Source: Alphaproteobacteria bacterium
Lineage (GTDB): Bacteria > Pseudomonadota > Alphaproteobacteria > JAOXRX01
Assembly (NCBI GenBank): GCA_025800285.1
Contig: JAOXRX010000102.1
Coordinates: 1 to 39,874 of the forward strand
Length of the DNA: 39,874 bases
Reading direction: 5' to 3'
Positions 1 through 39,874 of the stretch are shown here, piece by piece (position 1 is the stretch's first letter; each line of letters begins with the position of its first letter). The notes under the pieces were generated by a model. That model saw only the letters and a program-made list of their open reading frames with translations, was not told the DNA's origin and made no database searches. A program made the translations under genes and the position numbers.

Positions 1-440
<440 letters not shown>

Positions 441-535
441 AGTTTGAGTTTTTACTCTATGTATAGAGTTAAATATATTAAAATCGACAAGCTTTTTAAT
501 ATGGGAAAAACATCCAGAATATATAAAAAAACAAA

Positions 536-681
536 ATATGAACTTAAGTAAGTTGGTGGTTATAGAAAGATTGGTACACTAGATCCCATTTCGAACTCAA
601 CAGTGAAACATCTTTTCGCCGATGGTACTTCGTCTTAAGGCGCGGAAGAGTAGGTCGCCGCCAACTTTTTTAAGTTCATAT
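536..681 (+). other. Inverted repeat bracketing 5S rRNA (processing stalk)
   Basis: ATATGAACTTAA (536-547) is perfectly complementary to TTAAGTTCATAT (670-681). It encloses the 5S gene and extends helix I across short unpaired bases. By analogy with precursor 5S rRNA, this double-stranded stalk is probably where an endoribonuclease (RNase E/III type) releases pre-5S. The processing role is inferred. Confidence 0.7.
551..666 (+). rRNA. rrf: 5S ribosomal RNA
   Basis: The ends AGTTGGTGG and CCGCCAACT pair as helix I. Between them are the conserved loop segments around CCCATTTCGAACTC and the 3' domain GGTACTTCGTC...GAAGAGTAGGTCG. Length is about 116 nt, as expected. It follows the 23S gene after about 110 nt, the normal rRNA operon order. 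Confidence 0.95.
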
Positions 682-720
682 ATGTCTCTTATTTGCTTAA
701 TCATAATATAACTCCTTTCA

Positions 721-749
721 AAAACCAGCAGATTACTGCTGGTTTTTTT
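721..749 (+). terminator. Rho-independent terminator of the rRNA operon
   Basis: A perfect stem AAAACCAGCAG/CTGCTGGTTTT with a 4-nt ATTA loop is followed by an unbroken T run. It lies about 55 nt after the 5S gene. Confidence 0.93.
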
Positions 750-760
750 ATATATAATAT

Positions 761-789
761 TTGTAAAAAAGGTTTGTTTGTGATATATT
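761..789 (+). promoter_or_regulatory. Sigma70-type promoter for the small membrane protein gene
   Basis: TTGTAA (761-766), a 17-nt spacer and TATATT (784-789). It is placed directly after the rRNA terminator and about 30 nt before the next start codon. Confidence 0.6.
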
Positions 790-820
790 ATACCTAGTTT
801 TTTAAAAGAAAGGCAAAATA

Positions 821-1309
821 ATGCAAAACAATCTAGATGCTTATAAAGTTATATATAATAAAGAAGTTGAAGATGAAAAAAAACTTTTAAATGATAAAAT
901 AGAAAAGAACTGTCTTAATCTTTTTGCTGCATCTGTAATTGTTAATCTTATAGCTTTAAATTTCATGAAAATATCTTCTCCTGTCGGTCGACCTCTTGCT
1001 ATTCTAGGAAGTAACATACTGTTAGGGAGTATAGCTTTAGCTGCAACTGAAGATAAAGTTAAAGAAAAAATGCTTAATTATAAAACAAGATATAAAAACA
1101 GTATGAGTATGGAAGCTTTTATTTGTAAAACAGAAGATGAAAAATTTGATAAAATAAAGATTAAGAAATTTAAAAAAATATTGACTGTGGGGGATTCTAT
1201 CCTAAAAAGAGAGAAAGATAAAAGAGATTCTGCATTGTATAATGATGTATTTAAAAGGATGAAAGTTTTTTCTAGCATATATGATAATGCTGTTTGTAAA
1301 ATTAGTTAG
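821..1309 (+). CDS. Hypothetical protein with two membrane segments
   Basis: I do not recognise this family. The 162-residue product has a charged N-terminal stretch (residues 1-30). Two hydrophobic segments follow at about 31-51 and 58-76, separated by a short loop with a GRP motif. The tail of about 85 residues is rich in Lys and Glu. This predicts a small inner-membrane hairpin protein with both ends in the cytoplasm. The ATG is preceded by AAAGAAAGG, an acceptable ribosome-binding site, and by a good promoter just after the rRNA operon terminator, so it is probably transcribed alone. No motif suggests an enzyme. Confidence 0.75.
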   Translation: MQNNLDAYKVIYNKEVEDEKKLLNDKIEKNCLNLFAASVIVNLIALNFMKISSPVGRPLAILGSNILLGSIALAATEDKVKEKMLNYKTRYKNSMSMEAFICKTEDEKFDKIKIKKFKKILTVGDSILKREKDKRDSALYNDVFKRMKVFSSIYDNAVCKIS

Positions 1310-1343
1310 TTTTTAATTAAAACTATATTAATGTAAACTAAGC

Positions 1344-1372
1344 TTGATTTATTTATTTTTCTAGAGTATATT
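1344..1372 (+). promoter_or_regulatory. Promoter that would give a leaderless ruvX mRNA
   Basis: TTGATT (1344-1349), a 17-nt spacer and TATATT (1367-1372). The ruvX ATG begins at 1379, only 6 nt after the -10 hexamer, so the expected transcription start falls on or next to the A of the start codon. No Shine-Dalgarno sequence is present. Confidence 0.55.
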
Positions 1373-1378
1373 CCTTAT

Positions 1379-1855
1379 ATGCCAATAATTAATGTTATAG
1401 AAATAAAAAATAATTTAGAGAAAAATCAGACGATATTAGGTATAGATTTGGGTACTAAAAACATAGGTATATCTATATCTGATTCTATGCTGTTTTCTGC
1501 TTCACCTCATACTACAATTAGACATGAAAAGTTTACAAAAACAGCTGAAGAAATTGTAGCTATAGTTAATGAGAAAAATGTCGGGGTTATAGTTTTAGGA
1601 CTTCCTCTTAATATGAATGGAACTGAAGGACCTAAGTGCAAATCAACAAGAGATTTTGCTGATAATTTAATGAAGTTTGATGGTTTTGATAAAGAGCCGA
1701 TAATTGTTTTCCAGGATGAGAGAATGTCAACTTGTGCCGTTGAAAGAGTGATGATACAAGGAGATCTTTCTAGGAAAAGAAGAAAGCAGGTTATAGACAA
1801 GTCAGCATCTGCTTTTATACTTCAAGGTGTTTTAGATAGGTTAAGAAACATCTAG
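1379..1855 (+). CDS. ruvX: RuvX/YqgF family RNase H-fold nuclease
   Basis: This 158-residue protein has the normal length and motifs of the YqgF family. ILGIDLGTKNIG (about residues 19-30) carries the first catalytic Asp (D23). GLPLNMNGTEGP follows, then QDERMST with the second acidic motif, and a C-terminal DKSASAFILQ segment with the last acidic residue. The family is known as the nuclease that matures the 5' end of pre-16S rRNA and has also been described as a Holliday junction resolvase. The location just downstream of an rRNA operon fits a ribosome role, but that is only suggestive. The start has no visible ribosome-binding site and lies at the predicted transcription start. About 18 residues precede the first beta strand, so an internal start is possible, but no better ATG exists. 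Confidence 0.95.
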   Translation: MPIINVIEIKNNLEKNQTILGIDLGTKNIGISISDSMLFSASPHTTIRHEKFTKTAEEIVAIVNEKNVGVIVLGLPLNMNGTEGPKCKSTRDFADNLMKFDGFDKEPIIVFQDERMSTCAVERVMIQGDLSRKRRKQVIDKSASAFILQGVLDRLRNI

Positions 1856-1918
1856 ATAGCCTTTTTATCTCTGCAATATATTGTAGTCGCTTATCCTTGT
1901 TTTTTAAAGAAATAACTT

Positions 1919-1964
1919 TTGCTTTTTTATTTAATTTATGATATAAAGCTATAAATTAAATAAA
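1919..1964 (+). promoter_or_regulatory. efp promoter with a palindrome straddling the -10
   Basis: TTGCTT (1919-1924), a 17-nt spacer and TATAAA (1942-1947) form the promoter. A perfect 14-bp inverted repeat (1926-1939 and 1951-1964, 11-nt centre) encloses the -10 element. It could be an operator or a transcript hairpin at the 5' end. The AT-rich background makes chance palindromes more likely. Confidence 0.55.
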
Positions 1965-1984
1965 TAATAAAGGAGCAGAGCAAA

Positions 1985-2554
1985 ATGGCAAAACAAATAG
2001 CATCATCATTAAAAGCAGGTAATGTAATTGAGCATAATGGTAAACTTTGGGTAATTTTAAAAACTCATTCAGTTCATCCTGGTAAGGGTAATTCGGTTAC
2101 TCAAATGGAGATTCGTGATTTAGAATCAGGAAATAAGTCTAATGAAAGATTCAGAACTACAGAAAATGTTGAAAGAGTAAGGCTTGATGAAAAAGATTAT
2201 CAATACTTATATGAAGATTCAGGGATGTATGTTCTTATGGATGAAGAAACATATGAGCAAATAAATGTTGAGGCTGAAAAAATTGGAGAGCATAATATCG
2301 CATTCTTACAAGATGGTATGATTTTAAAAGTATCTTCTTATGAAGGTAAAGTTATTTCTGTAGAGCTTCCTACTAAAGTTGTTTGTGAAGTTGTAGAAGC
2401 AGATGCTGTAGTTAAAGGGCAAACTGCATCATCATCATATAAACCAGCTGTTCTTGATAACGGAGTTAATGTTTTAGTTCCTCCACACATCACTGCAGGA
2501 ACAAAGATTGTGGTGAAGACTGAAGATGCTTCTTATGTTGAAAAAGCAAAATAA
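1985..2554 (+). CDS. efp: Translation elongation factor P
   Basis: EF-P rescues ribosomes stalled on consecutive prolines by binding between the P and E sites. The 189-residue length and three-domain layout (KOW-like N domain, then two OB domains) are normal. The tip loop contains HPGKGNSV with Lys at position 34, the residue that is beta-lysylated in many bacteria. The modification enzymes are not in this window. The C-terminal domain retains the expected pattern around VPPHITAGTKIVVKTED. AAAGGAGCAG is a clear ribosome-binding site. The gene has its own promoter and a terminator about 230 nt downstream, so it looks monocistronic. The neighbouring SuhB-family gene is a recurrent alphaproteobacterial partner. 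Confidence 0.98.
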   Translation: MAKQIASSLKAGNVIEHNGKLWVILKTHSVHPGKGNSVTQMEIRDLESGNKSNERFRTTENVERVRLDEKDYQYLYEDSGMYVLMDEETYEQINVEAEKIGEHNIAFLQDGMILKVSSYEGKVISVELPTKVVCEVVEADAVVKGQTASSSYKPAVLDNGVNVLVPPHITAGTKIVVKTEDASYVEKAK

Positions 2555-2657
2555 TTTATTTTTATGGACTTTATATAATCGATTTTTCGCTTAAGTACTA
2601 TGTTGTACTAGTCACTCGAAATCAATTTATCTAAAGCCACATAAAAATAAATTATTT
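2549..2657. repeat. Long palindromic element, copy 1
   Basis: An 18-bp perfect inverted repeat (2549-2566 and 2640-2657) starts inside the efp stop region and encloses copy 1 (2568-2636) of a ~70-bp sequence that recurs 100 bp downstream. The inner sequence is itself a long imperfect hairpin (about 2577-2585 with 2119-2127 offset arms inside 2119-2128 of the same repeat are not needed: the visible arms are 2581-2585 and 2619-2623). At its centre is AAGTACTANNNTGTACTA. No coding potential is visible. Confidence 0.75.
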
Positions 2658-2666
2658 ATCAATATA

Positions 2667-2736
2667 ACTTTTATATAATCGATTTCTCGCTTAAGTACTA
2701 TATTGTACTATTCACTAGAAATCAATTTATCTAAAG
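2667..2736. repeat. Palindromic element, copy 2
   Basis: This is a direct repeat of 2568-2636 at about 90% identity. Its arms GATTTCT and AGAAATC pair perfectly, where copy 1 has a weaker match. The centre again carries AAGTACTANNNTGTACTA. Together with copy 1 and the terminator it fills the 336-nt gap between efp and the next gene. Nothing else is seen there. Confidence 0.75.
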
Positions 2737-2751
2737 ACTGAGACATAAATA

Positions 2752-2789
2752 AAAAAATGGGTTATCAATAATGATAGCCCGTTTTTTTT
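2752..2789 (+). terminator. Rho-independent terminator after efp
   Basis: The stem GGGTTATCA/TGATAGCCC (one G-T wobble) has a short ATAA-type loop, an A-rich lead-in and an eight-T tail. Confidence 0.9.
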
Positions 2790-2890
2790 ATTAAAACTTG
2801 AACAAGATTAAATAAAAAGCTTTTCTTTTTCGCTTTTTCATAGTATATATATACCCATATATAAAATCGTCAATACTTAAGGAGAAATAA

Positions 2891-3664
2891 ATGGCACATT
2901 CACCACTTTTAAATGTTATGAAAACATCTGTACAAAAAGCTGGAAGAGCAATCGCTAGAGATTTTGGAGAGATAGAAAATCAAAAAATAGCATCAGTTAG
3001 CTTTTTAGAGAACGCAAAGCTTAATGCTGAAAAAGTTTTAGTTGCTGAATTGGAAAAATCAAGAGAGAACTTTGGTTATGTATCATCTACAGATAAAAAA
3101 GATGGTAAAGCTGAAGAGAGATGGTTGATAAATATAATTGGTGGAGAAGATAATTTTGCAAGAGGAATTCCTCATTGGTCTATATCTTTAGCTCTTGAAG
3201 ATGCAACAGGTGTTGTTGCTGGTGTTGTTTATGATGTTATTAGAAATGAGCTTTATTATGCTCAAAAAGGATACGGTGCTTTTGTAAATAACAGAAGACT
3301 TAAGGTTGGAGATGTAAAAGAATTTAATGATATTATAGTTCTTTCTTCTTATAATGCAAAAAGTTGTGGTGCTCCAAAAACAAGAATCGCTCAAGGGATG
3401 GCTCTTTATAACAAATGTGTTAAAGCTATAAGAAATATGGGTGATGTTGCTCTTGATATAGTGTACTTAGCTGATGGAAAAGGTGAGCTGACTTTTTCTA
3501 ATACAACACAAGCTTATGAGGTTGCTGCAGCTGGTATAATCGCAAAAGAAGCTGGTTTATTTGTTAGTACTTTAAAAGGAGAAAAAGACTTTATCTATGA
3601 AGGTAGCATTTTAGTTGCTCCAGCTAGTTTGCATATGAAGTCTCTTAAATTACTTAATGTGTAA
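2891..3664 (+). CDS. Inositol monophosphatase (SuhB) family protein, catalytic residues lost
   Basis: The 257-residue protein has the length and fold markers of the SuhB/inositol monophosphatase family. The clearest is WLINIIGGEDNFARGIPHWS (78-97), which aligns with the family's W-x-x-D-P-x-D-G-T-x-N-F-x-x-G-I-P. The two metal-binding Asp are replaced by Asn81 and Gly84. The upstream GEE/EE glutamate motif is absent (VSSTDKKDG around 64-72). The distal W-D-x-A-A-G motif reads YEVAAA (209-214), so that Asp is Glu. All four usual metal ligands are therefore changed, and phosphatase activity is unlikely. E. coli SuhB has a catalysis-independent role in rRNA antitermination and ribosome maturation, so a structural role is plausible here but unproven. 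AAGGAG precedes the ATG by 6 nt. Confidence 0.85.
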   Translation: MAHSPLLNVMKTSVQKAGRAIARDFGEIENQKIASVSFLENAKLNAEKVLVAELEKSRENFGYVSSTDKKDGKAEERWLINIIGGEDNFARGIPHWSISLALEDATGVVAGVVYDVIRNELYYAQKGYGAFVNNRRLKVGDVKEFNDIIVLSSYNAKSCGAPKTRIAQGMALYNKCVKAIRNMGDVALDIVYLADGKGELTFSNTTQAYEVAAAGIIAKEAGLFVSTLKGEKDFIYEGSILVAPASLHMKSLKLLNV

Positions 3665-3731
3665 TTTTTTGCTTGCTAAATAATCATTTTTTTTTTAAAC
3701 TATAGAAAATTCTTAAAGGAAAGAGAAGAGT

Positions 3732-4370
3732 ATGTTAAAGGTTTTATCCATATCTACATTATTAGTTTTAATTTCTACAGGTTTATCTCAAGCGGGATAT
3801 GTTGTTGGTAGAGATAGAATTGTTGCAGTTGAAGAAAATATGCAAGCTCCATCTTATAAAGAAGAAAAAGTTGTTGTTATTAGTAAACCAAGAATAGAAG
3901 GAGCGATAAAGCTTATATCTATGGAAGACTTTCTTGCTTTAAGTGAGGCTAAAGAAAAAGTTGTAGAATTAAAAGAGCAAGAAGAAGTTAAAAAAGAGCT
4001 TGTTAAAGCAGAAGAAGCTTTTGTTGAAGAAAAAGTTGAAGTAAAGCCTGCGACTAAAGAAGAGAATATTGCTAAAACAGTTATGCCTTCAGAAGTCTAT
4101 ATATCTTATGAAACTAATAAAACTACATTGTTAAATGAAGATGCTAAAAAGTCTCTTTCAGAAGTTGCAAGAGAAGCTGGAGATAAAACTATTAAAATAG
4201 TTACTTATGCTTCTGGAAATTCTGCAATGTCTAGAAGAGTTTCTTTATTAAGAGCATCTATTATAAAAAATAATTTAAAATCATTGGGTTTAAAAGATTC
4301 TAATTTAGAGGTTCAATCATTGGGAAATGAAATTAATATAGATCAAGCAAAGGTGTTTATAAAAGAATAA
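3732..4370 (+). CDS. Periplasmic protein with OmpA-like C-terminal domain
   Basis: A signal peptide is visible at residues 1-21, with likely cleavage after SQA. A flexible Lys/Glu/Val-rich linker follows to about residue 115. The C-terminal domain (about 118-212) matches the OmpA/Pal/MotB fold: a beta strand IKIVTYAS, then RRVSLLRASIIKNNLKSLGL, the family's LS..RA.....L...G helix. The usual peptidoglycan-binding Asp is not conserved (Ser/Gly there), while the Arg of the RA motif is kept. The stop codon overlaps the next start (TAATG), so it is translationally coupled to a MotA-like channel. It is probably the periplasmic part of a proton-channel-driven envelope complex. Function within that complex is inferred from context. 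Confidence 0.7.
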   Translation: MLKVLSISTLLVLISTGLSQAGYVVGRDRIVAVEENMQAPSYKEEKVVVISKPRIEGAIKLISMEDFLALSEAKEKVVELKEQEEVKKELVKAEEAFVEEKVEVKPATKEENIAKTVMPSEVYISYETNKTTLLNEDAKKSLSEVAREAGDKTIKIVTYASGNSAMSRRVSLLRASIIKNNLKSLGLKDSNLEVQSLGNEINIDQAKVFIKE

Positions 4371-5068
4371 TGAGAATATATGTTTACATTTTAAAAATCC
4401 TTCTATCAATTGTTTTAGCAGTTGTTGGAGGATTTTTTGCTTATGAGTATGTAATAGACTCTTTATATGAAGTTAAAGAGTTGAGTATCATTGTTGTTTC
4501 TGTTTTTGTAGTGGGTCTAATATTTTCTCTTATAAGAATAAAGATGATTAGCTCAAAGTTTAATTGGGTAGATTCTTATAGAAAACAAACTAAAGTATCT
4601 GCGGCATCAGCTGGAAAAGTTCCGTCAGTTTTTAGAAATGTTTATAAAAAATGTAATATGAATGATAAAGATAAGCTTCAAATAGAAGAGTATTATAATG
4701 CGGTTAAATCTTTAGATGTGTCGTTTTCTAGTCATAAAGATGCTGGGATGTTTTTTGTTAAGATATGTTTTTTGACAGGTTTCTTAGGAGCTTTTGTCTG
4801 TATTATAACATCTTTGGGTGATATATCTGAGATGTTTTCAAATATGAATCTAAATGTTGGAGATAGTGTGTCAACTTTATCTGAATTGCAGAGTGGTATA
4901 GCTGGTCCTTTAGCAAAATTAAAGACGGCTTTTTCACTATCATTTACTGGAATATATTTGTCTTGCTTGCTTTCATATATAGATAGACAGGCATTCTCTT
5001 TAGAGAATAAGTTTTTAGTTTATGCAGAAAATTGGTTGCTGTCATGCGTGAATTTGAAAAGCAAGTAA
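4370..5068 (+). CDS. MotA/TolQ/ExbB-like proton channel family protein
   Basis: The 232-residue protein has four hydrophobic segments (about 7-28, 38-58, 122-145 and 185-207). There is a cytoplasmic loop between TM2 and TM3, the MotA/ExbB layout. The TM3 region reads FLTGFLGAFVCIITSLGDI, and the segment before TM4 reads GIAGPLAKLKTAFSLSFTGI. Both resemble the pore helices of this superfamily. In MotA, TolQ and ExbB these helices form a pentamer around a partner that carries the proton-accepting Asp. That partner is probably encoded by the overlapping downstream gene. No flagellar genes are present, so a flagellar stator role is not supported. Confidence 0.7.
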   Translation: MRIYVYILKILLSIVLAVVGGFFAYEYVIDSLYEVKELSIIVVSVFVVGLIFSLIRIKMISSKFNWVDSYRKQTKVSAASAGKVPSVFRNVYKKCNMNDKDKLQIEEYYNAVKSLDVSFSSHKDAGMFFVKICFLTGFLGAFVCIITSLGDISEMFSNMNLNVGDSVSTLSELQSGIAGPLAKLKTAFSLSFTGIYLSCLLSYIDRQAFSLENKFLVYAENWLLSCVNLKSK

Positions 5069-5769
5069 AAAGATTTACATATAGTAATTATACAGATTTT
5101 AATAAGGTTTTTTCTTTATTAATGTTTTCCTGTATTTCTTTTATGGTTGTTGTATTTTCTTTGTTTTTATTAATAAATGTTTTTGTAAAACAGTCTCTAA
5201 CAGACAATAATACAGAAATATCAAGACTCCTTGGAGTAAAAGCTAAGCAAGAAAAAATAATATCTAATAAGAGCAAAGAGTTAAGTAAAGTCTCAAAAAG
5301 CTTAAAGTTAACAGAAAAAGATTTAAAAGATAGGATAAAAACCAATAAGTTTTTGAACTATAACTTAAAGAATGAAAAAGATAAAACTGCTAAATTAAAG
5401 AATAATGTTAGTAGTTTAGAAAAGTTGAAAACAGAAAAAGAGCAAGCTTTGATAAGTGCAGAAAGTTCTAATAAAGATTTGTTTTCTAACCTCGAGATAG
5501 GAAAAGAGGAAATAAATCTTCTTAAAGAGGATTTGGTTCAAAAGAATAAGGATATAGATTTATTAAAAGAAAAACTGGCAGAGCAAATAAGCAAAACAGA
5601 AGACTTACAAAATGATTATGATGTTTTAAAAAATAACAATGTCAGTAAGTTAGACTATATAGAAGAATTAGAAAGCAAAACAGAAGATTTAAAGTCTCAA
5701 ATAGAAAGCTTAAAAAATAAACTTTTAAATAAAAAACCCTTGAATAAAACCGAAAATGACCTTATATAA
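5044..5769 (+). CDS. MotB-like single-pass coiled-coil protein
   Basis: I choose the ATG at 5044, since the longer reading needs a TTG start inside the upstream gene. Even so it overlaps the MotA-like gene by 25 nt. The product has about 241 residues: a short basic N terminus, then YTDFNKVFSLLMF leading into one membrane helix (about 22-46), then a coiled coil of about 180 residues rich in Lys, Glu, Leu and Asn. The Y-T-D-F at the membrane entry resembles the Y-A-D-F of MotB, whose Asp binds the proton. Unlike MotB, there is no OmpA domain; a separate gene two positions upstream encodes one. The assignment rests on topology, the Asp motif and gene coupling. Confidence 0.6.
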   Translation: MREFEKQVKRFTYSNYTDFNKVFSLLMFSCISFMVVVFSLFLLINVFVKQSLTDNNTEISRLLGVKAKQEKIISNKSKELSKVSKSLKLTEKDLKDRIKTNKFLNYNLKNEKDKTAKLKNNVSSLEKLKTEKEQALISAESSNKDLFSNLEIGKEEINLLKEDLVQKNKDIDLLKEKLAEQISKTEDLQNDYDVLKNNNVSKLDYIEELESKTEDLKSQIESLKNKLLNKKPLNKTENDLI

Positions 5770-5803
5770 TAATAAAAAGTATAAATAAAAGGTGAGTTTT
5801 TAA

Positions 5804-6940
5804 ATGGCAAAAGAAGATTATTATGATTTATTAGGAGTTCAAAAAGGAGCTTCAGCTGCAGAGATAAAAAAAGCATATAGAAAAAAAGCAATGCAGCATC
5901 ATCCTGATAAAAATCAGGGTAATAAAGAATCAGAGACTAAATTTAAGAAGATAAATGAAGCTTATGATATTCTAAAAGATCCTCAAAAGAAAGCAGCTTA
6001 TGATCAGTTCGGTCATTCTGCATTCCAAAATGGAACTGGTGCATCTGCTGGAGCAGGTGGTTTTGGCGGTTTCGGCGGAATGGGCGGAGGAGATTTTTCA
6101 GGCTTTGGAGATATTTTCGGAGATATATTTAGTGATATGATGGGCGGAGGAAGAGGCGCTCGTCAAGAACAAAAGTCTCGAGGATCTGATTTAAGATATG
6201 ATGTTGATCTTACACTTGAAGAAGCTTATGAAGGTTTGAAAAAAGATATAGATATTTATTCTTTTGTTGAGTGCGATAGATGTTCTGGAAGTGGAGCAGA
6301 AAAAGACTCAAAAGTAGAAACATGTAGCACTTGTCATGGTAGAGGAACTGTTCAAATGAGACAGGGTTTCTTTTCTGTTCAGCAACCATGTCCTCACTGT
6401 CATGGTAAGGGAACAATTATAACAAATCCATGTAAGAAGTGTCATGGTGATGGTAGGGTAAAAAAACATAGAAGTCTTTCTGTTTCAATTCCTGCAGGTG
6501 TTGGGCACGGAACAAAGATAAGACTTTCTGGAGAAGGTGAAGCTGGTAAGAATAAGGGTGTATCGGGCGATTTATATATTTTTATTAACATGCTAAAGCA
6601 TAATGTGTTTGAAAGAGATGGATTAGATCTTCATTGTAAAGTTCCTATTAAATTTACAAAAGCTATTTTAGGAGGAGGTGTTGATATTCCTCTTATTAAT
6701 GGAAAAACTGTTGAACTAAAAGTTCCTGAAGGTACTCAGAGTGGACAAGTGTTTAGACTTAAAGGATATGGTATGCCTCGTATGAGATCTTCAGTTTATG
6801 GTAACTTATATGTTGAGCTATCTGTAGAAACTCCGGTAAAATTGAATAAGAAACAAAAAGATTTAATAAAAGAGTTTGAAAAGATTTCTGAGAAAAACAG
6901 TCCTTTAAGTAGTGCTTTCTTTAAAAAAAATAAAAAGTAG
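5804..6940 (+). CDS. dnaJ: Co-chaperone DnaJ
   Basis: DnaJ delivers unfolded proteins to DnaK and stimulates its ATPase. The 378-residue protein is complete. The J domain (about 1-70) has the HPD motif in HHPDKNQG. A Gly/Phe-rich linker follows (about 75-125). The zinc-finger domain has four CxxCxGxG-type repeats starting CDRCSGSG, CSTCHGRG, CPHCHGKG and CKKCHGDG. Two beta-rich substrate-binding domains and a C-terminal dimerisation segment complete it. AAAGGTGAG precedes the ATG. dnaK and grpE, common partners, are not in the window. The upstream neighbour is the coiled-coil gene, 34 nt away, so read-through is possible. Confidence 0.98.
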   Translation: MAKEDYYDLLGVQKGASAAEIKKAYRKKAMQHHPDKNQGNKESETKFKKINEAYDILKDPQKKAAYDQFGHSAFQNGTGASAGAGGFGGFGGMGGGDFSGFGDIFGDIFSDMMGGGRGARQEQKSRGSDLRYDVDLTLEEAYEGLKKDIDIYSFVECDRCSGSGAEKDSKVETCSTCHGRGTVQMRQGFFSVQQPCPHCHGKGTIITNPCKKCHGDGRVKKHRSLSVSIPAGVGHGTKIRLSGEGEAGKNKGVSGDLYIFINMLKHNVFERDGLDLHCKVPIKFTKAILGGGVDIPLINGKTVELKVPEGTQSGQVFRLKGYGMPRMRSSVYGNLYVELSVETPVKLNKKQKDLIKEFEKISEKNSPLSSAFFKKNKK

Positions 6941-6978
6941 TTTTAAATTTATTTTTTTTGTGCTAAAGTTTTTTAACT

Positions 6979-9873
6979 ATGATAAAAAAGACATGTCATT
7001 TTTCAATTAAGCTATTTTGTGAAATAGTTGCAGTTGCAGTAGTTGGTATTTTACTTCTGCTAGGCTTGTCTATATATAAACTATCAAAAGATCCTATAAG
7101 CTTAAATAGAATAACTCCTTATGTGCAAGATAGTGTAAAACATTTATCTCCAGATATTAATTTTAATAGTGATGAGGGATATTTGATGTTTGAAGATGGG
7201 CAATTTAAAGTTGTCTTTCGAGATGTTAGTTTATCTTTAGCTGATGCTTCAACTGTTGATGTGAAGAGTTTAAAGCTGTCTTTTTCTTTAGCATCTATAA
7301 TTCAAAAAATACCATCAAAAATAGAGGTGTCATCGGCAAACATATTTTTTAGATTAAATAAAAGCGGTAAGGTTGGTGTTCAAATAGGTAAAGCAGAAGC
7401 GATTGCTGGCTCTATACCTATGTCTCAAAAAATAGCAAATACATTATTAGATGAGAATTTTTCTGCACTTGAAAGCATATCTTTTTCTGATACTAATTTC
7501 TTTTTTCATAATGAAATTAAGAACGAAGATTGGAAGTTTGAGAATATAAATATTATAGTTTCAAGAGATGAGGCTGGAAATGTAATTTCTCAAGCTAATT
7601 TAAAACTTAATGATGAGACAGTAAAACTATCAACATTATATGATGCGAATAGTTTGCATACTAATCTTATATTAGATTTTGAAACACTAAATATTTCAAG
7701 CTTCTCGGATAGATATGAATCTCTTCAAGATATTAATGCTATATTGACAGGTAGCTTATTTGTAGATGTTGATGATGATTTGAATATTCATTTAGTGGAA
7801 TTGTCTGGAACTATTGAAAAAGGTTCTAATATATATTTAAAATCCATATATGAAGATAAAATTGATTTGTATGGATCTTTTTCGGGGGTTTATAAAGAAG
7901 ACCTTGTTAAGTTAAATAAGCTTAACTTAAATATAGGAAATATAACAACAAATAATAAGATTGATATTGATTTGTCAGAGGAAAAAGTTACCTTCTCATA
8001 TGAATTGGATGCAAATAAATTTTCTATAAGTGAAACAGAAAAGTATTGGCCTAAGTTTGCCGCTCCTGGAGCAAGAGGCTGGGTGACAAAACATTTAAAA
8101 GATGGCTATGCTAATTATGTTAATATGAATATATCTGGATCTTATGATAAGGATGATAACACACTTTATTTTAAAGAGCTTGGTGGCTATATAGACTTCT
8201 CTAATATGACAGTAGACTATGTATTTACAATGCCTGGTGTGAAAAATGCTAAAGGTAGAGCTAATTTTGATCGAACAGGATTTTATATAGATGTTGAAGA
8301 AGGGAACATTAATGATGTTTTTGTGCAAAAGGGATCAAAGGTAAGTATTCCTTTTGAGGATTCTAATGTAGCTATTGATGTAAATCTCAAAGGTGGTGCA
8401 AAAACTGTTATGGAGGTTTTAAATCATGAGCCTCTTCAGTATATAGATTTGATTAACATATCGACAGAGGAAGTTTCTGGTGAAGTTAATGGTAATTTAA
8501 AATTAGATATTCCAACGGATAGTGATAATATAAAGGTTAAAGTGGATGCGAATCTAAAAGATATCTCAATACCAAATTTAATTTTAAAACAAAATTTAAA
8601 AAGAGCAAATGGTAATCTTAAAGTAACAAATGATGATTTAGTATTAAATGCTCATGGTGTTTTTGATAAAGCTGAATTAGATATTAATTGGCATGAGTAC
8701 TTCTCTGAAGATTCTGAGAATGATACTGTTGCTGATATGCAAGGTACGGCGGATATTTCTTTTTTGAAAGATTTAGGAGTTATAGACTTAACAGGAGTTA
8801 TTAAAAATGATGTTCCTGCATCTTGTTTATATAAATCAAAGAGTGGTAAGTCAAGTATTGAAGTTAAAAGTGATTTGTTAGGAACAGATATTGATTTATC
8901 ACCTGTGCCATACAAAAAAGCTGAAGATGAAACAGCAAGCTTAAGTTTGTTAGTTAATTTAAAAGACGGAGAATTCTCAGATCTTGATAATATTGTTCTT
9001 ATAGATGAAGGTATATCTCTTAAGGGGTGGTATGCAGGAAGAGTTCTATATTTATCTGAATTAAAGATGCCAGAAAACAAAATTGATATATCTGGGTATT
9101 ATGAAACAGAGAAAGATAATGTGCCAAACATAGATATTGAAGGCATAATAGGTAATGCAGTAAGTTTAAAAATATTGCCTGATAATAATACTAATAACAT
9201 TAATGTTCAGGTGAAAAGCTTGGGAGCAACTCTTAGGAGCTTAGAAATATGGAATAATTTATACGGCGGTAACTTTTCTATAGTTGGTAAATCAACTATG
9301 GATGATAAAGAAGTTCTTAAAGGAGAGCTTAGAATGACAAACTTCAATGTTGTTAATATGGATACTTTAACTACAATTCTTGGAGCTATGTCATTAAGTG
9401 GTCTTAGTGAAGCTCTTAATGGAGAAGGGATTAGATTCGATAAGTTGTCTTCAGACTTTATATGGGATTATAAGAAAAATCAGTTTATATTTAAAGATGG
9501 TAAAACAAAAGGATCTTCTTTAGGGCTTACATTTAATAATATATGGGATACAAAAAATAATACTATTGCGATGGAGGGAACAGTCGCTCCTTTACAAGGG
9601 TTAAGTGAAACAATAAAAAATATACCGATTATTGGTAAAGTTCTAACGGGGGTTAATCAAGATGGTATATTTGGAGCTAAATACTCAGTTAAAGGTCCTC
9701 TGTCTAAGCCTAAAGCAAGTGTGAATGTAGCTTCATCATTAGCTCCAGGGTTTTTGAGAGATCTTTTCTTCTCTGAGGAAGACTTGCAAAAAACTATAAA
9801 AAAAGAAAATCAAAAAAAAGAAGATAATCAGAAAAAACAAGAGGATATAGATAAAGCTAGAGGAATAAAGTAA
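6979..9873 (+). CDS. AsmA-like / YhdP-type (DUF3971) envelope protein
   Basis: The 964-residue protein has one N-terminal membrane helix (about 15-35) and a long beta-rich periplasmic part, the layout of AsmA-superfamily proteins such as YhdP and TamB. These are thought to form bridges carrying phospholipids to the outer membrane. The C terminus has the recognisable segment LQGLSETIKNIPIIGKVLTG, then GPLSKPKASVNVASSLAPGF, typical of the AsmA C-terminal/DUF3971 region in Alphaproteobacteria. A Lys/Gln/Glu-rich tail ends the protein. No strong ribosome-binding site is visible before the ATG at 6979. It lies 38 nt after dnaJ on the same strand, which may allow read-through. Confidence 0.82.
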   Translation: MIKKTCHFSIKLFCEIVAVAVVGILLLLGLSIYKLSKDPISLNRITPYVQDSVKHLSPDINFNSDEGYLMFEDGQFKVVFRDVSLSLADASTVDVKSLKLSFSLASIIQKIPSKIEVSSANIFFRLNKSGKVGVQIGKAEAIAGSIPMSQKIANTLLDENFSALESISFSDTNFFFHNEIKNEDWKFENINIIVSRDEAGNVISQANLKLNDETVKLSTLYDANSLHTNLILDFETLNISSFSDRYESLQDINAILTGSLFVDVDDDLNIHLVELSGTIEKGSNIYLKSIYEDKIDLYGSFSGVYKEDLVKLNKLNLNIGNITTNNKIDIDLSEEKVTFSYELDANKFSISETEKYWPKFAAPGARGWVTKHLKDGYANYVNMNISGSYDKDDNTLYFKELGGYIDFSNMTVDYVFTMPGVKNAKGRANFDRTGFYIDVEEGNINDVFVQKGSKVSIPFEDSNVAIDVNLKGGAKTVMEVLNHEPLQYIDLINISTEEVSGEVNGNLKLDIPTDSDNIKVKVDANLKDISIPNLILKQNLKRANGNLKVTNDDLVLNAHGVFDKAELDINWHEYFSEDSENDTVADMQGTADISFLKDLGVIDLTGVIKNDVPASCLYKSKSGKSSIEVKSDLLGTDIDLSPVPYKKAEDETASLSLLVNLKDGEFSDLDNIVLIDEGISLKGWYAGRVLYLSELKMPENKIDISGYYETEKDNVPNIDIEGIIGNAVSLKILPDNNTNNINVQVKSLGATLRSLEIWNNLYGGNFSIVGKSTMDDKEVLKGELRMTNFNVVNMDTLTTILGAMSLSGLSEALNGEGIRFDKLSSDFIWDYKKNQFIFKDGKTKGSSLGLTFNNIWDTKNNTIAMEGTVAPLQGLSETIKNIPIIGKVLTGVNQDGIFGAKYSVKGPLSKPKASVNVASSLAPGFLRDLFFSEEDLQKTIKKENQKKEDNQKKQEDIDKARGIK

Positions 9874-9877
9874 ATAC

Positions 9878-9906
9878 TTGACAAAATCTATATCTTAATG
9901 TATATT
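9878..9906 (+). promoter_or_regulatory. Strong sigma70-type promoter for rpmI-rplT
   Basis: A perfect TTGACA (9878-9883), a 17-nt spacer and TATATT (9901-9906). It is the best -35 match I found in the window and starts 5 nt after the preceding stop codon. Confidence 0.85.
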
Positions 9907-9916
9907 TACAGCTCAA

Positions 9917-9965
9917 TGAGTTTTCGGGCTAAATAGGCATGCCTTGATTACTTAAAAGAAACTCA
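9917..9965 (+). promoter_or_regulatory. Structured leader before rpmI, possible r-protein operator
   Basis: TGAGTTT (9917-9923) pairs perfectly with AAACTCA (9959-9965). The enclosed loop holds the palindrome GGCATGCC. The rpmI ribosome-binding site AAGGAG follows at once. L20 represses its own operon by binding leader RNA in other bacteria, so this may be an autoregulatory site. I did not match it to a known L20 leader. Confidence 0.4.
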
Positions 9966-9984
9966 AAATAATAAGGAGAAGAAA

Positions 9985-10188
9985 ATGCCAAAACTAAAAA
10001 CTAAAAAAGCTGCTGCTAAAAGATTTAAAATCACAGCATCAGGAAAAGTTAAAAGAACAAGAGCTTTTACTAGCCACCTTATGTCAAATAAGGATCATAA
10101 AAACAAAAGAAACCTAAGAGGGACTACAGTGGTTGCTGCTGCGGATGCTAAAGTAATCAAAAAATGTTTCTTGGTAAATTCTAAATAA
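9985..10188 (+). CDS. rpmI: 50S ribosomal protein L35
   Basis: The 67-residue, very basic protein starts [14 protein letters not shown] and contains the family's TASGKVKR...SH motif and NLRG segment. AAGGAG lies 7-12 nt before the ATG. It is the first gene of a two-gene operon with rplT, 15 nt apart. infC, often first in this operon in other bacteria, is not upstream here. Confidence 0.98.
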
Positions 10189-10203
10189 TAAGGAGATATA
10201 AAA

Positions 10204-10557
10204 ATGGCTAGAGTTAAAAGAGGTGTTACAAACCATAAAAGACATAAAAAGATTATCAAAATGGCTAAAGGTCATAGAGGTAGAAGAAAAAACTGTTTCA
10301 GAACTGCGATTCAGTCTGTAGAAAAATCTCTACAATATGCATATAGAGACAGAAGAACAAACAAAAGAAACTTTAGAAGACTTTGGATTCAAAGAATCAA
10401 TGCTGCTACAAGACAGCATGATATGACTTATTCTTCATTCATCAACGGATTGACAAAAGCTGGTGTTGAAGTTAATAGAAAAATGCTTTCAGAAGTAGCA
10501 ATTGCTGATCCTAAAGCCTTTAGAAGCCTTGTTGAAACTGCAAAGAAGGCTCTATAA
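10204..10557 (+). CDS. rplT: 50S ribosomal protein L20
   Basis: The 117-residue protein is full length. It has the conserved start MARVKRGV, the [15 protein letters not shown] segment and the [21 protein letters not shown]-type helix region. L20 is an early 23S-binding assembly protein and, in other bacteria, represses its own operon. AAGGAG is at the right distance. A strong terminator lies about 55 nt downstream, so rpmI-rplT is a closed unit. Confidence 0.98.
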
Positions 10558-10608
10558 TATAAAATCAATATAAAATTATTAACCAAAAAAATATAAGGTT
10601 AAAAAATA

Positions 10609-10648
10609 TAAAAAGAGTTAGTCTTTGTAGTAAGACTAGCTCTTTTTT
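10609..10648 (+). terminator. Rho-independent terminator after rplT
   Basis: The stem AAGAGTTAGTCTT/AAGACTAGCTCTT (one G-T wobble) has a 6-nt loop and a T6 tail. Confidence 0.92.
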
Positions 10649-10703
10649 ATTTTGTAATAAGTTTTGAATGGTTAAAGTAAAGAAATATTAAAAGGAAATG
10701 TTC

Positions 10704-12500
10704 ATGAAACATAATGAAAAAATAGATGCAAAGATTCCTAATAAGCTTTTAGGATTCTTTTACCACTTCTTAAAACCTCATAAGTATGCTTTTATATTTT
10801 CGTCACTATTTATTCTGGTTTTTATAAGCCTTAATAGCTTGTTTCTACCATTTATATTAAAAGGGATTATAAATAAAGTAACTGTTTTTGAAGGAGATTT
10901 AAGCGAATCGTTTTATATTATTACAAAAGGATTAATTGCTTATGTTGTTTTTTCTTTATTTGGTACTGTTTTTATATCTTCTGCAGGATTGTTAGAAAAA
11001 AAATTCCAACCAGATGTTATAGCAGATATTAATGTTCAACTAACTTCTAGTGTTCATGGGCATTCATATAAGTATTTCTCTGATAATTTTGGAGGTAGTC
11101 TAGCTAATAAAATAAGTGATTTATCTAATTACTTTTTTGATATATTGGGGACAGTATTTTGGAAGTTTATGCCTACAATTATTATCCTGTCAATTAATAT
11201 ATTTTTATTCTCTCTAATAAGTTTAAAATTAGGAGCTTTATTGGCTATATTTGTTTTTATACATTTTTCTTATACAATTTATAGGATGCCTGTTTTAAAG
11301 AAGAAGTTTAAAAAACATTCAGAAGAGATAAGTGTCGTAAAGGGAAAAATAGTTGATAGTTTAACTAATTTTGCTGTAGTGAAGTTAAATTCAAAACAGT
11401 TCTTTGAAGAAAGAGAAATTTTTAAAGCTCATGAAAAAGAGAAGTATTATAGCAGAAAAGTTTGGTCATCAAGTCACAGAACATGGGTGCCTTTAGGGAT
11501 TTTAAGTGATTCTTTCGGTGCTATTCTTGCTGTTTTGGTCTTCTATTTGTATTCTAAGAGAGAAATTGGTTTAGGAGATGTCTCTTATGCCTTTATGGTT
11601 TTAGGAACTATATATAAAAGTTTGTGGGACTTTAATAAAGTTATTTTAAAGTTTTTAAGCAATGTTAGCAAAATGCAAAGAGCATTAGATACTCTTTTAA
11701 TGCCGTATGAAGTAAAAGATAAAAATAATGCTAAAGATATGAAAGTATCAAGGGGAGATATATTGTTTGATAAAATATCTTTTCATTATGGCAATAGAAG
11801 ATATATATTTAAAAATTTTAACCTTCATATCAAACCAGGGGAAAAAGTCGGACTAGTTGGTTCGTCAGGAGCTGGTAAAACAACTTTAGTTAATCTTTTG
11901 CTACGATTGTTTGATGTGCAAAAAGGAGGGGTTTTAATCGACGGACAAAATATATCTGAAGTTAAACAAAAATCTCTTAGAGATAATATAAGTGTTGTTA
12001 CTCAAGATAGTACACTTTTCCACAGAAGCTTAAAAGATAATATATCTTATGTAAAACAGAATGCTTCTTTAAAAGAAATTAGAGAAGCTGCTCAGAAAGC
12101 TGGAGCGGATGAATTTATTTCTCAATTGTCAAAGAAATATAAAACTTTAGTAGGAGAGCGAGGTATAAAACTTTCTGGAGGACAAAGACAAAGAGTTAAT
12201 ATCGCAAGAACTATATTAAAGGATGCTCCAATATTAGTACTGGATGAGGCTACATCGGCTCTTGATAGTGAAACAGAAACATATATACAAAAAACTTTTA
12301 AAGAGATAATGAAAGGTAAGACAACCATTGCTATTGCTCATAGACTTTCAACTCTTAAATTGATGGATAGAATAGTAGTTATAGAAAAGGGTAAGATTGT
12401 TGAAGAAGGAACTCATAAACAATTATTGAAAAATAATGGAACTTATGCTAAGTTGTGGGAAATGCAATCTGGCGATTTTATTGGAAAGGAAGATTTATAG
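10704..12500 (+). CDS. ABC transporter, fused membrane and ATPase domains (ABCB/MsbA-like)
   Basis: I prefer the ATG at 10704, because AAAGGA ends 7 nt before it. The ATG at 10698 would leave only one base. The product is about 598 residues. The N-terminal half carries six membrane helices of the type-I exporter fold. The C-terminal half is an ATPase with Walker A GSSGAGKTTL (about residue 386), signature LSGGQRQRVN (about 490), Walker B ILVLDEATSALD and the H-loop in IAHRLSTL. Such half-transporters act as homodimers to export lipids, peptides or drugs. The substrate cannot be read from sequence. It interrupts the common rplT-pheS adjacency and lies after the rplT terminator, so it needs its own promoter. 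Confidence 0.93.
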   Translation: MKHNEKIDAKIPNKLLGFFYHFLKPHKYAFIFSSLFILVFISLNSLFLPFILKGIINKVTVFEGDLSESFYIITKGLIAYVVFSLFGTVFISSAGLLEKKFQPDVIADINVQLTSSVHGHSYKYFSDNFGGSLANKISDLSNYFFDILGTVFWKFMPTIIILSINIFLFSLISLKLGALLAIFVFIHFSYTIYRMPVLKKKFKKHSEEISVVKGKIVDSLTNFAVVKLNSKQFFEEREIFKAHEKEKYYSRKVWSSSHRTWVPLGILSDSFGAILAVLVFYLYSKREIGLGDVSYAFMVLGTIYKSLWDFNKVILKFLSNVSKMQRALDTLLMPYEVKDKNNAKDMKVSRGDILFDKISFHYGNRRYIFKNFNLHIKPGEKVGLVGSSGAGKTTLVNLLLRLFDVQKGGVLIDGQNISEVKQKSLRDNISVVTQDSTLFHRSLKDNISYVKQNASLKEIREAAQKAGADEFISQLSKKYKTLVGERGIKLSGGQRQRVNIARTILKDAPILVLDEATSALDSETETYIQKTFKEIMKGKTTIAIAHRLSTLKLMDRIVVIEKGKIVEEGTHKQLLKNNGTYAKLWEMQSGDFIGKEDL

Positions 12501-12646
12501 GTTTATGGATAAGTTATACTGTACATAAATGCAGGAGATTTAAGACATATAAAAAAGGTATGAGAAAAGAAAGATAACTTGATAAATACAAAAAAATGAA
12601 GATAGAAAATATTTGTGTGATAAGTTATTTTTCATAAAAACAATAT

Positions 12647-12735
12647 TGTCATTCTGAGAGAGTGTTGAGTTTATAGAAACACGAACTGAAGGGGCTCAGA
12701 GATTCTTCGACTCCTTATAGTCACTCATAATGACA
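12647..12735. repeat. Inverted-repeat element A (MITE/REP-like)
   Basis: Terminal TGTCATTCTGAG and CTCATAATGACA are inverse complements with one mismatch. The right arm is the inverse complement of the arm seen at the left of the element at 17537 (it contains GACTCCTTATAGTC). There is no ORF. It lies just upstream of pheS. The rest of the gap from 12501 holds nothing I can name. Confidence 0.75.
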
Positions 12736-12760
12736 GAGAAAAAAAGAGGTTAATAAAAAA

Positions 12761-13834
12761 ATGGAACTAGAACAATTAAAAGAAGAATTAATAAATGAAG
12801 TGAGTGCAATAGACACTCCTGAAAAGCTTGAAGAAGCTAGAGTTAAAATACTTGGTAAAAAAGGTGTGCTTACAACTCAAATGAAATCTCTAGGAGGGAT
12901 GTCTCCTGAAGAGAGAAAAGTTGCTGGTCCATTATTGAACTCTACAAAAGTAGAAATTACAAATCTTATTGAAGAAAAAGTAACAGCTTTTAAAGCAGAG
13001 CAAATGAATAAAAGATTAGAAACAGAGAAAGTTGATGTTACTCTATCTGCTAGACCAAAAGCAGAAGGGAAAGTTCATCCTATTTCTCAAACAATTGACG
13101 AGCTTACAGCTATTCTTGGAGATATGGGATTCTCTGTAGCAGAAGGTCCAGATGTTGAAACAATATTTAACAATTTTGATGCATTAAATACTCCTAAATA
13201 TCACCCTGCTAGAGAAGCAACAGATACTTTTTATATGCCAGAAAAAGATGGGCAAAAAAGAGTGCTTAGAACTCAAACTTCAGCTGTTCAAATCAGAACA
13301 ATGACATCTCAAGAATTGCCAATTAAAATTATTTGTCCTGGTAAAACTTATAGAAATGATAGTGATGCAACTCACTCACCAATGTTCCATCAATTAGAGG
13401 CTCTTATCGTTGAAGAAAAAGGGAAAATAACAATGGCAAACTTGAAGTGGACAATTGAAGAAATGTTTGCAAAATTCTTTGAATTAGATGAAATGCCAAT
13501 GAGATTAAGACCTCATTGTTTCCCATTCACTGAGCCTTCAGCTGAGGTGGATATTAGTTATTCAAAAGATAGTGGTAATATAAAAATTGGTAAAGGTGAG
13601 AACTGGTTAGAAGTTGCTGGTTGTGGAATGGTGCATCCTAAAGTTTTAGAGAACTGTGGAATTGATAGCTCTAAATATCAAGGTTTCGCTTTTGGATTCG
13701 GTATTGATAGACTTGCTATGTTAAAATATGGTATGCCAGATATTCGTTCATTCTTTGAGGCTGATGCAAGATGGATTTCTCATTATGGATTTAGTTTCTG
13801 TTCAGAGCCAAACTTAGTTATGGGTAAAAAATAG
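12761..13834 (+). CDS. pheS: Phenylalanyl-tRNA synthetase alpha subunit
   Basis: The 357-residue protein is the catalytic alpha chain of the alpha2-beta2 enzyme that charges tRNA-Phe. An N-terminal coiled coil (about 1-85) binds tRNA. Class II motif 2 is seen around PGKTYRNDSDATHSPMFHQ, and motif 3 as GFGIDRLAMLKYGMPDIR. KYHPAREATDTFY is also diagnostic. GAGGT lies about 12 nt before the ATG. pheT does not follow directly: a hydrolase gene sits between. A repeat element occupies the region just upstream, so any promoter must lie within or before it. Confidence 0.98.
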   Translation: MELEQLKEELINEVSAIDTPEKLEEARVKILGKKGVLTTQMKSLGGMSPEERKVAGPLLNSTKVEITNLIEEKVTAFKAEQMNKRLETEKVDVTLSARPKAEGKVHPISQTIDELTAILGDMGFSVAEGPDVETIFNNFDALNTPKYHPAREATDTFYMPEKDGQKRVLRTQTSAVQIRTMTSQELPIKIICPGKTYRNDSDATHSPMFHQLEALIVEEKGKITMANLKWTIEEMFAKFFELDEMPMRLRPHCFPFTEPSAEVDISYSKDSGNIKIGKGENWLEVAGCGMVHPKVLENCGIDSSKYQGFAFGFGIDRLAMLKYGMPDIRSFFEADARWISHYGFSFCSEPNLVMGKK

Positions 13835-13884
13835 AACTTTATATACAGGAGTAACTTCTGATTAATTAAAAAGGAAAATATAAT

Positions 13885-14817
13885 ATGAGAATATTAAGCA
13901 TATTTAAGAAAGAGATAAAACCAATAGAAGAAGGTTATCTTTCAGAAGAAGATGGTCATAGAGTATATTGGGCAAGATATGGTAATGCAGAAGGTAAGAC
14001 TATATTAACATTCCATGGGGGTCCAGGAGGATCTAGTAAACCAAGGCATGCGAAAAGTTTTGATTTAAAGAAATATAATGTAATTGTATTTGACCAAAGA
14101 GGATGTGGAAGATCTGAACCTTTAGGGAAATTAGAAAATAACACTACAGAAAAAATTATTTCTGATGCTAAAAGAATTGTTGATTTATTAAAAGTTAAAA
14201 AGCTTATTATAGTTGGTGGCTCTTGGGGCTCGACTTTAGCTTTGTTGTTTTGTGAAAAGTTCCCTAAAATGATAGATAAAATTATATTGAGTAATATATT
14301 TTTAGCAAATAAATTCGCGGATAAGTGGGCTTTTGAACATACAGCTAATATGTATCCTGATGCCGCAGAAAAAATGCTAAAGGATAAACCTAAAAATAAA
14401 AGTCTTGCAAAATATTACTTAGATTTAATTACTTCTAAAAAAGAAACTGATATAGTAAATGCTATGAATAACTTTGGTAAATACGAATATACAATAGGTA
14501 AATTAGATGTGAAAATTGATGATGAAGTTAACTTAAATAGAGTAAATAACACTAAAGTGTTTCTGCATTTTATGAAGAATAAATATTTTATAAAAGAGAA
14601 TCAAATTTTAGAAAATATAAAATCTATATCAAATAAGAAGTGTTTGATTATACATAACAGATTGGACTTAACATGCCCTCTTAAGGGAGCTTGGGACTTA
14701 AATCAGATGATGAAAAAGTCAAAGTTAGTTATATTACCGGTTTTAGGACATAATATTTATAGACCAGAGAGTCTTAAAAAGGTTAATAAAGAAATAATGG
14801 AATTTTTGAAAGGATAA
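13885..14817 (+). CDS. Prolyl iminopeptidase-like alpha/beta hydrolase (S33)
   Basis: The 310-residue protein has the S33 layout. The oxyanion motif FHGGPGGS lies at about 53-60. FDQRGCGRSEP lies at about 80. The nucleophile elbow GGSWGSTLAL carries the catalytic Ser. A helical lid follows, then a late Asp in NRLDLTCPLKGAWDL and His in LGHN. Family members cleave N-terminal proline from peptides, and some act on other amides or esters. HGGPGG and DQRGCG.S are typical of prolyl aminopeptidase. There is no signal peptide, so it is cytoplasmic. It sits between pheS and pheT, with pheT starting 4 nt after its stop, so the three are probably co-transcribed. Confidence 0.88.
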   Translation: MRILSIFKKEIKPIEEGYLSEEDGHRVYWARYGNAEGKTILTFHGGPGGSSKPRHAKSFDLKKYNVIVFDQRGCGRSEPLGKLENNTTEKIISDAKRIVDLLKVKKLIIVGGSWGSTLALLFCEKFPKMIDKIILSNIFLANKFADKWAFEHTANMYPDAAEKMLKDKPKNKSLAKYYLDLITSKKETDIVNAMNNFGKYEYTIGKLDVKIDDEVNLNRVNNTKVFLHFMKNKYFIKENQILENIKSISNKKCLIIHNRLDLTCPLKGAWDLNQMMKKSKLVILPVLGHNIYRPESLKKVNKEIMEFLKG

Positions 14818-14821
14818 TAGA

Positions 14822-17215
14822 ATGAAATTTAGTATAAGTTGGTTAAAAAAGCATTTAGATACTACTGCAACTCCAGAAGAGTTAGCAGAAGCTCTAAATA
14901 CAATTATAGGATTAGAAGTTGAAGAGATAGAAAATCAGGGTGATTTTCTTAAAGATTTTGTTATAGCGAAAGTTGAAACATGTGAGTCTCATCCAGATTC
15001 TGATCATTTGAATGTGTTATCAGTTAATAACGGTTCAGAAGAAAATCTGCAAGTTGTTTGTGGTGCTCCAAATGTAAAAGCTGGAATGTGGGGAGTTTTC
15101 GCTGGCTCAGGAGTTTATGTTCCTGGTATTGATTTTACTTTGTCTCAAGTTAAAATTCGTGGAGTTGAGTCAAATGGGATGATGTGTTCAGAGAAAGAAC
15201 TATGTTTATCAGATAATCATGAGGGTATTATTGAGCTAAAAGGCAATGATTTTGTTGCGGGTCAGTCTTTCGTGGAAAGGTTTAATCTAGATGATGCTGT
15301 TATTGATGTGGAAATTACTCCTAATCGCGGAGATTGTTGTGGTGTTCGTGGTATGGCAAGAGAATTTGCTGCCGCAGGATTCGGAACTCTAAAACCATTA
15401 AAGATAAAAGAAGTGAATGCAACATTAGAAAACCCAATATCTGTTACTATAGAAAATGAGAAAGATTGTTCTCTGTTTGTTGGGAGATATATAAAAGGTG
15501 TTAAAAATGTTAAATCTCCAGAAGATATGCTTAAATCTTTAAGATCAGTAGGAGTTAAAACAATATCAAGCTTAGTTGATGTTACTAATTACTCATGTTT
15601 TGATGTGTGTCGTCCTCTTCATGTTTTTGATGCAGATAAAATCACAGGGAACTTAGTCGTTCGTCGTGCAAAAGATGGAGAAAAAATGCTAGGTCTTGAT
15701 GATAATGAATATGAATTAGATTCTAATATGATTGTTATCGCTGATGATAAAGGTCCTCAATCTATTGCGGGTGTGATGGGTGGTAAGGATACTGCTGTAG
15801 ATAAAAATACTCAAAATGTTTATGTTGAGTTAGCTTTCTTCGATGCAGATTCTATTGCTTATGCAGGTAGAAATACAGGCATCCAATCAGATGCAAGATA
15901 TAGATTTGAAAGAGAACTGGATAAAGGTTTTGCTAAAGAGGGTATGGATTATGCTACAAACATGATTTTAGATATTTGCGGTGGTGAGGCTTCTGAAATT
16001 TTTGTTGCAGGTAATATAGATGTAGAACCAAAAGTTATAAATTACTCTACAGAGTCTTGTAAAACTTTAGGTGGTATTGATATTTCTAAAGAAAGGCAAA
16101 AAGAAATTCTAGAAAATCTAGAGTTTGGAGTAAAAGAAAATGGAAATCAATTTGAAATAACTGTTCCTACATGGAGAAACGATATTGGAGATGCTGGTGA
16201 TGCAGACTTTGTTGAAGAAGTTCTGAGAATCTATGGTTATGCAAATATACCGTCAATTCCTCTTCCAAGAGAAGAAGGTGTTACATCTGCAAAAGTTAGT
16301 GATAAAAAGCAAAAAGAAATAACAGCTAGAAGAGTTCTTGCTTCTCTAGGTCTATCAGAAGCAGTTACATTTACTTTTGTTAGTGATAAATTAGCAAATT
16401 TATTCGGTGGTGTTAAAGATTCTGATAAAATTGTTAACCCTCTATCTTCAGAACATGGTGTGCTAAGACCAAATAATTTAGTTAATTTATTAAGTTCTGT
16501 AGCAGCTAACTCTGCTAGAGGGTCTTCTAATTTAAGAATGTTTGAAATTGGTTCTGTATTCAGAAAAGAGAATGAAGAACAAACAAATGAAATTGCTGGT
16601 CTTATTTCTGGGCTTACTCATAATAAACATTGGTTAGAAGATAACAGAGAAGTAGATGTTTTCGATATTAAAGAAACTTTATTAGAGCTAATGAAAAACA
16701 TAGGAGCTCCAACTGGTCAATTGAGAAATGGTGCTCTAGAATACTATCACCCAGGAAGAAGCGGAACACTTGCATTAGGTAAATTCCCAATAGCTTACTT
16801 TGGAGAAATTCATCCTAAAGTTTTAGAAGCTTTTGGTATAAAACAAAGAGTGGTTGCTTTTGAGCTTTTACTAGATAATATTCCTGCTGCTAAGAAAAAG
16901 AAAGGTACTGCTAAGTCTAAATTAGATATGTCTAACTTGCAGGCTACATTTAGAGATTTTGCTTTCATATTAGATAGGGATATTCCTGCAGAAAAATTAA
17001 TACAATCAGTGAAAAAAGCAGATAAGTTAATCGAAGATGTAGAGATATTTGATGTTTACGAAGGTGATAACTTAGGAGATAATAAAAAATCTTTAGCTAT
17101 TAAAGTTAAAATTCAACCTAAAGAGAAAACTCTAACAGATAAAGATTTGGATTTAATATCTAGTGCAATTGTGATTAATGTTACAAAGCAAACACAAGGT
17201 CAACTAAGAAAATAG
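14822..17215 (+). CDS. pheT: Phenylalanyl-tRNA synthetase beta subunit
   Basis: The 797-residue length is normal. The N-terminal tRNA-binding OB domain is visible (VIAKVETCESHPDSDHL at about 43-59). B3/B4 editing, B5 and inactive catalytic-like domains follow. The C-terminal anticodon-binding domain contains FRDFAFILDRDIPAEKL. The beta chain supports the alpha chain and edits mischarged Tyr-tRNA. It starts 4 nt after the hydrolase stop with AGGATAA upstream. A strong terminator about 25 nt downstream closes the transcription unit. Confidence 0.98.
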   Translation: MKFSISWLKKHLDTTATPEELAEALNTIIGLEVEEIENQGDFLKDFVIAKVETCESHPDSDHLNVLSVNNGSEENLQVVCGAPNVKAGMWGVFAGSGVYVPGIDFTLSQVKIRGVESNGMMCSEKELCLSDNHEGIIELKGNDFVAGQSFVERFNLDDAVIDVEITPNRGDCCGVRGMAREFAAAGFGTLKPLKIKEVNATLENPISVTIENEKDCSLFVGRYIKGVKNVKSPEDMLKSLRSVGVKTISSLVDVTNYSCFDVCRPLHVFDADKITGNLVVRRAKDGEKMLGLDDNEYELDSNMIVIADDKGPQSIAGVMGGKDTAVDKNTQNVYVELAFFDADSIAYAGRNTGIQSDARYRFERELDKGFAKEGMDYATNMILDICGGEASEIFVAGNIDVEPKVINYSTESCKTLGGIDISKERQKEILENLEFGVKENGNQFEITVPTWRNDIGDAGDADFVEEVLRIYGYANIPSIPLPREEGVTSAKVSDKKQKEITARRVLASLGLSEAVTFTFVSDKLANLFGGVKDSDKIVNPLSSEHGVLRPNNLVNLLSSVAANSARGSSNLRMFEIGSVFRKENEEQTNEIAGLISGLTHNKHWLEDNREVDVFDIKETLLELMKNIGAPTGQLRNGALEYYHPGRSGTLALGKFPIAYFGEIHPKVLEAFGIKQRVVAFELLLDNIPAAKKKKGTAKSKLDMSNLQATFRDFAFILDRDIPAEKLIQSVKKADKLIEDVEIFDVYEGDNLGDNKKSLAIKVKIQPKEKTLTDKDLDLISSAIVINVTKQTQGQLRK

Positions 17216-17240
17216 ATTTTAATTAAATTTTATTTTTACA

Positions 17241-17285
17241 AAAAAGCCCCCTCAAGTACTACTATGTACTATACGGGGGCTTTTT
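17241..17285 (+). terminator. Rho-independent terminator after pheT
   Basis: A perfect 11-bp stem AAAAAGCCCCC/GGGGGCTTTTT encloses a 23-nt loop. The loop itself contains AAGTACTANNNTGTACTA, the motif at the centre of the palindromes downstream of efp. The large loop is unusual for a terminator. The stem reads almost the same on both strands. Confidence 0.88.
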
Positions 17286-17401
17286 CATAATCTAAAATTT
17301 TTTAAAATCTATTTATTTGATATATTTCAATTCTTGCTAATATTTTTCGCTCAAAAATAATTCACCTAAAATAACCTTAAAATCTATTTTTTACTTTTTG
17401 T

Positions 17402-17519
17402 TGTCATTCTGATGAGCGGAGCGAAGAAGAATCTTTTCATGCTTGTGTAATGTTAATTAATATCCAGTAACACAAAGAGATTCTTCACTGCCACATAAAT
17501 GTGTCCGTTCAGAATGACA
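17402..17519. repeat. Inverted-repeat element B1
   Basis: TGTCATTCTGA (17402-17412) and TCAGAATGACA (17509-17519) are perfect 11-bp terminal inverted repeats. The inner core AATCTTTTCATGCTTGTG is followed by inverted ACACAA. Left and right arms differ in sequence between the ends and GAAGAATCT. In the 658-nt gap between pheT and the next gene I see only the terminator, B1, B2 and a promoter. Confidence 0.85.
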
Positions 17520-17536
17520 GGCTGGGGAAATGATAT

Positions 17537-17655
17537 CGTCATTTTGAGCGACTATAAGGAGTCGAAAAATCTTTTCATGCCTGTGGAATATTAATTTACA
17601 TCCAGTAGCACAATGAGATTTTTCACTACCACATAAATGTGTCCGTTCAGAATGT
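17537..17655. repeat. Inverted-repeat element B2
   Basis: A second copy in the same orientation, about 80-85% alike in core and right arm to B1, separated from it by a 17-nt spacer containing CTGGGGAAATGATAT. Its left arm carries GAGCGACTATAAGGAGTCG, its own small hairpin. The terminal repeats CGTCATTTTGA and TCAGAATG are slightly decayed. Confidence 0.8.
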
Positions 17656-17810
17656 GGGGATAAGTAATGACGGGGCGGGAAGAGCGGAAGCAAATTGAGA
17701 AAAGGAGAGTTTATATAGCTGGTGACGATGGGTTTCTAAGAGCAAAAAAGAAAAAATATTAAGATAATTAGCAAAGTTAATAATTAAAATTTATTATATT
17801 AAATATTTGA

Positions 17811-17839
17811 TTGAAAAGCTTGTTTTTTTATGGTATTAT
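17811..17839 (+). promoter_or_regulatory. Sigma70-type promoter for the split gene
   Basis: TTGAAA (17811-17816), a 17-nt spacer and TATTAT (17834-17839). It lies about 35 nt before the ATG that carries a very strong ribosome-binding site. Confidence 0.65.
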
Positions 17840-17873
17840 TCATGTATATCTTTCGCATAAAAAGGAGGGCTAT

Positions 17874-18149
17874 ATGCCAGATAAGTTAGATGGTTTTATT
17901 CTTAAAGAACTAAAAAAATCGTTTAAAAAATATTTAGATAAAAAAGATGTTTCTGTTGCTAAATCAGAAATAAAGCATATAGGTATCTCTTTCAGAGATA
18001 GTAAAAATTTAGGTTTTGCTTTTAAATTGTTAGAATTGCATCCAAAGCATGTTGCTAAAGTTTTAGAATTTACCATTGCTGGAGGAGCTAAGTTTGATAA
18101 CGGTAGAAACAAAGGCTTTGCTTTAGATCTTATAGATAAGCAGACTTAA
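17874..18149 (+). CDS. Hypothetical protein, N-terminal fragment of the split gene
   Basis: I place the start at 17874 because AAAAGGAGGG ends a few bases before it. A longer reading from 17811 would begin inside the promoter. The 91-residue product has no signal peptide or membrane helix. It shows two related segments, one around SKNLGFAFKLLELHPKHVAK and one around GRNKGFALDLIDK, which suggests short helical repeats. I do not recognise the family. The second repeat is cut by the stop codon and appears to continue in the next frame, so this is probably a fragment. Confidence 0.55.
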   Translation: MPDKLDGFILKELKKSFKKYLDKKDVSVAKSEIKHIGISFRDSKNLGFAFKLLELHPKHVAKVLEFTIAGGAKFDNGRNKGFALDLIDKQT

Positions 18150-18178
18150 ATAATGTTTATGATAAAGACCCTATAGGT

Positions 18179-18787
18179 GTGTCTAGATGTTTATTAGAGT
18201 TGATGATAGCTTTAACTTGTGAAGGGAAACTATCTCTAATTGATGACTCTAATGATGATGTAATCAAATGTTTAGAGAGCTACTGCCCTCCTAAAAGATT
18301 TAAAGATTTATTTGATAAAGAGCTAAGTAGTGTTAGAAATAATCAAGAGTCAATAAAAAGAGAAAAATCCTTAATTAATATTTTCTCAGGATTAGAAGAG
18401 GCTTTCCCAGATAAAAAAGTTTTCTCTAATGGCAAGAACAGTATGTTAGCAATAGGTATTGTTAATTATTGTGCTAATGACGGCAATAGCAAGGTTGACA
18501 AAAAAGTTTTAGGTAAATTAACAGATTTCTTTATTTCAAGAGGTATGGATCTTTCGTTAGATAAAAATAATGAGGTTTTAGTTACTATTAAAAACTCTTG
18601 CAAAAAAGAGCAAAGAGTACTTGTTAGTAGATTGTTAAATGATAGAATAAATAAAGCAGTTAAGCTTAATGATGAATCTGGAGATAAGATTAATCAAAAT
18701 ACTCTTATAGATAAGTTTAATAAGAGAGAGAAATTGAAATCTAGTAAAAAAGAACAAAATAAAGCTAATCAGCCAAAAAATTCGTAA
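18179..18787 (+). CDS. Hypothetical protein, C-terminal part of the split gene
   Basis: The only initiator-like codon near the start is GTG at 18179, with no convincing ribosome-binding site. The same frame is open back to 18140, which supports its being the continuation of the upstream fragment. The 202 residues are soluble, mostly helical in composition, and end in a Lys/Asn/Gln-rich tail. No known motif is visible. The stop lies 2 nt from the stop of the convergent permease gene, with no room for a terminator between them. Confidence 0.5.
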   Translation: MSRCLLELMIALTCEGKLSLIDDSNDDVIKCLESYCPPKRFKDLFDKELSSVRNNQESIKREKSLINIFSGLEEAFPDKKVFSNGKNSMLAIGIVNYCANDGNSKVDKKVLGKLTDFFISRGMDLSLDKNNEVLVTIKNSCKKEQRVLVSRLLNDRINKAVKLNDESGDKINQNTLIDKFNKREKLKSSKKEQNKANQPKNS

Positions 18788-18789
18788 TG

Positions 18790-19809
18790 TTAATTTAAAG
18801 TTTTGCGAGGATTATAAGCATCTCTAATTGCTTCAGCAGAAAAAGTTATTAATGAAAGTATGATTGCTAAAGATAGGAATGCAGAAATTCCTAACCATGG
18901 AGCATGTAAATTATTTTTACCTTGTTGTAACATTTCTCCTAACGAAGCACTACCAACTGGTAATCCAAATCCTAAAAAATCTAAGCTTGTTAATGTAGTT
19001 ATTGAGCCAACAAATATAAATGGCATAAATGACATCGCTGATATTAAAGCATTTGGTAATATATGCTTAAACATTATAGTAAAGTTGCTTGCTCCAATTA
19101 CACGAGCAGCTTTAACATAGTCCAGCTCTCTACATCTTAGAAATTCTGCTCTAACAACTCCTACAAGTTTCATCCAAGAGAATAATAACATGAGTAATAA
19201 TAAACTCCAGAAACTAGGAGTAATTAAGCTAGACATTATTATCAATAAATATAAAACAGGCATGCCAGACCACATCTCTATGAATCTTTGGAATATTAAA
19301 TCTGTTAGCCCGCCAAAGTAGCCTTGAATAGCTCCAGAAAATATACCTATTATTGAGGATAGTATTGTTAAAACTAAGCCAAATAAAATAGATATTCTAA
19401 ATCCGTATATTAATCTAGCTAGAACATCTCTGCCTTGATCATCAGTCCCTAGCCAATGCTTTGTGTCTGGAGGTGTTGGTGCCGGTGCAGATAAATCATA
19501 ATTTATTGTATCATAAGAGTAAGGTATGATAGGAGTTATCATCCAGCCATTATTATTAATGTTATCGAGTATATACTGATCTTTATAATCTGCTTCAAGT
19601 TCAAAATCTCCTCCAAAAGTAGTTTCGTTATAGGAGTTATGAATTGGAAAGTAGAAGTTGTTTTGATAGTAGATAATTATGGGCTTATCATTTGCGATAA
19701 CTTCTGCAAAAAGACATATAACAAAAATGAATAAGAAAATAATAGAAGAATAGAAACCTCTCTTATGAGATTTTAAAAGTTTCCATCTTCTTTTATTTAA
19801 TTCATTCAT
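18790..19809 (-). CDS. Peptide ABC transporter permease, YejE/OppC-like
   Basis: The 339-residue inner-membrane protein has an N-terminal helix (about 17-38) and a periplasmic region of about 80 residues. GTDDQGRDVLARLIYGFRIS follows, the segment typical of YejE. Further helices and the ABC-coupling EAA-type loop RAEFLRCRELDYVKAARVIGAS complete it. YejE works with YejA, YejB and YejF to import peptides such as microcin C. None of those partners is nearby, so this permease is an orphan here. It starts 3 nt after the U32 gene stop and is probably co-transcribed with it. The gene symbol is withheld because the Yej set is absent. Confidence 0.88.
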   Translation of the reverse strand: MNELNKRRWKLLKSHKRGFYSSIIFLFIFVICLFAEVIANDKPIIIYYQNNFYFPIHNSYNETTFGGDFELEADYKDQYILDNINNNGWMITPIIPYSYDTINYDLSAPAPTPPDTKHWLGTDDQGRDVLARLIYGFRISILFGLVLTILSSIIGIFSGAIQGYFGGLTDLIFQRFIEMWSGMPVLYLLIIMSSLITPSFWSLLLLMLLFSWMKLVGVVRAEFLRCRELDYVKAARVIGASNFTIMFKHILPNALISAMSFMPFIFVGSITTLTSLDFLGFGLPVGSASLGEMLQQGKNNLHAPWLGISAFLSLAIILSLITFSAEAIRDAYNPRKTLN

Positions 19810-19812
19810 ACC

Positions 19813-21207
19813 TTAACTTTCTCTGTTTATCTCGCTCTCAAAGCTTTCTTTGTTTGAAGCAATATAAGGTAAATCACTTTCTGCTATATAGTTAGTTTGT
19901 TTTCTAGCTATTGTTAGTTCAGGAAGCTTTTCAGATATGTTATCTATGTCTCCAAATTCATTTTTATTTATTCGTAGGAATTTATCTACACAAGGATCAG
20001 CCTTCATTGAAGCAACACCTGTTTCGCTATCGACAAAAGAGTTCATCTTAATCACTATATTGTCTCCATCTGGAGCAAGAAACTCTACTTCATCGCCAGC
20101 ACGAATTGCATTTTTAACTTTTACAATTGCATCATCACCATCCCATTTTACAATATACATAGCATACTGATAATTGCCTAAAGATCTGCTTGTTTCATAT
20201 TGCTGAGCACTATCATAAACTCTGCCATTATGGAACCCTAAAGTATATCCTCTTGTTTGTAGAGTATATAGCTCATCCATGTATTTTGTGTAATCCCAGT
20301 TTTCAGGGTCTTTCTCCCAAGCATCTATGGCTTTTCTATATGTTCTAGCTACTATTCCCGCATAGTACTCTGACTTGTTTCGCCCTTCAATTTTTAGAGA
20401 ATCAATTCCTGCTTCTAAATACTGATTTAAAACTGGCATCAAGCATAAATCTTTAGAGAACATAATGTATGCTCCTTTTTCAGATTCTTCTATTGGGATG
20501 AAATCACCAGGTCTTTTTTCTTCTTCCATTAAGAATTCAAAAAGATCTTTGTTTTCTTCTGTTATATCTATCGGCTTAATAGAACCATCTTTTAACTTCA
20601 TGTGAAGTTTGTACTCCCATCGACAAGTATGAGCACACATTCCTTTGTTTGCAGGACGACTTGCTAAGAAATTTGATAGCAAGCATCTTCCAGAGTAAGA
20701 CATGCACATTGCTCCATGAACAAAACATTCAATTTTCATATTCGGAAGCTTTTCTTTAACCACTTTTATATCTTTAAATGGAGTTTCTCTCGCCATAACA
20801 CATAACGATGCTCCTTGATTCTCCCAAAATTTAACTCCCATCCAAGAGTTTATATTTGCTTGAGTTGAAACATGTAGCTCTAGCTCTGGAGCATTATCTT
20901 TTACATATTGGAATATCGCAGGATCTGCAATAATAACACCATCAGGTTTAACGGTTCTTATTGTTTCTATGAAAATAGGTAGCTTTTTCACATCAGAGTT
21001 AGTCGCAAAAAGGTTTAGAGTTAAGTAAACTCTTTTTCCCTTTGAATGAGCATATTTTACTCCTTCGATTACATCTTCAAGGGGCATTTTAGAGTGTGCT
21101 CTAAGAGACATATCTGGAGTGCCTAAGTAAACAGCATCTGCTCCGTATAAAATGGCAGTTTTCAATCTTTGTAAAGAGCCCGCAGGCATTAACAATTCTG
21201 AGTTCAT
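19813..21207 (-). CDS. Peptidase U32 family protein (TrhP/YegQ-like)
   Basis: The 464-residue length matches the long YegQ/TrhP type rather than the short UbiU/UbiV type. MNSELLMPAGSLQRLKTAIL is the characteristic start. A TIM-barrel-like region follows (YGADAVYLG, VYLTLNLF, GVIIADPAI, LHVSTQANI). Then comes the diagnostic segment CFVHGAMCMSYSGRCLLSN with conserved cysteines, and a later MCAHTCRWEY. SLKIEGRNKSEYYAG is also typical. TrhP makes 5-hydroxyuridine at tRNA position 34 using prephenate. That role is inferred from the family. It is the first gene of a two-gene minus-strand operon with the permease. Confidence 0.9.
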   Translation of the reverse strand: MNSELLMPAGSLQRLKTAILYGADAVYLGTPDMSLRAHSKMPLEDVIEGVKYAHSKGKRVYLTLNLFATNSDVKKLPIFIETIRTVKPDGVIIADPAIFQYVKDNAPELELHVSTQANINSWMGVKFWENQGASLCVMARETPFKDIKVVKEKLPNMKIECFVHGAMCMSYSGRCLLSNFLASRPANKGMCAHTCRWEYKLHMKLKDGSIKPIDITEENKDLFEFLMEEEKRPGDFIPIEESEKGAYIMFSKDLCLMPVLNQYLEAGIDSLKIEGRNKSEYYAGIVARTYRKAIDAWEKDPENWDYTKYMDELYTLQTRGYTLGFHNGRVYDSAQQYETSRSLGNYQYAMYIVKWDGDDAIVKVKNAIRAGDEVEFLAPDGDNIVIKMNSFVDSETGVASMKADPCVDKFLRINKNEFGDIDNISEKLPELTIARKQTNYIAESDLPYIASNKESFESEINRES

Positions 21208-21245
21208 TGTTCTTCCTTATCTAAATTAGTTTTCTTGTGAAAATA

Positions 21246-21274
21246 GGTATAGCATGATTATTGCAAAAGTTCAA
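21246..21274 (-). promoter_or_regulatory. Promoter for the U32-permease operon
   Basis: On the minus strand: TTGAAC (21274-21269), a 17-nt spacer and TATACC (21251-21246), about 40 nt before the ATG. Confidence 0.6.
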
Positions 21275-21339
21275 TTAATTATTTGCTTTTAGATTTTTTT
21301 TATGCAACAATCTGACCATTGAATAAGAAAGGGTTTTTT

Positions 21340-22281
21340 ATGAAAAAAATTACAGTTTTTATCTTAGCGGTTTTAATCTCAATTAATAGTTCATTTGCTC
21401 AAGAGAAAAAAGGATTTTCTTTTGCTGATTTAGAATATAATACATTTTTTGAGACAGCTCCAAATCCAGAGGATGTAAGAGTTCTAAAAAGTTTTATAGA
21501 GCAGGGATTAAAGTTTATTTATTTAGGAGAGAAAAATAGTGTGGATAACTGGCTTTCTGTAAAAGGGAATACAGTGCAATTATTTTCTACAACTTTGGAC
21601 GGTAAGGGCTTAATAATTGGTAGTGTTTATGATGAAAATGGAGACAACTCTAATCTTGAAAATATAAAAAAATTCTTTCCAAAAATCGGAGAGACAATGT
21701 ATATCTTTTCTCAAAAAATGGTGAAAGATTCTATATCGTCAGAAATAGAAAGCTTTAAACAAAAAAATCAAGAATTATTACAACAAATTCAATCTAAAGA
21801 GGAGAAAAAGAGTTCTGTTATAAAGAGTGAGATTTGGGCATCTCTTGAAAACACATATTACATAGAGCAGGGTGATGTTAATGCTCCTATAGTTTATTTC
21901 TTCTCTGATCTTTTGTGCGGGCATTGTAAAGCTTTATACAGTAAGTTAGATTCATATATAAATGCAGGAAGAATAAGAGTAAGGTATATTCCAGTAGGGA
22001 TTTTATCAGAGCAATCAGTTATAAGTGCTTTAGGGTTGTTCTCTACGAAAAATCCTAGTGATGCTTGGAAAAAATATAATGAAACACAGGATAACTCTTT
22101 ATTAACTGTTGATACAACAGATGCCGCAATCAGCAAGCTAAAAAGAAATGTAGAAACATTCGATAAGTGGAACTTAAGAGGAACTCCAAGTTTGTTTTAC
22201 AAAAATGTTAGTGGTGAAGTTAAATTTGTATATGGGCAACCTGATAATATAGAGGACTTTATATATGATCTTGGAAAATAA
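21340..22281 (+). CDS. DsbC/DsbG-like periplasmic thiol:disulfide protein
   Basis: I use the ATG at 21340: AAAGGG lies 6 nt before it and the protein then begins with a clean signal peptide (1-20, cleaved near SFA-Q). Of about 313 residues, the N-terminal half contains the dimerisation-like region and a charged helix (about 120-155). The C-terminal half is a thioredoxin fold with active site CGHC at 193-196 (FFSDLLCGHCK) and cis-Pro in GTPSLF (Pro283). DsbC and DsbG are disulfide isomerases and sulfenic-acid reductases of periplasmic proteins. The Cys-rich surface proteins at the right end of this window are possible clients (inference). It overlaps the next gene by 17 nt, suggesting coupled translation. 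Confidence 0.85.
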   Translation: MKKITVFILAVLISINSSFAQEKKGFSFADLEYNTFFETAPNPEDVRVLKSFIEQGLKFIYLGEKNSVDNWLSVKGNTVQLFSTTLDGKGLIIGSVYDENGDNSNLENIKKFFPKIGETMYIFSQKMVKDSISSEIESFKQKNQELLQQIQSKEEKKSSVIKSEIWASLENTYYIEQGDVNAPIVYFFSDLLCGHCKALYSKLDSYINAGRIRVRYIPVGILSEQSVISALGLFSTKNPSDAWKKYNETQDNSLLTVDTTDAAISKLKRNVETFDKWNLRGTPSLFYKNVSGEVKFVYGQPDNIEDFIYDLGK

Positions 22282-23047
22282 ATCTAATATACCTTTAACA
22301 AAAATAATAACATTTAATGATGTTTTATTTCCTTTAATATTCGCTATATCTAAAAAAACAGGTATTGCAAATACAAAAGAAACTTGTGATGTTGAAGCTA
22401 TACTATTAGCTAAACTAGTTGAGAATACTCTGGGGCTTTCGAAAAAGTATATACAGGAAAACAACTTAGATAATTATTATGATAAAAAGCTTAAAGCTAT
22501 ATCTAATATAAGTAAGATAGTGGCGGCTAATTATAGTCATAATCAAAGTTTACTTTCTGATGATGTTGATTTATCAAATGTGTCACTTGATGGGGATGTA
22601 CAAGTTGTTCAATATAATAATGAGAATGAATTTAAGGACAAAGTTTTTGAGGTTATGTCTGATATTGTTAATGTTGTAAACAGATTTAATTTTGCTTTAG
22701 AAGAAGAGAGAATAATATCTGGGGTGAAAACTCAGATAATTAAATATGCAAATGATATTTTTTTAGATGTTGAAAAAGATAAGTTAGAAGAAAGCTATTT
22801 TAATCATTTATATTTAGATGTAATAAAAAATTTAACAGAGTTATTTAGTGTTTGTTACTATAGTGAAATTGATGCGGTTTTGTCAGTACCTTTAGATAAA
22901 AGAGAAGACTTTATTCATAGACATTTAGTTGAGACAAGAGATTCTGTGGAAAAAGCTCTTGATGCTTTCTATAGCAGAACTAGCATAATTATGAACATGA
23001 GTAAAGATGTGAAAATCTTCTTAGAAAATAAAATAAAAGAGGCTTAA
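22265..23047 (+). CDS. Hypothetical soluble protein between DsbG-like and transglycosylase genes
   Basis: I do not recognise the family. The 260-residue product has no signal peptide and no membrane helix, is acidic and looks largely alpha-helical, so it is probably cytoplasmic. The ATG at 22265 lies inside the upstream gene, and GAGGA is about 7 nt before it. The C-terminal third (about 205-260) has an amphipathic pattern around HRHLVETRDSVEKALDAF. Its tight packing between a disulfide protein and a lytic transglycosylase suggests a shared envelope-assembly task, but no motif confirms this. Confidence 0.75.
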   Translation: MILENKSNIPLTKIITFNDVLFPLIFAISKKTGIANTKETCDVEAILLAKLVENTLGLSKKYIQENNLDNYYDKKLKAISNISKIVAANYSHNQSLLSDDVDLSNVSLDGDVQVVQYNNENEFKDKVFEVMSDIVNVVNRFNFALEEERIISGVKTQIIKYANDIFLDVEKDKLEESYFNHLYLDVIKNLTELFSVCYYSEIDAVLSVPLDKREDFIHRHLVETRDSVEKALDAFYSRTSIIMNMSKDVKIFLENKIKEA

Positions 23048-23050
23048 TAA

Positions 23051-23461
23051 ATGGTAGCATCTCAATTAATAATGAGTTGTATTATTTCTTCAGCAGCTGC
23101 CTATAACATTCCGTCATCAGCTATATATGCAATTATGGAAGCAGAAGGTGGAAAGACTGGACAACTAAGCAAGAACTCAAATGGATCGTATGATTTAGGC
23201 TTAATGCAGATAAATACTTTATGGTTGCCTGAGCTTGCAAAACACTGGGGAATAACAGAAACTGAAGCCGCATATGTATTGGTTAATGATACTTGTGCAA
23301 ATATAAATGTTGCATCTTGGATATTGAAAAAAAAGATAAATGAAGCAAACGGCTCTATGCTAAAAGGCATATCCTATTATCATTCTAGAACTCCTAAACA
23401 CGGCATAAAATATGCCAAAAGAATACTAAATATTATGAAAGCAAATAATTTATTAAGATAG
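23051..23461 (+). CDS. Lytic transglycosylase, SLT domain
   Basis: The 136-residue protein is essentially one SLT (goose-lysozyme-like) domain. The catalytic Glu is in AIMEAEGGKTG. GSYDLGLMQINTLWLPEL is the conserved GLMQ segment, and YYHSRTPKHGIKYAKRI the C-terminal Tyr region. Such enzymes cleave peptidoglycan with 1,6-anhydro product formation. Small stand-alone SLT proteins often serve secretion or pilus machines (VirB1-like). The N terminus (LIMSCIISSAAA) is weakly hydrophobic and may or may not be a signal peptide. The end overlaps the 3' end of the convergent V-ATPase A gene by 9 nt. Confidence 0.85.
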   Translation: MVASQLIMSCIISSAAAYNIPSSAIYAIMEAEGGKTGQLSKNSNGSYDLGLMQINTLWLPELAKHWGITETEAAYVLVNDTCANINVASWILKKKINEANGSMLKGISYYHSRTPKHGIKYAKRILNIMKANNLLR

Positions 23462-25219
23462 TATTTCTCTTATTTCTTTTATATGTGCATTATAGTTCTT
23501 AGAAGAAGAGCTTGAATAATTAAGATTCTTAAATAAAGATGTTAACTTAGTAAACACTTTTCTTACTTCCTCTTTTGTTTCTAAGTTAAAATCATGCTTG
23601 TAAATATCATAGATAAGATTTAGCATTTCTTTTTGTCTCTCTATTGGAACAGAGACATCAACATCATCAAAAGCATCCTGTTGTAAGTAAGCCATATCTA
23701 AAATTGTTCCTTTTTGCAAGATTATGAAATCTTCTAGAGATACTCCTTCTTCACCAGTTACTTGCATCATTTCATAAACTCTAGCAGATTTTTCTAAAGA
23801 TTCTTCAAGCTCATTTACTTTTTTGTTCCAACCTTTTTCAAGATTGTTTTCAAAGTAATCGTGTAATTGTTCTCTATACCTTGACCAAGAAATTAGAGGA
23901 TCAATTGCAGGATAAAATCTCTTGTAAGCTCTGTCGTAAGAAAGCCCTAGAAATGTTTTAACTGTTCCTAGTGTAGATTGAGTTACTGGTTCTTCAAAGT
24001 TTCCTCCAGCAGGAGAAACTGTTCCAACCATTGTTAAGGAACCTGTGCCAGCATTACCTTCTATAACTCCGGCTCTTTCATAAACTCCTTTTATAGATGA
24101 ATCAAGATATGCAGGAAAGGCTTCTTCTCCAGGAATTTCTTCGAGTCTTCCTGATGTTTCTCTTAAAGCTTGAGCCCACCTAGAAGTTGAATCAGCAATT
24201 AGAAGTACATCTAATCCCATTTGACGATAGTACTCACCTATTGTCATTCCTGTATAAATAGATGACTCACGAGAAGCAACAGGCATAGAAGAAGTGTTAC
24301 AAATTATTATTGTTCTATCCATTAAACTTCCTCCTGTTTTAGGGTCAACCATTTCAGGAAATTCTGTGATTGTTTCTACTACTTCACCAGCTCTTTCTCC
24401 ACAAGCTACAACTATAACTATGTCAACAGAGGCATATCTTGATAATAGAGATTGTAAAACAGTTTTACCTGCTCCAAATGGTCCCGGTATGCAAGCGGTT
24501 CCTCCTTTTGCTATAGGGAAGAATGTATCAATAACTCTTGTTGTAGTTGTCAATAACTCTGAAGGGTATAGTCTTTTTACTGTTTTGTTTCTTAACATTT
24601 TCTGAGGAATTGGCTTTCTAATAGGCCAATTTTGTGCAAGAGTTAAATCTCTTTTATTCCCAGAAGAATCTTTTATCTTAGCTATAGGTTCATCAAGTTT
24701 GAATGATCCGTTTTTTATAGAGATAATTTCTACTTCAACGTTCTCTGAAAATGGTATCATTATTTTGTGATCAATGTTAATTTCTTTAACTGTTCCTATA
24801 ACATCACCAGCTTTTAGCTTAGCTCCTTTTTCAACAGAGCTTTTAAAACTCCATTTCTTATTTGGATTTAAAGGTTCTACATAGTCTCCTCTTGGTAAAA
24901 AGAATCCGTGTTTGTTTGCTAATATTTCTAGAGGGTTTTGTAGCCCATCAAATACCTGACCTAAAAGTCCTGGCCCTAGAGTAACAGAAAGCATCTCACG
25001 AGATAATTCAATATCATCGCCAATTTTTACACCTTTAGTATCTTCATAAACTTGAATGTCTGCAGTTTTACCTTTTACTCTTAAAACCTCTGCTTTTAAT
25101 TTATTTTCTCCAAGCTTAACGAATACAACTTCGTTTTTCATTATGTCTTGATTCTCAATTTTTATTTTTAAGATGTTTTCTTGTATTCTTATAACTTTAG
25201 CTGTTTTTTTATTTGCCAT
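23453..25219 (-). CDS. atpA: V/A-type ATPase catalytic subunit A
   Basis: The 588-residue protein is the ATP-hydrolysing subunit. Walker A is GPFGAGKT (246-253). The A-subunit-specific non-homologous insert occupies about 110-200 (HGFFLPRGDYVEPLNPNKKW). The Walker B region lies around DVLLIADSTSRWAQALRETS. FLGLSYDRAYKRFYPAIDPL is typical. The start overlaps the end of the DUF2764-type gene by 11 nt. This is the last gene of the operon, although A precedes B in most bacterial V-ATPase operons. V-ATPase is rare in Alphaproteobacteria, so horizontal acquisition is likely. Confidence 0.97.
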   Translation of the reverse strand: MANKKTAKVIRIQENILKIKIENQDIMKNEVVFVKLGENKLKAEVLRVKGKTADIQVYEDTKGVKIGDDIELSREMLSVTLGPGLLGQVFDGLQNPLEILANKHGFFLPRGDYVEPLNPNKKWSFKSSVEKGAKLKAGDVIGTVKEINIDHKIMIPFSENVEVEIISIKNGSFKLDEPIAKIKDSSGNKRDLTLAQNWPIRKPIPQKMLRNKTVKRLYPSELLTTTTRVIDTFFPIAKGGTACIPGPFGAGKTVLQSLLSRYASVDIVIVVACGERAGEVVETITEFPEMVDPKTGGSLMDRTIIICNTSSMPVASRESSIYTGMTIGEYYRQMGLDVLLIADSTSRWAQALRETSGRLEEIPGEEAFPAYLDSSIKGVYERAGVIEGNAGTGSLTMVGTVSPAGGNFEEPVTQSTLGTVKTFLGLSYDRAYKRFYPAIDPLISWSRYREQLHDYFENNLEKGWNKKVNELEESLEKSARVYEMMQVTGEEGVSLEDFIILQKGTILDMAYLQQDAFDDVDVSVPIERQKEMLNLIYDIYKHDFNLETKEEVRKVFTKLTSLFKNLNYSSSSSKNYNAHIKEIREILS

Positions 25220-25886
25220 GAATTGCCTCCATTGCTAGTTTGTTAAATTTATCTCTTATATCTTGAGAGTCGCTTGCAATTTTCCATCTCTCAATTATGT
25301 TTCTTCTTATTGCATATATTAATATGAAATCAATATCAAAATAATGATCTTGTGAAATCTTATCACAGAATTTCCACATTAATTTTAATATTTGTTTTTC
25401 AAGTTCTAAAGCAGAGTGCTCTTGCATTAAATAATCAAATCCTGCTAATTCTTTACTTAAGTGTTTTATTCCAAAATCAGTTTTATTCCAGTTGTTTTGT
25501 ATTTTAAACTTATATTTTGATAATCTCCATAAATCTTCATTTTTAGGAGGCTCTTTTTGCCCATTAATTCTTTTCCTTATTAATCCCAGTAAAAATCTTT
25601 TTTCTATTGTTGCGGTGATTATTTTTGCAAAGGTTTGATTGTCATACTTTTGTAATAGATCTAAAGATTTGTTTTTAAAAGCTTTGTCTGTTTCACTATC
25701 CATAGAGTGTTTTTCCCAAATAACAAAGTTCTCTAGGTCTTGCACCATTTTGAAATCTTCTCGGCTTAAGTCTTTTATATGTTTATTAAAGTTCAATCTA
25801 GACATGTGAGAAAAATCAGAGTTTATCTTCCCTTGTAATAGGGGAAGAGATGTAACAATTTGATAATAATCCTTCTTTTTTTTCAT
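25209..25886 (-). CDS. V-ATPase operon protein, DUF2764-like
   Basis: The 225-residue protein begins KKKDYYQIVTSLPLL, as in the YY-x-V-x-SLP start of the uncharacterised DUF2764 family. It lies between E and A, exactly where that family lies in Chlamydia and spirochaete V-ATPase operons. It is soluble and mostly helical, with a DFGIKHLSKELAG segment. It may replace the missing subunit C/d or F function that links the central stalk to the rotor. That role is inference. The assignment rests on position, length and N terminus. Confidence 0.7.
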   Translation of the reverse strand: MKKKKDYYQIVTSLPLLQGKINSDFSHMSRLNFNKHIKDLSREDFKMVQDLENFVIWEKHSMDSETDKAFKNKSLDLLQKYDNQTFAKIITATIEKRFLLGLIRKRINGQKEPPKNEDLWRLSKYKFKIQNNWNKTDFGIKHLSKELAGFDYLMQEHSALELEKQILKLMWKFCDKISQDHYFDIDFILIYAIRRNIIERWKIASDSQDIRDKFNKLAMEAIHGK

Positions 25887-25933
25887 ATCTATTTCCTTTT
25901 AATTTTTCTTAAAATTATTTTAAGTAAAAATAT

Positions 25934-26575
25934 TTAATCTTCAATTATTTCTCTATATATAGGTAATAAGTTATCTAATAATAAGTCAGAAATTGCTTCG
26001 TCAGATAAGTCTATTTCTATACCTTTTTTTGTTTCTTTCACAACTATGCCAGTTTTATCGGGTGAACAGAAATACTTTAATTCGACTCCTTCTTTCAACA
26101 TAGTTTTTGTTATGCCGTAAAGAGATAACTTCACTTTTTCTTCATCTTTTACAGGATCTAATAAAAGAATTTCTGTTTGTTTAGATGCATTCTCCACTAT
26201 TTTTATAATCATCTCTTTAATAAGCTTTTTGTCTGACAAGGCTTCTTTTGTTTGCTTTTCTAATTGTTGGATAAAAGATTCTTCAAGAGCACTTCTAAGC
26301 TCAAGAGCAGAATCTCTAAAAGCAGATTTTATAGATTCTTTAGCGGATTTTTCAATCTTATTTGCTTTTTTCTCAGATTTAGATAATATTTTTTTAGCTT
26401 CAGCTTCAGCATTTTTAACTATTTCTTTTGCCTTTTCTTCAGCTTTTTTTATAATTTCATTTGCCTTGTATTTACCTTCATCAATACCTTTTTTGCGAAG
26501 CCTCTTGATAAATTCATTAACACCTGCTTCACGAGGTATATCTGATTTAGTCTGTTTTTTATTCTTAGTTACCAT
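25934..26575 (-). CDS. atpE: V/A-type ATPase subunit E (peripheral stalk)
   Basis: The 213-residue protein has a long Lys/Glu/Ala-rich helix (about 15-110, with repeated KAEEKAKEIVKNAEAEAKK pattern), then a globular C-terminal domain from about 125 (LLDPVKDEEKVKLSLYG). This is the layout of subunit E, which forms the peripheral stalk and binds the catalytic head. It lies between the rotor gene and the DUF2764-type gene, as expected. Sequence conservation of this subunit is low, so context carries much of the call. Confidence 0.82.
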   Translation of the reverse strand: MVTKNKKQTKSDIPREAGVNEFIKRLRKKGIDEGKYKANEIIKKAEEKAKEIVKNAEAEAKKILSKSEKKANKIEKSAKESIKSAFRDSALELRSALEESFIQQLEKQTKEALSDKKLIKEMIIKIVENASKQTEILLLDPVKDEEKVKLSLYGITKTMLKEGVELKYFCSPDKTGIVVKETKKGIEIDLSDEAISDLLLDNLLPIYREIIED

Positions 26576-26587
26576 TTTATTTCCCTC

Positions 26588-27046
26588 TTAATTTAAAACA
26601 GCTGGAATGTTTCCTATTAAAACTAATGCAAATACAAAAGCAAATACAGAGAAACCTTCAACTATTGCTGCTGGAGCAATTGAAATACCAAAAATTTCTG
26701 GTTTGTTTTTTGCTGCATTTATTGCAGAGGCACAACACTCACCTTGTTTTATTGAAGTAATGAAAAGAGCAATCCCTGCAAACAACCCTACTACAAATAA
26801 GGCAATTGCATTATTTGTATCTACACCTTTTGCCATCAATTGTAGCATAATTACAATACCGTAAATTGTTTGAGAAGATGGCATAGCTGCAACCCCAACA
26901 AATTTACCATATCCATTTTCTGCCTCCATCATTGCTCCGCATGCTGCTTGCCCTGCTTTTGTACAGGCAATTGCTGATCCGATAGCTCCTAATCCGATAG
27001 CAGAGTAAATTCCTAACCATCCTAATCCTGTTATAATTTGATCCAT
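26588..27046 (-). CDS. atpK: V/A-type ATPase rotor subunit K (c), Na+-type site
   Basis: The 152-residue protein has four membrane helices, a duplicated c-subunit hairpin as in Enterococcus NtpK. Ion-site residues are visible: Ser58-Gln59 in MPSSQTIYG, Gln101 in IKQGECCAS, and the essential carboxylate Glu130 in AAIVEGFSVFA. They align with Thr64, Gln65, Gln110 and Glu139 of NtpK, a sodium-binding rotor. That suggests Na+ coupling, although proton use cannot be excluded. Only the second hairpin carries the carboxylate, as usual for V-type. The gene overlaps the end of subunit I by 16 nt. Confidence 0.95.
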   Translation of the reverse strand: MDQIITGLGWLGIYSAIGLGAIGSAIACTKAGQAACGAMMEAENGYGKFVGVAAMPSSQTIYGIVIMLQLMAKGVDTNNAIALFVVGLFAGIALFITSIKQGECCASAINAAKNKPEIFGISIAPAAIVEGFSVFAFVFALVLIGNIPAVLN

Positions 27047-28842
27047 TTTTTGACCTCCATTTTTTTAAATGCATTAAACGGATAACCTTCATCCGAAATG
27101 CTCCAGTTGAAAAATTCTATTACATTAAGGCGAAGTCCATGAACAACTCCACTCATAATTCCTAGCCCAAAGTTTATTGCATGACCTAAGATTAATATAA
27201 TGAAAGCCATTACATAACCTAGAGTCGGCATAGCATCAATCACTTGAATTGAAAGTTGATTGAATGTTATTCCTAATGATGCACTGGCCAATCCCAGAGC
27301 AAATATTCTTAAATAGCTTAATACATCTCCAAAAGCTGTAGATATCTTTGTAAGACCTAATAATCCATCGATGATTCTTTTAAATATATTTTTTGATTCG
27401 CTAGAGAATAAAAATACCATTATTAAGCCTCCTGTTAAAAGGTTTGGTGCTATTGTCCCAAATATATTATTAATTTTCTCTCCCATCATAATCATGGGGA
27501 TATACATAATTCCTGATATTGTTACAAAAGCCCAACCTAGACGACTTAAAGCAAATAGTGATTTTCTATGTCTCCATGCTCTGATTAAATTTGCTATACA
27601 TACATGGACAACACCAATATAAATAGAGACTTTCATCATGGCATTTATATTATTAATATCTACAGTTTTAAATTTTCTAGCTAAATCAGCTATTATGTTA
27701 TTACCTGTTGGTTCTGCTCCGAAATAGCTCCCTATTAGAGCTCCCCATATCATAGAGATAATAACAGTAAACCAGCTTAAAGATCTTACTCTTCGTCCTG
27801 ATTTAGATTTTTTTAGCTTGCCATTTGATAAAGCTAAAATTAATCCAAGGACACAAGCATAACCAAAATCAGACATAATCATTGCAAAGAATAGAGCAAA
27901 AAAGAAGAATAAAGCATTAGATGGATCTAGAGTTCCATAAGCAGGAACAGAGTAAAATTTTACAAGCTCTTCTCCTCCAGACAAGGCTTCTTTATTCCTC
28001 AAAAGAGTAGGAGCTTTTTCATTTTCTTTTATGTCTTCAATATAACATGCAATAGCATTTTCATAAGATATGTTTTTTATTAGCTTTACATCACTATTAT
28101 TAATATAGCCTTTTAAGATAAATAATTCTCCATCATCTTGAGAGTAACTCTCAATCTCAAATCTAAGAGCTTCATTGTTTATGTCATTTAAGCTTTCTGC
28201 TAACAAGTATCTATATTTAGTCAGTATAATTCTTCGAGTTCTTATTTCATCAATTTGTTCATTTATATAATCTCTTTCGTTTTCTAAATCTTTTAGGGAT
28301 CGGTGTCCAAATTGAATATTTTTGCCAGGTATGTCATCTGGCTCTTCTTCAGATAGCACTATAGTATAAGCATTAGCATTTTGCTTTGAAGCAATAAAAT
28401 AAATGCAATTTTTTGGCATCTTTCTTAAATTGTATATAGGGATTTCATAAAACCAAAATTTGTGATTTTCGATTTCTTCTTTAGGGATGAATTCAAAGTC
28501 TCCCCATGGTTCAATGCTTTCTATTTTCTTTTCTACTATTTCTAATTCTTCTAAAAGCTCCTCAGTTTTTGCTCTCATGCTAGATATTTCTGCTATCAAC
28601 TCTTCGGGGTTAAAGTTTTCATCTTCTTTTAGCATATGTAATTTATCTCTTGCATTTGCAAGGTATTGCAAATCTTTAAAGTTTTCATTTATTTTTGATA
28701 CAAAAGGAGCTTCTTCAGTGCTAGACTGATGATTCTGATTAATAACATGTATTATGCCTAAGTTTTGTAGCTTGTTTGTAATTTTTTCTGCTTCTTCAGA
28801 GAAACCACAGAGAGTAATTTTCTTAAGAGGAACTATTGACAT
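27031..28842 (-). CDS. atpI: V/A-type ATPase subunit I (a)
   Basis: The 603-residue protein has a soluble N-terminal half with coiled-coil segments (about 1-300) and a membrane half from about 310, starting FFFFALFFAMIMSDFGYACV. At least seven helices follow. FSYLRIFALGLASASLGITF-like sequence (here DVLSYLRIFALGLASASLGI) contains the conserved Arg that lies next to the rotor carboxylate. NFGLGIMSGVVHGLRLNVIEFF is the conserved C-terminal segment. This is the stator half-channel subunit. The start overlaps the stop of subunit D by 1 nt. Confidence 0.95.
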   Translation of the reverse strand: MSIVPLKKITLCGFSEEAEKITNKLQNLGIIHVINQNHQSSTEEAPFVSKINENFKDLQYLANARDKLHMLKEDENFNPEELIAEISSMRAKTEELLEELEIVEKKIESIEPWGDFEFIPKEEIENHKFWFYEIPIYNLRKMPKNCIYFIASKQNANAYTIVLSEEEPDDIPGKNIQFGHRSLKDLENERDYINEQIDEIRTRRIILTKYRYLLAESLNDINNEALRFEIESYSQDDGELFILKGYINNSDVKLIKNISYENAIACYIEDIKENEKAPTLLRNKEALSGGEELVKFYSVPAYGTLDPSNALFFFFALFFAMIMSDFGYACVLGLILALSNGKLKKSKSGRRVRSLSWFTVIISMIWGALIGSYFGAEPTGNNIIADLARKFKTVDINNINAMMKVSIYIGVVHVCIANLIRAWRHRKSLFALSRLGWAFVTISGIMYIPMIMMGEKINNIFGTIAPNLLTGGLIMVFLFSSESKNIFKRIIDGLLGLTKISTAFGDVLSYLRIFALGLASASLGITFNQLSIQVIDAMPTLGYVMAFIILILGHAINFGLGIMSGVVHGLRLNVIEFFNWSISDEGYPFNAFKKMEVKKWIKL

Positions 28843-29450
28843 TATGATTCCTCTCTTTCTTTTTCATGCATTGCTTTTGCTATCTTAGAGCGAACAACGG
28901 CGGCTCTTTCATCATCTGAAATTGCAATTTTTATTTTCTTAATATTAGTTTGAGCATCAGGGATTAAAACTTTTTCAAATAGGTTTACTCTTTGAGTAAC
29001 CTTAAGTACAGCTTTTGAAATAACATCTAATCTATCTTTTAAATTTTCAATTTCTTTATAAAGCAATAAATATTTTTTCATGAAATGTATGTAAGAATCA
29101 ATCCAATGAATTGTATTATAAAAAGAGTATTTCTTAGTTTCAAAAAATATAGATTTTATTTTAGGTAATTTTAGTCCTAATAAGTTTTCTTCTTCTAAAT
29201 CAAGACTTGAAATTTTAATTAACCCTTCAAGGTAGATGTCTTCATTAGCTATCATCGGAAGAGTTTCTTCTATTTCTCTATAGCTTTTTTGAAATTCTAT
29301 TTCTTTTAATTTTAACTCTTTTTTAGCTCTGGCTTCTATGCCTTTTAACTGTTGTTGCTTAAGCTCAAGAGATGGTAAAAATTGCTTATAACCTTTCAAA
29401 GCAGTTTTCTGCTTTGTTAGGGATGATTTATTTAGAGCAACTTTAGCCAT
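28842..29450 (-). CDS. atpD: V/A-type ATPase subunit D (central stalk)
   Basis: The 202-residue protein matches subunit D, the central rotor shaft. It begins MAKVALNKSSLTKQKTALKG and continues FLPSLELKQQQLKGIEARAKKEL. A central globular part and a C-terminal coiled coil RVNLFEKVLIPDAQTNIKKI follow, the latter segment being highly typical. AAAGGAATT lies before the ATG. A strong hairpin lies upstream in the transcript between the small secreted protein gene and this one. Confidence 0.93.
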   Translation of the reverse strand: MAKVALNKSSLTKQKTALKGYKQFLPSLELKQQQLKGIEARAKKELKLKEIEFQKSYREIEETLPMIANEDIYLEGLIKISSLDLEEENLLGLKLPKIKSIFFETKKYSFYNTIHWIDSYIHFMKKYLLLYKEIENLKDRLDVISKAVLKVTQRVNLFEKVLIPDAQTNIKKIKIAISDDERAAVVRSKIAKAMHEKEREES

Positions 29451-29476
29451 TTTGTAATTTAATTCCTTTTTTATTT

Positions 29477-29610
29477 TTGAGAAACTCGCCCCATTCTAGT
29501 ATTAACATATACAAGAAGGGGTTAGTTTCTCAATCTAAAAAAGTTTTAAATCAAAAAATCTTGTATATTAAAATATAACTTACCTTAAAATCTAAAGATT
29601 ATGAAGGTAA
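29477..29610 (-). promoter_or_regulatory. Two hairpins in the V-ATPase operon between the small gene and atpD
   Basis: The first pairs 29477-29492 with 29518-29533 (10 bp perfect TTGAGAAACT/AGTTTCTCAA, then CCCC/GGGG, two mismatches). The second pairs TTACCTT (29580-29586) with AAGGTAA (29604-29610), with an inner AATCT/AGATT. Neither is followed by a T run on the transcribed strand, so they look like RNA stability, processing or attenuation structures. The 213-nt gap holds nothing else I can name. Confidence 0.55.
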
Positions 29611-29663
29611 AAATAATTGATAATGCTTGATCCTTTCTTTTGTTCTAATCTTATTTTAGTTTA

Positions 29664-29864
29664 TTATATATCCTGAGAAAAAGAGCTCTCTTCTAAGTCT
29701 TCTTCATAAGATGTAAGATTGTCGTCAAGTAATTCTTCTTGTTTATGATTATAGCTCTTTGTTTCTATTCTGTAGTAACTACGATTATGAGCTCCGTGGT
29801 TATTGCAAGCACTTGCTGTGTTGTAAGTAAGTATGCAGATTAATATTAAAAATATATGTTTCAT
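29664..29864 (-). CDS. Small secreted hypothetical protein in the V-ATPase operon
   Basis: The 66-residue product starts with a signal peptide (MKHIFLILICILTYNTASA, cleaved near residue 19 before CNNHG). A short His/Tyr-rich stretch follows, then an acidic tail (LLDDNLTSYEEDLEES). The Cys after the signal could be a lipoprotein Cys, but the lipobox is poor. It lies 10 nt after atpB and has a Shine-Dalgarno AAGGAG in AAATAAGGAGATAAAA. I know of no such gene in V-ATPase operons. It may be a species-specific envelope peptide. Confidence 0.7.
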   Translation of the reverse strand: MKHIFLILICILTYNTASACNNHGAHNRSYYRIETKSYNHKQEELLDDNLTSYEEDLEESSFSQDI

Positions 29865-29874
29865 TTTTATCTCC

Positions 29875-31200
29875 TTATTTAATTTCCGTTTTAGGATAGT
29901 ATTTGTTGATTAAGCTTTCTTTCATTAATAACTCTTCTTGGTTAAAGTGTTGAGCCATTAATTCCCACCCTTTGTCTAAAGATTTTTCTAGTGACATAGC
30001 CACATTAACATCCATAAATTTGTTTTTAAAATCTTCTCCAAACTTGATGCATTTTTCATCAAAGTCCGAAAGTTCAAATGCCATCGCTTGTTTCTTTTTA
30101 GCCTCTACAGATTCAGCATAAAGTCTAATCATTGTATTCATAACTTGAGAATGATCTTCCCTTGTTGCTTTTCCAATAACATTTTGCTTCAATCTTGATA
30201 GAGATCCAAATGGATCAATCATGCCATTATGTAAATAGAATTGTCCTTCTGTTATGTAACCTGTGTTGTCTGGGACAGGGTGAGTAACATCATCTCCTGG
30301 CATTGTTGTAACTGATATAATTGTTACAGAGCCAGCACCCTTATAATCGCAAGCTTTTTCATATCTTCTTGCAAGCTGAGAATATAAATCTCCAGTATAT
30401 CCTCGGTTTGAAGGAATGTGTTCCATAGCAATGCCGACTTCTTTTAGAGCATCAGCATAAGCAGTCATATCAGTCATCAAAACAAGTACTTTTTTATCTT
30501 GTTCAACGGCAAACTTTTCTGCTACAGCTAAAGCCATGTCTGGAATTAATAGTCTTTCAACAATTGGGTCAGATGCTTGATTAACATACATAATAGTTCT
30601 AGAAGAAACACCTGCATCTTCAAAAGTTTTTTTGAAGAAGTGATAATCGTCAAATATTAAGCCAAGTCCTGCAAATACAACAATGTCTGCATCTGTTTGT
30701 ATTCCAATTCTAGCTAATAGCTTATTGTAAGGTTCCCCAGCAATAGAGAAAATTGGAATTTTTTGACTTTCAACTAGTGTATTGAAAACATCAATCATTG
30801 GAACATCTGTCCTTATCATTTTTTTAGGCATAATTCTCATCATAGGGTTTACAGTAGGACCATCTGTATCAATTGTAGGCTCTTTCTTTAAACTAGGGCC
30901 GTTGTCCATTGTTTCACCAGAACCATTAAAAACTCTTCCCAAAATGTTATTAGAATAAATTGTGTTAACTAATTTTCCTAAAAATTTAACACTTGAACTT
31001 GTTGATAACCCTGTTCCACCAGAAAACACTTGTAGAGAAACAACATCTTCATATAGTTCAATAACTCTAGCCAGACTTTCTTCTCCATTGTCTTTTTCAA
31101 CAATAGCAAGCTCTCCATTAGCAACATTTGTTGCACGAACTTTTAATATATCTCCTACTATTGATATTATGTCAGTATGTCTTATTATTTTTTTACTCAT
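29875..31200 (-). CDS. atpB: V/A-type ATPase regulatory subunit B
   Basis: The 441-residue protein is the non-catalytic partner of A. At the usual P-loop position it reads PIFSIAGEPYNKLLARIGIQ, without a working Walker A, as expected for B. Other typical segments are FNGSGETMDNGP, DMTAYADALKEVGIAMEHIPSNRGYTGDLYS (quoted in parts) and TMPGDDVTHPVPDNTGYITEGQ. It is the first gene of the operon, directly behind a promoter. B heads this operon instead of following A, one of the signs of a permuted order. Confidence 0.96.
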   Translation of the reverse strand: MSKKIIRHTDIISIVGDILKVRATNVANGELAIVEKDNGEESLARVIELYEDVVSLQVFSGGTGLSTSSSVKFLGKLVNTIYSNNILGRVFNGSGETMDNGPSLKKEPTIDTDGPTVNPMMRIMPKKMIRTDVPMIDVFNTLVESQKIPIFSIAGEPYNKLLARIGIQTDADIVVFAGLGLIFDDYHFFKKTFEDAGVSSRTIMYVNQASDPIVERLLIPDMALAVAEKFAVEQDKKVLVLMTDMTAYADALKEVGIAMEHIPSNRGYTGDLYSQLARRYEKACDYKGAGSVTIISVTTMPGDDVTHPVPDNTGYITEGQFYLHNGMIDPFGSLSRLKQNVIGKATREDHSQVMNTMIRLYAESVEAKKKQAMAFELSDFDEKCIKFGEDFKNKFMDVNVAMSLEKSLDKGWELMAQHFNQEELLMKESLINKYYPKTEIK

Positions 31201-31228
31201 TGTAAAGCTCCTATTTTTATAATTATAT

Positions 31229-31257
31229 TTATAATATATTTTTTAATTGAAATGCAA
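31229..31257 (-). promoter_or_regulatory. Promoter of the V-ATPase operon
   Basis: On the minus strand: TTGCAT (31257-31252), a 17-nt spacer and TTATAA (31234-31229), about 30 nt before the atpB ATG. Confidence 0.55.
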
Positions 31258-31270
31258 TATAAAAAAACAC

Positions 31271-31321
31271 TAGACATAATATAATTATATTTGCTATAAA
31301 GTATTTTAAGATTATTATAAT
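31271..31321 (+). promoter_or_regulatory. Promoter region of the giant surface protein
   Basis: Two readings are possible: TAGACA (31271-31276), 18 nt, TATAAA (31295-31300), or TTGCTA (31291-31296) with TATAAT (31316-31321), 19 nt. The first leaves room for the AGAGGA ribosome-binding site. A 14-bp perfect palindrome AATATAATTATATT (31278-31291) lies in the first spacer, in the divergent region shared with the V-ATPase promoter. Confidence 0.45.
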
Positions 31322-31335
31322 TAACAGAGGAAGCT

Positions 31336-34300
31336 ATGTCTAATCTAATTATTACAATTTTAGGAATTGTTTTATTTGTTGTGTTGTCTGTGTCTGGAGT
31401 TATGTATGTTGACTCCAGAAGTGTTAGTGTTAGAGAAAATGAGTACTTAGTTAAATCAGGTATAAATCAATTAGTGTCAGATTATCATGTTTATAAGGTT
31501 AGAAGAAAAGAGTCTTTACCTGTTAACAATTGGAGCAGTTTTATAGAAGTGCCAAGAACTCCTGCTAACATGAGTTGGTCATATGGTTCTAAACCAGAGG
31601 GTATGTATTTCTGTTTGTCAGGAGAAATAAAAGATAGATATTTCTATGAAGATACAATAAAAATATTAGAGGATAGTTTTAACTCTGTGGTAGTTAGCAA
31701 TACTTGTGGAGAAACCTCTAATAATAAAAACTTTATGTTAGGAGATGCAAAAGCTTATACTGTTTGGGTGGATAGTACTTTTATTTCTGAAGGGTCTGAT
31801 ATAGAGAATAGCAATGTGTATGACTTCCAAGTTAAAATGATAGAAGTGGAGACAGGAAAAGAAATTAAGCTTCATGATAATCTTATTCTTCATAAGGGAT
31901 ATGATTTTTTAATAGATATAGAAATATCAGATTCTAGTGTTAAATCTACAGTTGAGCCAGTTAGTGATTTTGAAGCTGATTTTATATGTTTAGATAATTC
32001 TAAGGGATGTAATAATGGATTAAAGAGAAGGCTTAGAGTTAAATCTACATCTTTGTTTATGGATAGGGATTTAATATTAGATTTTGAAAACTCTAAAGGT
32101 AAAGTAAGAAAAATAATTCATTTAAAATCTATAGCAGCCTTTCAATGTGATGCTTTGGATCCTCTTGCTAATTTTGATAAAAGTGGAGACTTTTATCTTA
32201 TAGGAGGAACTCAAGGTTATAAAGTTGATGCAAAACTCCAGCTTTTATGTCTTTCTCAAAATCAAACTCCAGAAGTCTTAAATGCTAAATATAGATTGAT
32301 GTCAGATATAGACTTTGATATAAAACATAATTTAACAAAAACATATCAAAATGTTCAAGCAGTAGAGAATATAAATCAAACAGAAAGCTACCCATTTATT
32401 AAATCTATAAGCTCAACAGTTACCAGCAATGGAGAAGATTGGAATGGCGATGGGGCTATCGATGATATAAATACAGAAGGTTGGATGCCTCTAGGAGATT
32501 TTTCTAATGGAAGCAAACAGTTCTCTGGAGAGTTTGATGGAAACAATCATTATATTAAAAATATTTACTCAAAAAGAACAGCGGGATTTCAAGGTTTGTT
32601 TGGAGCTACACATACAAATTTTAAAGTTTATGATTTACAGGTTTTAGATTCTTATATAGAAAGCTCTGGTGATCAAATAGGGCTTTTGTCTGGTGAGGCA
32701 GATGGTGCAACAATATCTAATTGCTATGTGTCTGGTAATTTAGTTGGAAAAATCTCTAACTATGCGGGTGGGTTAATAGGGCATGTTGATGCTTCTTCAA
32801 AAATTTCTAATGTACATGTCCATGCTGATGTAGTTGTAAACTCAAATGCTTCTGCTTATGTGGGAGAGGTAATAGGTAATTTGCTGAATGGGAGTACTTT
32901 AAGTCAAGCATCTGCTAACGGAGATGTCTTTGCTAAAGCAAATACTCATGCTTTTGTTGGCGGTTTAGTCGGAGGATTTGCTACTAGTTTATCAAACAGT
33001 TATTCACTGGGTAGCGTTTATGGATATGCTTTAAATAATTATGCAATGGTTGGTGGTATATCAGGATGGAATACTCAGAATAATTTAACAATAGATAATT
33101 GCTATTCAAAAGCTCATGTCGGAGCATATACTTCTAAAAGCATATCATCTGCTGGTGGACTATATGGCGATGATAATTTAGGGGGGCTTATAATTAACAA
33201 TAGTTATGCTACAGGTAAAGTTTTAAGTTATAGTGTTGATGGTCCTGCTCGAGCTGGAGGTTTAGCAGGTGGTATGAATGCAACTAACTCTGAGATAAAT
33301 AATAGTTATGCTTATTGGGAGGTCGCTCCCAATGCTTATAGTGTTAATTCTTCAAAAGCAAATGGCGGTTTAATAGGTGTATCTCCTGCTGTAATAAATA
33401 ATGCAAATAATATATGTGAGTATGTAAGTGAATCTACCCCAACAAAATGTACTAAAGCTAATATAGCTTATATGCAAAGCTCTATAAAAGCAAATTGGAG
33501 CGATGATATTTGGGAGGATTTATCTAATGAGACTCCTAAGTTAGAGTGGGAAGTTAAAGGAGATGTGAATTCAGTATTTTCTTGGGGATGTAATCCTTCT
33601 AACCCTTTAGGAGGAATGGAAAAGGAGATTGTAGGGATAGATGAATATTATTTAATAGGGGGCTCTATGGGCTCATCAGCCAGAGCAAAAGAACATCTTT
33701 TGTGCTTATCTCAAAATCAAAATTCAGAAGTTCTTAATTCTAATTACAAGTTAACAGCAGATATAACTTTTGACAATGATTTTAGTATTTCTAAAAAATA
33801 TCAGGATATAAATAACAATATAAGCTCTATAAAAGATGAAAAGCATCCATTCTTACAAAATATAACGGTTACTCTTAGTTCTAATAATGAAGATTGGGAC
33901 GGTGATAGAGTCATTGATGGTCTTAATACTGAAGGATTTATTCCATTAGGTAACTATGCGGATGATTCTTCAAATCTATTTAAAGGAAAGTTTGAAGGAG
34001 GAAATCACTCTATTACTAACTTATATATAAATAGAGATTCAAAGAATTATCAAGGTTTATTTGGAGATATCGTTGGTCCAGGAGAAGTTAAAAACTTAAA
34101 TATTGTTAATGCATATATTAGAGGTAAAGATTCTATAGGTATTTTGAGTGGAAGATTATATTCTGCAAATGTTAATAATGTTAAAACTGACGGTCATATA
34201 AAATCAAGAGGATCTTCAGGTGGTATCATTGGAACAATGGACTCTAATGCAAAAATATCATCAAGTAACTCAGATGTATATATTTATTCCAATGAGGATG

Positions 34301-37300
34301 CTGATTCTCAATTTATAGGTGGTATTGTGGGCTCATCTTTTAATTCTACTCTGAGCAATAATAAATCTTCAGGTGATTTGCTTGCTATAGGAAGTATTGC
34401 AGGTAAATATAATTGGGGAGGTGGAATAACTGGATATTTGAGAAATACAACAGTGGATGGTTGTAGCTCATCGGTTAATGTTTTCTCTGCTAATCCAACC
34501 GCGAGTCATGGTTTTGCAGGAGGCATTTCAGGAGGATCTTATGCTTCTTCTAAAATATTAAATAGTAATAGCTCAGGGAATGTAGCTTCAGTTAATAATT
34601 ATGTTGGAGGAATAATAGGTTACTCCAACTCGTCTAGTATAGAGAACTGCCATGCTACAGGTGATATCGAAGGAAAAATTTATTATGTTGGTGGTTTGGT
34701 TGGCTATGCTTATAATACAGTAAATTTCAAAAACAGTTATGCTACAGGTAATGTAACTGGTAATAATAACTATGTGGGAGGAGCCGTAGGTAGAGCTTTT
34801 AAATCAAATCTAGAAAATATATATGCAACTGGTAATGTTATTGGTAATGGTTCATATATAGGGGGAATGGCAGGTTCTTTATCAAATGATTCTTCTGCTA
34901 GCGATTGTTATGCTGAAGGTAGTGTTAAGAATAATAAAAACTATCATACAGGAGGGTTAATAGGAGGAATATCTAATAATTCTACTGTTAGTGGATGTTA
35001 CTCTAAAGGGCAGGTTAGTACTGTCAATCATTATGCTGGAGGCTTAATAGGTTATGCCAATGGGTCAACTATTAGCGATTCTTATTCAGAAAGTATTGTT
35101 TTAGCTCCAGGCAAAAATTATGTTGGAGGGTTGATAGGTTATGCTAACGGAGCAACTATTAACTCTAGCTATGCTGTTGGTAATGTCTTGGGTGCATATA
35201 ATGTTGGTGGCTTAATTGGACCAATTAGGGGAAGTACAGTTAAAAATACATATGCAAAAGGTAAGGTTGTTGGATCATCTAGTAATGTTGGTGGTTTAAT
35301 CGGAGGTTTTGCCGATAGTAATACATTAGAAAACAGTTATGCTATAGGAGATGTTGTTGGAAGTGGTTATAAAAATGGAGCTCTTGTTGGTGGTCTTTAT
35401 AGTAGTAGTGGTAGTTTGATTATAAAGAAATCATATGCTGTAAATACTAGTTTAACAGCTATAGGAGACAGAGTGTTTGATAAATATAATTATTGCTCTG
35501 TTGGAGTTGATAAAGATTGTGATATTACCTATAATCCTTACTCTATAAAAGATGCTTGGGATGATAATATTTGGGAAGACTTGTTCGAGGAGGTTCCTAA
35601 ACTTGAGTGGCAGGAGGATGGGGATATATCTTCAGGATATGCTTGGTCTTGTAATTCTGCTGATCCTTTGTCTAATATAGATATAGATTCTGGATACTAT
35701 ATGATAGGTGGTATAAAGGGTAATGCTGCATTAGCAAAAAAACAATTAGTATGTTTATCAAATAATCAAAACTATAATGTGTTGTCATCAAACTATAAAT
35801 TAACAGCAAATATTGATTTTAAAGAAAATCCATCTGAAGAAGACTGGAATGGAGATGATTCTCCTGACGGGTCTTCTACTAATGGATGGAGTCCTATTGG
35901 TTATAATAGTAGTAATCGTTTTGTTGGAGCCTTTGATGGACAAGGTCATTATATAAAAAATTTATATATATCTAGTACAGGTGATAACAAGGGTTTATTT
36001 GGTCTTGTATCTGGAGCAATAATTAAAGATTTAGGTCTTTCTAATGTTAATATTAAAGGGAGAACTAATATAGGAGCTCTTGCGGGTCATATAACTAAAA
36101 GTACTTCTTCTGTTAGTGGAGTTTTAGTTAAAGGATCAATATCTGCAAGAGGTAATAACACAGGAGGGTTAATAGGTAATGTTAACTCTGGAGTAAGTGT
36201 TTTAAATAGTTATTCTGTAACAAATATCTCTTCAACAGGAAGTTATATAGGAGGACTTGTTGGTAAGATTTCAAACAATAGTAAAATTATTGATAGCTAT
36301 TCCTTATCAATAGTAAGTGGGGGCTCTATAGTGGGCGGCTTGTTAGGTGGCTCTGTGGCATCCTCAAGTAGTCAAGCAACTATAACCAATAGTTATGCTT
36401 ATTGGAGTACTGCTCCAAAAGGTAGTTCTAGAATAGGTGGTTTAGTTGGAAGTTCAGATAATATTCTTTTAAATAATAATTCAGATAAATGTGAGTATGT
36501 AGATGAATATACTCCTACTAGTTGCCCTGTTGCAGAGTTAACATATGAATATGGTAAGATTAAAAGTGGTTGGAGTGATGGTGTTTGGGAAAATTTATCA
36601 GATTTAACTCCTAAATTAGAGTGGGAAGTAGCCGGGGATATAAAATCTGTTATATCTGGCACATGGTTTTGTGATGCTTTAAATCCCGTATCTAATTTAG
36701 AAAGAGATGCTGATGGATATTATTTAATTGGAGGTAGCTTAGGAGATTCTGACTTAGCAAAAAAACAATTTTTATGTTTAAGTAATTATCAAAATAAGGC
36801 TTCATTAGAAAATGTATCATATAAGTTAAAAGCGGATATTAACTTTAATGTTAATCCTGCTTTAGAAGACTGGGATGGGGACGGTTCTCCAGATGGTACT
36901 AGTGCAGATGGTTGGTTTGCATTTGGTTTTTCTAGTAATGTAAGATTCAAAAATAGTGTTTTTGATGGTGAGGGCAATAAAATAAATAATCTATACATGA
37001 ACAATTCTTATTCTAATCAAGGATTGTTTGGATATGTTCTTAATTCTACTGTAAAGAATATTGCTTTAGTTAATGCAAATATTACAGCATTAAATAATGT
37101 TGGATCCTTAGTTGGTAACCTTAAAGGTTCGATAATAGAAAAAAGTTTTTCTTCAGGAACTATAAAAGGAAATGGAAATAAGGTGGGATCTTTAATTGGT
37201 AGAGCTTATGCTAATTCTAAAATATATGACAGCTATTCTTTTGGAATTGTGAGCGGTTCAGTTAGTATAGGAGGATTAATAGGCTCTTTAAAAAATGGAA

Positions 37301-38223
37301 GCCATGTTTATAACTCATATTCTAAAGCAAAAGTATCAGGTACAAAGAATGTAGCAGGAGTAATAGGTTCTTCTACAGCCAAGACCTCTAATAGAAATAG
37401 TGTAACAAATAGCTATTCTTATTGGAGTATAAAGCCTGTTGGTAACAGTAATATCGGAGGGCTTATAGGCAGGACTACAAATACATACATAAATAACCCG
37501 TATGATTTATGTGAATATTTAAAAGGTGAATCTCGTAAAATCTGCACTAGTGATAATGTTTTTGATATACATGCTGGCGAAGGAGTTTATTTAGATTTTG
37601 ATGGTTCTGATGATTATATATCTTTGCCGTTATTTGATCAAAGTTCAATAATTAAAATGAGAGCTACAGGTAAATTTAATTCAATTAATAATAAAACCTA
37701 TGAGACCATTGTTGCTTCAATTTCGTCCTCAAGTGGGGTTGTAAAGGGTGCTTGGTTGGGGTACAATGGTATAAGCGGTAAGTTTAAAGCTTATATAGGA
37801 GATAGTAGCAATTATGTGGAAACATCTTCAACATACTCTTTAAATGGAGTAAATTATTATGATGTAGAAGTTAGAGTTAGTGGCGGTAATTTTGCTATAT
37901 GGGTAAATGGAGAAAAAAACAGTATTGACAAATCGTTAGAAACAGTTAATAATCCTAATATAACAAGGATTGCCAAAGGAGATGGTGTCTCAGATGATCT
38001 AATGGCAGGTAAATTTGCTTTTGTAGAGTTAGAGTCTTCTAATAATCATAAAGTATATTTTGCAAATGAGAATGGAAAGTTTGAGGATTTAAATACAAAA
38101 TTAGAGTATAATAACTCTGGAAGTGGAAGTTTAACAGTTACTAATTTAGAGGGATGGGACTCTGGTATTTGGAATGATTTGAAAGTTACTCCAACTCCAA
38201 CTTTGAAAGTAATATATCATTAA
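31336..38223 (+). CDS. Giant membrane-anchored GLUG-repeat surface protein with LamG-like domain
   Basis: The product has 2295 residues. An N-terminal membrane helix (about 4-25) and a pilin-like domain to about 265 match the neighbouring gene product. Four blocks follow, each opening with a Cys-anchored C(N/D)..(D/N)P(L/V) segment and YYLIGG...LCLSQNQ (starts near residues 271, 752, 1439 and 1779). Each then has EDWDGDG..DG, FDG..H.I.NLYI and GLFG, then many GLUG motifs such as GGLIGYANGSTI alternating with NSYATGNV. Blocks end in W.DD.WEDL...PKLEW. GLUG repeats occur in extracellular adhesins. The fourth block is interrupted by a LamG-like domain (about 2085-2240, starting YLDFDGSDDYISLP). 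There is no leader of ordinary type IV pilin form. It is probably exposed on the cell surface. AGAGGA precedes the ATG. Confidence 0.88.
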   Translation: MSNLIITILGIVLFVVLSVSGVMYVDSRSVSVRENEYLVKSGINQLVSDYHVYKVRRKESLPVNNWSSFIEVPRTPANMSWSYGSKPEGMYFCLSGEIKDRYFYEDTIKILEDSFNSVVVSNTCGETSNNKNFMLGDAKAYTVWVDSTFISEGSDIENSNVYDFQVKMIEVETGKEIKLHDNLILHKGYDFLIDIEISDSSVKSTVEPVSDFEADFICLDNSKGCNNGLKRRLRVKSTSLFMDRDLILDFENSKGKVRKIIHLKSIAAFQCDALDPLANFDKSGDFYLIGGTQGYKVDAKLQLLCLSQNQTPEVLNAKYRLMSDIDFDIKHNLTKTYQNVQAVENINQTESYPFIKSISSTVTSNGEDWNGDGAIDDINTEGWMPLGDFSNGSKQFSGEFDGNNHYIKNIYSKRTAGFQGLFGATHTNFKVYDLQVLDSYIESSGDQIGLLSGEADGATISNCYVSGNLVGKISNYAGGLIGHVDASSKISNVHVHADVVVNSNASAYVGEVIGNLLNGSTLSQASANGDVFAKANTHAFVGGLVGGFATSLSNSYSLGSVYGYALNNYAMVGGISGWNTQNNLTIDNCYSKAHVGAYTSKSISSAGGLYGDDNLGGLIINNSYATGKVLSYSVDGPARAGGLAGGMNATNSEINNSYAYWEVAPNAYSVNSSKANGGLIGVSPAVINNANNICEYVSESTPTKCTKANIAYMQSSIKANWSDDIWEDLSNETPKLEWEVKGDVNSVFSWGCNPSNPLGGMEKEIVGIDEYYLIGGSMGSSARAKEHLLCLSQNQNSEVLNSNYKLTADITFDNDFSISKKYQDINNNISSIKDEKHPFLQNITVTLSSNNEDWDGDRVIDGLNTEGFIPLGNYADDSSNLFKGKFEGGNHSITNLYINRDSKNYQGLFGDIVGPGEVKNLNIVNAYIRGKDSIGILSGRLYSANVNNVKTDGHIKSRGSSGGIIGTMDSNAKISSSNSDVYIYSNEDADSQFIGGIVGSSFNSTLSNNKSSGDLLAIGSIAGKYNWGGGITGYLRNTTVDGCSSSVNVFSANPTASHGFAGGISGGSYASSKILNSNSSGNVASVNNYVGGIIGYSNSSSIENCHATGDIEGKIYYVGGLVGYAYNTVNFKNSYATGNVTGNNNYVGGAVGRAFKSNLENIYATGNVIGNGSYIGGMAGSLSNDSSASDCYAEGSVKNNKNYHTGGLIGGISNNSTVSGCYSKGQVSTVNHYAGGLIGYANGSTISDSYSESIVLAPGKNYVGGLIGYANGATINSSYAVGNVLGAYNVGGLIGPIRGSTVKNTYAKGKVVGSSSNVGGLIGGFADSNTLENSYAIGDVVGSGYKNGALVGGLYSSSGSLIIKKSYAVNTSLTAIGDRVFDKYNYCSVGVDKDCDITYNPYSIKDAWDDNIWEDLFEEVPKLEWQEDGDISSGYAWSCNSADPLSNIDIDSGYYMIGGIKGNAALAKKQLVCLSNNQNYNVLSSNYKLTANIDFKENPSEEDWNGDDSPDGSSTNGWSPIGYNSSNRFVGAFDGQGHYIKNLYISSTGDNKGLFGLVSGAIIKDLGLSNVNIKGRTNIGALAGHITKSTSSVSGVLVKGSISARGNNTGGLIGNVNSGVSVLNSYSVTNISSTGSYIGGLVGKISNNSKIIDSYSLSIVSGGSIVGGLLGGSVASSSSQATITNSYAYWSTAPKGSSRIGGLVGSSDNILLNNNSDKCEYVDEYTPTSCPVAELTYEYGKIKSGWSDGVWENLSDLTPKLEWEVAGDIKSVISGTWFCDALNPVSNLERDADGYYLIGGSLGDSDLAKKQFLCLSNYQNKASLENVSYKLKADINFNVNPALEDWDGDGSPDGTSADGWFAFGFSSNVRFKNSVFDGEGNKINNLYMNNSYSNQGLFGYVLNSTVKNIALVNANITALNNVGSLVGNLKGSIIEKSFSSGTIKGNGNKVGSLIGRAYANSKIYDSYSFGIVSGSVSIGGLIGSLKNGSHVYNSYSKAKVSGTKNVAGVIGSSTAKTSNRNSVTNSYSYWSIKPVGNSNIGGLIGRTTNTYINNPYDLCEYLKGESRKICTSDNVFDIHAGEGVYLDFDGSDDYISLPLFDQSSIIKMRATGKFNSINNKTYETIVASISSSSGVVKGAWLGYNGISGKFKAYIGDSSNYVETSSTYSLNGVNYYDVEVRVSGGNFAIWVNGEKNSIDKSLETVNNPNITRIAKGDGVSDDLMAGKFAFVELESSNNHKVYFANENGKFEDLNTKLEYNNSGSGSLTVTNLEGWDSGIWNDLKVTPTPTLKVIYH

Positions 38224-38239
38224 TGAAAAGGAGAAATTA

Positions 38240-39514
38240 ATGGCTAATTTAATAATAACAATGATGGCTATAGCCTTATTTGTAGTCCTGTCTTTATTTG
38301 GAGTTTTTGAAATCAATCCTGATATTGTACATAGTGTTGAAACTGAAGAAATTATTGAATCGGGATTTGTTGATTTAGTTGCTGATTATCATGCTTATAA
38401 AATAAATAATAATGATAGTGATCTAAAAGAAGCTAACTGGACTAATTTTATAAATGTTCCTGCCGCACCTATAAACACAGCTTGGTCTTATGGGTCAACA
38501 CTTAATGGTAATTATTTTTGTTTGTCTGGAGTTATGAATAGCTCTCAAGATTTTAGCAATACAAGCACTTTACTTAAAAGTAATTTTAACACTGTTTTTG
38601 TAAATAATAATTGTGGAGCTACAAGTGATGATACAGGCTATATAAATGGAGCTGCAAAAGCCTTTACTATTTGGTTAGATAGTGATTATATCTCTGAGGG
38701 TAGTGTTATAAATAATGATAATGTTTATAAATTGTCAGTAGATTTAAAAGATGAAGATAGTGGTTTAAGTATTGCTCATGGAGGAAGTATTTCTTTTTAT
38801 AAGAATACAGATGTTTTTATTGAAATAGATCTATCTAAAGATGGTGTGGTTGCAAGCCATAGTAATGTAGCTGATACAAATATTGCTTTTGTATGTGCGG
38901 ATGGTAGCGATGGTTGTAACTCGGGAGCAAATAGAAGAATTAAAATCAATGCTAGTGAAGTTTATGAAAACAGAAAGTTAACATTAACATTTGATTACAA
39001 TGGCTATTCTTTAGTGAGGGATATATATTTGAGTGCTATTGACTTGGTTAAAGTTACAGAAGAGCATGTTATTAATAATGGCAATTATAGCACACATAAT
39101 ATTTATTATAGTAATTTGCCAGTTAAGTATCAAAATATAATACACTCCTCTTATTTTGCTGGAGGGTATTCGTATAATGTTGTTAATGTATATAATATAA
39201 ATACAACAAATAAAAACAACATAAAATTGAATTTAGAGAATTTAAGCTTATTACAAATGCCTATGGGGAAAACATATCATGGGTTGCAAGTCCCAACATA
39301 TGAGGGTTCTGAGGATTGCTTAATTATAAATGGAGCTGGTGGAGCATTATCAGATGTTAATATTCCTAATTATGGTGATAAAACATTTACATATAATACT
39401 ATAGCTGAGGCTGAAAACATTGAGATAATATATGTAAGTACTAATGATGATTATAGCGATGAGGATATTCATAATGTTTTTTATGTTATCAATATAAATA
39501 TAATAAAAGATTAA
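38240..39514 (+). CDS. Paralogous membrane-anchored surface protein
   Basis: The 424-residue protein repeats the N-terminal domain of its giant neighbour. The membrane helix MANLIITMMAIALFVVLSLFG is matched by MSNLIITILGIVLFVVLSVSG there. Further matches are SWSYGS.P.G.YFCLSG, a conserved Cys pair, and AKA(Y/F)T(V/I)W.DS..ISEGS. Similarity runs to about residue 265. The C-terminal 160 residues are unrelated: no GLUG motif, Asn/Tyr-rich, with one Cys. It follows the giant gene after 16 nt with AAAAGGAG as ribosome-binding site, so the two form an operon. It may be a partner or minor subunit in the same surface structure. No enzyme motif is seen. Confidence 0.82.
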   Translation: MANLIITMMAIALFVVLSLFGVFEINPDIVHSVETEEIIESGFVDLVADYHAYKINNNDSDLKEANWTNFINVPAAPINTAWSYGSTLNGNYFCLSGVMNSSQDFSNTSTLLKSNFNTVFVNNNCGATSDDTGYINGAAKAFTIWLDSDYISEGSVINNDNVYKLSVDLKDEDSGLSIAHGGSISFYKNTDVFIEIDLSKDGVVASHSNVADTNIAFVCADGSDGCNSGANRRIKINASEVYENRKLTLTFDYNGYSLVRDIYLSAIDLVKVTEEHVINNGNYSTHNIYYSNLPVKYQNIIHSSYFAGGYSYNVVNVYNINTTNKNNIKLNLENLSLLQMPMGKTYHGLQVPTYEGSEDCLIINGAGGALSDVNIPNYGDKTFTYNTIAEAENIEIIYVSTNDDYSDEDIHNVFYVININIIKD

Positions 39515-39574
39515 TGATAAAGTAACCTTGATTATAATTGATTTAAATTAGTTCTATTATTCTTATTTTTTTCT

Positions 39575-39677
39575 AGTTATTCTGAACAAAGTGAAGAATC
39601 TTTTCATGCTTGTGTAATCTTAATTTACATCCAGTAGCACAAAGAGATTCTTCTTCGCTCTGCTCATCAGAATGACC
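39575..39677. repeat. Inverted-repeat element C1
   Basis: AGTTATTCTGA at the left and TCAGAATGACC at the right are decayed copies of the terminal repeat seen in B1. The core AATCTTTTCATGCTTGTG...AGTAGCACAAAGAGATTC is close to B1 and B2. Its right arm is the inverse complement of the left arm of B1. In the 325-nt gap after the last complete gene I see C1, C2, a hairpin and the start of a new gene. Confidence 0.78.
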
Positions 39678-39694
39678 GACTGGGGAAATGATAT

Positions 39695-39764
39695 TGTCAT
39701 TTTGAGCGACTATAAGGAGTCGAAAAATCTTTTAACCATGCTATATTATTATATTGTCATTCTT
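39695..39764. repeat. Inverted-repeat element C2, truncated
   Basis: TGTCATTTTGAGCGACTATA and the following arm to AATCTTTT (39695-39733) equal the left part of B2. The core then breaks down and a lone TGTCATTCTT end appears at 39755-39764. The spacer before it (CTGGGGAAATGATAT) is the same as between B1 and B2, so C1-spacer-C2 and B1-spacer-B2 are copies of one compound unit. Confidence 0.7.
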
Positions 39765-39792
39765 GTAGATGTTAAATAATTCGTGGACAGTT

Positions 39793-39824
39793 TTCGTTAA
39801 ATATAAGAAGATGAATTTAACGAA
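39793..39824 (+). repeat. Hairpin before the last gene
   Basis: TTCGTTAAAT (39793-39802) pairs perfectly with ATTTAACGAA (39815-39824), directly before AAGGAAAGG. It could hide the ribosome-binding site or mark the end region of an insertion element. Confidence 0.6.
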
Positions 39825-39839
39825 GGAAAGGAACGAATA

Positions 39840-39874
39840 ATGAGCATAAAGTTAAAGAATTCACAAGACGAAAC
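39840..39874 (+). CDS. Start of a gene running off the window, perhaps an IS orfA
   Basis: ATG at 39840 follows GGAAAGGAACGAATA and opens a frame MSIKLKNSQDE that is uninterrupted to the window end. Only 11 codons are visible, so no family can be named. Its position after a truncated repeat element and an end-like GTGGACAGTTTTCG sequence, with a hairpin over the ribosome-binding site, would suit the first ORF of an insertion sequence. That is a weak inference. Confidence 0.4.
   Translation, partial: MSIKLKNSQDE

Follow-up and report, generated by a model that had tools for sequence, protein, structure and literature searches.

SuhB is an odd member of the Nus factors, with an enzyme fold and a structural job in rRNA synthesis, and the use of its phosphatase in Escherichia coli is unclear. 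E. coli SuhB belongs to the Nus complex and promotes 30S biogenesis (PMC4807359). It forms dimers, binds the rRNA signal RNA and the AR2 domain of NusA, helps NusB/E to join, and delays Rho termination (PMC6614801). According to earlier work as cited in PMC6614801, neither relief of suhB mutant effects nor complementation of suhB in E. coli depends on inositol monophosphatase (IMPase) activity. Here we describe a suhB gene on a 39,874-nucleotide stretch of alphaproteobacterial DNA (the window) in which the residues of the phosphatase site are gone.

The suhB ORF occupies positions 2891-3664 of the + strand, with an ATG at 2891 and a stop at 3664, and its 257-aa product, P0001, was identified by Pfam, solved-structure match, and predicted fold. 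The sole Pfam match was Inositol_P (PF00459), at 107.7 bits over residues 4-249 (cut-off 27), while the protein scored below all NCBIfam equivalog cut-offs. The closest solved relative was Bartonella SuhB (3luz; E=7e-38), with E. coli SuhB next. AlphaFold, supplied with a six-sequence alignment, predicted a fold with a pTM of 0.83 and a mean pLDDT of 78, and the top Foldseek matches of this model were all SuhB: 3luz, 2qfl, 6tqn (SuhB within the rrn antitermination complex), and 6ib8 (SuhB bound to NusA AR2). TM values to IMPases were ~0.75-0.9 (Foldseek), which places the model within the IMPase fold.

The gene lies directly downstream of efp (elongation factor P; 1985-2554, + strand; Pfam EFP_N, EFP, and Elong-fact-P_C) on the same strand, an order common to 130 sampled alphaproteobacterial genomes and found in most Alphaproteobacteria sampled. 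Scored with a profile built from intact-type SuhBs only, P0001 reached 228.8 bits compared to 150.8 for L001, a paralogue in the same genome. In the gene tree it grouped with the efp-linked SuhBs (support 82) among long branches, its own branch included. It also carries RDFGE at residues 23-27 (2957-2971, + strand), a class-typical non-catalytic motif. Profile score, tree, and motif together place P0001 in the alphaproteobacterial SuhB group, and by these sequence measures it is the efp-linked SuhB orthologue and no stray paralogue.

We compared the residues of P0001 in an alignment to 29 alphaproteobacterial SuhB. None of the five metal ligands and none of the four further catalytic residues is left, and the metal-binding motif D47...E70E71...DPxDxT...WD is absent. 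On the + strand, the K-G-P loop containing the K36 equivalent is deleted (2990-2998), ahead of Lys43, which replaces the metal-site Asp47 (3017-3019). The Glu70-Glu71 pair is absent around V64-S66 (3080-3088), NIIGGE stands in place of DPLDGT (3131-3148; D90 to N81, P91 to I82, D93 to G84, and T95 to E86), and Tyr209-Glu210 replace Trp219-Asp220 of the WD motif (3515-3520), downstream of which GG has become G222-L223. An earlier, sequence-only reading had claimed that every metal ligand was lost, citing Asn81, Gly84, Glu210, and a missing GEE-type glutamate region. The alignment agrees on each of these points, and the loss is fuller than stated: Lys43 at the D47 position and the KG-loop deletion had been missed.

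Among 64 families with an intact site, E71 and T95 were 100% conserved and W219 was 98% conserved. P0001 keeps 26/41 non-catalytic columns but 0/9 catalytic ones (columns conserved in at least 90%; Fisher p=5e-4, a descriptive value only, because the gene was chosen for its site loss). As judged from the alignment, the loss of the site is far beyond chance, and with its ligands gone P0001 would be expected to lack Mg-dependent phosphatase activity.

Whole alphaproteobacterial genomes were searched with a SuhB alignment, and five ligands (D47, E70, D90, D93, and D220) were counted in efp-linked SuhBs of more than 200 aa, which came from 130 genomes; copies with two or fewer were called dead. 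All five ligands were kept in 97 genomes, four in 3, three in 1, and two or fewer in 29, a ratio (29/130) that is not a population frequency, as the sampling deliberately favored small genomes and weak scorers. This strongly two-peaked distribution implies that loss of catalysis brings loss of the whole site. Four residues that were not used to define dead copies, K36, E71, T95, and W219, were kept in 8, 1, 1, and 2 of 20 dead families, respectively, compared to 63-64 of 64 intact families. Dead copies occurred in 0/21 genomes of at least 3 Mb in this deliberately skewed sample, and the difference in genome size between dead and intact (p=0.005) is biased by the sampling toward small genomes.

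The 29 dead efp-linked SuhBs are spread over 20 GTDB families, and the replacements at the catalytic site vary between lineages. When the dead/intact label was mapped onto an RpoB tree of 69 genomes, 16 changes were required, at least 9 of them forced by well-supported (starred) branches; we read these changes as losses because it is implausible that all the ligands would be regained. Three families (f103, f107, and f44) each contain both dead and intact SuhB. Between families, the losses were largely independent. The sequence-only reading had pictured one lineage dropping catalysis, which was right as to the loss but not as to its being confined to a single lineage, since it recurs in at least 20 GTDB families. 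In genus g183, two genomes with three (G211) and two (G301) of the five ligands share the losses E70 to Lys and D220 to Asn, apparently an early stage of site loss. Two further efp-linked SuhBs, L029 (genome G254) and L159 (genome G328), have Asn in place of a single ligand (DPLNGT in L029, D220N in L159), possibly first steps of loss or else sequencing or assembly variants. The window lineage forms a long, deep branch on the RpoB tree, so its own site loss cannot be dated. SuhB is known as a Nus factor; a natural, recurrent pseudophosphatase SuhB is apparently unreported, as none was described in the papers searched, which were mostly open-access and so give no proof of novelty.

Recurrent loss of the site with the protein kept suggests that the non-enzyme job of SuhB in making rRNA is what evolution preserves. 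We consider it probable that the protein has been retained as a pseudophosphatase that serves rRNA transcription as a structural Nus factor. By analogy with E. coli, a SuhB whose metal-dependent phosphatase site has been erased and whose fold has been kept would provide the rRNA transcription complex with a scaffold that binds leader RNA and the AR2 domain of NusA and helps NusB/E to join. RNA polymerase would thereby be protected from termination, and pre-rRNA could fold properly. For the class as a whole, it is moderately probable that alphaproteobacterial SuhB has repeatedly become a pure transcription or ribosome-biogenesis protein, having lost its site 9 times or more, perhaps 16, under continued purifying selection, with the phosphatase dispensable in many lineages and the fold serving as the scaffold.

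The expected partner domain is present, as NusA of the window genome has a clear AR2 (residues 439-505) that matches the AR2 repeat of other Alphaproteobacteria. AR2 was recognizable in nearly all dead-SuhB genomes examined, and was weakest in G131 and G213. For the E. coli AR2 contacts K251 and L254, the C-terminal helix of P0001 aligns ambiguously by eye, with a Leu nearby and K251 either Met or shifted by one. We found no convincing boxA in the 16S leader of the window genome, where only a weak TCTTTA-like match was seen without an alphaproteobacterial boxA model, and none just upstream of suhB; a boxA scan of the window was uninformative, with 170 matches compared to 149 expected. The papers searched yielded no direct evidence for a Nus role in any alphaproteobacterium.

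We counted one feature of the locus against a Nus-factor reading, namely a terminator-like hairpin with a T-run that separates efp from suhB (2752-2790, + strand). The fold of 2752-2795 has a predicted energy of -18.2 kcal/mol, although a consensus scan did not list the hairpin. With such a structure between the genes, suhB is probably not read through from efp and is probably transcribed from its own promoter. The gap between the two genes, 336 bases, is longer than in most relatives, and at 2555-2760 it holds two imperfect direct repeats of ~100 bases each, ~81-85% identical and each foldable into a long hairpin; no further full copies of the repeat were present within the window.

The efp-suhB linkage across the class would also fit a structural role for dead SuhB in ribosome assembly or translation instead of rRNA antitermination, and Pseudomonas aeruginosa SuhB is called ribosome-associated in a reference cited by PMC6614801. 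However, the best-studied SuhB works in the rRNA transcription complex, and the influence of that complex on 30S biogenesis would give a similar picture. Dead-SuhB genomes also retain the AR2 domain of NusA. We therefore regard a role confined to ribosome assembly or translation as unlikely, though the most credible of the alternatives.

The window genome is small (1.095 Mb, 97% complete) and AT-rich, with a window GC of ~31%, and it is the sole member of its order in the sample. A small, AT-rich genome (1.1 Mb) and a long P0001 branch are also what would be seen if suhB were an early-stage pseudogene, decaying in a reduced genome, and the sample includes no close relatives with which to measure selection: none, intact or dead, was present, no RpoB in the tree was more than 65% identical to that of the window genome, and a scan of genome contigs gave distant IMPases only. 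Decay is nonetheless very unlikely, as the ORF is full-length, the predicted fold is good, and 26/41 non-catalytic conserved positions are kept. Other dead-SuhB lineages likewise have full-length ORFs over long divergence, with dN/dS between species pairs of 0.14 (G008/G321; 0.064/0.454), 0.17 (G301/G211; 0.090/0.516), and 0.17 (G171/G267; 0.38/2.29, with dS near saturation). Purifying selection thus acts on SuhB in these lineages. With no close relative in the sample, the dN/dS values apply to those lineages and not to the window gene, on which selection may act in the same way by analogy.

The conserved columns point in the same direction. Where intact SuhBs are at least 90% conserved, dead families keep a mean of 69% at non-catalytic columns compared to 17% at catalytic ones, a comparison that uses one dead representative per family (25) and is partly circular because dead copies are defined by their ligands. 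Within RDFGE, D24, F25, and E27 are conserved in 97-100% of the families with intact SuhB and in 80-88% of those with dead SuhB, and Asn88-Phe89, retained in P0001 at 3152-3157 (+ strand), are conserved in 92% and 84% of dead families. The best-kept columns in dead SuhB are D24, F25, E27, L54, N88, F89, G129, R136, R138, V139, G196, and E220, although P0001 itself has Lys at 138. The proposal that selection acts on structure and not on catalysis is therefore supported by the fold, by the non-catalytic positions, and by purifying selection in independent lineages.

A second PF00459 protein is encoded in the window genome, as the sequence-only reading had advised checking: L001 (positions 1153-2298 of its contig, - strand; 381 aa), an intact IMPase and a different paralogue. 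Sua5-like and phosphomannomutase-like genes flank it, rpoB is ~5 kb away on that contig, and the protein has a Lys-rich C-terminal extension of ~120 residues. An intact, extended IMPase in the same genome, and the dimers formed by E. coli SuhB (PMC6614801), leave room for dead SuhB as a regulatory partner that tunes L001 as a heterodimer. We find this more improbable again than decay, as L001 is only distantly related to P0001 (29% identity) and no second PF00459 protein was detected in 13/37 of the dead-SuhB genomes, among them all four genomes of family f48, which are listed as 100% complete. Least probable is a neofunctionalized enzyme whose old pocket has gained a new activity, either metal-independent or re-ligated. 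The nearby acidic residues of P0001 (Glu86, Asp87, and Glu210) could speak for it, but site replacements differ among dead lineages in a manner that fits released constraint and not new conserved chemistry.

Several other genes in the window were of note. Downstream of suhB, the + strand at 3732-5769 encodes a weak OmpA-like protein (23.9 bits, under the cut-off), followed by two proteins without a Pfam match that are membrane and coiled-coil in appearance; these genes may form a small envelope gene cluster. The - strand at 23453-31200 carries a V/A-type ATPase cluster with A, B, I, and c-like subunits (Pfam); F-type ATPases are usual in small-genome Alphaproteobacteria. At 31336-39514 (+ strand), a 2295-aa GLUG-repeat protein, which also matches the M26 peptidase N-terminal region, is followed by a 424-aa protein. 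The two begin alike, with M(S/A)NLIIT... in a hydrophobic, prepilin-like N-terminus, and are probably surface or secreted proteins.

Repeated loss of the site with the protein kept amounts to a natural experiment that separates the two roles of SuhB. The dead SuhBs form a ready-made set for antitermination assays, and the columns conserved after catalysis was lost (RDFGE, NF, GxG, R136, G196, and E220) are candidate contact sites. There is also a warning for annotation, as many genes labeled inositol monophosphatase in small-genome Alphaproteobacteria probably do not encode enzymes.

Compared with known systems, P0001 shares with E. coli SuhB (2qfl, 6ib7, 6ib8, and 6tqn) its family, its fold (Foldseek TM 0.85-0.87 by query length), and a NusA with AR2. 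E. coli SuhB, in contrast, keeps all metal ligands and IMPase activity where P0001 has 0/5 ligands, and its AR2 contacts K251 and L254 are not clearly kept in P0001. Bartonella henselae SuhB (3luz and 3lv0) is the closest solved structure by both sequence and fold, is likewise alphaproteobacterial, and shares the RD(Y/F)GE region, but its EE, DPLDGT, and WD motifs are intact. The paralogue L001 belongs to the same PF00459 family, yet has intact EE, DPIDGT, and WD motifs and a C-terminal extension, and lacks RDFGE. Efp-linked dead SuhBs from further alphaproteobacterial families (L066, L067, L077, and L168 among them) occupy the same locus as P0001 and show the same kind of loss and similar retained residues, with replacements that are particular to each family.

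Follow-up and report, generated by a model that had tools for sequence, protein, structure and literature searches.

Three overlapping genes in the window, as we call the whole 39,874-nt stretch of DNA that was analysed, probably encode a lineage-specific, stripped-down descendant of an alphaproteobacterial motor locus that pairs a MotA-like protein with a MotB-like protein of the PRK09039 family. The complex would be of the 5:2 type, rewired and anchorless, with a long rod in the periplasm. By sequence and gene order, the three genes (Table 1) represent a diverged version of a locus that is conserved in Alphaproteobacteria and reads efp, IMPase-like, secreted OmpA-like, MotA-like and MotB-like (NCBIfam PRK09039). 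The parent system occurs in nearly two thirds of the sampled alphaproteobacterial genomes, often beside housekeeping genes.

The three overlapping genes are genuine and coding and do not result from chance. Genes 1 and 2 overlap in a TAATG at 4368-4372 and genes 2 and 3 by 25 nt (5044-5068), in agreement with the overlaps given in a first-pass annotation of the same DNA. For the MotA-like and coiled-coil genes the codon score is >0 solely in the annotated frame, and for the OmpA-like gene the annotated frame has by far the top score; the scores of all three lie inside, or at the top of, the range for 24 other genes of the window. Gene 3 was read from the ATG at 5044; an in-frame TTG is also present at 5032. 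Since dnaJ starts 34 nt downstream of gene 3, a hidden C-terminal domain would have no space. Gene 3 does not look dead, because its coding bias, the gene overlaps and a heptad rod of 193 residues are all intact. The source genome is 97%-complete and 1.1 Mb in size; its taxonomic order is represented in the analysis by this one genome, and a truncation could conceivably stem from misassembly. Elsewhere in the window (31336-38220) lies a gene for a protein of 2295 aa, very large for a 1.1-Mb genome, that contains GLUG motifs plus an M26-peptidase N-terminal-like region.

Table 1. Genes, conserved neighbours and residues discussed in the text, numbered from the first nucleotide of the window
Feature	Position	Strand	Remark
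efp (elongation factor P), conserved neighbour	1985..2554	+	Relatives match in syntenic position
IMPase-like gene, conserved neighbour	2891..3664	+	PF00459, E 1e-30
Gene 1, secreted OmpA-like protein, 212 aa	3732-4370	+	Orthologue of the locus's separate OmpA-like gene
Gene 2, MotA-like four-helix channel-type protein, 232 aa	4370-5068	+	Without the cytoplasmic tail of relatives
Ala141 codon, gene 2	4790..4792	+	TM3 Thr of GLLGT in relatives
Gene 3, MotB-like, TM helix and coiled coil only, 241 aa from ATG	5044-5769	+	
Asp18 codon (YTDF), gene 3	5095..5097	+	Read from sequence
Leu25 codon, gene 3	5116..5118	+	On relatives' invariant Asp column in the best ungapped register
Heptad coiled coil, 193 residues, gene 3	5188..5766	+	Called from periodicity

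Distribution and neighbourhood of the locus

A single-sequence search with protein 2 in 58 alphaproteobacterial genomes, one per family, gave one match each in 38 (the window's own genome, G000, counted), and around most of these matches the order efp, IMPase-like, OmpA-like, MotA-like, MotB-like was found. With gene 2 as a single-protein query against genome contigs, no relative was found. Among 80 named loci collected with a MotB-like profile, a MotA-like gene was present in 77, an OmpA-like gene in 51, an IMPase-like gene in 52 and efp in 49; these are counts of genes inside the fetched stretch, and several of the loci end at contig ends. Among the genera in the locus records are Azospirillum, Sneathiella, Terasakiella, Magnetovibrio and Rhodobium; a small number of records are titled as gamma-, beta- or deltaproteobacteria, titles that we took as given and behind which contamination is possible. 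Gene 3 of two scanned relatives is assigned to NCBIfam PRK09039, 'peptidoglycan -binding protein'.

The MotA-like and MotB-like proteins co-occur across the Alphaproteobacteria. Of 385 genomes of the class, 252 were matched by a MotA-like profile that takes in window protein 2 (A1) and 248 by one built, without the window, on the membrane helix of the MotB-like protein (A6); comparison of the two lists by eye gave 246 genomes with both. Six genomes matched the MotA-like profile only (G000, G006, G032, G074, G227 and G345) and two the MotB-helix profile only (G128 and G312). Across a sample of the whole phylum A6 matched 117 of 398 genomes; most of the strong matches again came from Alphaproteobacteria, and six with E <1e-20 fell outside the class.

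We rejected the notion of a B-subunit loss in small genomes: a MotB-like profile (A2) matched in 23 of the 25 genomes searched, the two without a match being the window's genome and G074. In one of the 23, G006, the A2 match is only of the OmpA type, and the helix profile found no MotB-like helix anywhere in that genome. At the G006 locus (L043/L214; the genome is 99%-complete) efp, the IMPase-like gene and the MotA-like gene are present, an A subunit without a visible partner. At the small-genome loci L074, L075, L078, L081-L087, L089, L091, L096, L099 and L100 the MotA-like and MotB-like genes are unlinked, and in those of the genomes that were searched the MotB-like gene sits elsewhere. At L101, L102/L212 and L103/L213, MotA-like ORFs of ~574, 1336 and 1499 aa lie beside MotB-like proteins with WP(G/S/V)..D (only 191 aa long in L101), and a TolC-like gene was called by eye at each. 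There the motor pair may perhaps be connected with type I secretion and be broadly comparable to SiiAB, a system named in PMC12204202.

The IMPase-like neighbour in the window is likely a pseudoenzyme, as in a motif alignment its metal motif DPLDGT reads NIIGGE and WD reads YE. Weaker departures from the motif stand beside the motor in L174, L178, L116, L120, L166 and L167; a pattern for the motif matched in 82 of 92 loci, some of the misses being trivial.

The three proteins of the module

The first-pass annotation had called protein 2 a MotA-like channel protein, and its membership of the MotA/ExbB superfamily, with a MotA/TolQ/ExbB fold, is supported by its relatives and by its predicted structure. 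When the fetched ORFs were searched with a profile made without the window, protein 2 was matched at E 6e-27. PF01618 gave no match to the window protein even with the E limit at 10; with the limit at 1 it matched 33 of the 37 sequences in the family alignment, the window protein being among the four others. An AlphaFold2 model from 54 sequences (pLDDT 89.7, pTM 0.81) has the four-helix fold of A subunits, and its top Foldseek matches were TolQ, ExbB, MotA and ZorA, mostly at probability 1.00 and none with an E-value <0.001. VIA gave Z values of 12.3 for ExbB, 10.7 for ZorA and 9.8 for MotA, where by VIA's own note Z 9-12 is attainable by chance among helical bundles; designed and unrelated helical bundles also reached 8-10.

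Within this fold, protein 2 has changed extensively. At columns near-invariant in the A1 alignment (the same in >=90% of relatives; one weakly matching row, L065, excluded) it departs at 28 of 45, and the next worst relative at 11. In a second alignment, A5, which holds 53 of 74 MotA-like references (13 of the 74 plus seven more were left out to limit the size of the alignment), it departs at 44 of 69, the next worst relative again at 11. As controls from the same locus, the window's EF-P differs in 7 of 48 columns, the IMPase-like protein in 34 of 68; the figure for EF-P indicates that the divergence of protein 2 is not simply genome-wide, though the IMPase-like protein shares such change. 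The channel Thr of GLLGT in TM3, present in 36/36 relatives in A1 and 53/53 in A5, is Ala141 in the window. TolQ and ExbB have this Thr, and flagellar MotA differs at that point. The Gly at 144 reads Cys and that at 183 Lys, while G137, G140, P180, S191, G194 and the Thr-Ala-Phe stretch of TM4 (T186-A187-F188) are kept. The C-terminal tail is missing, with 10 residues past Trp222 as against 12-178 in the 36 relatives.

In protein 3, Y16-T17-D18-F19 is followed by a single hydrophobic segment and then by coiled coil only, as had been read before. A domain search found no OmpA domain in it; gene 3 of relatives carries one in 32 of 33 cases, the exception (L049) ending at a contig end. By this comparison, gene 3 of the window has lost its OmpA anchor. 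Its orthology is suggested by position, layout and a weak alignment: the whole MotB-like profile matched it at E 6e-6, with much of the alignment in the coiled coil, and in a whole-genome search with the B-helix profile it was the best match in its own genome, a weak one (9.4 bits, E 1.8). The hydrophobic period of the coil is exactly 3.50 over its 193 residues, which 0 of 2000 shuffles reached, and 21 of 23 sliding windows share one phase. The coils of 124 relatives measure 112-535 residues (median 220), and six of these relatives have a stronger heptad signal.

The Asp of the relatives' helix motif, WPGFVD, is kept in 33/33 relatives chosen by position and independently of the motif; none of them departs at Trp16, Gly18 or Asp21 (numbered as in the first sequence). 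When the window helix was scored against the relatives in 24 registers, one ungapped register was positive (+7.6 bits), with Leu25 on the Asp column, and the other 23 were negative. The B-helix match (model 20-57) likewise places that column on Leu25. A DNA pattern encoding WPGFVD was found nowhere in the window's genome. By hydropathy over 21 residues, the Asp offset from the helix centre is 16 in the window against 7-15 in relatives; over 23 or 25 residues it falls inside their range. The first-pass annotation had likened YTDF to the proton-binding YADF of MotB. YTDF is there, and relatives do conserve an Asp, but their Asp column holds Leu25 in the window and YTDF lies seven residues upstream, which makes the likeness doubtful; Asp18 is probably not equivalent to MotB's Asp.

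Protein 1 begins with a stretch that by eye resembles a signal peptide, and its OmpA match is sub-threshold (E 5e-5; 23.9 bits, the cut-off being 27.2). It scored 38.6 bits against a profile of the separate OmpA-like family (A3c) and -1.7 bits against the MotB-type OmpA domain (A2c); judged by these scores, gene 1 is a member of the separate family and not MotB's domain. An OmpA-type domain thus does exist as a separate secreted protein, as had been proposed, but it is probably no more the equivalent of MotB's own than is the window's Asp. In 23 of 24 scanned members of the separate family, the window's included, OmpA was matched. The Asp of Pal-type OmpA domains serves to bind the wall. At that place the separate family mostly has Tyr-Ala-Ser or similar, so protein 1 may also fail to bind the wall. 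The window's genome has three OmpA domains, in Pal, in a 397-aa lipoprotein-like protein and in gene 1.

Proposed complex and alternative readings

The complex that we favour would share the architecture of other 5:2 motors. In the inner membrane, five subunits of protein 2 would enclose a pair of protein 3 subunits, whose coiled coils, paired, would reach up to ~28 nm through the periplasm if each 193-residue coil is one straight rod, and protein 1 would be a soluble periplasmic partner. As it has no wall-binding domain, the rod could not serve as a wall-fixed stator; it may be an unattached stalk or a strut, broadly resembling TolA. In such motors the B-helix Asp is as a rule coordinated by a Thr ring of the A pentamer, according to PMC12204202. 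It is unlikely that protons drive the complex in the usual manner: it may have become uncoupled, or the role of the missing Asp may have passed to Asp18, two turns further down the helix on the same side. The loss of both the Asp column and the TM3 Thr argues for uncoupling, whereas the TM4 Thr, which is retained, and the position of Asp18 on the same face make a moved ion site possible; between an uncoupled or strongly rewired complex and a moved Asp18 site we lean slightly to the former. The intact heptads argue against decay.

A working proton motor, in which a shift by seven residues let Asp18 take the place of the canonical Asp and channel residues changed alongside, is a less likely alternative. 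Asp18 sits exactly seven residues, or two helical turns, upstream of Leu25 on the same helical face, YTDF resembles YADF, TM4 Thr186 and Pro180 are retained, and a seven-residue insertion just past Asp18 lifts the raw score from 7.6 to 17.0 bits before gap cost. However, a gap so long costs by our estimate about what it gains, and such an insertion was seen in 0/150 relatives: the spacing between Asp and coil is without indel in 147, and the other three have a two-residue deletion. (These 150 boxes were found by a pattern that requires Asp, the unbiased count being 33/33, and some genomes are counted twice; left out were six of 156 loci, namely L168 and L175 with the N-terminus cut, L077 with unknown bases, L137, which reads WPGXVD, and L058 and L187, which the script did not resolve.) The replaced TM3 Thr, Lys for Gly183 and the presence of Lys21 one turn from Asp18 also speak against a moved site. 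More doubtful is the further picture of a motor without wall anchor whose proton-binding Asp moved exactly two helical turns and whose B-subunit pair, a free coiled-coil rod as long as the periplasm, acts by rotation or pulling on either the outer membrane or the secreted OmpA-like protein; if true, a stator would have been turned into a rotor.

It is unlikely that the module is a decaying motor remnant on its way out of a small genome. Such decay would account for the many altered near-invariant residues of protein 2, for the absent tail, anchor and Asp column, and for an IMPase neighbour that lacks its metal motif too, but three overlapping frames remain intact with normal codon bias, the fold of protein 2 is retained in the model and the heptads persist across all 193 residues. 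A Zorya-type phage defence pair is highly improbable: ZorA chains are among the fold matches of protein 2, ZorA matched weakly (11.3 and 11.7 bits) and a long tail is common to ZorA and the relatives, but the scores are far under the NCBIfam cut-off of 100, no effector was found among the seven window proteins scanned, and the position beside efp is fixed across the class. The idea, raised in the first-pass annotation, that MotB was split into two genes with protein 1 as its detached OmpA domain can hardly be upheld, for although one secreted OmpA-like protein adjoins one OmpA-less MotB-like protein, relatives hold both the separate OmpA-like gene and a full MotB-like protein, and the profile scores of protein 1 contradict it.

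As an anchorless descendant of the motor locus, the window's version would be a natural deletion series in one locus that has lost the anchor, the tail, the canonical Asp and the TM3 Thr but kept the rod and the gene overlaps. This makes it testable which parts of a 5:2 motor serve work and which serve building across the envelope, and the shrunken locus offers a natural test of what such motors require.

Relation to known systems

No flagellar genes are near the module, as was noted earlier, and the flagellar export protein FlhA (PF00771) was not found in the whole 97%-complete genome; the control search matched in 4 of 14 genomes. Protein 2 is like MotA/TolQ/ExbB (PF01618) in its model fold and kept residues, and differs in having no direct Pfam match, Ala in place of the TM3 Thr at 141 and no cytoplasmic tail. 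ZorAB likewise has a four-helix A subunit, and shares with the window's relatives the long A-subunit tail and an OmpA-bearing B subunit; in the window both tail and anchor are absent.

With TolQRA/Tol-Pal the module shares a predicted TolQ-like pentamer protein and a long helical periplasmic element, but gene 3 lacks a TolA-type C-terminal domain. The window's genome also has Pal and, downstream of a thioesterase-like gene, ordinary TolQ, TolR and TolA-like genes, and the three-gene module is therefore not its Tol system. The vWA force transducers that enter TolQ-like pentamers, as described in PMC12204202, are likewise non-standard B partners of a TolQ-like channel, but they retain the proton-binding Asp and have a vWA domain.

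A 2025 survey in mBio (PMC12505986) classes non-flagellar MotAB relatives as 'generic ion transporters' and says that their B subunits lack the OmpA-homologous motif; the word Alphaproteobacteria is absent from the portion of its text consulted. The PRK09039 pair, a non-flagellar MotA-like protein with an OmpA-bearing B subunit, is at odds with that statement. PRK09039 is named once, in a table, in the consulted part of PMC8508746, and our literature search found no functional study of the MotA-like/PRK09039 pair. The earlier view that such a machine is undescribed is supported as regards function; databases know the pair by name and domain, but apparently not by what it does. With the PRK09039 family (NCBIfam NF006542-NF006546) and its MotA-like gene, the module has in common the locus order, a TM helix followed by a long coiled coil, and the MotA-like partner. 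Window protein 3 differs in being without WPGFVD and the C-terminal OmpA domain, and against NF006543 it scored 17.2 bits, under the cut-off of 305. The anchorless form found in the window would thus be a new variant of the PRK09039 pair.
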